Part shown: in pieces, positions 1-64,000 of the stretch
How the letters are laid out: each line of letters begins with the position of its first letter
Position numbering within the stretch: the first letter of the stretch is position 1
From: Siphonodentalium dalli
Taxonomy: Eukaryota; Mollusca; Scaphopoda; Gadilida; Siphonodentaliidae
Direction of reading: 5' to 3'
Length of the DNA stretch: 64,000 bases
Assembly: GCA_032622095.1 (NCBI GenBank)
Contig: CP136067.1
Coordinates: 51,995,899-52,059,898 of the forward strand
Position numbers and translations under genes: made by a program
The notes under the pieces: model-generated
Told to the model about the DNA's origin: nothing
The model's database searches: none
What the model saw: the letters and a program-made list of their open reading frames with translations, nothing else

Positions 1-169
1 TTGTTCAAATTTGATAGCTCCCATCTAGAGGTGATTCATGGAGACTTTTACCTTTATCTTTCATTCGCTTACCAGGAATGTGGTACTGCTACACCAGCTA
101 ACCCCATTTTACAACAATCTTCACCATATCTTATTTTGGATTATGCCCCTTTCATGTATTTCAAATAGA

Positions 170-570
170 CAAGCCTGCAAATAGTGTGTCTGTCATTTGC
201 AGAATGAGGTCCCCAGATGGTGAATTCAGAGACGCTATCCTGGAAGGTGGGCTAGCATCACAAAATTCACCCTCTGAGAACTCAATCTGCAATGGGACAC
301 CTAGGATCAGATTGAATTTCCCCCAGTTGAAGTTGGTGATGTTCACCCATTAGTCAACTCGATTATGGATTTTATCTTCTGCAAATTAGAGGATACAGAA
401 ACTTCCCAGAAGGGTAAAAGTTACTAAAAACAATCTTAATTTGAGATTATATACTTCCCAGAAGATGAGGCTAGCAGAATGAGGTACACAGAGGGTGAAT
501 TTGGTGATGCTAGTCCACTCTGAAGGATAGCATCACTAAATTCACCCTCTGGGGACCTCATTCTGCATAT
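170..570. mobile_element. Family E inverted-arm repeat, unit 1
   Basis: Two foldback blocks joined: 'cagaatgaggtccccaga' with 'tgaattc' arms and 'gaatttggtgatgctag' against 'agcatcactaaattcaccc'. Related copies occur at 6511-6911, 19162-19563, 34765-35300 and 53475-53845. Non-coding. Confidence 0.65.
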
Positions 571-798
571 GATCTCCTGTGTTATTCATCCGTTTGTACT
601 GAAATTTTGAACAAATTGAGAACATGGTAAATGCGGAACATTGTGGAAGTTAATTACCCCCATGGTTTTCTAACCTTCTTGTGAATGTTGCTTGATTGAA
701 AATATTACCATTTTAAAAAACCACACATTCAACTTTGACGCTCAACAACGTCGCAGGTTGATGGGTTAACTGGGAGATCAGTGTTTGCTAAGTGCCCG

Positions 799-939
799 AT
801 CCACTGCATTCACTCGAAAGGATCTCTGCCCCGTAAGGTGGACCAAGAAAGAAGTACCGCCTTCAATAAATCTATGGTGGTACCTCTTTCTTGGTCCATC
901 ATATGGGGCAGGGATCCTTTCGAGTGAATGCAGTGGATC
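799..939. repeat. Long hairpin (141 bp), also at 7140-7280 and 19792-19932
   Basis: The left arm starts GATCCACTGCATTCACTCGA and the right arm ends with its reverse complement. Pairing continues through 'ctgcccc' and 'ggtggaccaagaaagaa'. The loop is near 861-880. Apparent open frames here come from the palindrome. Confidence 0.75.
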
Positions 940-1004
940 AGACATGGGAGTGGTTCAAAATCATGCCCCTTTGTTCCAAAGCAGGTGTCTTGAATGATGG
1001 ATGT

Positions 1005-1121
1005 TTCACCAAATGTGATAAGAAAACTCTACCATATTTCAAGAAACAGTACTGGCTATGGGAAAGATCGCTTCACATAGCCAGTTTCTTGAAAATGAGT
1101 TTTCTTATCCCATTCGGTGAA
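1005..1121. repeat. Second long hairpin, also at 7346-7462 and 19998-20114
   Basis: TTCACCAAATGTGATAAGAA pairs imperfectly with the end of the segment (cttatcccattcggtgaa). The arms continue through 'tttcaagaaac' and 'ctggctatg'. It lies 66 bp after the first hairpin. Confidence 0.7.
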
Positions 1122-1356
1122 CAAAGCCATTGTATAAGACTTTCCTTACAGAGGGAGGTGTTTGGCTCCAACAGATCTAAGGCTTGGTTTGCCATACAGG
1201 GCATGATTCCATTATCTAGAGTGAAAACAGAGGACCAGATATGGAGGTGGTTCAAAATAATGCCCCAAAATTCCCACAACGTGACAACTGGTGAATTTGA
1301 AGAAAATCCTAAGCAGTAATGAAGCCAGTGACACTTAACCAACACTGATTAACCAG

Positions 1357-1548
1357 TTACAGTAATGCCCTAAATAATTGACTCCATAACCACAGAAGAA
1401 TTATGGCTCATTTTTCAGGATTTAGTCGGAAATATGGCTTGAGAGCTTTCCAATGAATGGCAACAAGCCATATTTCCGACTAAATCCTGAGAAATTACTT
1501 ATAATTCTGCTGTGGTTAAGGAGTCGATTAGTTTGGGCATTACTGTAA
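1357..1548. mobile_element. Family B palindromic element, unit 1
   Basis: Near-palindrome from TTACAGTAATGCCC to GGGCATTACTGTAA. The arms include 'ccacagcagaattatgg'-type and 'ggatttagtcggaaatat' segments, and the loop carries 'ctttccaatgaatggcaac'. A miniature element, no ORF. Confidence 0.75.
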
Positions 1549-1734
1549 CCAATCAACTCGTGATTCTGTTGAGCATCAAAGTTGATTTTTGAAAATGGCA
1601 AATTTTCCAATCAAACAACATTCAGGATAGAAAACCCTCGGAATAATTAACATCGACAATGTGCTGCATTTATCACGCTCTTAATTCGTTCAAAATATCG
1701 ATACGATCAGGTGAATAACACACGCAGGGTATTA

Positions 1735-2640
1735 CATGAGAGGTGCATAACTCCATCAGAAATGGTTGGACCAGACCCAAGTTCCATCTTCACCTGTATC
1801 TTCGTGTGATTAAAGGTACTCAATCGGAGTCAATCCTATTCGATGGTCCCCATATCATCAGATTCCAACAACAACATTTTTTTAATGCTGCTTCAGTTAT
1901 CAGAATCGATTAATTTCCAAAAAATAATGCTAACCAGTCAACTATAGTATAAAATTGCCCAGAACGTGTTATTTATCAACATTTTGTTTAACGAATTTGG
2001 CTGGATTATCAAATATCTAACACCCAAATCCACTTGATTTTAGAGTTATAAATCCATCTTCATCCGCAATTTGATCCGAGTCCATCGGCTTGACAAATAT
2101 TTGCCAGGCCACCAAAAATTACATATCGGAGAAATAACAAATTTCAAAAATCTATATCTGATCACTCTGAGCTTTGATGGGTGGGTTCCTTGAGTCAAAT
2201 AAAATATTGTTTACCCCCGAAGCCAAAGAAATAGTAATTTGGGAGCATGAATTCGGATTATGCATATTACAAACCAAATATGAAAGTTATTGGATAACTA
2301 TAACTCAAGATATCATCCTGACAACAAAATAATCAGCAAACTCCAAGTCGAAAAGGGTAAGAACACTGTTAGAAATGGTCGGACTGGATCCAAATTTGAT
2401 ATTTACCAAGACTTTCTCATAGGAAGACCATAAACCAATCTTGATGAAATTTTGTCAAATAATTCTAGGTAAAAATGGTTGAACCAGATCTAAATGCGAA
2501 CTTGATCAGTACTTTCTCATATGAAGACCATGTACCATATTTGATAAAATTCTGTAAAATATTACTCAAGTTATTATCCTGACAACAATCTTTTTGGACG
2601 GATGGATGGACACGGCTTGGTGACCATTTCTATAATCTCA
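1735..2640. repeat. Family F-type dispersed repeat, diverged (also 8076-8981 and split in unit 3)
   Basis: Contains 'gcataactccatcagaaatggt' and two later blocks around 'agaaatggtcggactggatc' and 'tttctcata(g/t)gaagacca', the phrase structure of the bivalve-type 'cataactctg' repeats. 1812-2280 is also clearly related to 30431-30880 in the last RFWD3 intron. No coding sequence. Confidence 0.6.
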
Positions 2641-2642
2641 CT

Positions 2643-3170
2643 TTAAAGATACGGGCGGCGTTGGCTGTGGGTATGCAGTTAAAATATTCACCTCCGTCAA
2701 AAACCGCCATGAACAGAAAGAATAGTAAAATGTAGACAGACCTTGTTCTTATACCAATCAGAAATATGGCATAAACAGTATGTTATTGTCAAATGTTTTT
2801 CCTTTGTTATGTAAACAAAAGCAAAAAACGTTACAGAACCTGGCTTTTTTTTTTAGATCCGGATATGGTAAACATAAAGAGCATTATTTGTTACTGTTTT
2901 CCTGATATGGAAATAATAAAGAGCGTTTATATCATTTGTGTGTGATTAACCGATAGAATTGCACAGTGTTAAGTAAACAGAAGCAAAACTTCTGTAACAC
3001 GAGCAGGCTCTTGTTTACGTACACCATCGTACGTCTTGACAAAAATATACTATTTACGCTCTGATTATGTTTGGCATAGAACAAAACTTTATATATTTTA
3101 ATATTCCTTCTGTTGATGGCGATTTGAACAAATATGAAATTTCTGCAACGAACGCCGCCCGTGCCTTTAA
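2643..3170. mobile_element. Family G TTAA element, recombinant copy
   Basis: The inverted ends TTAAAGATACGGGCGGCGTT and, reversed from the right, TTAAAGGCACGGGCGGCGTT have TTAA at both edges. The left part carries the variants of the copy at 8984 and the right part those of the copy at 15293. The change-over lies between 2743 and 2813. Confidence 0.82.
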
Positions 3171-5959
3171 GAGTTCATGTAAGTTGCAAATAATGCTCAA
3201 TACATATTATATATGGATGTTGTTTTTTCTGTCATAATATCATAAATCAAAATAAAACGTCCCATGCTGGCCTGTTATTTCAAAGCAGCGGTGTCCGAGA
3301 CTCAAATAATATTTTTTATTTGGCTTTAGGCTTCTTTCCATTTTATTCCACACCCATCGATACGAGGCACATGTATTCAACGGAATACGAGCCATTGAAT
3401 ACATATTAGTGTATACCTCTAGTTGAGTACATGCCGGAACTATTCTCGTTGACGTTGTCGCCAAGAAAGATGACGTACATTACGTCAACGATCCTATTCG
3501 GGTGATGCCCTGAAAATTACTGGTTATTCATCAGTTAAATCACAATAAAGGTAGTGCTAGTATCAATGAAGGTGACAGTAATGGATTTAATTTATATGAC
3601 ACAACGGTCAAGAAGAAATACAGAACACGACTTGCATCATAGTCTCGAATCTTTTATCGAACTACCGTACTGACCCGCGTTTAGGCCCAGGGGGGCCTTT
3701 GTTTTATTTGAGCTCAAAAATCCAAGTGGGCTTAAACTCGAATATGACCCTTTGCAAACCAAAAATCCCAAGAAATCGGGAGAGTAAAACTGAAGAAATG
3801 GATCCAAAAAATAAAGTCGATCCAACAGAGATTCGGGGAAATATACACGGCTTATAGATTAAATAAAGTTAAGTATAAGTTACTTTGAGAAAGTATTTTT
3901 TTCATTTTGATGTGTATATTAAAATATTAGCAACCACAACGCGCAGGCGCGTTGTTGCTTTTCAAGTTTAGGCGTGAATGACGTCATTAATTTTTACAAT
4001 ACCATGAAACAGCATTTCGACGCGATGAAAATCCGGACAAGAAACATGGGTTAAAAATCACGTGACTTCCGCTTCGCTTTCGCACAGAATCATGGGAACA
4101 ATAATATCCCAAAAAGAAACGGTGACACAGAATCGGAAGTGGACCAACGGGATTGTTATAAAATTAACAACTTTAGTTTTTCTGAACAATTCCTACGTGA
4201 TTTTGGCCTATAGATTAGTTTCGTTTGACCAATTTCGTTGGTTAGCTGAATAAAATCAGCGAAGACGTCATGACATGGTCCATGACGTCATTTGCGTCAT
4301 TTGGTGTTGTGGGCTAGAATCCAGAAAAAATTGGTCTCCGCAGGAAACACTGATTTCACATCAGTATACTAGACTTGGTTGCATTTATAACCGTTTTCGC
4401 AAAAGATATATGCGAAAATAGCACAAGCAAACGTGCCTGCTTCAGAATCAAATTACCACAGTTGATTAGCCAAGGATGTACCCTTTCCAACAATGTATAG
4501 CACGACATCGTGTGTTGCGCCGATGTTTACTTATGGTGTTTTGTAATAACGATCCCGCCTTAGCTGCGTGTAATTTTCCTCCGTACAAATTGCTTAGCGA
4601 AAAATCCCCCTAATAGGCGGACAACATATTCAATAAGTTCCCGTCTCGCAACGATTTGGCCTCACAGACATATCAGCCGCTTATCAATTCCTTCGAGATA
4701 AATGATTGAACCAATCTACCCTAACAAGGGGGATTTTTTCACGGTTGTATGTCGCGCGAATAGTATTGGCTGGCTGCCAGGTATTCACACTCAACATCGG
4801 AACGCGGCTTATTATTTGAAATCATTTGTGAGCAGTGGTGGCAGCGGGGAAGTCAAATTATATGTCCATCATAACATGGGTCGCCTTCGTTGGAGAAGTA
4901 GGAATTAAGCCTCAACCAAATTTGTTGTCAAGTTGACGTGGGGGGCTTATATGACCTTGACCTTGACCATAAAACGACCTTGACCTCTGTTGAAAGACAT
5001 CTCACTTAAAGGGCCATTTTGCTAGATATGTGTTGCGATGTACGCGCTCATGTCAATATTCAGAGGCCTTTTATAGCTATCCTTTAGAAATATACCGGTA
5101 TCGAGGCTCCTACATACGCGAGTCTGTATGTGACGAACAGAAACATGGGAGTACGATATCAATTTAAACTTGACCTCCATAAAGAATCTATTATATGTTT
5201 GAGGAAAGTTTTGGTCTGTGCGTGTGGGTGTGTGTGTATGTGTGTGTGTGTGTGTGTTTCCGCGATGGAATCGGAAACGGCTAACCGATTTTGACGAAAC
5301 TTGCTACGGGTATGTAGTTTGACCTGTGGACTAACATGGGTATATCCGTTTGCCCGTGCGGCGTCACCTTGACCTTCAAATGACCTTGAACTCAAGTTCT
5401 CCGCTGAGCCGATTTTCACCAAATTTGGTATGTGTGGGTAGTTTCAGGCGCTGAGCAATTTCGTCACACCCGGATGCCCGTGCGGCGTGAACTTGAGATT
5501 TTAAATGACATTGAACTGTATCTGGGTATCCACTGGGCCGATTTCCACCATTTTTTGGGGGTGTTGGTGTAGATGGGGATGCCAACAAATTTCGTCTCAC
5601 CAACATGCCCGTCAGACAGGTACCCAGCTAAAACCTAATGTATAGTTTGTGACTTTTGTCTGTTAGCTATGGCCGGGAAAACTTCCGGACGGATTTCGAC
5701 GAAACTTGATACCTAAGTGTACGTTTGTCCGGGAAGTGTTTTGGACGGGTCAAAGTGTGATGCTTGATCTTCAAAATGGTCGATTCAAGATCAAATCGGG
5801 TAATAGTGGCGGATTTCGACGATATTCGATAGCTAGGGATACTTTTGTCCGGGCAGTGTTTTGGACGGCTTAACTCGTAACCCCGACCTGACATTGACAT
5901 TCAAAACGGTAAATTCAAGGTCAAATCTGGTCAAATTTCGCATAACTAGATCCGACGAA
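3171..5959. other. Array segment rich in CRE-like and TGACCTTGACC motifs (copy at 15822-18610)
   Basis: No gene recognised. TGACGTCA palindromes occur at 3979-3986 and 4283-4290, with related half sites at 3475-3489 and 4263-4270. 'Tgaccttgaccttgacc' (nuclear receptor half-site type) lies near 4951-4968, with further single copies near 5369 and 5382. A GT microsatellite lies at 5220-5258. From 4900 on, the text resembles dispersed 'gattttcaccaaatttggtatg' repeats common in bivalves. Short frames here are not convincing. Confidence 0.5.
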
Positions 5960-6360
5960 GCACCGCGTGTGGTTGCCCCGTTACGTGTCTGGCGGCCATG
6001 TTTTTCAACGAATTTCAGTCAAAATAGGAGGCTCCATCTAGAGGTCATCCTGAAGATCCATATGAAGATTGGTGGTGATCAGATGAGTGACGTGTTCTGT
6101 AGGGTGCACCAAAGGATATAGTCATACCATGAGTAAATTCCAATATGACCACTGGTGGCCACGTTTTTCAACAAATGGCAGTAAAAATAGGAGGCACCAA
6201 TCAAGAGGTCACTCTGAAGATCCATATAATGTTTGGTGATAATCAGATGAGGGATGTGGTCTGTAGGTTGTGCCAAAGGATTTAATCATGCAAAGAGTAA
6301 AATCAAAGATGGCTGCCGGCATCCATGTTTTTCATCGATAATTGTTCAAATTTGATAGCT
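5960..6360. repeat. Diverged ~120-170 bp tandem repeat ('aagatggctgccgg' type; copy at 18611-19011)
   Basis: Recurring order: 'ggccatgtttttcaac', 'aaaataggaggc(t/a)cc', 'ctagaggtca', 'gaagatccatatgaa', 'gtctgtaggg', 'caaaggat'. The same family has a five-copy block at 31850-32575 and one copy at 55310-55530. It spans the 6341/6342 repeat phase. Confidence 0.65.
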
Positions 6361-6510
6361 CCCATCTAGAGGTGATTCATGGAGACTTTTACCTTTATCT
6401 TTCATTCGCTTACCAGGAATGTGGTACTGCTACACCAGCTAACCCCATTTTACAACAATCTTCACCATATCTTATTTTGGATTATGCCCCTTTCATGTAT
6501 TTCAAATAGA

Positions 6511-6911
6511 CAAGCCTGCAAATAGTGTGTCTGTCATTTGCAGAATGAGGTCCCCAGATGGTGAATTCAGAGACGCTATCCTGGAAGGTGGGCTAGCATC
6601 ACAAAATTCACCCTCTGAGAACTCAATCTGCAATGGGACACCTAGGATCAGATTGAATTTCCCCCAGTTGAAGTTGGTGATGTTCACCCATTAGTCAACT
6701 CGATTATGGATTTTATCTTCTGCAAATTAGAGGATACAGAAACTTCCCAGAAGGGTAAAAGTTACTAAAAACAATCTTAATTTGAGATTATATACTTCCC
6801 AGAAGATGAGGCTAGCAGAATGAGGTACACAGAGGGTGAATTTGGTGATGCTAGTCCACTCTGAAGGATAGCATCACTAAATTCACCCTCTGGGGACCTC
6901 ATTCTGCATAT
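6511..6911. mobile_element. Family E inverted-arm repeat, unit 2
   Basis: The same as the copy at 170-570, carried along by the tandem duplication. Confidence 0.65.
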
Positions 6912-7697
6912 GATCTCCTGTGTTATTCATCCGTTTGTACTGAAATTTTGAACAAATTGAGAACATGGTAAATGCGGAACATTGTGGAAGTTAATTACCC
7001 CCATGGTTTTCTAACCTTCTTGTGAATGTTGCTTGATTGAAAATATTACCATTTTAAAAAACCACACATTCAACTTTGACGCTCAACAACGTCGCAGGTT
7101 GATGGGTTAACTGGGAGATCAGTGTTTGCTAAGTGCCCGATCCACTGCATTCACTCGAAAGGATCTCTGCCCCGTAAGGTGGACCAAGAAAGAAGTACCG
7201 CCTTCAATAAATCTATGGTGGTACCTCTTTCTTGGTCCATCATATGGGGCAGGGATCCTTTCGAGTGAATGCAGTGGATCAGACATGGGAGTGGTTCAAA
7301 ATCATGCCCCTTTGTTCCAAAGCAGGTGTCTTGAATGATGGATGTTTCACCAAATGTGATAAGAAAACTCTACCATATTTCAAGAAACAGTACTGGCTAT
7401 GGGAAAGATCGCTTCACATAGCCAGTTTCTTGAAAATGAGTTTTCTTATCCCATTCGGTGAACAAAGCCATTGTATAAGACTTTCCTTACAGAGGGAGGT
7501 GTTTGGCTCCAACAGATCTAAGGCTTGGTTTGCCATACAGGGCATGATTCCATTATCTAGAGTGAAAACAGAGGACCAGATATGGAGGTGGTTCAAAATA
7601 ATGCCCCAAAATTCCCACAACGTGACAACTGGTGAATTTGAAGAAAATCCTAAGCAGTAATGAAGCCAGTGACACTTAACCAACACTGATTAACCAG

Positions 7698-7889
7698 TTA
7701 CAGTAATGCCCTAAATAATTGACTCCATAACCACAGAAGAATTATGGCTCATTTTTCAGGATTTAGTCGGAAATATGGCTTGAGAGCTTTCCAATGAATG
7801 GCAACAAGCCATATTTCCGACTAAATCCTGAGAAATTACTTATAATTCTGCTGTGGTTAAGGAGTCGATTAGTTTGGGCATTACTGTAA
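7698..7889. mobile_element. Family B palindromic element, unit 2
   Basis: Tandem copy of 1357-1548 with no difference noticed. Confidence 0.75.
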
Positions 7890-8983
7890 CCAATCAACTC
7901 GTGATTCTGTTGAGCATCAAAGTTGATTTTTGAAAATGGCAAATTTTCCAATCAAACAACATTCAGGATAGAAAACCCTCGGAATAATTAACATCGACAA
8001 TGTGCTGCATTTATCACGCTCTTAATTCGTTCAAAATATCGATACGATCAGGTGAATAACACACGCAGGGTATTACATGAGAGGTGCATAACTCCATCAG
8101 AAATGGTTGGACCAGACCCAAGTTCCATCTTCACCTGTATCTTCGTGTGATTAAAGGTACTCAATCGGAGTCAATCCTATTCGATGGTCCCCATATCATC
8201 AGATTCCAACAACAACATTTTTTTAATGCTGCTTCAGTTATCAGAATCGATTAATTTCCAAAAAATAATGCTAACCAGTCAACTATAGTATAAAATTGCC
8301 CAGAACGTGTTATTTATCAACATTTTGTTTAACGAATTTGGCTGGATTATCAAATATCTAACACCCAAATCCACTTGATTTTAGAGTTATAAATCCATCT
8401 TCATCCGCAATTTGATCCGAGTCCATCGGCTTGACAAATATTTGCCAGGCCACCAAAAATTACATATCGGAGAAATAACAAATTTCAAAAATCTATATCT
8501 GATCACTCTGAGCTTTGATGGGTGGGTTCCTTGAGTCAAATAAAATATTGTTTACCCCCGAAGCCAAAGAAATAGTAATTTGGGAGCATGAATTCGGATT
8601 ATGCATATTACAAACCAAATATGAAAGTTATTGGATAACTATAACTCAAGATATCATCCTGACAACAAAATAATCAGCAAACTCCAAGTCGAAAAGGGTA
8701 AGAACACTGTTAGAAATGGTCGGACTGGATCCAAATTTGATATTTACCAAGACTTTCTCATAGGAAGACCATAAACCAATCTTGATGAAATTTTGTCAAA
8801 TAATTCTAGGTAAAAATGGTTGAACCAGATCTAAATGCGAACTTGATCAGTACTTTCTCATATGAAGACCATGTACCATATTTGATAAAATTCTGTAAAA
8901 TATTACTCAAGTTATTATCCTGACAACAATCTTTTTGGACGGATGGATGGACACGGCTTGGTGACCATTTCTATAATCTCACT

Positions 8984-9484
8984 TTAAAGATACGGGCGGC
9001 GTTGGCTGTGGGTATGCAGTTAAAATATTCACCTCCGTCAAAAACCGCCATGAACAGAAAGAATAGTAAAATGTAGACAGACCTTGTTCTTATACCAATC
9101 AGAAATATGGCATAAACAGTATGTTATTGTCAAATGTTTTTCCTTTGTTATGTATACAAAAGCAAAAAACGTTACGGAATCTAGTTTTTGTTTAAATCCG
9201 GATATGGTAAACATAAAGAGCGTTATTTATTACTGTTTATTACTATATGGAAATAATAAAGAGCGTTAATATATCATTTGTGTGTGATTAACCAATAGAA
9301 TTGCGCTGTGTTATGTAAACAGAAGCAAAACTTCTGTAACACAAGCAGGCTCGTGTTTATGTACACATCGTACGTTTATGTACACCATCGTATGTCTTGA
9401 CGACAATATACTATTTAAGCGCTGATTATGTTTGGCATATGAACAAAACTATATATATTTTAATATATGTTAAGTTAGACTGAT
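8984..9484. mobile_element. Family G element, right end missing (unit 2)
   Basis: Has the left ACGGGCGGCG end but runs into other sequence after 'aatatatgttaagttagac'. The right inverted end is absent. The equivalent copy in unit 3 is 22062-22562. Confidence 0.75.
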
Positions 9485-9489
9485 AAATA

Positions 9490-9606
9490 GTATATATGCA
9501 TATATATATATGCAAGGCTCTCAATGGGAGACTCACATATATAAGAGAACGAACTGGCACATGAACTTTAATGCTGTACCAGCGCAGCTCCAGTCATGAA
9601 AGGGAT
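9490..9606. mobile_element. Truncated family C element (unit 2)
   Basis: Only the right half is present: 'gcaaggctctcaatgggaga', the hairpin arm, and 'gcagctccagtcatgaaaggg'. The full counterpart is 22730-22982 in unit 3. The two differ by a loss of about 300 bp in unit 2. Confidence 0.65.
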
Positions 9607-9659
9607 ATACAGGGTTTCCACTATGGGGTCAGGAAGTCTCATTTTGAGTAATTCACCCA

Positions 9660-10010
9660 AGCCATTTTTCCACCAGGCCTGTAATTATGGTGTCGGACAT
9701 TTGCAGAAAGGGGTCCCCAGAGGGTGATTTTAGTGACACTACCCTGAACAGTGGGCTAGCATCACCGAATTCATCATCCGGGGACCTCAATCTGCTATGG
9801 GAGACCTAGACACAGATTTAAGTTCCCAGATGGTGAAGATGGTGCAATGCATTGTGTTGTCTGCCAATTTGGGGATATAGAGAAACTGAACTAAAAAAGA
9901 AATAGAATCAAACTAAAAAAGTAGTTAATTTGGTAATAAAGATCCTTTCCAGAGATAATGAGGCCTGTGGGGGACCTCATTCTGAAAATGTCCGGCACCA
10001 TATTTTCAGG
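9660..10010. repeat. Family E-related repeat, diverged (unit 2; copy about 23035-23385)
   Basis: Shows 'ggtccccagagggtgatttt', 'gtgggctagcatcaccgaat' and 'gggacctcattctgaaaatg', an eroded form of the family E arms. Confidence 0.55.
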
Positions 10011-10033
10011 CTGCCTGATCATTGTTAACTAAT

Positions 10034-10117
10034 ACAGTAATGCCCTAAGTAAAGTAATCAACAATGGGCCATAATTCTGCTGTGGTTAAGGAGTCGATTA
10101 CTTAGGGCATTAGTGTA
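10034..10117. mobile_element. Short family B element (unit 2)
   Basis: 'Acagtaatgccctaagtaa' against 'ttacttagggcattagtgt', with the 'attctgctgtggttaaggag' arm on one side only. The copy in unit 3 is at about 23411-23490. Confidence 0.6.
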
Positions 10118-10769
10118 CATGTATGTAAGTAGAAATTACTTCAAACTAGCCAGCGGATGAAGGTCTCATGTTAGCATGTGATGGTAAATCAAGAATATTT
10201 CATGGGATAGTATCAGGCATCAACATTAATTTAAAATTATAAAATGTTATTCCCGCTTGAAATAGTAACATTTTCAGCATGATTAGTTGGCCCACAATGT
10301 CTGTGCCATACAATTTCAACCTATTTTTCTTCAGATTCACGATGTTCAAAACACAGAATTAGGGCCGGGAATCCTTGTCTTATTATCATATATTTTGGGA
10401 TTTAAACGGATGTGACTCATTTGAACCCCAAAATTAGTATACATAATATGGTAAGAGTTATCTCAAAATATACTTACGCGGGAGATATCTGAACAATTTT
10501 TATTTATAAATTTGAGATTGTTTTGTTTGTGCCAGTCCATTTTTGTTCTATCAGTGGTCACATAAAAATTGCACCTGTAGACCATAGGAAGAAAATCTAG
10601 ACCCGTCGTCCCTCTGAAACATTTATGGTGCTACATAATTTTGGTGATAAAAACAAACAGAATGCAATTGAGTGAAATTTTAAAATAATATCCTGTTATG
10701 GTAACCCAATGAACTTTTGCCGGACAGTCAGTTTCCGAATCCAGAATTTCAATGAATACATTTAATGGC

Positions 10770-11174
10770 TTAACCCTTTCAGTGCCAGGTCTGATTTTTG
10801 TATCAACCCATATACCCTGTGCCAATGCATTCTCTTATATATGCGAGTCGACCATAGGTCGCCTCGCATATATAAGAGAATGCATTGGCCTAACAATTTT
10901 TCATCATTTGTTATTATTTTTCACAATTTTTTACAATTTTAATAATTTTTTTCTTATATTCTTTAACAGACTTATGTTGTAGGTTTAGTGCCAGGGAATC
11001 TTACGTTTTTCATGGGCATCAAAATTATTACTATGAATACTTGGTGATAGTTTTGAGTTATAACATGCCCCTAAGGTTTTATCCAGTAAAATAATTAAAA
11101 AAAAAAAAAAAAAACGATTTTACAGATCGTAAATTAGGGCCGGTGAGATCGGCCCCTGGCACTGAAAGGGTTAA
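10770..11174. mobile_element. Family A2 TTAA element (unit 2)
   Basis: Ends TTAACCCTTTCAGTGCCAGG and CCTGGCACTGAAAGGGTTAA, a 20-bp perfect inverted match including TTAA. It contains the 67-bp hairpin at 10822-10888 and an A run near 11097. TTAA target preference suggests piggyBac-type mobilisation (inference). Confidence 0.8.
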
Positions 11175-11815
11175 TTAAATATTTATGTTTGGCTGAAACT
11201 TGGAATATACCACTAGATGTCTAATGACAACTGGCTACATCACAACCCTTAGAGGAAACTCTGGTATATTGTAAATAACAATGGCAATTAGTTACATACT
11301 ATTAATTAAACATTCAAATCGTTTATCACATACAACAACAACATGAACATGTCATCAATCCATCAGCTTTCAAAACCTCAGTTTAACAAAGCTCTCAAAT
11401 CGCTCAAACCTTTACATGATTATCACTATTGTTAACACATTCAGACGACCATGATTCAATCATAAGTGGGGGAGACAGGCCCCTAAAAAATTGTGCATAG
11501 TTTGTTCACACGAGTATGATGTCGTCGCAGATGAAGATATTGTAGGTTCTTTGTAAGCCATGGTTAATCACGTGATTGACAACTCTAAGATCTTTCCATC
11601 TACGATTTTTACGTATACACAACTGCGATTACGTCGCAAGTGGAGGATTTCGCATCTAAAATCAAACAGTACTTGATATTATTTTTTTACTCGCGATCTT
11701 GTCGTGAGCATGCGCAGTCCAACTACCGGTTACTACATACGACAGAAATAATTCAACTTACGATTGAATCAGGGTCATCTGAACGTTCACTTACAAAGGC
11801 CGAGAAGTGAGAGAG
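11175..11815. other. Array segment without recognised features (copy at 24547-25187)
   Basis: AT-rich. A few 'tacgtcgca'-type motifs are present. No gene or repeat family recognised. Confidence 0.4.
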
Positions 11816-12064
11816 TAACCCTTTCATGGCGGAGCTTCGATGGTGCAGCATTAAAGATCCTGTGCCAGTGCATTCTTATATATACATAGGGAGCCTCGCA
11901 TATATAAGAGAATGCACTGGCTTAGAAGGCCAAGGTTAATATTGTTAGGCCAATGTATTCACTTATATATGCGAGGCTCCAATGGGAGACTCAAATATAT
12001 AAGAGAATGCATTGGCACAGGGTTATTCTCAAAATTTCAGGAAGCTCCAGTCATGGAATGGTTA
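11816..12064. mobile_element. Family C element with two hairpins (unit 2; copy 25188-25436)
   Basis: Left end 'taaccctttcatggcggagc', right end 'gaagctccagtcatgga'. It contains two imperfect hairpins of the 'gcattctcttatata' type (about 11867-11923 and 11943-12015). The flanking TTAA has degraded to GTAA on the left. Confidence 0.65.
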
Positions 12065-12374
12065 CCTTTTTCTTTACTACATGGATTCTCTTGGCAATTA
12101 TCAATGTATACATTGGAATGGTCCATTATTCATTTGGAGGGATATTCAGGAAATATAAGCAGACGACAGACAGACAAAATGATAATTATAAGATTTCAGA
12201 AGTATTGCTATTCATTGGAGGGAAATTTTCAAATAAAAAACTCAACAAACGACAAATGGCCTATGGCCGTATGATGAACTTATTTTCTGAACATTTCCTG
12301 AGGGAATTTCTCATCAGTGAGTATTTAGTAGAGAAAGGGTTAAATCCAGACAGTTATTTTCAACAGGTTCCAAA

Positions 12375-12733
12375 TTAAAGATATATTATGTACTTATTCA
12401 GGTGCGTGAAACTAGTAAGTTGGTATTCAGGCACTATGTCAACTGGAGGAATATAGCATTCTAGTAACATTGCCGAAAATTTCAAACAAATCGACATTAC
12501 CACTCCAAAGAAAACATCGTCTGAACTACGCGCAATTGTAAATATTTACTTCTCAATTCAGGACGCAACTATCTGCGATAAGCTAACAAAAACGATTTCG
12601 CCATCGAGAGTCACTGTATTTAATTAATATATAAGAATGGCAGTGTTTGTTTTCAATTTGGATATAATATTTGTAAAAATTACTACTTTGAGCAAGATTA
12701 TTCTCCCTACCGGAGTGTTTCACACCACTTTAA
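12375..12733. mobile_element. Family I TTAA element (unit 2; copy 25747-26105)
   Basis: TTAAAGATAT...CACCACTTTAA, with TTAA at both edges. A diverged copy in the opposite orientation lies at 32671-33015 in an RFWD3 intron (shared 'gtgtttcaca', 'agattattctcc', 'tgtaaatatttac', 'ggtgcgtgaaact'). Non-coding. Confidence 0.65.
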
Positions 12734-12975
12734 AGATACAAGAATTTCACTTGAAATATTTTTCAAAGGACAAAGTAAACAAATCAACTAACAGTTATTT
12801 TATATGATATTCCGTTGTGGAATGGCACGCTAATTCAAACAAACTCGTAATTAAACAGGTCTGGCACATTCCAAATTCAACTATTATTGTTCAATATGGC
12901 TATTTCTATTTAACATGTTCGATAAAAGAGGCATAACCTAAAATCAGATGATACAAATATACCTGAAGAATAGTG

Positions 12976-13180
12976 TTAACCCCTTTCATGACTGGAGCTT
13001 ACTGAAATTTTGCGAAAACCCTGTGCCAATGCATTCTCTTATATATGTGAGTCGCCCAAAAATACATTGGCCTAACAATATTTGCCACGACCTAACAAGC
13101 CAGTACATTCTCTTATATATACGAGGCTCCCTATGGGAGACTCACATATATAGGAGAATGCAATGGCGCAGGGTATTTAA
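12976..13180. mobile_element. Family C element, right end eroded (unit 2; copy 26348-26552)
   Basis: Begins TTAACCCCTTTCATGACTGG, then 'gaaattttgcgaaaaccctg' and hairpin arms at 13022-13064 and 13093-13169. The right inverted end is missing. Confidence 0.65.
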
Positions 13181-14895
13181 TGTTGTGGATTGACACGCTA
13201 ATTCAAACAAACTCTTTGTTTACTTTGTCTATAATCACAGTTGCTACAGTTATGCCGACAGCTATCTCCCATTGGTGAAATACTTATAATATAATTTGAT
13301 GATACTAAATATATAAGGAAGCATAAGCTGCCAAATCAGATTTAACAACATAATCCTAGTGTTATTTCATTTGCTATGTTAAAAAATAATGAGATTCTAG
13401 AAACCCTTTCAACAATGGATATTTTCTATGTCAGCTTTTAATAAGATTGTTAGGGCATGGTAAAATACGCATGTGGTAATTTCAACAATGGGCCATAACT
13501 GAGGTGAAAATTGGCGAGCGGAACCAAAATTCAAACTTGACCTGTATTTTGGGCTATTAAACCCACAAATCAAATTTCAGTCCATTCAGTTAAGACTTAC
13601 TAAAGTTATCATCCGGAAAAGAAAAAAAGCGAACAGACGGATGGACGGCTATACAGACCAATAACATAATGCGTTGTTTTTTTCAACACAGGAGTATATA
13701 AATAATCCAAACTGGATTTATTGGTCAAAAGCCCAAAATATTGATGGATGGACAGATTACATAATACAATGTTTATTCCAACGGGCATATAAAGAGGGTT
13801 TTAGCCATTCTCTAAGTCACTCTGAGTCTTTCGTAATCTCATCGACTTGTCATTCGCAAAAGGCATGAGATCTTATCCCAATTTACATCACACTGTCTTA
13901 AGTAAATCATTTAGATTGGACTATTTCATCTTAGTGTAAGTTCTGATTGGCAGTAGTTACATGGAATCCCAGGGGTCGTAAATAGACTCTCCAAGAGAGG
14001 TAATCAGGCCCACTACTGGAATTACCTAACCATAGATGTCAATTTTCCAGATATATAGCAAATCAGATATAATGCTAAATAAATAAATATACTGTGTTCT
14101 CTGGCACCTCTAACCACTGTAAAGAGATTACTCAAAATTGTATTTGCAGTTTTGACCCAAATTTTCAAAAAGTTCAAAACTCTTCAGATTCTATAATTTA
14201 TTCACAATTAGAAATTTAGATAGGTTTCTGACATAATGAGTAAAAGGCGTTGGAGAATAGATTTTATACATTGCTTCGAAATTTGTAGGATTTTTTACTA
14301 AAAAATTACCCATACATCCATTAATTTCTAGAATTCTTGGGGAACAACTATTAAAAATGAAAACAAATTAGCCTCCCTCCCTCATCCAGTTTCCCGTAAT
14401 ACTTGACTAAGAAAACAGGTCTAACATATATGTTTGCATTACCTGATAGTGATAAATATTAATCCTTTCTTTAGTCAATAATAATTGACAAGTAATTCCC
14501 TTGTTCAGATAATAAGTTTAACAAACAGCTGAACTTATTGCAGGAACATTTCCCACCTACTAAAAGAAGTCCTTCTGTATTATCTGTTTCTCTGTCTGTT
14601 GTCTACTTATGTTTCCTGAACACACCTTCAGATGAATAACAGACCATTCCATGTACGATATTATAACTGATGGAAGAGTCCATTTAGTAAAGAAAAGGTT
14701 AAAGAGTATTCTAACTTAACTTTTAGGCCCAAACAAAATTATTTGAGTCTCAAAAGAAAAATAATTCTGAAGGGATGATTTTATTTTAATTTTTAATGTT
14801 TTTTTGTGCACATCGTAAGCATGGATCATGATAGCTTCCACCATGATATCTAGTAATATTTCAGAAAATGTAGAGGGAACTTTGTTTTGCATACA
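13181..14895. other. Array segment with little recognisable content (copy 26553-27727 and 28527-29069)
   Basis: Near 13490-13640 it carries a single degraded family F phrase ('gggccataactgaggtgaaa', 'ttatcatccgg'). The rest is AT-rich with no gene seen. Confidence 0.45.
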
Positions 14896-15010
14896 CATTC
14901 ATAAGCTTTCCGATGAATGGCAAAAGCCATATTTCCGACTAAATCCTGAAAAGTTACCCATAATTCTGCTGTGTTTAAGGAGTCAATTAGTTAGGACATT
15001 ACTGTAACAA
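14896..15010. mobile_element. Half family B element (unit 2; copy 29070-29184)
   Basis: Only the loop and right arm remain: 'ctttccgatgaatggcaa', 'ccgactaaatcctgaaaa', 'attctgctgtgtttaaggag', 'gacattactgtaac'. Confidence 0.6.
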
Positions 15011-15292
15011 TTACATTGTGCTACCAGTATACCTGTATGACATAGGGATTACCAATAATGTTCTAACGCCCGTGACTATTCACAATTGTTATTGTTGTCA
15101 ATAAATTGACACCTCTCCATTATAACATGTGATCGTAAATTTCCTCCAGTGCCTTTCAATTGTTTTGGAGTTACAATTTATTTTCCAGACTATGATGATT
15201 GGCTAATCATTTTCTTCAATGAAGTCATCTACTTAATGTTCTATGTCACTATGCATATACATGATAGTCAATCTATCAATCAAAGGGATATG

Positions 15293-15821
15293 TTAAAGAT
15301 ACGGGCGGCGTTGGCGGTGGTTATGCTGTTAAAATATTCAGCTCTGTCAAAAACTGCCATAAACAGAAATAATAGTGAAATATAGACAGACTTTGTTCTT
15401 ATACCAATCAGAAATATGGCATAAACAGTATGTTATTGTCAAATGTTTTTCCTTTGTTATGTAAACAAAAGCAAAAAACGTTACAGAACCTGGCTTTTTT
15501 TTTTAGATCCGGATATGGTAAACATAAAGAGCATTATTTGTTACTGTTTTCCTGATATGGAAATAATAAAGAGCGTTTATATCATTTGTGTGTGATTAAC
15601 CGATAGAATTGCACAGTGTTAAGTAAACAGAAGCAAAACTTCTGTAACACGAGCAGGCTCTTGTTTACGTACACCATCGTACGTCTTGACAAAAATATAC
15701 TATTTACGCGCTGATTATGTTTGGCATAAGAACAAAACTTTATATATTTTAATATTCCTTCTGTTGATGGCGATTTGAACAAATATGAAATTTCTGCAAC
15801 GAACGCCGCCCGTGCCTTTAA
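15293..15821. mobile_element. Family G TTAA element, complete copy
   Basis: Both ACGGGCGGCGTT ends present with TTAA at both edges; 529 bp, no ORF of note. It is the partner of the 8984 copy in the recombination that shortened unit 1. Confidence 0.82.
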
Positions 15822-18800
15822 GAGTTCATGTAAGTTGCAAATAATGCTCAATACATATTATATATGGATGTTGTTTTTTCTGTCATAATATCATAAATCA
15901 AAATAAAACGTCCCATGCTGGCCTGTTATTTCAAAGCAGCGGTGTCCGAGACTCAAATAATATTTTTTATTTGGCTTTAGGCTTCTTTCCATTTTATTCC
16001 ACACCCATCGATACGAGGCACATGTATTCAACGGAATACGAGCCATTGAATACATATTAGTGTATACCTCTAGTTGAGTACATGCCGGAACTATTCTCGT
16101 TGACGTTGTCGCCAAGAAAGATGACGTACATTACGTCAACGATCCTATTCGGGTGATGCCCTGAAAATTACTGGTTATTCATCAGTTAAATCACAATAAA
16201 GGTAGTGCTAGTATCAATGAAGGTGACAGTAATGGATTTAATTTATATGACACAACGGTCTAGAAGAAATACAGAACACGACTTGCATCATAGTCTCGAA
16301 TCTTTTATCGAACTACCGTACTGACCCGCGTTTAGGCCCAGGGGGGCCTTTGTTTTATTTGAGCTCAAAAATCCAAGTGGGCTTAAACTCGAATATGACC
16401 CTTTGCAAACCAAAAATCCCAAGAAATCGGGAGAGTAAAACTGAAGAAATGGATCCAAAAAATAAAGTCGATCCAACAGAGATTCGGGGAAATATACACG
16501 GCTTATAGATTAAATAAAGTTAAGTATAAGTTACTTTGAGAAAGTATTTTTTTCATTTTGATGTGTATATTAAAATATTAGCAACCACAACGCGCAGGCG
16601 CGTTGTTGCTTTTCAAGTTTAGGCGTGAATGACGTCATTAATTTTTACAATACCATGAAACAGCATTTCGACGCGATGAAAATCCGGACAAGAAACATGG
16701 GTTAAAAATCACGTGACTTCCGCTTCGCTTTCGCACAGAATCATGGGAACAATAATATCCCAAAAAGAAACGGTGACACAGAATCGGAAGTGGACCAACG
16801 GGATTGTTATAAAATTAACAACTTTAGTTTTTCTGAACAATTCCTACGTGATTTTGGCCTATAGATTAGTTTCGTTTGACCAATTTCGTTGGTTAGCTGA
16901 ATAAAATCAGCGAAGACGTCATGACATGGTCCATGACGTCATTTGCGTCATTTGGTGTTGTGGGCTAGAATCCAGAAAAAATTGGTCTCCGCAGGAAACA
17001 CTGATTTCACATCAGTATACTAGACTTGGTTGCATTTATAACCGTTTTCGCAAAAGATATATGCGAAAATAGCACAAGCAAACGTGCCTGCTTCAGAATC
17101 AAATTACCACAGTTGATTAGCCAAGGATGTACCCTTTCCAACAATGTATAGCACGACATCGTGTGTTGCGCCGATGTTTACTTATGGTGTTTTGTAATAA
17201 CGATCCCGCCTTAGCTGCGTGTAATTTTCCTCCGTACAAATTGCTTAGCGAAAAATCCCCCTAATAGGCGGACAACATATTCAATAAGTTCCCGTCTCGC
17301 AACGATTTGGCCTCACAGACATATCAGCCGCTTATCAATTCCTTCGAGATAAATGATTGAACCAATCTACCCTAACAAGGGGGATTTTTTCACGGTTGTA
17401 TGTCGCGCGAATAGTATTGGCTGGCTGCCAGGTATTCACACTCAACATCGGAACGCGGCTTATTATTTGAAATCATTTGTGAGCAGTGGTGGCAGCGGGG
17501 AAGTCAAATTATATGTCCATCATAACATGGGTCGCCTTCGTTGGAGAAGTAGGAATTAAGCCTCAACCAAATTTGTTGTCAAGTTGACGTGGGGGGCTTA
17601 TATGACCTTGACCTTGACCATAAAACGACCTTGACCTCTGTTGAAAGACATCTCACTTAAAGGGCCATTTTGCTAGATATGTGTTGCGATGTACGCGCTC
17701 ATGTCAATATTCAGAGGCCTTTTATAGCTATCCTTTAGAAATATACCGGTATCGAGGCTCCTACATACGCGAGTCTGTATGTGACGAACAGAAACATGGG
17801 AGTACGATATCAATTTAAACTTGACCTCCATAAAGAATCTATTATATGTTTGAGGAAAGTTTTGGTCTGTGCGTGTGGGTGTGTGTGTATGTGTGTGTGT
17901 GTGTGTGTTTCCGCGATGGAATCGGAAACGGCTAACCGATTTTGACGAAACTTGCTACGGGTATGTAGTTTGACCTGTGGACTAACATGGGTATATCCGT
18001 TTGCCCGTGCGGCGTCACCTTGACCTTCAAATGACCTTGAACTCAAGTTCTCCGCTGAGCCGATTTTCACCAAATTTGGTATGTGTGGGTAGTTTCAGGC
18101 GCTGAGCAATTTCGTCACACCCGGATGCCCGTGCGGCGTGAACTTGAGATTTTAAATGACATTGAACTGTATCTGGGTATCCACTGGGCCGATTTCCACC
18201 ATTTTTTGGGGGTGTTGGTGTAGATGGGGATGCCAACAAATTTCGTCTCACCAACATGCCCGTCAGACAGGTACCCAGCTAAAACCTAATGTATAGTTTG
18301 TGACTTTTGTCTGTTAGCTATGGCCGGGAAAACTTCCGGACGGATTTCGACGAAACTTGATACCTAAGTGTACGTTTGTCCGGGAAGTGTTTTGGACGGG
18401 TCAAAGTGTGATGCTTGATCTTCAAAATGGTCGATTCAAGATCAAATCGGGTAATAGTGGCGGATTTCGACGATATTCGATAGCTAGGGATACTTTTGTC
18501 CGGGCAGTGTTTTGGACGGCTTAACTCGTAACCCCGACCTGACATTGACATTCAAAACGGTAAATTCAAGGTCAAATCTGGTCAAATTTCGCATAACTAG
18601 ATCCGACGAAGCACCGCGTGTGGTTGCCCCGTTACGTGTCTGGCGGCCATGTTTTTCAACGAATTTCAGTCAAAATAGGAGGCTCCATCTAGAGGTCATC
18701 CTGAAGATCCATATGAAGATTGGTGGTGATCAGATGAGTGACGTGTTCTGTAGGGTGCACCAAAGGATATAGTCATACCATGAGTAAATTCCAATATGAC

Positions 18801-19161
18801 CACTGGTGGCCACGTTTTTCAACAAATGGCAGTAAAAATAGGAGGCACCAATCAAGAGGTCACTCTGAAGATCCATATAATGTTTGGTGATAATCAGATG
18901 AGGGATGTGGTCTGTAGGTTGTGCCAAAGGATTTAATCATGCAAAGAGTAAAATCAAAGATGGCTGCCGGCATCCATGTTTTTCATCGATAATTGTTCAA
19001 ATTTGATAGCTCCCATCTAGAGGTGATTCATGGAGACTTTTACCTTTATCTTTCATTCACTTACCAGGAATGTGGTACTGCTACACCAGCTAACCCCATT
19101 TTACAACAATCTTCACCATATCTTATTTTGGATTATGCCCCTTTCATGTATTTCAAATAGA

Positions 19162-19563
19162 CAAGCCTGCAAATAGTGTGTCTGTCATTTGCAGAATGAG
19201 GTCCCCAGATGGTGAATTCAGAGACGCTATCCTGGAAGGTGGGCTAGCATCACAAAATTCACCCTCTGAGAACTCAATCTGCAATGGGACACCTAGGATC
19301 AGATTGAATTTCCCCCAGTTGAAGTTGGTGATGTTCACCCATTAGTCAACTCGATTATGGATTTTATCTTCTGCAAATTAGAGGATACAGAAACTTCCCA
19401 GAAGGGTAAAAGTTACTAAAAAACAATCTTAATTTGAGATTATATACTTCCCAGAAGATGAGGCTAGCAGAATGAGGTACACAGAGGGTGAATTTGGTGA
19501 TGCTAGTCCACTCTGAAGGATAGCATCACTAAATTCACCCTCTGGGGACCTCATTCTGCATAT
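19162..19563. mobile_element. Family E inverted-arm repeat, unit 3
   Basis: The third tandem copy of the 170-570 repeat. It contains a one-base A insertion near 19420 relative to units 1 and 2. Confidence 0.65.
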
Positions 19564-20349
19564 GATCTCCTGTGTTATTCATCCGTTTGTACTGAAATTT
19601 TGAACAAATTGAGAACATGGTAAATGCGGAACATTGTGGAAGTTAATTACCCCCATGGTTTTCTAACCTTCTTGTGAATGTTGCTTGATTGAAAATATTA
19701 CCATTTTTAAAAACCACACATTCAACTTTGACGCTCAACAACGTCGCAGGTTGATGGGTTAACTGGGAGATCAGTGTTTGCTAAGTGCCCGATCCACTGC
19801 ATTCACTCGAAAGGATCTCTGCCCCGTAAGGTGGACCAAGAAAGAAGTACCGCCTTCAATAAATCTATGGTGGTACCTCTTTCTTGGTCCATCATATGGG
19901 GCAGGGATCCTTTCGAGTGAATGCAGTGGATCAGACATGGGAGTGGTTCAAAATCATGCCCCTTTGTTCCAAAGCAGGTGTCTTGAATGATGGATGTTTC
20001 ACCAAATGTGATAAGAAAACTCTACCATATTTCAAGAAACAGTACTGGCTATGGGAAAGATCGCTTCACATAGCCAGTTTCTTGAAAATGAGTTTTCTTA
20101 TCCCATTCGGTGAACAAAGCCATTGTATAAGACTTTCCTTACAGATGGAGGTGTTTGGCTCCAACAGATCTAAGGGTTGGTTTGCCATACAGAGCAAGAT
20201 TCCATTATCTAGAGTGAAAACAGAGGACCAGATATGGAGGTGGTTCAAAATAATGCCCCAAAATTCCCACAACGTGACAACTGGTGAATTTGAAGAAAAT
20301 CCTAAGCAGTAATGAAGCCAGTGACACTTAACCAACACTGATCAACCAG

Positions 20350-20541
20350 TTACAGTAATGCCCTAAATAATTGACTCCATAACCACAGAAGAATTATGGC
20401 TCATTTTTCAGGATTTAGTCGAACATATGGCTTGAGAGCTTTCCAATGAATGGCAACAAGCCATATTTCCGACTAAATCCTGAGAAATTACTTATAATTC
20501 TGCTGTGGTTAAGGAGTCGATTATTTTGGGCATTACTGTAA
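20350..20541. mobile_element. Family B palindromic element, unit 3
   Basis: Tandem copy of 1357-1548 with a few changes (for example 'cgaacatatgg' for 'cggaaatatgg'). Confidence 0.72.
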
Positions 20542-20799
20542 CCAATCAACTCGTGATTATGTTGAGCATCAAAGTTGATTTTTGAAAATGGCAAATTTTC
20601 CAATCAAACATTCAGGATAGAAAACCCTCGGAATAATTAACATCGACAATGTGCTGCATTTATCACGCTCTTAATTCGTTCAAAATATCGATACGATCAG
20701 GTGAATAACACACACAGGGTATTACATGAGAGGTGCATAACTCCATCAGAAATGGTTGGACCAGACCCAAGTTCCATCTTCACCTGTATCTTCGTGTGA

Positions 20800-21199
20800 T
20801 TAACCCTTTACCCAACAGAATGGCCCTGTGCCAATGCATTCTCTTATATATGCGAGTCGACCATAGGTCGCCTCGCATATATAAGAGAATGCATTGGCTT
20901 AACACATTAAAAATTATAAAATTGTTAAAGAATGTAAGAAAAAATGGTAAAAAGTGTTAATAAACGATTTTATTTAGGCCAATGCATTCTCTTATATATG
21001 CGAGGCGACCTATGGTCGACTCGCATATATAAGAGAATGCATTGGCACAGGGCATAACTGTAACTATCACAATGTGGTCAAGGAGCCGGTTCCAATGATA
21101 TCCATATTTGTATGGTTCTATTGAGACAGACCGAAGATATTTTAGGCTGTTGAATCTTTATTTGGCCGGTTTTGGCCGGTTTGTTGGGTAAAGGGTTAA
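20800..21199. mobile_element. Family A TTAA element, new in unit 3
   Basis: TTAACCCTTTACCCAACAGA to TGTTGGGTAAAGGGTTAA, with 18-bp inverted ends that include TTAA. Units 1 and 2 have a single TTAA at this place (1810-1813, 8151-8154), so the insertion site is visible. It contains two perfect-arm hairpins, 20831-20897 and 20979-21045. Confidence 0.85.
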
Positions 21200-22061
21200 A
21201 ATAAACATGAGCTGCCACACACATACAGCAAACCCATTCAATCGGAGTCAATCCTATTCGATGGTCCCCATATCATCAGATTCCAACAACAACATTTTTT
21301 TAATGCTGCTTCAGTTATCAGAATCGATTAATTTCCAAAAAAATAATGCTAACCAGTCAACTATAGTATAAAATTGCCCAGAACGTGTTATTTATCAACA
21401 TTTTGTTTAACGAATTTGGCTGGATTATCAAATATCTAACACCCAAATCCACTTGATTTTAGAGTTATAAATCCATCTTCATCCGCAATTTGATCCGAGT
21501 CCATCGGCTTGACAAATATTTGCCAGGCCACCAAAAATTACATATCGGAGAAATAACAAATTTCAAAAATCTATATCTGATCACTCTGAGCTTTGATGGG
21601 TGGGTTCCTTGAGTCAAATAAAATATTGTTTACCCCCGAAGTCAAAGAAATAGTAATTTGGGAGCATGAATTCGGATTATGCATATTACAAACAAAATAT
21701 GAAAGTTATTGGATAACTATAACTCAAGATATCATCCTGACAACAAAATAATCAGCAAACTCCAAGTCGAAAAGGGTAAGAACACTGTTAGAAATGGTCG
21801 GACTGGATCCAAATTTGATATTTACCAAGACTTTCTCATAGGAAGACCATAAACCAATCTTGATGAAATTTTGTCAAATAATTCTAGGTAAAAATGGTTG
21901 AACCAGATCTAAATGCGAACTTGATCAGTACTTTCTCATATGAAGACCATGTACCATATTTGATAAAATTCTGTAAAATATTACTCAAGTTATTATCCTG
22001 ACAACAATCTTTTTGGACGGATGGATGGACACGGCTTGGTGACCATTTCTATAATCTCACT

Positions 22062-22562
22062 TTAAAGATACGGGCGGCGTTGGCTGTGGGTATGCAGTTA
22101 AAATATTCACCTCCGTCAAAAACCGCCATAAACAGAAAGAATAGTAAAATGTAGACAGACCTTGTTCTTATACCAATCAGAAATATGGCATAAACAGTAT
22201 GTTATTGTCAAATGTTTTTCCTTTGTTATGTATACAAAAGCAAAAAACGTTACGGAATCTAGTTTTTGTTTAAATCCGGATATGGTAAACATAAAGAGCG
22301 TTATTTATTACTGTTTATTACTATATGGAAATAATAAAGAGCGTTAATATATCATTTGTGTGTGATTAACCAATAGAATTGCGCTGTGTTATGTAAACAG
22401 AAGCAAAACTTCTGTAACACGAGCAGGCTCGTGTTTATGTACACATCGTACGTTTATGTACACCATCGTATGTCTTGACGACAATATACTATTTAAGCGC
22501 TGATTATGTTTGGCATATGAACAAAACTATATATATTTTAATATATGTTAAGTTAGACTGAT
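22062..22562. mobile_element. Family G element, right end missing (unit 3)
   Basis: Tandem counterpart of 8984-9484 with the same truncated right side. Confidence 0.73.
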
Positions 22563-22729
22563 AAATAGTTTATTAAAATAAACTTTTCACCCCCAATTTC
22601 ATTAACAGGCATATATTGATAACAATTCCTCTTGCTTTACAAAATGTTTAATATGCAGATGACATATTTCAAAATAAATATATCTAAAACAATTGGAATT
22701 CTACACAAAAAGAACATAACACTTAGTAT

Positions 22730-22982
22730 TTAACACTTTCATGACTGGAGCTTTGTGAAAACCCTGTGCCAATGCATTCTCTTATATAGGTATCCCATAG
22801 GGAGGCTCGCACATATATAAGAGAATATATTGGCCTAACAAGATTTACCTTGACCTTGCAAGCCTGTGCATTCTCTCATATATATATGCAAGGCTCTCAA
22901 TGGGAGACTCACATATATAAGAGAACGCACTGGCACATTAACTTTAATGCTGTACCAGCGCAGCTCCAGTCATGAAAGGGAT
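22730..22982. mobile_element. Family C element, complete in unit 3
   Basis: TTAACACTTTCATGACTGGA to GCTCCAGTCATGAAAGGG. It has two hairpins, about 22766-22835 and 22861-22934. In unit 2 only the right part survives (9490-9606). Confidence 0.7.
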
Positions 22983-24141
22983 ATACAGGGTTTCCACTAT
23001 GGGGTCAGGAAGTCTCATTTTGAGTAATTCACCCAAGCCAATTTTCCACCAGGCCTGTAATTATGGTGTCGGACATTTGCAGAAAGAGGTCCCCAGAGGG
23101 TGATTTTAGTGACACTACCCTGAACAGTGGGCTAGCATCACCGAATTCATCATCCGGGGACCTCAATCTGCTATGGGAGACCTAGACACAGATTTAAGTT
23201 CCCAGATGGTGAAGATGGTGCAATGCATTGTGTTGTCTGCCAATTTGGGGATATAGAGAAACTGAACTAAAAAAGAAATAGAATCAAACTAAAAAAGTAG
23301 TTAATTTGGTAATAAAGATACTTTCCAGAGATAATGAGGCCTGTGGAGGGACCTCATTCTGAAAATGTCCGGCACCATATTTTCAGGCTGCCTGATCATT
23401 GTTAACTAATACAGTAATGCCCTAAGTAATCAACAATGGGCCATAATTCTGCTGTGGTTAAGGAGTCGATTACTTAGGGCATTAGTGTACATGTATGTAA
23501 GTAGAAATTACTTCAAACTAGCCAGCGGATGAAGGTCTCATGTTAGCATGTGATGGTAAATCAAGAATATTTCATGGGATAGTATCAGGCATCAACATTA
23601 ATTTAAAATTATAAAATGTTATTCCCGCTTGAAATAGTAACATTTTCAGCATGATTAGTTGGCCCACAATGTCTGTGCCATACAATTTCAACCTATTTTT
23701 CTTCAGATTCACGATGTTCAAAACACAGAATTAGGGCCGGGAATCCTTGTCTTATTATCATATATTTTGGGATTTAAACGGATGTGACTCATTTGAACCC
23801 CAAAATTAGTATACATAATATGGTAAGAGTTATCTCAAAATATACTTACGCGGGAGATATCTGAACAATTTTTATTTATAAATTTGAGATTGTTTTGTTT
23901 GTGCCAGTCCATTTTTGTTCTATCAGTGGTCACATAAAAATTGCACCTGTAGACCATAGGAAGAAAATCTAGACCCGTCGTCCCTCTGAAACATTTATGG
24001 TGCTACATAATTTTGGTGATAAAAACAAACAGAATGCAATTGAGTGAAATTTTAAAATAATATCCTGTTATGGTAACCCAATGAACTTTTGCCGGACAGT
24101 CAGTTTCCGAATCCAGAATTTCAATGAATACATTTAATGGC

Positions 24142-24546
24142 TTAACCCTTTCAGTGCCAGGTCTGATTTTTGTATCAACCCATATACCCTGTGCCAATGC
24201 ATTCTCTTATATATGCGAGTCGACCATAGGTCGCCTCGCATATATAAGAGAATGCATTGGCCTAACAATTTTTCATCATTTGTTATTATTTTTCACAATT
24301 TTTTACAATTTTAATAATTTTTTTCTTATATTCTTTAACAGACTTATGTTGTAGGTTTAGTGCCAGGGAATCTTACGTTTTTCATGGGCATCAAAATTAT
24401 TACTATGAATACTTGGTGATAGTTTTGAGTTATAACATGCCCCTAAGGTTTTATCCAGTAAAATAATTAAAAAAAAAAAAAAAAAACGATTTTACAGATC
24501 GTAAATTAGGGCCGGTGAGATCGGCCCCTGGCACTGAAAGGGTTAA
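24142..24546. mobile_element. Family A2 TTAA element (unit 3)
   Basis: Tandem copy of 10770-11174 with hairpin at 24194-24260. Confidence 0.8.
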
Positions 24547-27500
24547 TTAAATATTTATGTTTGGCTGAAACTTGGAATATACCACTAGATGTCTAATGAC
24601 AACTGGCTACATCACAACCCTTAGAGGAAACTCTGGTATATTGTAAATAACAATGGCAATTAGTTACATACTATTAATTAAACATTCAAATCGTTTATCA
24701 CATACAACAACAACATGAACATGTCATCAATCCATCAGCTTTCAAAACCTCAGTTTAACAAAGCTCTCAAATCGCTCAAACCTTTACATGATTATCACTA
24801 TTGTTAACACATTCAGACGACCATGATTCAATCATAAGTGGGGGAGACAGGCCCCTAAAAAATTGTGCATAGTTTGTTCACACGAGTATGATGTCGTCGC
24901 AGATGAAGATATTGTAGGTTCTTTGTAAGCCATGGTTAATCACGTGATTGACAACTCTAAGATCTTTCCATCTACGATTTTTACGTATACACAACTGCGA
25001 TTACGTCGCAAGTGGAGGATTTCGCATCTAAAATCAAACAGTACTTGATATTATTTTTTTACTCGCGATCTTGTCGTGAGCATGCGCAGTCCAACTACCG
25101 GTTACTACATACGACAGAAATAATTCAACTTACGATTGAATCAGGGTCATCTGAACGTTCACTTACAAAGGCCGAGAAGTGAGAGAGTAACCCTTTCATG
25201 GCGGAGCTTCGATGGTGCAGCATTAAAGATCCTGTGCCAGTGCATTCTTATATATACATAGGGAGCCTCGCATATATAAGAGAATGCACTGGCTTAGAAG
25301 GCCAAGGTTAATATTGTTAGGCCAATGTATTCACTTATATATGCGAGGCTCCAATGGGAGACTCAAATATATAAGAGAATGCATTGGCACAGGGTTATTC
25401 TCAAAATTTCAGGAAGCTCCAGTCATGGAATGGTTACCTTTTTCTTTACTACATGGATTCTCTTGGCAATTATCAATGTATACATTGGAATGGTCCATTG
25501 TTCATTTGGAGGGATATTCAGGAAATATAAGCAGACGACAGACAGACAAAATGATAATTATAAGATTTCAGAAGTATTGCTATTCATTGGAGGGAAATTT
25601 TCAAATAAAAAACTCAACAAACGACAAATGGCCTATGGCCGTATGATGAACTTATTTTCTGAACATTTCCTGAGGGAATTTCTCATCAGTGAGTATTTAG
25701 TAGAGAAAGGGTTAAATCCAGACAGTTATTTTCAACAGGTTCCAAATTAAAGATATATTATGTACTTATTCAGGTGCGTGAAACTAGTAAGTTGGTATTC
25801 AGGCACTATGTCAACTGGAGGAATATAGCATTCTAGTAACATTGCCGAAAATTTCAAACAAATCGACATTACCACTCCAAAGAAAACATCGTCTGAACTA
25901 CGCGCAATTGTAAATATTTACTTCTCAATTCAGGACGCAACTATCTGCGATAAGCTAACAAAAACGATTTCGCCATCGAGAGTCACTGTATTTAATTAAT
26001 ATATAAGAATGGCAGTGTTTGTTTTCAATTTGGATATAATATTTGTAAAAATTACTACTTTGAGCAAGATTATTCTCCCTACCGGAGTGTTTCACACCAC
26101 TTTAAAGATACAAGAATTTCACTTGAAATATTTTTCAAAGGACAAAGTAAACAAATCAACTAACAGTTATTTTATATGATATTCCGTTGTGGAATGGCAC
26201 GCTAATTCAAACAAACTCGTAATTAAACAGGTCTGGCACATTCCAAATTCAACTATTATTGTTCAATATGGCTATTTCTATTTAACATGTTCGATAAAAG
26301 AGGCATAACCTAAAATCAGATGATACAAATATACCTGAAGAATAGTGTTAACCCCTTTCATGACTGGAGCTTACTGAAATTTTGCGAAAACCCTGTGCCA
26401 ATGCATTCTCTTATATATGTGAGTCGCCCAAAAATACATTGGCCTAACAATATTTGCCACGACCTAACAAGCCAGTACATTCTCTTATATATACGAGGCT
26501 CCCTATGGGAGACTCACATATATAGGAGAATGCAATGGCGCAGGGTATTTAATGTTGTGGATTGACACGCTAATTCAAACAAACTCTTTGTTTACTTTGT
26601 CTATAATCACAGTTGCTACAGTTATGCCGACAGCTATCTCCCATTGGTGAAATACTTATAATATAATTTGATGATACTAAATATATAAGGAAGCATAAGC
26701 TGCCAAATCAGATTTAACAACATAATCCTAGTGTTATTTCATTTGCTATGTTAAAAAATAATGAGATTCTAGAAACCCTTTCAACAATGGATATTTTCTA
26801 TGTCAGCTTTTAATAAGATTGTTAGGGCATGGTAAAATACGCATGTGGTAATTTCAACAATGGGCCATAACTGAGGTGAAAATTGGCGAGCGGAACCAAA
26901 ATTCAAACTTGACCTGTATTTTGGGCTATTAAACCCACAAATCAAATTTCAGTCCATTCAGTTAAGACTTACTAAAGTTATCATCCGGAAAAGAAAAAAA
27001 GCGAACAGACGGATGGACGGCTATACAGACCAATAACATAATGCGTTGTTTTTTTCAACACAGGAGTATATAAATAATCCAAACTGGATTTATTGGTCAA
27101 AAGCCCAAAATATTGATGGATGGACAGATTACATAATACAATGTTTATTCCAACGGGCATATAAGGAGGGTTTTACCCATTCTCTAAGTCACTCTGAGTC
27201 TTTCGTAATCTCATCGACTTGTCATTCGCAAAAGGCATGAGATCTTATCCCAATTTACATCACACTGTCTTAAGTAAATCATTTAGATTGGACTATTTCA
27301 TCTTAGTGTAAGTTCTGATTGGCAGTAGTTACATGGAATCCCAGGGGTCGTAAATAGACTCTCCAAGAGAGGTAATCAGGCCCACTACTGGAATTACCTA
27401 ACCATAGATGTCAATTTTCCAGATATATAGCAAATCAGATATAATGCTAAATAAATAAATATACTGTGTTCTCTGGCACCTCTCTAACCACTGTAAAGAG

Positions 27501-27727
27501 ATTACTCAAAATTGTATTTGCAGTTTTGACCCAAATTTTCAAAAAGTTCAAAACTCTTCAGATTCTATAATTTATTCACAATTAGAAATTTAGATAGGTT
27601 TCTGACATAATGAGTAAAAGGCGTTGGAGAATAGATTTTATACATTGCTTCGAAATTTGTAGCATTTTTTACTAAAAAATTACCCATACATCCATTAATT
27701 TCTAGAATTCTTGGGGAACAACTATTA

Positions 27728-28526
27728 ACAAGAGCTACGCTGGGCGTGCAATATACGCCCTATCTTGGGTCGGCGGAAACTGGTAAAAAAGGGGCATAAC
27801 TCTGATAAAAATTGGCGGACGGAACTCAAATTTGAACTTGACCTGTGTTTTCTCCTAATAAACCCACATACCAAATTTGATTGAAATCGGTTCACTCTAA
27901 CTAAAGTTATCATCCGGACAACAAATTTCAGGGATTTTCTAAGTCAAATTACGTCAAAAAAGGGGCCATAACTCTCGCAAAAATTATCGGATTAAAACGA
28001 AATTCGGACTTGAGCTGTATTTCGATATATGTAATCCACAAAAAAACGGGTTTTGCGTATAAACATTCCAAAATCGAGTTATCATCCGGAAACCAAAAAA
28101 CATAAGAAAAACTGAATTTTCTGAGTCGAAAAAGGGGCATAACTCTGCCAAAAATGGTCGGACAGAACCCAAGTTCGAACTTGACCTGTGTTTTGGTGGG
28201 AGAAAGTAATATACCAAATTTGGATTCATTCCGATAAACTATACTAAAGTTATCATCCGGACAACAAATTTCAAGGATTTTCTAAGTAAAAAAACGTCAA
28301 ATAAGGGGCATAACTCCGGTGAAAATTGGCGGGCGGAACCCAAATTCGAACTTGAACTTACTTTTCGGCTAATAAACCCACATACCAAATTTTACTAATT
28401 TTGGTTCACTCTAACTAAAGTTATCATCCGGACAACAGGTTAACGGACGCCCGCCCGGACGCCCGCCCGGACGGACGGACGGACAGACCAATACTATAAT
28501 ACGGCCTTTTTTTCAAAAGGGCGTAT
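27728..28526. mobile_element. Family F element inserted in unit 3, no target duplication
   Basis: A 799-bp insertion relative to unit 2, where the empty site reads 'aacaactattaaaaatgaaa'. It starts ACAAGAGCTACGCTGGGCGT and ends near AAAAGGGCGTATA. The core has four diverged repeats of about 170-185 bp built from 'gggcataactctg', 'aacttgacctgtgtttt', 'aaacccacataccaaattt' and 'aagttatcatccgga'. Near the end there is a (GGAC) tract at 28470-28490. Absence of a target duplication and an internal tandem core recall Helitron/Helentron-type elements (inference). Confidence 0.72.
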
Positions 28527-29467
28527 AAAAATGAAAACAAATTAGCCTCCCTCCCTCATCCAGTTTCCCGTAATACTTGACTAAGAAAACAGGTCTAACA
28601 TATATGTTTGCATTACCTGATAGTGATAAATATTAATCCTTTCTTTAGTCAATAATAATTGACAAGTAATTCCCTTGTTCAGATAATAAGTTTAACAAAC
28701 AGCTGAACTTATTGTAGGAACATTTCCCACCTACTAATAGAAGTCCTTCTGTATTATCTGTTTCTCTGTCTGTTGTCTACATATGTTTCCTGAACACACC
28801 TTCAGATGAATAACAGACCATTCCATGTACGATATTATAACAGATGGAAGAGTCCATTTAGTAAAGAAAAGGTTAAAGAGTATTCTAACTTAACTTTTAG
28901 GCCCAAAAAAAAATTTTGAGTCTCAAAAGAAAAAAAATTTCTGAAGGGATGACTTTATTTTAATTTTTTATGTTTTTTTGTGCACATCGTAAGCATGGAT
29001 CATGATAGCTTCCACCATGATATCTAGTAATATTTCAGAAAATGTAGAGGGAACTTTGTTTTGCATACACACTCATAAGCTTTCCGATGAATGGCAACAA
29101 GCCATATTTCCAACTAAATCCTGAAAAGTTACCCATAATTCTGCTGTGTTTAAGGAGTCAATTAGTTAGGACATTACTGTAACAATTACATTGTGCTACC
29201 AGTATACCTGTATGACATAGGGATTATCTATACTGTTCTAACGCCCGTGACTATTCACAATTGTTATTGTTGTCAATAAATTGACACCTCTCCATTATAA
29301 CATGTGATCGTAAATTTCCTCCAGTGCCTTTCAATTGTTTTGGAGTTACAATTTATTTTCCAGACTATGATGATTGGCTAATCATTTTCTTCAATGAAGT
29401 CATCTACTTAATGTTCTATGTCACTATGCATATACATGATAGTCAATCTATCAATCAAAGGGATATG

Positions 29468-29500
29468 TTAAAGATACGGGCGGCGTTGGCGGTGGTTATG
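29468..29500. mobile_element. Family G stub at a deletion junction
   Basis: Only the first 33 bp of the element remain, joined directly to sequence equivalent to 16250 onward. TATG is shared at the join. Confidence 0.8.
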
Positions 29501-29566
29501 ACACAACGGTCTAGAAGAAATACAGAACACGACTTGCATCATAGTCTCGAATCTTTTATCGAACTA

Positions 29567-29825
29567 GTTGCAGACGGCGCATAGTTACATTTCGCGAGAG
29601 CGTAATATCCTTGCGCCATCCACAACTCATTCGATAACAGATTCTTGATTAAGATGCGCGTTGTGTTCTGTCTATGTTTAAATTTTAGAGGCCTTCCTGA
29701 TTCCCATGACATCTGTCCATTATGAATAATGATGATTGAAGGTAACTTTGAGTTTTATGTTGCATGGTTAGCAGTAAATTAACTAAGGAAATGTTTTCCT
29801 TTGTGTCAAATCAGATTGGGTGTCT
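29567..29825. other. Unique DNA between array edge and RFWD3 3' side
   Basis: Single-copy in the window. No gene or repeat recognised. Confidence 0.5.
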
Positions 29826-30195
29826 TTAACCCTTTACCCAACAGAAGAGCCTTGTGCCAATGCATTCTCTTATATATGCGAGTCTACCATTGGCTTAACA
29901 CATTAAAAATTATAAAATTGTTAAAGAATGTAAGAAAAAATGGTAAAAAGTGTTAAAAAAAGATTTTTTTTAAGCCAATGCATTCTCTTATATATGCGAG
30001 GCGACCTATGGTCGACTCGCATATATAAGAGAATGCATTGGCACAGGGTATAACTGTAACTATCACAATGTGGTCAAGGAGCCGGTTCCAATGATATCCA
30101 TAGTTGTATGGTTCTATTGAGACAGACCGAATTTATTTTAGGCTGTTGAAGCTTTATTTGGCCGGTTTTGGCCAGTTTGTTGGGTAAAGGGTTAA
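29826..30195. mobile_element. Family A TTAA element next to the RFWD3 stop codon
   Basis: TTAA-bounded with TTAACCCTTTACCCAACAGA and TTGTTGGGTAAAGGGTTAA ends. The first hairpin is truncated (about 29857-29896); the second (29975-30041) is intact. It lies 61 bp downstream of the RFWD3 stop and supplies the nearest AATAAA signals for that gene. Confidence 0.85.
30132..30158 (-). promoter_or_regulatory. Two candidate RFWD3 poly(A) signals inside a transposon
   Basis: AATAAA occurs twice on the minus strand, at 30153-30158 (about 100 nt after the stop) and 30132-30137. Both lie in the family A element 29826-30195. None lies in the intervening unique 3' flank (30196-30256). Use of these signals is inferred, not shown. 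Confidence 0.55.
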
Positions 30196-30256
30196 TAGAG
30201 TACATGTTCAATAATTATGGACAAGTTTGAGACACAGTTTCCCCGTGTTGCAAATA

Positions 30257-30403
30257 TTACCACTTGCAGATTTTTAGCTGTTTTTCTGTCAGAGCTGACA
30301 CATACAGCGCATCATTGTGCTCGAATGAGGTCAGATCCACAACTTTCTCTCCAATACCGAGTGACTGTGTCTGACGACCAGAGGTACTGTCCCATATGCT
30401 TAC
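30257..30403 (-). CDS. RFWD3: RFWD3 terminal exon with stop codon
   Basis: 147 bp, 48 codons plus TAA (stop at 30257-30259). Acceptor TTTACAG|GTAAGC. Begins [15 protein letters not shown] and ends [11 protein letters not shown], a typical RFWD3 C-terminus. The downstream flank has about 60 bp of own sequence, then a family A TTAA element that holds the only nearby AATAAA signals. Confidence 0.94.
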   Translation of the reverse strand, partial: VSIWDSTSGRQTQSLGIGEKVVDLTSFEHNDALYVSALTEKQLKICKW

Positions 30404-33400
30404 CTGTAAATAAATGTTGACAAGTTCATTAAAGGTAATCAATCTATTCAGTCCCCATATCATCAAGAAACAACAACAACAACATTTCTTCAAAATACGC
30501 TTTACTGATCAGAATCGATTAATTGCAACAAAATAAGGCTAACCACTGTACTATGGTATCAAATTTCCCAAAATGTGTTATTTATCAACATTACTATCAC
30601 TTGAGTATAAACAAATTTGGCCGTTTTACCACTTGATTTTAGAGTTATCCATCTTCATCCACAATTTTGTCCGAGCCTGTAGGTTTGATAACTGTTTTCT
30701 GGACCACAAATAATTGTACATCTCGAGAAAGAATAAACTTCAAAAATTGGTATATGATCACTCTGAGCTTTGATGGGTGGTGGGTTCCTCGACTCGAATC
30801 AAATATTTTTACCCCCCCCCCCCCTCCAAGCCAATGAAATAGTAATTTTGGAGAATTAATTCGGATAATGCATCTTTATAAATAGTAAATACCAATGTTC
30901 AGAAGAAATTCTATTTGTATGTATCCTTTGTAAACACCATTTTAAAACAAAATCAGTCTATTTATAGTTAACCACTTTAAAAAAAATGTTTTTGGAACAA
31001 TCATTGAATCAAACATTGCTTCCAACTCTCTATGTTGCTAACACACCTAGTTATATTTTATAAGACACCACAATTATAAATTAGTAAATTCAAAGCCTAA
31101 CAAGGACCTTAACTCTGGTAAATTGAACAGACCGCAGACATTTTCAAACTGCATATATATTTGAATAATCCATATACAGTAATGCCCTAAATAATCGACT
31201 CCTTAACCACAGCAGAATTATGGGTAACTTTTCAGGATTTAGTCGGAAATATGGGTTGTTGCCATTCATCGGAAAGCTCTCAGATAACTCTTTACCCATA
31301 ATTCTGCTGTGGTTAAGGAGTCGATTATTTAGAGCATTACTGTACCAGATTTGAAAACAATCAGATAACTATAACTAAATTTATCAGTCGAAAACAAAAA
31401 TAATGGGAAAATTCTAAGTCTAACAAGGACAATAACTCCAGTAAAATGGGCGGATATATATTTAAAATGGGCGGATATATATTTAAAATGGGCGGATATA
31501 TATTTAAAATGGGCGGATATATATTTAAAATGGGCGGATATATATTTAAAATTGCGGATATATATTTAAAATGGGCAGATATATATTTAAAATGGGCGGA
31601 TATATATTTAAAATGGGCGGATATATATTTTCCTGTGGGTGATACATGTATAAAATCTGATAACAATCAGATAACTAAAACGAATGTATTCATCCGGAAA
31701 CCAAAATAGTCTGCAAATTCTAAGTTGACATGGACCATGGACGGGGGATAATTTGATGTGTTTACAGTCAATGGAGTGATTAGTAATGCCGAAAGTTTAA
31801 GTAATACTAGATGTCAACATGAAGAGAAAGTAGTATACATGTAAAAAGTTTAAAGGATTCTGCATGTAAGGTGTGACCTGTAGGGTTCTGTAGTCATGCA
31901 AAGAGTACAATCCAAGATGGCTGCTGGCAGACATGATTTTCCAAAAATAACGTTCAAATTTGATAGCTCCCATCTATCTAGAAGTGATCCTAAACATTCC
32001 TCTTAATTCTCCAATAAATGCAGGCTGCAGGGTGTGCTGATAAATCCAAATTTGAAATCCAAGATGGCTGCTGATGATCAAGTATTTCCCAACAAATTTC
32101 AGTAAAAATGGAAGGCTCTCATCTGGAAGTCACCTCAAAGATCCATATGAAGTTTGGTGAAGTCGAATAACAGATGTGACCTGTAGGGCCATGTTTTCAA
32201 ATGAAATTAAAATTTTTGTTATAGCTCCCATCTAGTGGTGACCCCCGAAGATCCATATGAACTTTGGTGAGAGGGATGTGATCTGAATGGTGTGCCAAAG
32301 GATTTAGTCATGCAAAGAGTAAAATCCAAGATGGCTGTCGGTGGCCATGTTTTTTAACAAAATTCAGAAATATTCAATGAATCCCATCTAGTGGTCAACC
32401 CCGAAGATCCATATGAAGTTTGGTGACATTTGGATGAGAGATGTGGTCTGTAGTGTGTGTCAAAGGATTTAGTCATGCAAAGAGATAAAATACAAGATGG
32501 TTGCTGGCGGTCATGTGTTTTAATGAATTTCGGAAAAAATTGATGGCTCCCATCCAGTGGTCACCCAGAAGATATGGTGATAGCCTGAATTGTATGGTGC
32601 TTTCAACTTTCAGTCAATTTGGCAAAGCGATGATGGCTATAGATAACCAAATTAAATTTTATTTGGCCATTTAAAGTGATGTGAAACACTCCGGTATGGT
32701 GATCAAATAGAAATGGAGAATAATCTTGTTCAAAGTAGTTATTTTTATGAATATTAATCCAAATTGACAACTCACACCATCATTATGATATCAATTACAT
32801 GCAATGACTCTCGGTGTCGAAATCATTTGTGTTTGTTTATCGCCGTTAGTTGCATTCCGAATCCAGGTGTAAATATTTACAATTGAGCATAGTTCAGATG
32901 ATGTCTTCTATGGAGTTGTATGTTCGATCTCTTTGAAATATTCAGCAATGTTAGTAGAATGCTATATTCCCACTTATCAGTTTCACGCACCCGAACAAGT
33001 CCATAATATCTTTAAAATAATTCTGGTGGAAACCAGAAAATATCTGAAGATCCTTTTATTACCGAATTGATTCTCTCTTTTAATATGATTACTCACAGAG
33101 TTAGAATATTCATCCCCCGCTGCAGCCAGGAGGCGCCGCCTATCCAGAGGGTGAGGCATCAGGACTGACCGTGAAAGAACGGCCTGGGCCCGACTTCCCT
33201 GTAGAGTGTGTATCACATTGCAGCTACAAATTTGTTGTGGGTCCGTGTCAGAGTTCACGGTCACAGTCACCATATCACAGAGCTGCAATAAAACACACTT
33301 CAAATGTCAGAGTTAGGTCAATATAAACAAAATAGTTTGTTCCTACAAAAACACCTGCTGTTGACAGGTTCTTCAAGCATATTGATCTGTCATGAATAAG

Positions 33401-36400
33401 TAAATTTATAATACTGTCCATCTCTATTCATCCGACAGAACTCTTTTAACCCTTTACCCAACAAACCGGCCAAAACCGGCCAAATAAAGCTTCAACAGCC
33501 TAAAATATCTTCGGTCTGTCTCAATAGAACCATACAAATATGGATATCATTGGAACCGGCTCCTTGACCACATTGTGATAGTTACAGTTATGCCCTGTGC
33601 CAATGCATTCTCTTATATATGCGAGTCGACCATAGGTCGCCTCGCTTATATAAGAGAATGCATTGGCCTAAAAAAAAATCTTTTTTAAACACTTTTTACC
33701 ATTTTTTCTTACATTCTTTAACAATTTTATAATTTTTAATGTGTTAAGCCAATGCATTCTCTTATATATGCGAGGCGACCTATGGTCGACTCGCATATAT
33801 AAGAGAATGCATTGGCACAGGGCCGTTCTGTTGGGTAAAGGGTTAAGACAACACACAAGAGTAGTACATTACTAAGATAGTAACTAAGAAAAATATTACC
33901 CGCATTATTATCTCAACTTCATAAGGTTCCCTGTCAAAACTTCAAAAACGTCCAAGGTTATGTAATGGTGGAATATGATCTCTACGGGCGTTAGCCAGAG
34001 TAGAGATTCATGGCATGATCTAATTTATGAACTGCCATAAATAGGTAAATATACAAATACTGCCCAGTGCCCATCCCTAATCTTCAAGACACAAAATGCA
34101 CCAATGCCTTATTTCTTTAAAAATAAATCACCACCCAACATGTTGTTTTATATAGCAATTAATGTATATTGCATATAAACAGCAACCCTGTTGAAGCCGA
34201 GGTTAAATCAAGTTATACATTTCCATGTCTTAATGAGTAATATTGTATCCAAACATCTTTTATTAGATATCTGTGGGTGTGAAATTATGGGAAATTGTGA
34301 AGTTCATTACCGTCATTGGTGATTTAAATGAGCGGGTGATTTACGCTTAAAGTCTGCAGTACAACAAGAAGGCAACATTACTTTGACGTAAACCAGTATT
34401 ATCCCTACCGATTTTCCTAGCTGGTTTACGTCAAAGGACTATATCAATACCTGCCTCCACACAAAAATAATTTGAAATAGATATTAAAATGGAAATATCT
34501 GCCTCCCTCATCGCTTTGGAAAAAATATTCACTGAGAAACAAACTATTTTAGCCTATTTGCTATAACTGCTTTTCATAGGTAAAAGTTTTCATGGTCAAT
34601 TACCAGTCAGAGTACACCGTCAAAGTCAAAATAGAGCTGAACTTGCTTCAAAGCGAACCTTGGTGAGAATATAGCTGCCACATCCTTGATATGGGCCTAA
34701 AGATTATTTAAAGCAAGCCTTGACGAGAATATAGCTGCTGCATCCTTCCAGATTATTTACTGCAAAGCCTGCAAATTGCCTGCCATTCGCAGAATGAGGT
34801 CCCCAGAGGGTGAATTTAGGGATGCTATCCCGCACAGCGTGCCAGCATCACCTAATTCACCTCTGGGGACCTCATTCTGCTTTGGCCTCATCTTCTGGAA
34901 AGTATCTATAGTCCCAATTGTTTCTAACTTTACTTTTTCAAAATATATAATCAAGGTGACTAATGGTTGAACAACACCAACTTCAACTGGGGGAATTCAA
35001 TCTGATCCTAGGTCTCCCATAGCAGTTGAGGCCTAAGCAGAAAGGTCCCCAGAGTGTGAATTTGGTGACTAAATTCACCCTATGGGGACCTCATTCTGCA
35101 AATGACAGACACGATATTTGCAGGCTTGTTTAATTTACTGCTTTCATAAATTTGATATGACTGCCATCAAGATCAAGCCTCGAAATAGTGTGTCTGTCAT
35201 TTTCAGAATGAGGTCCCCAGAGGGTGAATTTGGTGATGCTAGCCCGCTGTGCAGGATAGCATCACTAAATTCACCCTCTGGGGACCTCATTCTACAAATG
35301 CAGGGTTTCCGTTAGTATGGCTCAGCGTCTGTAGGACGGCCTCATTCCCCTCGCAGCTGATCTATTTGATTCATACATGTACCAAAAGTCAGTAGAAATA
35401 TGTCATAAAAAATCTGGTTGCAACGGGAGTTCGGAGGTTGAACAGAATACTGGTGGAAAAAGCGGGTCAATTGAGCAGTGTGTTACTGGTAATCAAAGCG
35501 CTAAAACTACAACGTAATATTTGGTGTGCATTGAAATAGCGACGTTATATACAGTGTAATAAATGTCGCGGTAACATCAAAGAATGTCCGACTGCTGAGA
35601 TTGCACAGGATTTCTGTGGTTGAAACTACTCACGCTCGGAGATCCCGTGCTATCGTACAATTACATAATTTGATCGAAGAATGCCGAATTGCTGAGTTAG
35701 GCAGAGTAGGGATCAACATACGCCAACAGGCAGTTCTCCTACCAAAGGAGGTATATACCTCCGAGATCCCGTGCTATCGTACTATTATAATACGGAACCT
35801 GTCCCAAATCAGTCTTTATAGCGGGAATTCATAGTGACAACACCATTCATTTGACCCATATTACATACATGAGGATAAACACAAAAAACATACCACCCTG
35901 CCCCCCCCCCCCCCCCCCCCCCAAAGGGCCCCAATATGGAGATAAAGTCAAAGTACGGTCAAGAATAGTTTTGTTGTCCCGCCTGGGTCCCCAAACACAA
36001 ACAACGGCACACATGTTCCCATTTCCCGACAAAACTCAATTATATTTTATAACATGTTGGCTAAAACTCTATTCTATAGCAGCGGCCATCAGTTGTTGGA
36101 CTAATACAGACTATTGACAAGCTACGCGTTTGAAAGATTTCGCTACCATTCGTATTTCGCTGCTATAAATATATGCTGCAGATAAACCCTGCAGTATGAC
36201 GTCACAGCGCACAAATAGTTTTACGATTGAATACATGGAATATATCAGTTTCATTTTCACAGGAGCTACTTGAAATTCTAGGAAATACTTAATTCAATTC
36301 TCCCAGCTAGGTATTATTGGAAAATGCATAGATGCTTTTTAGTGTTTAGTTTCATTATACCTGTCAGAATCTTATTGTAAGTTATAAATTTTTAAACGCT

Positions 36401-39400
36401 GTAACTTGTTCATTTATATAGTCTTCAATCAGATGGCAGTCTTCCGCGCGTAATTATATGATTAATTATCTGGATACCATCAACAGAATTAATGCACCCA
36501 CGGAAAATGATCGACAGTCGACTTGCGTAATATACGTAGCTTGGTATTGCTTTGTGGGACCCTCAGATGCAAGGAAATTGCTACTTTTCAGTGTCAAATA
36601 AATTTGTTTTCGCCCCACGGGACGAACTATGGTCATCCCGTCGCATTATGTGTTTCTCCAATACGGACTCATTATATTCCCCATGGCGGAAACCCTGGCA
36701 AATGACAGGCTCACTATATCATGGCTTGATCAAGACAGAACCACACACACATGAGACTATGGTAAACGGTATTACAAGACTATGTTGTGGCCCAATGTTA
36801 CAATGAGATCCATCAGGCTCGATTTGTAACTTGCCTCATAACAAATGAGTGCGAAATGGTTCACATCCTTCACATGCCTTTATGGTTGTGTATTTATTAC
36901 GCACCAACAGTCAATACTTTATGGTATTAAATAAGTGTTTCTGTATGGTTTCCATGCTAGTTAGTAATCTACTCAACGCAATATGATGTTGAATTATTGT
37001 TGTAGTACCAGTTGGGTTTGTATGCAGGATATAATTTACACCACAGAAGCTATTGGGATCTCACAGGTGCATTAAGGTAAAATTACCGCATAGGCTGAAG
37101 TAACGTAATTAAAAGAAAGATAGCTATAAGTGTGTAATAAAAAAGTCCGCTATCGTAGCATACCTGATGACGAACATTCGCATGCTTGGCTGTGGGCCGG
37201 AAGCTCGCCAGGAAATGCCTTGTCAACGGTTCAAAACACAGACTAGTAAGTGTACCTGAAACAAATCAACTCAGACTGAGTTCAATCAGCAGATTAACCC
37301 TATCATACCGGGAGCTGTGCTGGTGCAGCATTAAAGATCATGTGCCAGTGCATTCTCTTATAAATTAGGGTTTAATCCCGGGACCGGGAATTCCCGGGTT
37401 CCCGGTAGTCGGTCCCGATTCCCGGGAAATTCAATGAGCAGAACCGGTAATCAAAGCCCCTATATAATTAGCGATATACGTTTGATATTAGATGCAATAT
37501 ATGATTTCTTTTTATAGAACAAAACTTGAATATTAATGTCTGCCCTCACGGAAGCAGGGTCAACAATTTAAAGAGTCATGATTGGCATTGACGCATGCTG
37601 CATGCACAGTCGCGTCACTCACGAGTCACTCACTCGTGATAAGTGATGTCCCAGTCGCAGACTCGTTGGTCGCGGGACTCACAGAGTCACAGGATGAACA
37701 TGGTTGTGTAATGCCATAATGTGCATACGTGACTAACGTGAGGCACATTGAGCGATTTGATTGTCTTTTAATAAGAATGACGCATTTCACGTGCCAAAGG
37801 CTGTGAAGTGCATGACGTCAGATTTCTCAGAAATTCAGAATAATTTATTCTGTGCTCACCTGCAAATCGGCTGTGATTATATAACAGACCAAGTTTACCA
37901 CCGAATTTGAATTTGACCGATTGGCGGGTAGGCAAAATCTATCGCCGGTATGGGAGTACTTTGAGAAAGTGCATCCAGACAAAGCATGGTGCAAAAAGTG
38001 CATGAAGCTCCTGAGTGTTACCGGAGGCTCACAGGGGGGCTGTCAAAGCATTTGCGATCGGTCCATGATATTTCCATAGTAAAACGGCCACTGGACCAGA
38101 AGTGAAGACTGAAACGTTGCCGCATCAGAACTGTAGACCAAAATTAGTGAAATGTGGGTTGTGAACTTGTGGGTGTAAACAATTCGGAACACAATTCTTT
38201 TGTTGTGCAGGATTTGGGTGGTGGGTCCCAGAAAATGCCGGATGAAAACAAAGGGATACCTGCTTTTGTCTCAATAAAAGGTAAACCACCACCATTATGC
38301 ATAATTCCGATAGTAATTGCCCTTATTTTGGAACACCGGCAACCGTAAGAAACACACAACTATTTTCCGATTACGACATTAATACTATAAGCTCACAGAC
38401 AAACTGTGCAATATAAGGGGTCTCATCGCTTCAAAATATCAGTGTCATATTATGAAATACTTGCTGACGTTACAAAATTATATACAGCTAACATGTACCG
38501 GTATATACGACGGTCTTAGTGATCGATCGTTGTGCGATCTCCTTTTTCTAAGGAAGTACTTCGGTCGCGAAAACAGTTAACTGACTCAATGTGATTAATA
38601 TCGCGTATTCATCAATTTAGTTATCTATTATGTAACAGCCTAACAGGAAGTCGGAGAATAAAATATTGGACCTTTGTTACAGGTTTTAGTTCGCGAAATT
38701 ACGCGGTCGGAACTTCGGAAGTTAGGAACTTTGGAAGATGGTATGCTTTTATTTGTTTATTTTGATGTATGTACCTGAAAATAAGTCTGACATAAGAATA
38801 TAAAGAATATGATATGTGCCCTACTTGTGTTTCTGTGTCTTTAAACCACGAAATATTCAGTTGTCAGTCATTCATGTTGGTCTGTAAATTACCCGGTTCC
38901 CGGTTCTGATGTCGTTTTCAGTCCCGTTCCCGGTTCCGCTAAATCCGGGAATATATTAAACCCTATTATAAATGCGAGTATCCCATAGAGAATGCACTGA
39001 CGTTCAAGGTAAATATTGTTAGGCTAGTGCGTATATGTCTATGGGAGACTCGCATATATAAAGAATGCATTGGCACAGGTTTTTTGCAAAATTTCAGGAA
39101 GTTCCAGTCATGGAAGGGTTAATGTGTCAAGGTCCCTATCATGGCTTTGTTATTCCCTCCTAATTCTCTGTGCCACTCATTTGCCAAAACTAAATTTTGC
39201 AAATTTTCAATTTCAGCTCTTCTCCTTTAGAATAATAATTTGATAATTAAAAGCAAATTTAGACAATCCGAGATTTATATTTAATTCAAATTAAGTCTAG
39301 AAAGAATATTCTAAACAACATAATAGAACCCTATTTTGAAGGTGCTTCTGATGACAAAACTATTTAGCTCCATGGCCCCACAGATGGAAAAATAATGACC

Positions 39401-42400
39401 ATATTCAGACAAATAAAGAAGGATAACTCTAGAATATATGACATGTGAACCACACCATTTGAACCTCTGTTGAAAACTCATTAAAATCCAGTAATATATT
39501 ACTGAGAAATCTTCGCAGATGAAATGTCAGTCATATGGACGGTTGGATGGAGGACCGGATACATATAGCCCACCCAGTATATTCCCATTCTCTAAGTGAA
39601 GCCAGAATCGGTTCTAAACATTTTTCATTTCCGGGTGACTTACCTTCTAGTGGCAGCATATGGATCTTATAATCACCACTGTGCTTCCTTTCAAAGAAGG
39701 TGACTCTATCAAGTTGGCCGACTAATAGACCACCAGGACTAAAAATAAACATGGAACATGATATTAATTAAAGACAATCGGGACTAAAAATAAACATGGA
39801 ACATGAAATTATTCAAATACCACCAGGGCTTAAAATAAACATGGAACATGATATTAATTAAAGACAATCGGGACTAAAAATAAACATTGAACATTAAATT
39901 AATCAAAGGCCACCAGGAATAAAAATATTGATAAAAAATTACCTACCTTTTGTTGTCATTCTTACCTCATGACGTCATTTTTTACCTCATTTGAAGAAAA
40001 AAAACCCAGCTTATTTACAAAATTAAATTAAATAATCTGAAAAAATATCTGTAATGAATAAGGGATTTCAGGTTGACATAAAATGTAACCTATGTAAACA
40101 GTCATCGATCATGTAAGCAGATCATCATAATTTTATCTGGGAGAGAAAAAACACTTCCTTGATTGCGGGATAATCTGTGAGCGATTTTCAATAATTTTCC
40201 TACTGCAAATTCAGTATTTGACTGCAGCATAGCCATTATGCTACATGGAGTGACATTAACCCTATCTATACTAAATACTCATTGATGAGTAGTTTCCTTA
40301 GGAAATGTTCAAATAATAGTTCAACAAATGGCCATTTTGTTAAACTTATTATCTGAACATTTCCCACCAATGAATAGGAATACTTCTGCACTTTATATTA
40401 TCTTTTTGTCTGGCTGTCGTCAGCTCAATTTTCCTGAAGATACCTCCAAATAAATAATAGACCATTCCAATGCATACTTATTAACTGAGAGGGAGAATCC
40501 ATTTAGTAAAGGAGGGTTAAAAATATAGCATAATTACGTGAAAGACTGGCTGTTGCTGGGGCACACATATTGCAGTGAAACACATGGAGCTCGGCCCCCT
40601 TCACCATTCAACTGGTTCACATGAGAGTTTGTGTTCCGAATATCATACTCTAGGACCGTTCCATTCTGCATCCCAGCATAGAAACAGTTGCTCTCATCTG
40701 CCCTCCATATACAGCTCCAAACTGGCATGGGTGTGTCATAACTGTAACACAAACAGGTCCATAATAAACATTTCATTATAATCTAATTCACGACAAGTTA
40801 TTTTATTCATGCCATGGTATAGCACTTTTCTTAAAACTGTTAACCCTTTACCCAACAGAACGGCCCTGTGCCAATGCATTCTCTTATATATGCGAGTCGA
40901 CCATAGGTCGCCTCACATATATAAGAGAATGCATTGGCTTAACACATATTAAAAATGATAAAATTGTCAAAGAATGTAGAAAAATATTATAAAAATTTTA
41001 AAAAAATGTAAGAAAAAATTATAAAACTGTTAAAGAATAAAAGAAAAAATGGTAAAAAGTGTTGATTTTTTTTTAGGCCAATGCATTCTCTTATATATGC
41101 GAGGCGACCTATGGTCGACTCGCATATATAAGAGAATGCATTGGCACAGGGCATAACTGTAACCATCCCAATGTGGTCAATGAACCGGTTCCAATGATAT
41201 CCATATGTGTATGGTGTTATTGAGACAGACCGAAGATATTTTAGGCTGTTGAAGCTTTATTTGGGCGTTTTTGGCCATTTTGTTGGGTAAAGCGTTAATT
41301 AATATTTAAAGATGCCTGATCTGATTTAACTCCTATAAATTACTTTTTCTATTACTATAAATATTTTATTTGAGATGAGAAACCCACTCCTCAAAGCTCA
41401 GAGTCATCAGTTTCAAATTTTGAAATCTGTTGATTTTATCCACCTCAAATATTTGTCAGTGAAAGTCCCAGAAGTCACATTTCGCCATGGCGATCGCAAA
41501 TTAGTTTTGGAATATAAGATATAAAAGAATCCCCAGCCTTGCACCAGTAATAAAAATTAAGATATCTTGTGATAGATGGCATGTCGACATACATATACTT
41601 ATTTACTAATTGGAAATAATGTTTTATTCATGCAAATAGACATAGTTATATAACTCCTTGTGTTTACACAGGTAATCTATCATCTATCATATATAATGTC
41701 AAGAAAACAGTTATGGGACTTTAAAAAAATATATAGTATTGCGCTTGGCTATGTCGTGAGTTTTTATTGGTAATATGGATAAATAAATCCACTGTTGTTG
41801 AAATTGCATTGTTGTTTTTGTAACTGAATGATACGGGGACCATCCATGCAGGGTTTACCCCCCTTGATGATTCGGTAAGACCGCTGCTACCGGTGACATT
41901 TTACCCACATTTGGTGGACTTCCGCGATATAAATATATATACTAAGCGAAAAGAGCAACATGTTGGCCTTATTAAGCACAAAAAAATATTGAACAACATT
42001 TCATGTAATTTTGAACCTTAAGTTAGGAAAGTCCCTCTAGAACCAAAGAACTATATTGCGAAATGGTGTGAATTGGTTCTCCGATTATTTTATCAACACA
42101 AAAGTCAAAATGAGCACGGACAACAACATTCATGGCAAGTCAAACACAAGAGTTCTAATCTGCTGTCATTTTGCTAAGGAGTGTGTGAAAATTGTCAACA
42201 AAACTACTGCTCTAATTCTCCATTCTGTCAATAAGCTTTTAGTGTGGGAATTGTTCTCAAAGCACATAGGGGAAATTTGACTTTGGACAATCGCGATCTC
42301 GCAATTTTGACTTGAAAAACCAGGAGTACCCAGCCGGTGACAGAGTCAGAAAGGAAGTATGACCGGTGCGCTCTGGTAGAGATTGGCATTCCCTTATATA

Positions 42401-45400
42401 TGCGAGACTCATACAAATAAGAGAATCCTTTGGTCCATGGTTTTCGTAAAATGTTAGGAAGCTCCAGTCATGGCAGGATTTTTCATGAGATATAATTAAT
42501 GTATATAAGAGAATGCACTGGCACAGAATCTTTAATGCTGCACCAGCGCAGCTCCTGTCATTAAATCGTTTGTAGTCCAGATCATATGAAATATAATTTG
42601 TTTGCTGTCACCCGACCCACTGGCCTCACAACACATCGACTCAAATTATGTTTAGTCGAATCAAATTCTTCATTGTAAATTTGTTCAATTGTGTGTGTTT
42701 GCAGAGATACAACCATAAAGTGACATATTAAATTCCAGAATTAATCACCATTACGGTAAATCTCAGAGATGGCCAATGTATCTAAAACAGCCTCCTAAAA
42801 AAACAGGGGTTGCACATCGATGAGGGTTTCTACCTAAAAGAGTGAATCAAATTGGTTGACATTTGTTCAAATTATTGTTCTAACATCTTAAAAGTAAAAC
42901 AATTGGATAGGTCGGTGAAAACACGTGGATAATTGACCTATAGAGTATAATGCAATAGATGCCGTTGACCTAAGAGGAACACTCTTTATTGTTCATATAT
43001 GCCCCTTTAAGTTGTCTGAGATCAACAGCATCTATATCATGACACTCTACGGTTAAATTTATCCACTTGTTTCAATTTTCACTGACCAGATTGCAACAAT
43101 TTTGTGTATATAATTAATTATTTAATTTAATTAATTATTAGTGCCCTTTTATGACATTTGATTCAACGGGACCAATCTAATAAGATACCCCCCGAGTCAA
43201 ATTACTCATATGTGCAAACTTTCAGCTCTGATGGTTCATCCATTTCTGTACAAACAATCAGTAGATAAAAGCCAATTGTGACAGCTTTTCAAGATTGACA
43301 CTTTGTGTCGCTTGTAGTCCCTCCCTTATGTTACGTCACATGAAGGAAGATGAACGATTCAGACTGCATAATCGATAATGTAATATTCAGTCGCATGAAT
43401 CAACATAACTTCAGTTACGGCGGCCTATTACAAAAAACTTTTGGCAACGTGCTCAGTGGATTAGCGGGCATCGATAATGATTGAGAAAAGTTACACTGGT
43501 GTAATCCTTTAAAAATGCTAAAAAGTTGTTAAGGGCCACAATTCAGGTAAAAAAAATGGAACAGACCTGATTTTGGAAGTCAATCGGGATATTGTTGTGA
43601 AAGATCCATATACCCAATAATAAATGGAAACGGTTGACGTTTGTTCAAGTTATTGTGCCAACAGCCATAAAATTGCTACAGATAGAAATAAGGACCATAA
43701 CTCTGATGGGATAGGTCTGATTTATCGGTGTGTATCTGTTGCACATGGTTATAAATTTACATACCAATGAGAGGCCGATCATGATCGGCAGATGTTAACC
43801 CATCCCTTGGCGATAAAAATTTACTATGATCGGAATCATAAATGAGAGTTTTGGTGTTGAATTATAGAGTATACTGTATGTACTATTATAGACAAATGTA
43901 CAAGCCACAAATTATTGGAATTTATGGGTCACTGGCATTTATATAAGAGAATGCACTGGTACAGGATCTGTAATGCTAAACCACCACAGCCTTGGGTTAA
44001 ATGTGAAAGGTGTGACCTGGACATGGAATACTTGGGTTAAGAGAGTCCAATTTAAGTTTACAATAATAATGTGTCAAATTCTACCAACAATATAGTATAC
44101 AGATAAGCCACCTCACTGCTGACCCATTAATATCAATCATACAGCAGAGCTGTGAACAAATCACAGGAATTGTTTATGTTGAACACTGACCTCTCTATTA
44201 AACCAATAACAATTATAATGACCTCAGACCATCTGAAGATATAACTCTGCAGCACAGATGTCCAAGTCTACTGCTAATATCATGTGATGTTTATTGTTGA
44301 ATCTTATTTTAAATTAGATACCATAGCCTTCTTTTTCAAATTATTTGCACATTGGCATAAGAGACATCAGAAAATAATATAGCCTTATCAATAGCTAAGT
44401 AGTCCAAAGGCATGGCATGGAATTGGTGAATTGGATTTAATGTTGCTCCAAACAGATCTACCAGTACATAACACAAGATTTTGGACCGATTTAAACAAAT
44501 TTGGTGTGGTGATTCGGGGTACCCTTGGCAGAGTTATAATGGTGTTAGTTTTTCAAATGTTTTTAACTTAAAAAAAAAATTAAAGGAACACATTGGGAAC
44601 CTTTTTATCAACTTGTATCATAATCATCAATATCTAAATGAAAACAAGTGGTCAATCCGGACATCGACAATATGTGTACCATACTATGGTATAGGTACAC
44701 ATAAAAATCAAAATAAATTAATCAATCAATAGGGGCAAAGAGTGTGTCAAAATAAACCAATATGAAATGAGACATAGTATCAGGAATGTTGAGATGTGTT
44801 AATCTTTAACTACATAAATCCATGCAAGTGAATGAGGAGAAACCTGGAGATATAACAGAAGAATGATTAATTGAAAATTAAAATGAGAACATCCCTACAA
44901 ATGAATAATAGACTATTCCAATTAAAACTTTAGAACTGAATGGGACAGTCCATAGAATCATGAAAGGGTTACAGCTTCACTGCTATGTGGTACCCCGCTG
45001 GACAAAACAAGTGTCCACTTAACCGCGGTGTGGTTTGCGTTGCCACCGTGGCCGAACTGCAACTACACCGCGGCTCCACCGGCTTGTACTTGCCGTTCCG
45101 CCACGATGTACATACTTGCCGTTCGGCCGCGGTGTACTTGCCGTTCGGCCGCGGTGTAGTTGCCGTTCAGCTGCGGTGTACTTGGTGTTCGGCCGCGGTG
45201 TACTTGCCGGTCGGCCGCGGTGTACTTGCCGTTCTTGGAATGATGTTGAAAAACACAAAGAGGGCACCATAAATGAGGCTTGATTGAGGCCATTGTCTAA
45301 ATACCGTCCGCCAGACGATCTATTATATGTTTGAGGGCTAATCTGTCTGGTGACAAAGTGTGATAATCTTTTAAGTAGTCAACATCCCACCAGTAAACTG

Positions 45401-48400
45401 TCATAAAATCAAGGTGTCATAATCCACCCTGATTAGAAAAGGCTCCCGCTGTTAATTATTAGGCGTCACGGAAGTGTGATGTTGCCGACAACAGACTCCA
45501 TCTAGATTTGGCAGCACGTGTCTTTTTGAGAAATAAGCATTGGAATGCCGTGCACACGTAGCAGCCTCATCATTAGAGAATTGAATCACTATCCTGTCAT
45601 TTAAGACTGATTATAAAATAAGGATTATGGTTTGTTGTCGCATCCTACTTTGAACTGTTTGTTTGCCCATGTTTAAATATTTGTTATTGTGATGTTGTTT
45701 TCTCTTGTTCAAATATATTTTGTTTACATTAACTTAAACTATTAACTTAGACTACATCCACCCATGTGGACCTCCTTTTGGAATTTACTGCCGTCCATTG
45801 AATGCATAAAAATCTGTGCCAGAATTTTCTTCAGAATGAACAATAAAGAGCGTTTGTGCGTGATAAGGTATTTTTCGCCTGCGAAGGTTTTATGAACCTA
45901 AATATTCAAATCCTTTCAACACCGTAGTTACTTTAAAGACAAGACCGCGACAGCATTCCAGTTGACGTTTGGTAAAACTTGAAAGGGAATATCGAGGAGA
46001 AAGTGACATGTCACAATCATGTTAACTCAAACAGTTACGATTTAGCAAACAGTGACGATTGCTACAGTCCTCGCGCCCAATTTCTGAATAATGCTAACGT
46101 AATTGTAATTCGCGTGCACCTGGCATTTGAGATATACAGATGTGCGCCAAATTTATGGTGATTATCAACCTCCCAATCAAGGGTTTCACTCACTTTTTTG
46201 TGGCAATATACGTAAACAATACTTTATAATGAATATATAACAAAATAAAAATTGAATGATGCATGCATTGAATAAAAGAGACTACGTGGTTCGTTTATGT
46301 GGATTTGCAGGGTTCGTACACTAATTTTAAAGTGAAATTCCAGTATATTTCCAGTATATTCCAGTATTTTTTTCCAGATTTTCCAGTACGAGTTATCGTG
46401 CTTATTATACAGGGTTTCCTCTAGACTATGGTGTCAGGGAATGGTCCCCTTTTAGTGTCAAGGGAATTTATACTCCAGAATTAATTTATATACCAGTATT
46501 GCTTTTAAATTAATATATCCATGCCTTACATTTCCACAAGACAGTCATTTCAACAACTATATTGCACACCATATTCATAATAATAATCTTACAGCCATTA
46601 AAGCTATTAGTTTTAAGGCCACCATATCAGACCACAAACCACTCCTGGTATCTATTAGCAGCAATATAATACATACATGAAGGTAGACTATACTGGCTGT
46701 TCAGTCAGTTGGATGAATGACTACCTTCATGTATGTGAACTTAACCTACCGACCTTGTTTTATTACCAGGAATTACATGCCGTAATGACTGATGTTATTT
46801 ATATTGCCCAAATAGTTTTGTACATTTTAACTGTTTATTAAATCAACTCATAATTGACAACTAATCCTTGGTGTTGATTGATTCTCTCATATTAACTGGC
46901 ATATTTATTATTATAACATGGATATGTCACATTCTTCCACTTATGTGTACTCCTGAAAATATTATAACATATCAACCTATAGATGGGAAAATTAGACTGA
47001 TTTGAACTCACACTCACCTTTGTTTTACATCATTAGTGCAATCATTTATCTGATAAATTTAACTGAACTGAATCATTGGCAACAGACAGGAAATGTCTCT
47101 CCTATATAATATTTGAATGAAAACTAATTGTTGATGAACTTGATTTTGAAAACAGTAACTTATGTCAACACTGAACGTATATACATAGATCTGGAACACA
47201 CTTATTGGGTTTTCATTTGATCAAGCAGTTTCTTGATCCGACTGTCAACATTTGTGACTTCAGTTTGCTTCTCGCTGGCTGTTCGCCGCAAACTATTTGA
47301 TTGGGTTATCAAAGTTATTTGACGGGTGGCCTCTGCCTTCTCTGCCGTCGAATCTGCTGATTTGATCAAGCTTACGATATCTTGCTCCAGGCGCTTCTTC
47401 TTCACTTTGAGATCATCTAACTTGTCGACATCAGCTTTCCTTTTCAGCGCATTCGAATCCAGAACTTTTTTCCGCCTTTCATCCTCGAGAAAGTTCATGT
47501 ATCTCTGCCTTGCACTTGCAGCGGATAATAGTAGGGCCATGGACATTTTCACACCTGACACACCTCCAGATGCCGCTACGTGATCACAAATTACTCGTTT
47601 CGCTATGAATGATCGTTCTTGTAAGTTTTCCTCAGCTATTTCTTTATTTACAGAGAAACCTCGCTCTACGCTCGCTTGTCCATGGGATAACATCAGAACC
47701 ATTTTTACAACAAGCCACAGATTTCGATAATTTCGTTTTCTCTCGGGTGTTCCATTCATTTTCTCATAAAGCAGCTCGTCCACTCTGTCCTTTAGTGGGT
47801 CAAAACTGGTGAATACTGATTCTGTCTGAGCAACTTCAGTGTCAATGAAATTTGTGAACTCAAGGCAGACGACATCACACTTTTCTTCCTTGAGCTTCCC
47901 ATACTCTACAAGAGCTGACAGCATTTTCTTCATTAACGTTAAGCTTGCGTCCTTTTTAACAAAAGTTCTTGGGTCCAAACACTTCATACTTCTGACCAGC
48001 GTATACAAGAGAGGGCTTTTCACTTGCAGTTTTGACACAATTTTCATTATTAACTTCCGGCACTCAACCCTTGTGTCCAGACATTGACGGTCACTAACTT
48101 TCTTATTTGAAAGTAACTGTTTCATCTTGTTTTCTGCTGTGAAACCAATGTCAATTTTCCTCATCGGACAGAAGTTTTCTTCTTTAGTTATATCTGGATT
48201 CATCATTTCTGCAATTGTAATATTCTCTGTAACTTCTCGCTTGATAAATCTCTGGAGCAAACCCTTGAGTAATTTCCCGAGATCACTAGACAAGAAGGGG
48301 AGCATAGGCCTGTCAGCTTGGTATAGTGTCAGAAATGAAGAAATCTGTCTAGCAACTGACAGCATTGAATTGATTTTCACAATGATCAAGGGGTCAGCTG

Positions 48401-51400
48401 ACATGTCCTTGACAACTTCGTAAGATTTAGTCATCATCACTCTTGTGTCTTTGATTTTTTTCTGCTGTAAAGCTGTTATATATATGTTCACATTGTCCCA
48501 TACCTTCAACACACGCTCTGCGACATGAACGTTCTCAACCCAACGGTGCCGGCAGACTTTGATGGGGAAGAGAGAGCTTCCTGTGAGTTTCATGTAATCC
48601 TCTCGCCTCGCGGGAGTATCTTTGAACAGTCGATACATTGAACTAAATAGATCATCCAAACGCCATCCCGACTCTTGAACACCATCTCTGAATGCTCCAT
48701 GCAACACATGCAAACCACAAGTGCCGATATTTATTGCCGTTTCTCCGGTAAGATTTTTCAGCTGTGTTTGGAAAAGATCGAGGAATTTCAGATTAGCGTT
48801 TGGCCCATCCATTGAAACTTGTAAAACACGATTCAACTGTAGCTGTTTGATGCTCTCAGTTATATGCTGGAGAATGTCCTCACTGTATGCATGGCCCATG
48901 AATTGTGAAGTGAGGTACCTTGTGGAAACTTGGTTAACATTCCAAAATCTTACATGCACATCAAGTTGTTTGTTTTTCGTTTTTTCGTTCATCGATTCAT
49001 CAAAAAGAACGACAAAGTCAGATTCATCATTCACCATACTCACTAACTGTGTTGTTAGGTGAGGTGCAATCCCAAAACATGCTACATATGCTGTTTTCTT
49101 TTCACCGCATGAAAATCGCTGGGCAATATTGCTATCTGGAAACATGCTTTTAAATAGGATGTCAATGTGTTCATTTGATTTATAAGAGTTGTGACACGAT
49201 ACCGTATGAAGTGTCCATAACACTTCTGACTTCAATAAATCTTCTCTGTTGCCTAAGCCTGAGGAATTCCTGGTAGTGGAAGAAGATCTGGTACCAGTGG
49301 CAGTGGCACTGGCAGTAGGCCTAGAACTATCAGGACTAGAGACTGTAGAAGATGCGTTTGTGGTTGGTACTGCACTGCTAGTTGTAGAGGTACTAGGAAC
49401 CGAGAAAAATGTCCTCACATTCACCCCCTCCCTCTTCTTCATGGCATCGATGTGCTTCTTCCCTTTGGCGTGCGATTTGATAGCAAATTCCCCCATATTG
49501 CCGATATCGAAACTTTTGGCACACACATTACACTTCGCTCGCTTGGGGTCACCAGGTACAGATGACAACCAACCTCTATTTTCTAGCCAATTATCGTTAA
49601 ATTTGCATTCTCCTCTCATATTTATATGTTTTGTCACGATTTTGCCATTTATTTATTGTAATTGCGCGGTATCGAAAGTAAAAACAGGAAGTTTAATTAA
49701 TTTACTGCATCATGCGCATGGCAACAATCGCAGGACCGGTGCCCAGGAAAATAAACCGGTGCTATGCGCGGTATCGAAAGTAAAAACAGGAAGTTTAATT
49801 AATTTACTGCATCATGCGCATGGCAACAATCACAGGACCGGTGCCCAGGAAAATCAACCGGTGCTCAGGAAATAATGACCGGAATTCCAGTATATTCCAG
49901 TATCGATCGGCCGGAGATCGTTTTTCAAGTATATTTCCAGTACTGGAAAGTTGAATTTGCTTTATCCAGTATATTCAAGTTTCCAGTAGGGGCGTGCGAA
50001 CCCTGGATTTGCAATAGATCGGATATGGGAGATCATGGGATGATTAGAACTGTGCTAAATTAATCGGCTTTCCGGGAAACACGGCACCAGAGCGCATCAC
50101 TTCAACGAAACGGGAATATCTGAGAATGTACTTCCGTTGCGAAAACAAAAGTATCGTGGTTCTCAGTTTTTTTTATTGGCGTATACGGTGCCGCTGTGTA
50201 TTCCAATGTTTATTTATTTACGAAACTCTATTTCTCTTTCACCCTTGAATGAAGTAATTACAGTAAGCATGTTTGTTGAGATAATATACTTGTCAATATA
50301 TGTCATAGCTGTCTGTTTTTTTAAATCCAGATTCCTACATAAATTATACCAGTAATAGACGCATGCATGCATGACGTATTGACCGCGTGGTTGTTTGTGC
50401 ATGCAAGGTTTTCCCCGAATTATCTGCATTTTCTGATCAGGGCTAGTGTTTTTCATAACTTGTCAACATGACAATTTTTATTTGAATATGATGACTAAAA
50501 TCTTATCTGTACGAATGTTGGTAGAGGATACAATAAATGGTGTATTTTCAATAGCTTGTTAATGCATAATAAAACGGAAAAATTAAATGAATTGAAAAGC
50601 ATACCGCCCGTCCCTAATTTTGGGGTGTCCGTTCGGGGAAACGTGTGCATTATTCCTTTTGACCTTATACACGTGTCCCATCACAATTCTAAAAAACATT
50701 TCAACACACAGTGTTTGTGTAATCTTTATTCAGTCCATCCTCGGGTGGCAAATACCGTGGAATTATAGAGCAAAGCGTAAAATGTCGCATATTTCCAGTT
50801 TCTGACGCTGGCAGTTAATTTTCACTTGGCAATGGATTTGCCAAATATATGGATTGAGAATATTACACTTTTATTCAATATGCTCATTTGACCATATTTA
50901 AAAAAAAAATAATAGCAACTCTAATAAAAAACATGGGACTAATTTTATTTACTTATTCTCGGTTATGGTGTCAAAGCATACCACATTAGAACAAAATATC
51001 GATAAGCTCCTCCCACAGCCAACCAATTAAAGAAGAGAATAAAATCTAACAAACTAATCCTGGATGATTGACAGGTGTATGTCGACGTGATAGCATGCAC
51101 GGGATCGACGCATGACTTTAATTTTTTTTTATATTTGACAACAAAGTTCCATTAAAATCTTCGTTAGATCGTTGAAACAGTGGGGTTAAATATAAATGTG
51201 ATTCGTCTTAACGACCTTAAAGCCGATATTATGTACGGATTTAAATTTCTTTTAATTCAAAATACTAACCTTCGTATATTTCTACTAATAAAAAACATGT
51301 TTTAAACTCGAGAAAAAAGACGATACAAACCAGAAATCTAACCCCGGTGTACATGCCGTTCGGCCGTGGTGTTCTTGCCGTTCGGCCGCGGTGTACTTGC

Positions 51401-54400
51401 CGTTCGACCGCGGTGTACTTGCCGTTCGACCGCGGTGTACTTGCCGTTTGACCACGGTGCTCAACTGCGGTTACACAAAGTGAAACCGCAGCCGAACGGC
51501 AAGTACACCGTGGTGGCAGTGGACACTTGTTTTGTCCAGCGGGGTATATACAGTGGCTAAAAATAACTAATATTTCAATAAGACATCACTACAGCTAGTC
51601 TCTCAGAACACTCTCTATTGCAGTTAAGCTTGCATTACTGGTAGTTAATTGTAATCTACCTGGGTTATCAAAAACTCAAATCTGTTCAATTCTTAGTTGA
51701 AAAAGGGCCATAACTCTGGTATAACATATCAGATCTAACCCATATTCAAACTCGATCTGTATTTTGAGTTGAGAAACTCACATACAAAATTTGGTTCCAA
51801 TCAGTTGAAAAATTGTTGATTTATCGAAGTATGCATGAATTCTATGTCAAAGGGCCATAACTCCAATTAAAAAATATCGGATCAAACCCATATTCGAACT
51901 CGATATGTATTTTGGGCTGAGCAACTCGCATACCAAATTTGGTTACGGTCAGGTAATTTTTTTTTAGTTATGGCAGCATGCATGAATTCTAAGTTGAAAA
52001 AGGGCCATAACTCCCTAAAAAAAAACTTGGATCAAACCCATATTCGAACTCGATCTGTATTTGGTGCTGAGAAATTCATATACAAAATTTGGTTCCGATC
52101 AGATAGAAAATATTTCAGTTATCGCACCATGTGTAAAGCGTCTACAGACAGACAGACGGACGGACGGACTAACGACGAGTGGTCAATCCGGACAACGACA
52201 CTATGTTTACCATACTATGGTATGGGTAAACATAAAAACAGTAAAAATCCATCAATAAACAGCTAAGTTATAGAGGATTAGGGCTGGCCGCCCAGACACC
52301 CAGGAACCTCCAAACCGTACCTCAGAAAATCATAAGTCGAGTTTTTGAATAAAACATGACTAAATACTATGTAATGTTATCTTTGATTTTATATGTTATT
52401 ATAACTGGTCGTCTGGAACCCTGAAAATATCTTTAATTTTTATTTATGATTAGATAATATATCAACATAATACTGTATACACCCGTCAGTAAGCCCGGGG
52501 GGCTCGTGTACATTTTTGCTCCAAAAGTGGGTACTGGGCTTACTCACGAGGACCTCCCCGTGCAAAAATCAAGTTAGCCTTTAGCTTCCAACCTACCATC
52601 ATGTTTTATGCCAACAACATACTAAACACAATAGGGTTGTATGATGAGTTCACAAGTTAATTCAGTTACACTAATGCGTATTAATCAAGCTAATTCTTAT
52701 AAAAACACAACAGTGAGATGCAGTGAACATACATCACACTTCTGCATTATCAAAGGATCCTACAAAAACACCAAGTCATTACTCCACATCCCATTGAAAT
52801 TAATCTGATAGGTGTGAAAAATAAGTGACACATCCTTTTATTTTATTAATTTGATACCTCTTTGACTGACCCAACAACTCAGAATAGAATAGGATAAGAT
52901 GTGTATACTTCAGAACAATATTAAGTGTATACTATTAAACATCTTTATTATTTAATTAAGAAACAACTGGACAAAATAATAAAAGCACAGATGTGCTTGA
53001 GTATCTTCTCCTATTATACAGTATAAAAAAAGACATTATTGTATTCACCTTCGAAAATGCTCAAAAGTGGGGGTGGGCTTATCTATGAGGACCACCCCAT
53101 GTTTTGTTTAGGGTAAAAAACCCAGACTGGGCTTATCTTCGAGGATGGGCTTACTGACGGGTGTATACAGTATGTAGTTGAATTATGGCTCACCTTTGAA
53201 CCACACGGTTTGTCTCAACATTGGTCATCTTTATTGTTTTATCTAGAGAACATGTGAGCATCATGCCTGCATGGAAGACGGGATGGAAGGCAATGCCTCG
53301 GATGTCCTTGGAATGTAGTGTCATATACTGTGATGTCTTAAAATCTACACAGCTGATCTGCAGATAGAGAAATCAATAAACAAAGATTAAACAAAAAAAC
53401 AATTCAACATGAGACTAGACACATAGTTTCCAGACTTCAGTGACTAGTTACAATTAACCTCTTTCAAGTTACAATCGAAGCCTGCAAAATAGAGTGTCTG
53501 TCATTTGCAGAATGAGGTTCCAAGAGGGTGAATTTAGTGACGCTATCCCACATGGTGGGCTAGCCTAGCATCACCAAATTCACCCTCTGGAAACATCATT
53601 CTTCTTAGGCCTCAACTGCTATCGGAGACTAGGATCAGATTGAAGTTCCCCAGTTGAAGTGATGTTCACCCATTTGTCACTTCGATTATGCATTTTATCT
53701 TTCGCATATATAGAAACTTCCTAGAAGAGAAAAAGTAACTAAAAACAATGTTAATTTGAGACTATAGATACTACCCAGAAGATGAGGCCTAAGCAGAATG
53801 AGGTCCCAAGAGGGTGAATTTGGTGATGCCAGCCCACTGTGCAGTTCCGGGTCAGACAAAATGTTTTTGAGTTATCGCAGCAGGCGTGAATTCTCAGTTG
53901 AAAGAGGGCCATAAAAAAAAAACCCATATTCGAACATGATCTGTATTTTGGGCTGAGAAACTCATATACAAAATTTGTTTAAAATCAGATGGAAAATGTT
54001 TGAGTTATCGCATCATGCATAAAGTGTATACGGACAGACAGATGACTAGACGGAAAGTCAGACGAACGACAAGTTGTCAATCCAGATGTTGCACTATGTG
54101 TACCATACTATGGTATGCGTATAACATGCACTATGTGTACCATACTATGGTATGGGTATAACAATGGACTACAGTTTCAAAGTGGGATATTGACCATGAG
54201 AAACATTTCAAAATGCCTTCATGACACGATATGCATAAATTAGAAAAAACATACCTTTTTTACTCCAAACCCAGGGAAGAGTAGACTAGACGAGGGTTGA
54301 GAAGCGATCACCATTGGCATTGACGGGCAGTAAGAAGTCACTCGACATTTTCCAGCCTGAAAATTGAATTAATCACATAAGAAAAAAAGGTCATTGAAAA

Positions 54401-57400
54401 TAAAAAACAAAGAACGCATATCAAAATATTGCTTTGGCAAATATATTAATCATGCACAGATAAAATATAAACCAAATAGTAATATGCAACTATATTTTGC
54501 CACAATGCAAGAAAATTCTAAGATTTGTTGCACAAAAGTCAACATAAGAGTGTTGGCACTACTTCCATGACGTAATTATATATGTAAATTTCTGTTATCA
54601 CATTCTGAATTCAATGAAACTGAGCGCTCTCACCCAATAGATCTAGATCTGAAAAATCCCTCATGAACATGAAAATTTTAATTGACCCCTGTCTGCGCAC
54701 ACCTGTGCTTTCTTGAAGAGTGACTGACACTGATATACCCTTCCATGAATGCAGCTTCCTGAAATTTTGCGAAAACCCTGTTCCAATGCATTCTCTTATA
54801 TATGTAAGTCTCCCATAGGGAGTTTCACATATATTATATGAGAATACATTGGCCTAACAATATTTACCTTGATCTTGTAAGCCAGTGCATTCTCTTATAT
54901 ATGTGAGGCGCCCTATGGGAGACTTGCATATTTAAGAGAATGCACTGGCACATGATCTTTAATGCTGCACAAGGGCAGCTCCCATCATCAAAGGGTTAAG
55001 GTTATTGAAAAATAACCTTAAATGGCTAATTAAATGGCAACAAAAAATACTGGTATTCTATATAATTTGTACTTACCTCCCAGATTTTGATGGTCCTGTC
55101 TATAGAGAACTGGCCTGGAAGGTGACTTTGGGTTTGAGGCTCTGAGGCAGAATGTGCACTTACACTGGAAGCCGAAGTGGACCTAAAAGTTCATCCAAGA
55201 AATATAACGAGGGTCTAATAAAAGACTTGTGAACATGCTATAAGTGAGATACTGGAGCACCATTACTGAATATCTAATGCTTTCTAATAGTAAATGGTTA
55301 ACCCACCAAGTTAAATGAAAGATTCAATGAACATGCCAGTAAATTTTCAAAACAATTCTCCAATAAATTCAACTGCAGGGTGTGCCGATGGATTCAAATT
55401 TGAAATCCAAGATGGCTGCTGGCACCCATGTTTTTTGACAAATTTCGGAAGAATTGGACAGATTCCAGCTAGAGGTCACACCAAAGAACCATCTGAAGTT
55501 TGGATGAGGGATGTGGCATGCAGTGTGTGCGAAAGGCTGGGGCCCTTTCCCAATTGGGGTAGAATAATCCCTGGGTTTACTAACTTCATCAAGTTCTCCT
55601 GGTTCTGTACATGAAGCTTGAGTCTGACACACTCGTCCTGTGCAACCTGGTGCTGCATCCTCATCGTAGCCAATTCAAATTCAATCTTCCTCCTCAGTTC
55701 TCGCTCCTTATTGAGGTCTTTGAGGGCCGCATCTCGTTCACTGGTATCCACAGCCTGGAGAGAATAACAACATACAGTAATGCCTAATTAATCGATTCCA
55801 TAACCACAGCAGAAATATGGGTAATTTTTCAGGATTTAGTCGGAAAATATAATTTTTAAAATTAAAATTAGTTTTTCCTCAAGGAGAAGCCCGAAACTGA
55901 ACTATATGGATTATTATCCTCGGCCTTGTGTTATCAGGAGGGTTAAAATTTATTGTCCGTTTATTTGCCTACTCCGGTCAATCAGCGACTCCGGTCAATC
56001 AGCGCTCGGATTAGCTCACGCATGAATGCGTCCCGTGCAAATCCCGCGCTCTTAACAATTCATCTAGCCAGTTTTATTTCCGACTTTTAATAATAAGATT
56101 TGCGAGTCGCGGGGTTGGGAATGGCACCGCCATGGGAGGGATCTATGATAGTTCAGTTTCGGGGTTCTCTTGAGGAAAAACTAATTTTAATTTTAAAAAT
56201 TATATTTTTCCGCCAAGGAGAAGCCCTTCAACTGAACTATATGGATTAGAATGCAAGCCCAGGAGGAGGCAACGAGCAATAAATTTAATATTCCAGTTTG
56301 ACGGGAATGTACTCTTCCACACAGATTTAGAGCTGAAACGGTTAGACGGTTAACCGGTTAGCATCCGGTTAGCGACGTAACCGGTTAGAAACAAATGAAC
56401 CGGATGTAACCGCATCCCGTTGTCAGTTGAATGTGAACGTGAATAATCCTCAAAATATTAGGTTAAATGATGCAAAACTAATACTAAATCCCGTGTCACC
56501 GATAGTAGAGTGCAATGCAAGCATTAATTGGTACACGCGGTAGTATCAGATACTTAGTAGCAATTCTCGAACTGCCTGGAAGTGTCGGCGACCTTCAATC
56601 AATTCCGACCCTTTGAAGTTTTCTTCCGACAAAAGCACGTGTGCAGTCTCTGTGTATCAAGTCTGAATGCACACAAGGAAGTGACAACGTAAAAGTGACG
56701 TTGTGTGGCAATGCGTGCTTTCGTAACTTAATAGTTAATACTGCACGAAGCAACATGGATTCAAATTGGAACCACACCACGACATACTATATATAAAACT
56801 GTTTTACAGTGGGTTTTATAAAAACTATGTAAGTCGACAAAGTTTGAAGATTGAGATCAGCTGCACAATGTCTTCACTCTTCCCGTTCTTCCTCCGTGTT
56901 GTGATTTAATATGATCAATTCAATTGAGTGACTCAAACAGACATCGTAGTTGAAGCAACCCAAAACTTCTTCAATAATCTTCCCTTTTATCAAGGAAATT
57001 GATGCTCCATGCTACTCTGTAACTGCATGGTTGTGCCTGTGGGACTAATTAACACTCAATTTGGCAGTAATTGCTATATGTTAAGTGATTGCATACTGAA
57101 ACCGAAACGTAAATTATATAACCTCCCAAATTTCACTTGCTCATTCCCCATCACGAGAGCCAGCAAATTGAGCAAAAGAACAAGGAATGCGTGTTTTTGA
57201 ATATCGTTAAATGCCGTGAATAAGGTCTTTATTTCAGCTACTACTTCTCACCTAGGTTTGTCCCTGGAGCATGGCATAATGTTGACATAATTAGTGTGAG
57301 AGAAGTCCGCTAGATATTTAGCGGTTAACCGGTTGAAATCCGGTTAACCCCGATGGTTAACCGGTTAGAAGAATGGGTCAACCGTTTCAGCTCTACACAG

Positions 57401-60400
57401 ATTTCATGTAAATGTGATTTAGTCATGAATCAGCTTTGATATGTTATGTGAAAGAGCTCATAAATTCAGATTCCAGCATTGCTCAAGCTTGTACCTCCCC
57501 CCTTGTCTTTTGGAATAAACATCCCAGGCAGTGCCATACCATACGTGCCAGCTACTAGTAGAAACCGAGCAGTAGAGACTTCTTCTTCTGCAGCTTTTTT
57601 CTCGTGTCCTGCGATGAGAGTGATGGCGGTATTTACTATTTATATCTTCCCAAATAGAAAGCGCTATTGACGGTGCGTGACAGCGAGTCTTCCTCACACA
57701 GAACAGCCTCCAAAGGCTCGGGTGCTATTGTCCCGGAGGATTGGTTGCCCGAATCTCAGAGAACGGCACTCTGTCTGCCACGGTCTGCTGATGCAGGACC
57801 AGGGGGCGCGAACTGGTACAGCCCGAGGACTGGTACAGTTGTGCAAAGTTTGTGTAATTCATTGTAACAAGATTTGACACATATCCTGTGATGAAGTTTT
57901 TACAAGAGATCGACCCGTGTCGTTTCCGTACGCAAAGCGAGTTCCCTAGGAACGACAGAATCCTTGACCGACAGTGGGAACCACCGTCGGCCCGAGATCC
58001 TTGCTCATCGTCGTCAAAGCCATCAGACGCCAGGAGAATTATAGAAACTAGAAAGCATGTCAGGATCGACGCCAGCAACAGAACAGCCTGCATCAGGTTG
58101 AGGAAAGGTACTAGAGGGAAGCCCACACTGGGAATGGCTCGAACGAGGAACAATTGCGCTCGCAGTTAGATTTTAAGGTGTTATTTCCCACCCCAAGGCC
58201 AAAATGGCGGAAAAAAGGGAAATTGAAAGGATCCATTTGACCAGGGAAAGCCCCCCACCGAATCTCCCAAATGCAGGTGGTCCTGACACGCTGACATAAA
58301 CGTCGATGACATACCACTAGGATCCCCTGACGGCAGAGGAGCAGGCCTGGACGTATCACTTGGTATGACGTTTCCAGGGGGACAAGACCGACCCTCGTAA
58401 TGGAGTGGGCCACGGCGCCGTGGGGAAGCGTCAGAAGGCCAGTTGGCTGGTGCGCTTTGTGCGGCACGGGACAACGAGGCTTCCCCACCCAGAACAGTCG
58501 CCATAGGCGCGGGTGCTTGTGTCCTGGAGGATTGGTTGCCCGAATCTCCGGAGGACGGTACCCTGCCTCCCACGGTCTCCAGAAGACGGGGCTTGCAGCA
58601 TGACCAGGGGGGACCGAATGGTTCCTGCCCGAGTTAAGACTGGTACGTTTGCTCGAAATATAAAACCATGGACCCTCAACCAACTATGACAATATCGCGT
58701 ATATTCATGAGCAACCCGTACGGCCATCAAAGTCGAATCTCGTTCGACTATAAGCAAGACAAGACATTCTGTTAGTTATTAGCAAGCATAATATACAAAA
58801 CATTTGTTAGTTATTGCAAAACAAGGTTAATAAGGTAAATTCCGTTATTTACTATGGCCACGAGATCTTACCTGCTAGAAATTAAACCGCAGGTAAGATA
58901 CTGTCTTTTCTCGGCGAAGAGGACGATGAGATCCGATTTCTCCTGTGCAAGAACATAGCGGTGTCCTTGCTTACGGTGAGGAGAACGTTTTATACACTTA
59001 CGGAAAGTCCGCAGATGGTGGAGCAGGCCTGGAATATCCCGAGGGAGTATGATTCCAGGGGGACAAGACCCACTCTCGTAATGGAGTGGGCCACGGACCG
59101 TGGGGAAGAGTCAGAAGTCTCAGTCCTTCCCAGGAGACAGGAGCAATTGTTCACGCAGCCGTATGCAATTGTAATTTTCTAATTCACGAATATTAAACTG
59201 TGCACTGTTCCCTCTTGACAAAATGTGCATGGTATGGGAATGTGAAAGTGCCATGGAACATGCATGTTTTGAGGTCTATCCCACAATGACATTGAATTTG
59301 AGAAAAACACAACTGATGATTATACAGGCGCAAGTACATCCGTCTTCTGAATTGCGAGAGCAAATGAGAGCTTGAGCTGCGTTTACATCTGGGAAGAACT
59401 GAAGTCTGGTTGGCTGGTGCGCTGTTAGTGGCACATGATGAGTCTTCCCCCACCCTAAGGCTCAGAAGCTGTGGCATTCGCCCTTGAAGATTTGTTTTCC
59501 AAATCAACGATGGTAGCACCCCGCCAGTCACTGGTACTGGGCAGTGGTCATGGACAATATAAAGGCTTCTTGGGGAACGGCGCTTTATATGTGTGATGAT
59601 ACAAATGCTTTCATTTGTGTTATTCATTTAGGTTTTCTATTTACCAGATAATCATATGGATATGTAGTAATAGAAGGAGAAGAGCCATGTTTTGGACTCT
59701 TTTGAAATTGGCAGTGGCAGGCCTGCCGAATGCAAAATAAATCGTAAGCCGTAACGTATTTGTCGGTTGTCTGGTTGTGCTTAGGTACCCATAGGTTACA
59801 CAAACTGTTATATTCAGTATCACGAGAGCCACATACAACTTTGACGCGACCTAGATTTCACAACCTCCAGGTGAACCGAACCGTCGTTCGCCACCAATAC
59901 GCAGGCCTGCAGTGGTCGTGCGCAATATAAATAGAAACTCTGTTCATGTAACTGCACTTTATATGTGTGACAATACAAATGCTGTCCTTTCTGTTATTTG
60001 CCCGATAATCAATTGGATATGAGGCAATAGAAGGAAAAGAGCCATGTGTTGGTCTCTGATGGAAATTATAGTGGCAGCGGCCCTGCGCAATATAAATGCA
60101 TTTCCTGTAACTGTGCTTAATACGTGAGTGAAGGCTATTTGACATTTGATCTTTTCTATATGTGGAAATAGAAGGTAGAGAGCCAAGTGATGGACTCTGT
60201 TGGAAAGGCTATTGGCAGTGCATCGGGGGCACATGACAATATAAATGCATAGTAGTTCACCTTGACTATTCACGGATTGAAAGCGCAGAAGTATGTCGGT
60301 ATCAGTGAAAATTTACGCCATATTGATAGTCAGTTCGTATGTCATTGAGCCTTTGAGGCACTGATACCCTTGTACTAGTATGGAACAATTATGGCTGGCC

Positions 60401-63400
60401 ATACATGTTTTTAAGCTCACCATTTTGTATCATTTAAATTCGTAATTTGAATGTATCGACAAACACTAATATCTGAGGATAACAGTTCAGATGTTGTCTA
60501 TTTGTTACAGTGAACACATGGAAATGTCAAACATCAAAATCATCAAAAGTATAAACATTGATTGACTGAAAATTTATTGAGACACTGGCTAGCCAATGAA
60601 TCATTTCAACACTGCGACCATGCTAGGTCACACGGATATGGTGACTTGCCACAAGTAGGCCAGCCAAAGGCTCGCATCCAAAATTTTTCCAAAGAGATCT
60701 GACCACGGACGGAAGTATCCTTGGATATTTAAGCAAACTATAGCTGAAGGTTCAGGCTTCTGCATTTGCATATCTGTGCAGTCATGGAACAGGGAAGCCC
60801 ATTCTGCAAAATACATTGAGTGATTGCAAAGAAACAGACACCGAAATTGTCGCCGAAATAACGTCAGAGTACCGATATGAATTGATGGAGATCGCCATTC
60901 GACAATGGGAACTCAGGCTTCAAGATTCGACGAGAATCACAGAATCGATTCCCGTAATGATTCTCACAAAACATTACAATTTTCAGTGCCTTATGACTGA
61001 CATGATTCAGCATTTGATTCTTGTAAAATGAAATGTATTTTGAGCCCTGGAACTTGAAATGAAAATCCTTGGTGCCCAATCTTGTGTCAGATAATCCTAG
61101 TCCCCAATCAAACCAGTTGCACGATTCGTAGCAAGCGGACACTGTCAGTAATACTGGACAGGCATGTAAAGAAAGAGACTATTCAAGAGACACAGCATTA
61201 TTTGAACACAGGCCATATAATACTATATGTTATAACAAACATAATCTCATTGTTTCTAACGATTGTTCCGATAATACAATGAGGGAAAGGAAATGGAATC
61301 GCAAGAACAGAGTCAGAATTTCAAATAAATATCTTGAAGTCGATGTAACGTTTGCGACGTTCCAAGTATCCAAATACGAGCCCTCATGTTAATAGTAATA
61401 CATTCGGGCTAGCTAAGATTTGCAAATATTAATCGGTAAGCACAATTAATTATAACGACATGTTGTATATGTACAATGATGTTCTGTGATAATCATTTAC
61501 CAAATGTCGGTTAAGTTCCAGTCGCTCAACTTCAACTTACAATTAGTTGAGGCAAAAGAAATTTCATTGGATTACAAGTTCTATCTTGTTTATTAATACA
61601 TGTAAATTATCGCCAAAGGAGACATTTCTGTCCTGGCCAACTTTCTGCGCACTAACAGAGCTGTTGCATATACGATTAGGTAGTGTACATGAAATGAACG
61701 TAGCGAGAAGTCGGCGTCATGAAATATAGTTAGCACGAAATTAGGAGACTTCGCATACCGTACCACATGGACTCAGAAATCGGACGATTCATGCCACCGT
61801 ATATGTTGCACAATAATGCAATATAGGTTCGCTACAAGTAAACGATGTGCGTCTGTAGTCATTGTCAAAATGGCCATCAATGGCGAAGTTCTCAACGTGA
61901 TTTTGTCGATTCCAATCCCAAAATGTTCGAGATAAAATGTGTCGATAAAAAACACGGAATTTTTATAAATTGCGTTGCGCATACTAGGAAACGAAGAGTT
62001 TCTGCGCGTACTTAAAAATATTAAACGACCGGGTAAGCAACGGATAAATTGCAAGTTTGTTATCAACAATAAATATTGAGTTGATAAACTCGCAATAGAG
62101 AAATACTTCCTTTAGTTAAAACCACGTCTGATAGGTCCAAGGAGAGAAATAAAACTGGCTAGATGAATTGTTAAGAGCGCGGGATTTGCACGGGACGCAT
62201 TCATGCGTGAGCTAATCCGAGCGCTGATTGACCGGAGTCGCTGATTGACCGGAGTAGGCAAATAAACGGACAATAAATTTTAACCCTCCTGATAACACAA
62301 GGCCGAGGATAATAATCCATATAGTTCAGTTGAAGGGCTTCTCCTTGGCGGAAAATATGGCTTGTTACCATTCATCGGAAAGCTCTCACTGAATCCTGAA
62401 AAATTACCAATAATTCTGCTGTGGTTATGGAGTCGATTACTTAGGGCATTACTGCACATACAACATGCAGCAGCTAGTTTGAATCCTATAATCTGACATT
62501 TGCAACAAAACATGATCTTTCACCTACTAGTATATCAAATCATTGTACAGTGCTTCACAGGAGTGAATCTATAGTTCGGCATTGTACAGTGCTTCACACT
62601 GTCAAACTCATATCATTGTGCAGAAAGGGGTGATAAGCGGAAGGCTGTAACAACTGATCCATGTACACATAACAGATTTACCTTTATTTTTGCAGCATAT
62701 AGCACCCTTATGTCCTTCCTTGATGCTTTATCATTACACTGAGGGCATCTTCCACCTCCTGGACCTTTCAACCATTTCTGAACACAGCTATGTAACAATA
62801 AACAATATAAATATTTAGCAGGTGGTAGATCTATGCCGCAAATTATTTTCCTGAATAGTGTTCTATCAATATTGCGCAAATTTAGTTTAATTATATAGCA
62901 CAAATGAAATTTCTAATTATTCTCTCTATAAAATAAGTAAAATATTTATAGGCCAGAAAATGGCTGCAAAGCAACCATTCAACGGAAAGCTCTTTCTGTT
63001 GAGCTTTCCAATGAATGGCAACAAGCCGACTAAATCCTGAAAAAATACCAATAATTCTGCTGTGGTTAAGGTGTTGTTTATTTAGGTCATTACTGTATGA
63101 TGGAGAGGTGGTACAATTGTATTTAGTCACATGATATTAGTAGACATAGTTGTGATCTTGGTTGCAAACAATATCATAATGGTGGCAGTTTTATTTCATG
63201 TTATGCATAATGAGAAATCTTTGAAGAAATACCGTAAAACAAATTAAACATAAAACAACACAGTTGTGTGAATATGTTAACGTTTTCGCACTTGGTTGTA
63301 GTGCCATGAGGTAAAACTCCAATCTTGGTTCTCGTTTTACCATCGCATCACAACAAACACGTGTAATGTGTAATAACATTAACAAGTTCACACACTTGTG

Positions 63401-64000
63401 TCGTTCTATTTGTTTATCGCTAGCTTGATAAAAACAATGTGCGTCATTGTTAATTCGCGAAAGATGAAAATTGCGGGTGCAATGATGAGCAGGAGCGATA
63501 GCTTGCCTCAAAATTGAAAGACTCGTTTCCAAGGGGTGACCATATCTGTCATACACACATTGATACAGTTAAATATTGTAATTGTCTAAATATAGCAACA
63601 CATTATTTCCCATTTCATGGGGAAAACTAGTGAGTCCTATTAACAGAAGCTCCCAGTAACTGGTCTGTGTGATTCAAAATTATTATTGTACAAGTCTACA
63701 ACTGAATCTATGCAAAAAGTTCATGGAGAAGATCTATATACTATCTTTGAATAAATACTTAAATAATCTCAATACTGCACCCTTTACCATTATAGCACAC
63801 TTTCACTCCATTTATGAAAAGAGTGTTCCTATTTTGGTAGATGACGTCAGGAATATATTATTAGCATGTTTTGAAAACAGACTGCTTGTATACGTAACAA
63901 GTTTATTGAAACAAACCTCTGTCCAAACAGATGACCACATTTCAAGGAAATCACTCTATGAGAACTTGTTGTTGTCCATGGTTCAAAGCATATTGAGCAG
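30257..64000 (-). CDS. RFWD3: RFWD3 E3 ubiquitin ligase, 3' eleven exons (5' end outside window)
   Basis: Joined exons (minus strand): 63917-64000, 62682-62787, 55585-55754, 55077-55182, 54255-54356, 53194-53357, 40538-40741, 39644-39738, 37164-37255, 33097-33282, 30257-30403. They give one open frame of 484 residues plus stop. Seen: a RING finger (residues 1-45), a basic and acidic coiled coil (about 64-119), a short S/Q-rich linker, then WD40-type blades to the C-terminus, including the motifs IKIWE, VWSC, YAGMQNG, YDIRNT and VSIWDS. Domain order and local motifs match RFWD3, whose RING-to-end part in human is of similar length. Known role: a nuclear E3 ligase recruited by RPA at stalled forks and interstrand crosslinks, which ubiquitinates RPA and RAD51; the gene is also called FANCW. 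The missing N-terminus would hold the SQ/TQ-rich region. All junctions are GT..AG and keep phase. Introns range from 402 to 12,452 bp and are filled with mobile elements. Confidence 0.93.
30431..30880. repeat. Diverged copy of the array segment 1812-2280
   Basis: Shares long phrases with the array, such as 'cagaatcgattaatt', 'tgtgttatttatcaacatt', 'ccacttgattttagagttat' and 'gatcactctgagctttgatg'. Similarity is moderate, so this is an old dispersed repeat rather than part of the recent array. A 15-base C run lies near 30812. Confidence 0.65.
31175..31345. mobile_element. Family B palindromic element in RFWD3 intron
   Basis: TACAGTAATGCCCTAAATAA to the inverted 'ttatttagagcattactgta'. Arms include 'cgactccttaaccacagcag' on one side and its complement on the other. 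The best-preserved intact copy outside the array. Confidence 0.75.
31445..31632. repeat. 21-bp minisatellite (about 9 copies)
   Basis: Unit AAAATGGGCGGATATATATT plus T, nine times with one 20-bp unit (near 31550) and one G-to-A change. It reads through in both strands (GGYIFKM type), which produces false open frames. Located in the last RFWD3 intron. Confidence 0.92.
31850..32575. repeat. Five-copy diverged ~130-bp repeat in RFWD3 intron
   Basis: Recurring phrases 'aatccaagatggctg', 'ccatgtttt', 'tcccatctagtggt', 'gaagatccatatgaa' and 'caaaggatttagtcatgcaa' in constant order. Same family as 5960-6360. Confidence 0.7.
32671..33015. mobile_element. Family I TTAA element, reverse orientation
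   Basis: A reverse, diverged copy of 12375-12733 with TTAA at both edges. Its right edge is 81 bp from the RFWD3 exon at 33097. Confidence 0.62.
33097..33282 (-). CDS. RFWD3: RFWD3 penultimate coding exon
   Basis: 186 bp, 62 codons (residues 375-436), from [14 protein letters not shown] to [12 protein letters not shown]. Acceptor ATTGCAG|CTC, donor [32 protein letters not shown] and GDE..NS match the last-but-one blade of RFWD3. Phase 0 at both ends. Confidence 0.92.
33446..33846. mobile_element. Family A TTAA element in RFWD3 intron, reverse orientation
   Basis: TTAA-bounded, with the internal order reversed relative to 20800-21199. Hairpins at 33600-33666 and 33749-33815. About 401 bp. 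Confidence 0.85.
33847..34764. other. Intronic sequence, only one hairpin noted
   Basis: An inverted pair, 'tttgacgtaaaccag' (about 34382) and 'ctggtttacgtcaaagg' (about 34421), forms a short hairpin. Otherwise nothing was recognised. Confidence 0.45.
34765..35300. mobile_element. Family E repeat cluster, interrupted at right end
   Basis: Three foldback blocks with 'agaatgaggtccccagaggg' facing 'ggggacctcattctg'. The last arm is cut at 'ctacaaatg' by the hAT-like element 35301-36697 and resumes as 'gcaaatgacag' at 36698. Confidence 0.68.
35301..36697. mobile_element. hAT-like non-autonomous element in a family E repeat
   Basis: Ends CAGGGTTTCCG and CGGAAACCCTG. The flanks share CAAATG (35295-35300 and 36699-36704), an imperfect target duplication. 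The host family E arm 'cattctgcaaatgacag' is split at this point, which independently supports an insertion. About 1.4 kb with no recognisable coding sequence. It contains a 22-base C run near 35900. Confidence 0.65.
35897..35922. repeat. Poly(C) run
   Basis: About 22 consecutive C after 'ccaccctg'. The length is probably uncertain in any assembly. Confidence 0.85.
37164..37255 (-). CDS. RFWD3: RFWD3 WD40 exon with RHFLASFRP motif
   Basis: 92 bp: two bases plus 30 codons (residues 345-374), [20 protein letters not shown] then [10 protein letters not shown]. Acceptor TTTCAG|GTACAC, donor ATCAG|GTATGC. Corresponds to the 'RHCLVTYRP' block of RFWD3. The exon is too short to stand out as an open frame and was found by looking for the expected motif and phase. 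Confidence 0.9.
37366..38965. mobile_element. hAT-type element, non-autonomous, with BED-finger relic
   Basis: Ends TAGGGTTTAAT and ATTAAACCCTA, flanked by identical 8-bp repeats TTATAAAT (37358-37365 and 38966-38973). Subterminal 'cccgggttcccggt' motifs occur at both ends (37376-37420 and 38890-38945). On the plus strand 37950-38080 encodes a decayed BED zinc finger: [18 protein letters not shown], then, after a one-base shift in a G run, [10 protein letters not shown]. No full transposase remains. It is inserted inside a family C TTAA element in an RFWD3 intron. Confidence 0.85.
37950..38080 (+). pseudogene. BED-type zinc finger fragment of a hAT transposase
   Basis: WCKKCMKLL and SKHLRSVHD form the C-x2-C...H-x4-H pattern of BED fingers, but a run of six G shifts the frame between the two halves and stops follow soon after. 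It is the coding relic of the surrounding hAT element. Confidence 0.65.
39644..39738 (-). CDS. RFWD3: RFWD3 WD40 exon with duplicated acceptor region upstream
   Basis: 95 bp: one base, 31 codons ([20 protein letters not shown] to LPLE), one base; residues 313-343. Acceptor TTTTTAG|TCCTGG, donor AGAAG|GTAAGT. The sequence just upstream on the gene strand (39739-39920) is a 90-bp tandem repeat that copies this acceptor and the first exon bases. Confidence 0.9.
39730..39920. repeat. 90-bp tandem repeat that copies an RFWD3 splice acceptor
   Basis: 'Ccaccagg(a/g)' recurs at 39730, 39820 and 39910, each followed by 'ctaaaaataaac' or a close variant. Half-way units 'caatcgggactaaaaataaa' make a roughly 45-bp subrepeat. 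The first copy is the true 5' edge of the exon 39644-39738, so acceptor plus exon start was duplicated into the upstream intron. Confidence 0.8.
40538..40741 (-). CDS. RFWD3: RFWD3 WD40 exon with VWSC and YDIRNT motifs
   Basis: 204 bp: one base, 67 codons (residues 245-311), two bases. Acceptor TTACAG|TTATG, donor TTCAC|GTAATT. Key motifs are [20 protein letters not shown] and [13 protein letters not shown], which are among the most conserved parts of the RFWD3 propeller. It is separated from the upstream exon by a 12.45-kb intron that carries the complete hAT transposon. Confidence 0.94.
40840..41298. mobile_element. Family A TTAA element in RFWD3 intron
   Basis: Same orientation as 20800-21199, hairpins at 40871-40937 and 41078-41144. 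It is longer than other copies because the spacer between the hairpins has expanded ('aaaaatt' and 'taagaaaaa' repeats). The right end has one mismatch (AGCGTTAA). Confidence 0.83.
41299..44984. other. Large-intron sequence with scattered repeat fragments
   Basis: No exon or gene found. Fragments of the family C hairpin lie at about 42386-42560 and 43930-43990. Degraded family F phrases lie at about 43535-43760, and a family F-type tail at 44640-44700 ('tcaatccggacatcgacaat', 'accatactatggtata'). An AT palindrome lies near 43110-43140. Confidence 0.5.
44985..45240. repeat. 22-bp GC-rich minisatellite with flanking arm
   Basis: The unit TTGCCGTTCGGCCGCGGTGT plus AC is repeated about six to eight times with point changes. 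One side carries 'ccccgctggacaaaacaagt'. The same core and arm occur inverted at 51344-51550, which marks it as a mobile minisatellite. It stands out from the AT-rich intron. Frames on both strands are repeat artefacts. Confidence 0.82.
45241..46300. other. Large-intron sequence, nothing recognised
   Basis: AT-rich. No coding or repeat family identified up to the hAT target duplication. Confidence 0.4.
46667..46738. repeat. Hairpin inside the hAT element
   Basis: 'Catacatgaaggtag' faces 'ctaccttcatgtatg' with a loop of about 40 bp, downstream of the transposase stop. Confidence 0.6.
47202..49637 (-). CDS. hAT-superfamily transposase, intact
   Basis: An intact ORF of 811 codons, the only long one in the window. 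An N-terminal BED-like zinc finger has ligands C36, C39, H56 and H62, in CNVC...SHAKGKKH. A serine/threonine-rich linker follows (about 78-125). The RNase H-like core shows LFDESMN (first acidic residue), VSMDGPNAN (second), [10 protein letters not shown] (the C-x-x-H type motif of hAT) and CRHRW. The C-terminal part has [12 protein letters not shown], a variant of the hAT dimerisation motif, then a lysine-rich coiled coil (about 720-811). Start ATG at 49637; the sequence upstream is the 102-bp tandem duplication. No frameshift or stop was seen. Expected role: excision and insertion of the element. Host domestication is possible, but the flanking inverted ends argue for an ordinary transposase. 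Confidence 0.9.
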   Translation of the reverse strand: MTKHINMRGECKFNDNWLENRGWLSSVPGDPKRAKCNVCAKSFDIGNMGEFAIKSHAKGKKHIDAMKKREGVNVRTFFSVPSTSTTSSAVPTTNASSTVSSPDSSRPTASATATGTRSSSTTRNSSGLGNREDLLKSEVLWTLHTVSCHNSYKSNEHIDILFKSMFPDSNIAQRFSCGEKKTAYVACFGIAPHLTTQLVSMVNDESDFVVLFDESMNEKTKNKQLDVHVRFWNVNQVSTRYLTSQFMGHAYSEDILQHITESIKQLQLNRVLQVSMDGPNANLKFLDLFQTQLKNLTGETAINIGTCGLHVLHGAFRDGVQESGWRLDDLFSSMYRLFKDTPARREDYMKLTGSSLFPIKVCRHRWVENVHVAERVLKVWDNVNIYITALQQKKIKDTRVMMTKSYEVVKDMSADPLIIVKINSMLSVARQISSFLTLYQADRPMLPFLSSDLGKLLKGLLQRFIKREVTENITIAEMMNPDITKEENFCPMRKIDIGFTAENKMKQLLSNKKVSDRQCLDTRVECRKLIMKIVSKLQVKSPLLYTLVRSMKCLDPRTFVKKDASLTLMKKMLSALVEYGKLKEEKCDVVCLEFTNFIDTEVAQTESVFTSFDPLKDRVDELLYEKMNGTPERKRNYRNLWLVVKMVLMLSHGQASVERGFSVNKEIAEENLQERSFIAKRVICDHVAASGGVSGVKMSMALLLSAASARQRYMNFLEDERRKKVLDSNALKRKADVDKLDDLKVKKKRLEQDIVSLIKSADSTAEKAEATRQITLITQSNSLRRTASEKQTEVTNVDSRIKKLLDQMKTQ
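49663..49866. repeat. 102-bp tandem duplication upstream of the transposase start
   Basis: Two copies beginning TGCGCGGTATCGAAAG at 49663 and 49765, differing at only a few bases. They lie 26 bp upstream of the transposase ATG on the minus strand, where the promoter or 5' leader is expected. Duplicated promoter modules are known in some transposons; function here is inferred. Confidence 0.8.
50013..51343. other. Large-intron sequence, nothing recognised
   Basis: AT-rich. No gene, exon or repeat family identified. Confidence 0.4.
51344..51550. repeat. 22-bp minisatellite, second locus with opposite flank
   Basis: About five 'gccgttcggccgcggtgtactt' type units, then a reverse unit 'cgaacggcaagtacaccg', then 'gtggacacttgttttgtcca' with 'gcggggta', the reverse complement of the arm at 44990-45020. 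Confidence 0.82.
51660..52255. repeat. Family F-type repeat, three units
   Basis: 'Gggccataactc' occurs three times about 150 bp apart (near 51706, 51852 and 52003), each followed by 'aacccatattc(a/g)aactcga' and 'aaatttggtt'. It ends with 'gacagacggacggacgga' and 'ccatactatggtatgg'. Confidence 0.72.
52471..53172. mobile_element. TA-flanked mariner-like miniature element
   Basis: Perfect inverted ends of about 25 bp, beginning TACTGTATACACCCGTCAGT, with TA at each edge as expected for Tc1/mariner-type insertion. 'Gggcttatctncgagga' motifs repeat inside both halves. About 700 bp with no ORF. It lies 22 bp from the donor of the RFWD3 exon at 53194. Confidence 0.78.
53194..53357 (-). CDS. RFWD3: RFWD3 WD40 exon
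   Basis: 164 bp, residues 190-243 plus two bases. Acceptor CTGCAG|ATCAGC, donor CAAAG|GTGAGC. Contains [12 protein letters not shown] followed by [19 protein letters not shown], a full GH-like to WD-like blade. The donor is only 22 bp from the edge of a TA-flanked transposon (52471-53172). Confidence 0.93.
53475..53845. mobile_element. Family E repeat in RFWD3 intron
   Basis: Follows the array copy 170-545 closely: 'gtgtctgtcatttgcagaat', 'gtgggctagc', 'gatcagattgaa', 'cccagaagatgagg'. Single copy, right end replaced by a family F fragment at about 53846-54165. Confidence 0.65.
54255..54356 (-). CDS. RFWD3: RFWD3 exon with PGFGVKK motif
   Basis: 102 bp, exactly 34 codons (residues 156-189): [20 protein letters not shown] followed by [14 protein letters not shown]. 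Acceptor TTTCAG|GCTGG, donor AAAAAG|GTATGT. The 'SQPS...FPGFGVK' stretch is a distinctive RFWD3 segment before the second blade. Confidence 0.92.
54734..54999. mobile_element. Family C element in RFWD3 intron
   Basis: 'Ataccctt' start, 'gaaattttgcgaaaaccctg', two hairpins (about 54783-54853 and 54884-54951), and the end 'gcagctcccatcatcaaagg' then GTTAA. It lies 77 bp from the RFWD3 exon at 55077. Confidence 0.7.
55077..55182 (-). CDS. RFWD3: RFWD3 linker and first WD strand exon
   Basis: 106 bp: one base plus 35 codons (residues 121-155). A serine, alanine and glutamine-rich linker ([20 protein letters not shown]) leads into [11 protein letters not shown], a WD-repeat end motif. Acceptor TTTTAG|GTCC, donor GGGAG|GTAAGT, phase 0 at the end. 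The linker is poorly conserved in general, so the call rests on frame continuity and the IKIWE motif. Confidence 0.82.
55310..55530. repeat. Single copy of the 'aagatggctgctgg' repeat in RFWD3 intron
   Basis: 'Aatccaagatggctgctggc', 'gacaaatttcgg', 'ctagaggtca' and 'catctgaagtttggatgagg' follow the order seen at 31850-32575. It fills much of the 402-bp intron between two coding exons. Confidence 0.6.
55585..55754 (-). CDS. RFWD3: RFWD3 coiled-coil exon
   Basis: 170 bp, residues 64-119 plus two bases. Acceptor CTCCAG|GCTG. Rich in K, E, R, Q and L with heptad spacing (for example [20 protein letters not shown]), as expected for the coiled coil after the RING. Two donors overlap here: GTTAGT at 55579-55584 and GTAAAC four bases downstream. 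Only GTTAGT keeps the next exon in frame, so it was chosen. Confidence 0.88.
55774..55850. mobile_element. Left half of a split family B element
   Basis: 'Cagtaatgcc', 'cgattccataaccacagcag' and 'aggatttagtcgg' are followed by the inserted long-inverted-end element. The matching right half is 62349-62458. Confidence 0.72.
55851..56208. repeat. Small foldback at the left end of the long-inverted-end element
   Basis: The first about 60 bp ('aatttttaaaattaaaatt' then 'tttttcctcaaggagaagccc') recur inverted at 56146-56208. This makes a roughly 350-bp unit that itself contains the 200-bp arm. A second terminus, CCAAGGAGAAGCCCTTCAAC, starts immediately at 56209 and matches the far right end (62348) better than the outer left one does. 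Confidence 0.65.
56328..57395. mobile_element. hAT-like non-autonomous element with AACCGGTT-rich ends
   Basis: Ends TAGAGCTGAAACGGTT and AACCGTTTCAGCTCTA, an inverted match of 16 bp, flanked by identical 8-bp repeats CACAGATT (56320-56327 and 57396-57403). 'ggttaaccggtta' motifs recur next to both ends. The 1068-bp element has no transposase ORF. It is nested inside the long-inverted-end element 55851-62348. Confidence 0.83.
57460..59160. other. GC-richer, coding-like but unrecognised segment
   Basis: Blocks near 57680-57860, 58460-58640 and 59400-59540 resemble one another, sharing for example 'ggaggattggttgcccgaat' in the first two. A second pair, 58340-58440 and 59015-59115, shares 'gagcaggcctgga' and 'cgtaatggagtgggccacgg'. 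Minus-strand frames of 130-190 codons (57725-58153, 58111-58683, 58181-58573) are proline and serine rich, and one has a hydrophobic stretch. No family was recognised. These are best read as decayed, internally duplicated cargo of the surrounding element. Confidence 0.4.
59540..60260. repeat. Diverged tandem repeat of about 165 bp
   Basis: The phrases 'gcaatataaat', 'ctttatatgtgtgac', 'ggcaatagaaggaaaagagccatg' and 'ttggactctgttggaaa' recur in the same order near 59555-59710, 59910-60075 and 60080-60245. The units have diverged strongly. No coding sequence is seen. Confidence 0.6.
60261..62145. other. Unassigned interior of the long-inverted-end element
   Basis: AT-rich sequence without a recognisable gene, RNA or repeat family. 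Open frames stay below about 100 codons on both strands. Confidence 0.4.
62349..62458. mobile_element. Right half of a split family B element
   Basis: Resumes with 'ggaaaatatggcttgttacc', 'ctttc' loop variants, 'attctgctgtggttatggag' and 'gggcattactg'. It completes the half at 55774-55850. Confidence 0.72.
62682..62787 (-). CDS. RFWD3: RFWD3 RING finger exon, second half
   Basis: 106 bp, acceptor ACATAG|CTG, donor AAAG|GTAAAT. One base completes the split serine codon, then 35 codons supply [12 protein letters not shown] and the last zinc pair CPQC (residues 42-45), followed by [18 protein letters not shown]. The WLKG..CPQC and VLYA motifs are characteristic of the RFWD3 RING. Ends in phase 0. 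Confidence 0.93.
62990..63100. mobile_element. Family B element, degraded
   Basis: 'Ctttccaatgaatggcaaca', 'ccgactaaatcctgaaaa', 'attctgctgtggttaagg' and 'tcattactgta'. The left arm is missing. Confidence 0.55.
63101..63916. other. RFWD3 intron sequence, nothing recognised
   Basis: No further exon of RFWD3 is needed here for frame continuity. The minus-strand frame at 63191-63556 (121 codons) shows no known motif and is read as chance. Confidence 0.45.
63917..64000 (-). CDS. RFWD3: RFWD3 RING finger exon, first half (cut by window edge)
   Basis: Translates to residues 1-27, starting CSICFEPW and ending KCGHLFGQ, followed by a split codon. The donor is AG|GTTTGT. Cysteines 1, 4 and 21 and histidine 23 are RING zinc ligands. 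The position after HxF is glycine rather than cysteine, and His14 is nearby as a possible ligand. The exon continues beyond base 64000, so its acceptor is not visible. Confidence 0.92.

Follow-up and report, generated by a model that had tools for sequence, protein, structure and literature searches.

The window, a stretch of 64,000 nucleotides from the 2.2-Gb, nine-contig genome of Siphonodentalium dalli surveyed here, contains a 6.5-kb segment with long inverted ends and no evident transposase gene. What kind of element is it, and how could it have moved? The initial annotation took it for an undescribed mobile system. The analysis presented below indicates a mobile family, though not one of an unknown kind: it fits the structural features of DIRS1-like retrotransposons that were tested.

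Anatomy of the element

Comparison with 20 other copies fetched from the genome gives the limits in Table 1, with about 1–4 bases ambiguous at each border owing to an A-run on both sides; they replace the boundaries first proposed (55851-62348). The inverted ends are near-identical, as originally described, with a perfect match over the conserved part of the inverted terminal repeats (ITRs) and a second of 43/43 (56206-56248 / 62313-62355). The length of 6.5 kb holds for the window copy and includes a later insertion of 1,066 bp, flanked by a 10-bp duplication, ACACAGATTT (56319-56328 and 57395-57404); this insertion is missing in all 20 other copies. After removal of this insertion and its duplicated 10 bp, the window copy measures 5,432 bp.

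Along the element, which is oriented on the minus strand of the window, the order is left terminus, interior, internal complementary region (ICR), right ITR and right extension. The outer 24-47 nt of the ITRs are divergent. The right extension (about 25 nt, AT-rich) reaches past the alignment of the left terminus and is complementary to the ICR only; the outer right terminus was found in 19/20 other copies, L027 being the one without it. The nested terminal foldback of the initial annotation is real (arms 55844-55883 / 56169-56208, 40/40 in a self-comparison of the window), but it corresponds to a DIRS1-like ICR. Its two abutting halves, about 102 nt in total, were found in the window copy and in 20/20 others, some of them with point changes or small deletions. 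In its centre the ends stand joined, reading CGGAAAAATATAATT in element orientation. DIRS1-like elements have NTT ends complementary to a 3-bp circular junction. The centre, CGGAAAAATATAAT or ...AAGATAAT, permits an AAT or AAG junction, of which the A-run obscures the exact 3 bp; the junction would be AAT, or AAG in five copies. The base preceding the right terminus is A in 20/20 copies.

Table 1. Features of the element and its target in the window
Feature	Position	Strand	Basis
Interrupted palindromic repeat (target), left half	55783..55847	+	comparison with uninterrupted copies
Complete element (subfamily A), oriented on the minus strand	55848..62355	-	comparison with 20 other fetched copies
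Outer right terminus: right extension (~25 nt, AT-rich) and divergent ITR part	55848..55894	-	seen in other copies
Right ITR, conserved part	55895..56080	-	186/186 against 62146-62331
ICR right half, reverse complement of right outer end	56148..56205	-	end-ICR comparison
ICR left half, reverse complement of left outer end	56206..56249	-	43/43 against 62313-62355
Interior, no recognised domain, houses nested insertion	56250..62145	-	ORF and domain scans
Nested insertion, short inverted ends AGAGCTGAAACGG	56329..57394	.	alignment to other copies
GC-rich internally duplicated blocks, 81-85% alike	57661..59117	.	self-comparison of window
Left ITR, conserved part (element orientation)	62146..62331	-	186/186 against 55895-56080
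Outer left terminus, plus-strand end ...CTTGGCGGAAAA	62332..62355	-	copy comparison
Interrupted palindromic repeat (target), right half	62356..62445	+	comparison with uninterrupted copies

Insertion site

The flanks (55783-55840 and 62388-62445) are, as had been recognised, the halves of one palindromic repeat, 91% alike, of which both the window and L028 contain uninterrupted copies. Joining the flanks of the element restores this repeat in full, and apart from the A-run no bases are duplicated. The string CGGAAAATAT, shared by both flanks, had been offered as independent confirmation of the boundaries. This could not be upheld: its CGGAAAA part forms the element's right end in 17/20 rows (19 loci plus the window), whatever the left flank, and L011, L012 and L014 differ from it by one base. 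The A/T part of the string is composed of target and element end. A fixed-length target duplication was not found in 15 copies, where the longest shared string was 3.73 compared with 3.30 in mispaired flanks. Since CGGAAAA belongs to the element and no duplication of common length was seen, CGGAAAATAT was rejected as a target duplication.

Family size and subfamilies

The 39-nt end pattern of subfamily A, to which the window copy belongs, has 531 matches genome-wide (reversed control, 0), or some 265 elements on the assumption of two matches per intact copy. The refuting condition named in the initial annotation, ends that never pair elsewhere, does not apply: among the first 100 listed matches there are 40 inverted pairs within 20 kb, and 20 matches are unpaired. 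The 40 scored matches of a genome search are spread over all nine contigs. Subfamily B, which came to light by following the L056 locus, shows 817 end-pattern matches (reversed control, 0) and at least 40 ICRs identical across 131 bp (the best 40 of 2,011 candidates); its interior is represented by two 501-bp pieces and short flanks. One B copy is nested in an A copy on contig C2. Another subfamily, sharing the 22-nt start but differing at the next base, was considered and rejected: it gave two matches, one of them within the region of L025, whose copy bears a point change.

Among 19 copies with both ends, 12 measure 5.26-5.55 kb and the other seven, including that of the window, 1.4-8.5 kb. 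The middle pieces of 10 odd-length A pairs were compared with the A interior: seven match it (94-99% over 405-512 aligned bases), L054 matches partially (82-85%) and L056 weakly (76%), and L063 shows no match. Of the 14 aligned copies, 13 are 97-99% identical and have a common interior. The lower value for L020, 87-89%, reflects a swapped block: its window-equivalent 60703-61943 is replaced by a copy of another transposon that has undergone internal deletion. At first sight this 1.15-kb block resembled three joined exons, and capture of a spliced mRNA was considered; aligned to the long genomic form, the block shows no GT-AG borders and a reading frame that continues, and the proposal was withdrawn. 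Direct evidence of an RNA intermediate was not found. The family is large and recently active, and its spread is recent.

Coding capacity of the interior

The initial annotation saw proline-rich, duplicated, coding-like blocks in the interior and no recognisable transposase. The duplications (D1-D8) are real. Their coding nature is unsupported in the young copies, both by domain scans and by the variable sites of the aligned A copies, which show no codon periodicity. A domain scan detected nothing in seven ORFs of the window, five of which lie within or at the element, and 75 ORFs with a length of 80 aa or more, taken from five A copies, gave no convincing Pfam match, including any to a transposase or recombinase, the families against which a profile search of the interior had been suggested. 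Weak Pfam rows extend up to E 0.1, the best being a PHD finger (0.0068) inside the foreign block of L020, and were disregarded. Gag, reverse transcriptase (RT), RNase H, methyltransferase and recombinase domains were likewise not found in subfamily A. The interior may nonetheless derive from coding sequence of much greater age. A RING-type gene with exons on either side of the element was also considered, and found no confirmation in Pfam and PDB sequence searches.

Co-variation of the ends and the ICR

The outer ends and the ICR evolve together. At the junction base, end and ICR read T/T in 15 rows and G/G in five, with one gap row and no discordant one (20/20 readable rows concordant); the 21 rows comprise 20 A copies and one B copy, and L011 and L012 are a single insertion counted twice. 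L014 and L015 have a further variant in common, again in both end and ICR. Ends differ from their own ICR by a mean of 2.70 and from the ICRs of other copies by 3.54, both values including a constant offset of about 1. When the pairing was shuffled, 0/20,000 arrangements reached the observed match sum, the relatedness of the copies not being removed by the shuffle. The outer right end of B matches its own ICR at 60/60 and that of A at 90%, and in a B copy from a different contig the left end agrees with that B ICR at 44/44. The two ITRs also co-vary, with T/T in 11 copies, A/A in seven and no mixed copy at the sole informative site in 18 copies, a set that leaves out the incomplete L018, L022 and L028.

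In 12 of the 20 A copies, end and ICR differ at one or more sites in excess of the constant offset (eight in L009, five in L013 and one to three in the others). These differences, mostly in A/T runs, are taken as later mutation. The joint change of ends and ICR is what ICR-templated ends predict; part of it could stem from shared ancestry or from gene conversion between the arms.

Search for an autonomous partner

The Dam profile PF05869, which detects the DIRS methyltransferase according to the available text of PMC3783388, matches 25 places in the genome; five of these carry a 1,164-aa open frame, and in 12/25 the frame reaches 746 aa or more. DIRS-order elements are thus probably present. 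The 32 listed PF00589 places and the six PF05869 places on contigs C1 and C2 are all more than 10 kb away from the A and B ends listed, the end lists comprising 100 of the 531 A matches and 100 of the 817 B matches (B from C1 only). With the PF00078 profile, 150 of 38,730 candidates were scored, which was uninformative about a partner. At 20 recombinase loci (about ±1.5 kb) blastn gave no row at E up to 1 against the whole element, and five pieces downstream of recombinases shared only short strings with it (best E 0.037). With the ends alone the best match, in L048 (E 0.023), is at chance level; none of the 25 recombinase pieces tested shares the ends. Among the places and pieces compared, no autonomous element with the same ends as A or B was found.

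Affinities and rival explanations

The available text of PMC3266345 describes DIRS1-like elements, DIRS-1 of Dictyostelium and animal members among them, as having ITRs with divergent and conserved parts, a right extension, abutting ICRs complementary to the outer ends (the hallmark of the group), an AAT junction and no target duplication; the table rows shown there give lengths of 3,974-6,283 bp. The element shares the ITR parts, the right extension, the length, the ICR of joined ends adjoining the right ITR and the lack of target duplication, and its ICR centre would allow the AAT-type circular junction. Its order, lITR-lICR-rICR-rITR-rE, is that of DIRS1-like elements in the window and in 20/20 fetched copies, and the ICR is also present in one B copy. 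Unlike the autonomous members, subfamily A, with its hundreds of copies, has no detected gag, RT-RNase H-methyltransferase or recombinase ORFs, and is therefore classified as a non-autonomous DIRS relative. We consider it very probable that the element is a non-autonomous DIRS1-type (tyrosine-recombinase) retrotransposon, mobilised in trans.

The copies might be rotted descendants of intact elements whose interior once encoded gag, pol and recombinase, and their length of about 5.4 kb does agree with that given for autonomous DIRS1-like elements in the table rows of PMC3266345. Such decay is improbable: the 97-99% identity of 13/14 copies with the same interior implies that their spread came after the loss of coding capacity, the variable sites show no codon periodicity, and the 75 ORFs gave no convincing Pfam match. 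Movement of a DNA-only circle by a Crypton-type tyrosine recombinase, with no reverse transcription, would equally account for the missing target duplication, and the genome does harbour very young recombinase elements with a single ORF of 646 aa, whose copies agree at about 98-99% and the most abundant of which looks Crypton-like. To our knowledge, however, Cryptons have neither ITRs nor an ICR; the co-evolving ends and ICR call for a templating step, and the tested recombinase pieces have no ends in common with the element, which makes this route highly improbable.

Mutator-like cut-and-paste elements can have ITRs of about 200 bp, and the flanks of the window copy, considered alone, have CGGAAAATAT in common, which might pass for a 10-bp target duplication next to an unrelated foldback in the left end. 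This is scarcely credible, given that CGGAAAA recurs at the right end irrespective of the left flank, that the 9-11-bp duplication outside long inverted repeats typical of such elements is missing in the 15 copies, and that the foldback of the window and all 20 other copies consists of the joined outer ends. Other large duplications are present in the window, and the initial annotation had named a local inverted duplication as the alternative to insertion. The spread of the family over nine contigs (40 scored matches), the pairing of most end matches listed and the rejoining of the interrupted repeat leave that alternative a negligible probability. Helitrons, which are not known to have long terminal inverted repeats, are ruled out by the 186-bp inverted repeats at both ends.

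Among elements outside the DIRS1-like group, TOC1 is of DIRS order and similar size (about 5.7 kb), also with no known long ORFs, and differs in its split direct repeats (PAT-like) in place of ITR and ICR. Dasheng, a large coding-free LTR retrotransposon derivative with a putative autonomous partner, is likewise a high-copy retroelement keeping only cis signals; unlike the present element, it has direct LTRs, integrase and target duplications rather than ITR and ICR. TOC1, from Chlamydomonas, is called a retrotransposon-like element in the accessible part of PMC7722844. SIRE of Trypanosoma cruzi, a short relative of VIPER according to the portion of PMC6681497 available, is unlike the element in measuring about 0.4 kb, in corresponding to the A2-B2 repeats of VIPER and in having no ITR or ICR.

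Proposed mechanism and significance

Since no protein gene was detected while the DIRS inverted ends and ICR are kept, the family probably copies itself with the enzymes of another element. Following the published DIRS model, a transcript lacking the extreme ends would be reverse transcribed by enzymes that a different DIRS element supplies. The outer ends would pair with the ICR, where they stand already joined, and the ICR would serve as the template for their restoration and joining. The tyrosine recombinase of the enzyme-supplying element would then insert the resulting circle by recombining its joined ends (around AAAAATATAA) with a short A-rich chromosomal match, leaving no target duplication. 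Replication via RNA and circular DNA is suggested here solely by the co-variation of ends and ICR.

As far as their available text indicates, the survey of PMC3266345 retained contigs in which RT, recombinase and methyltransferase were present, and that of PMC3783388 only elements with detectable protein sequence; both screened for coding domains and would therefore have missed protein-less DIRS elements. A crude phrase search of the open-licence PubMed Central literature, together with titles and the beginnings of abstracts, found no description of non-autonomous DIRS elements. On balance, we think it likely that protein-less DIRS1-type elements have reached several hundred copies in one animal genome (A, and probably also B), which would show ITR and ICR to be sufficient in cis for mobility, and that the lock-step change of ends and ICR is natural evidence for an ICR that templates both outer ends in each round. 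The family suggests the minimal set of cis signals for an assay of mobility. As ends and ICR can be set against each other, pair by pair, in hundreds of copies, the circle-junction model of how DIRS elements replicate becomes a matter of counting. If this reading is true, ICR templating of both outer ends, a long-assumed step of the DIRS cycle, would have natural evidence.

Terminal structure of the element

The element at window 55848-62355 (minus orientation, subfamily A) is bounded by the inverted ends of about 200 bp that the initial annotation had described: 55895-56080 and 62146-62331 pair at 186/186 bases. A second inverted match joins 56206-56248 to 62313-62355 (43/43). Inside the left end of the window copy and of all 20 other copies examined, the reverse complement reads ...CTTCTCCTTGGCGGAAAA-A-(T/G)ATAATTTTTAAAATTAAAATTAG... 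or a near variant, a sequence that fuses the right outer end with the left one. The centre is altered in copy L009, L014 and L027 have small deletions, and others show point changes. The left foldback noted earlier is the internal complementary region (ICR) of DIRS1-like elements.

According to PMC3266345, the inverted terminal repeats (ITRs) of DIRS1-like elements comprise a conserved part of 31-304 bp and a divergent part of 9-36 bp, followed on the right by an extension (rE) of 9-75 bp; the ICRs total 85-130 bp and overlap at a 3-bp circular junction, the ends are NTT (most commonly ATT), the order is lITR-lICR-rICR-rITR-rE, and insertion produces no target duplication. Compared with that description, the element in minus orientation has a conserved ITR of 186 bp, a divergent part of ~24 nt, a right extension of ~25 nt and an ICR of 58 + 44 nt. 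The order is identical, target duplication is absent in both, and the junction is readable as AAT, its exact 3 bp being ambiguous.

Copies of subfamily A

The assembly comprises 2.23 Gb in nine contigs, all of which are represented among the best 40 of 1,295 first-look candidates scored with the 201-bp left end (99-100% identity); the window corresponds to C7:51995899-52059898. Twenty A regions were fetched for comparison; the left end was found in 19, the right end in 19 and both in 18 (L027 lacks the outer left end, and the right end of L022 was not found within the piece). Of the 19 two-ended copies, counting that of the window, 12 measure 5.26-5.55 kb and seven range from 1.4 to 8.5 kb. 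The window copy owes its extra length to a nested 1,066-bp insertion, with a 10-bp duplication, missing in the 20 other copies (see table). L011 and L012 represent a single insertion at two places, with identical 300-bp flanks: either the segment was recently duplicated in inverted orientation or the assembly contains an artefact. The two (C5:225640200 and C5:219755300) lie 5.9 Mb apart in inverted relative orientation and also share an internal duplication.

Searching the genome with 39 nt of the left terminus in element orientation (up to 3 mismatches) gave 263 + 268 matches, and none with the reversed control. Since an intact element yields two matches (terminus and ICR), we infer about 265 A elements in the genome. 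The ends recur as pairs elsewhere: among the first 100 matches listed (contigs C1 and C2) there are 40 inverted pairs within 20 kb, 29 of them spaced 4.8-5.2 kb, and 20 matches without a mate. Within an odd 6.3-kb A pair, a fetched piece (L063, C2:127671300-127671800) carries a minus-orientation open frame of ~146 codons extending past its edge; the piece gave no match to the element family.

Subfamily B and co-variation of ends and ICR

A second subfamily, B, was found via an odd-length A pair on C2 that holds a second kind of copy. Its ICR is matched at 100% over 131 bp by at least 40 loci (best 40 of 2,011 candidates), every one of them on C1. Its left terminus, searched as a 38-nt pattern, gave 411 + 406 matches (control 0); the first 100 listed form 45 inverted pairs with a median spacing of 4.69 kb, leaving 10 without a mate. 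The B right outer end matches the B ICR at 60/60 bases and the A ICR at 90%, and the B left end, read in the L020 flank on a different contig, matches the B ICR at 44/44. Both the left end and the ICR of B read CCCTC, where A has CCCTTC at both. The B ends match their own ICR and differ from A; between subfamilies, therefore, the ICR has changed in step with both ends. The B interior parts seen match the A interior at 76-83% over short stretches, and two 501-bp pieces contain stops in all six frames.

Within subfamily A, the junction base of the ICR is G rather than T in five copies (L017, L020-L023), and the outer end is G in the same five. Over 20 A copies and one B, leaving L027 (no outer end) uncounted, outer end and ICR read TT in 15 and GG in 5, with one gap row and no discordant row. 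L014 and L015 share AATATT at both outer end and ICR. End-ICR differences average 2.70 for a copy's own ICR versus 3.54 for those of other copies, a constant offset being part of both figures. In 20,000 shuffles of the pairing the observed match was never equalled, a comparison that leaves relatedness among copies in place. Differences beyond the offset are absent from only nine of the 21 rows, namely eight of the 20 A copies and the B row; the most occur in L009 (eight) and L013 (five), mainly within A/T runs. The two ITRs also co-vary: of 18 copies, 11 read TT and 7 read AA at the sole informative site.

Insertion sites and surroundings

The halves of a palindromic repeat reported on either side of the element are corroborated by unbroken copies in the window and in L028, which read GGATTTAGTCGGAAATATGGCTTG apart from a few variants; the interrupted repeat reads ...GTCGGAAAA|TATAATTTT...CTTGGCGGAAAA|TATGGCTTG. 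The split is clean and falls inside an A-run of ambiguous length. The target of the element at 55848 is one of several copies of this MITE-like repeat. The longest string common to both flanks averages 3.73 bases in 15 copies (omitting L011-L013, L018, L022 and L027) versus 3.30 for flanks from different copies, individual copies sharing at most 6. The base preceding the right terminus is A in 20/20 copies. L016 sits inside a different repeat, a diverged unbroken relative of which lies at window 36351-36697.

Features in the window and in other genomic regions
Feature	Position	Strand	Remarks
Nested ~1.07-kb element	56329-57394		ends AGAGCTGAAACGG; inverted subterminal repeats rich in TTAACCGGTTA; 10-bp duplication ACACAGATTT
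Palindromic MITE-like repeat (family B of the initial annotation, not subfamily B)	1369-1541, 7710-7882, 20362-20534, 31181-31338, 63026-63091; L028:9267-9784		outer sequence CAGTAATGCCC..
Transposon with GAAGATTCGGC ends	L020:4023-5335; also C7:192810002, C2:49524576		PHD-like zinc-finger frame
816-aa open frame	47202-49652	-	no Pfam match
Exon-like frames either side of the element	62613-62912 and 55476-55787	-	one RING-like, one coiled-coil-like

Large near-identical direct duplications (1-9466, 2643-20803, 9502-27731), of 5.5 kb at 99.5%, 4.9 kb at 99.6% and 3.1 kb at 98.4%, account for much of the window's first half. The 816-aa frame gives the impression, by composition, of a transposase-like protein. 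The flanking exon-like frames may resemble RFWD3, for which Pfam and PDB searches gave no confirmation; the element may sit within an intron, in sense orientation.

Coding content and search for an autonomous partner

No convincing Pfam match was obtained for seven window ORFs or for the stop-to-stop ORFs of five A copies (75 in number, each 80 aa or longer), and variable sites in 14 aligned A copies are spread evenly across codon positions; the coding-like interior once proposed is not borne out. Its internally duplicated GC-rich blocks do exist. The best Pfam row, a PHD finger (E 0.0068), lies in a foreign block of L020. There, an internally deleted form of the GAAGATTCGGC-ended transposon took the place of part of the element; among 40 scored places of 551 candidates, 3 match this transposon unbroken and 37 in separate segments only.

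A genome search with the recombinase profile PF00589 scored 150 places out of 1,445 candidates; the top family resembles a single-ORF Crypton. Twenty of these loci and five downstream pieces have no ends in common with the element. Loci L029-L047 are very young, Crypton-like single-ORF tyrosine-recombinase elements, with an intact 646-aa frame and 98-99% alike at many places. With 150 of its 240 candidates scored, the Dam profile PF05869, which according to PMC3783388 detects the DIRS methyltransferase, matches at 25 places. The frame is 1,164 aa in five and at least 746 aa in 12, and DIRS-order elements are therefore probably present in the genome. On C1 and C2, 0 of 32 PF00589 and 0 of 6 PF05869 places lie within 10 kb of A or B ends among the matches listed.

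Assignment of the element

Phrase searches of the open-licence literature found no description of protein-less elements with ITRs and an ICR. The element, which the initial annotation took as a candidate for an undescribed mobile system, belongs to a mobile family, but its kind is known. Apart from the 3-bp junction, ambiguous in its exact bases, the structural features tested for DIRS1-like membership are present, and the coding features were looked for and not found; the element is therefore a non-autonomous DIRS1-type element, and it very probably works like a DIRS1-type retrotransposon.
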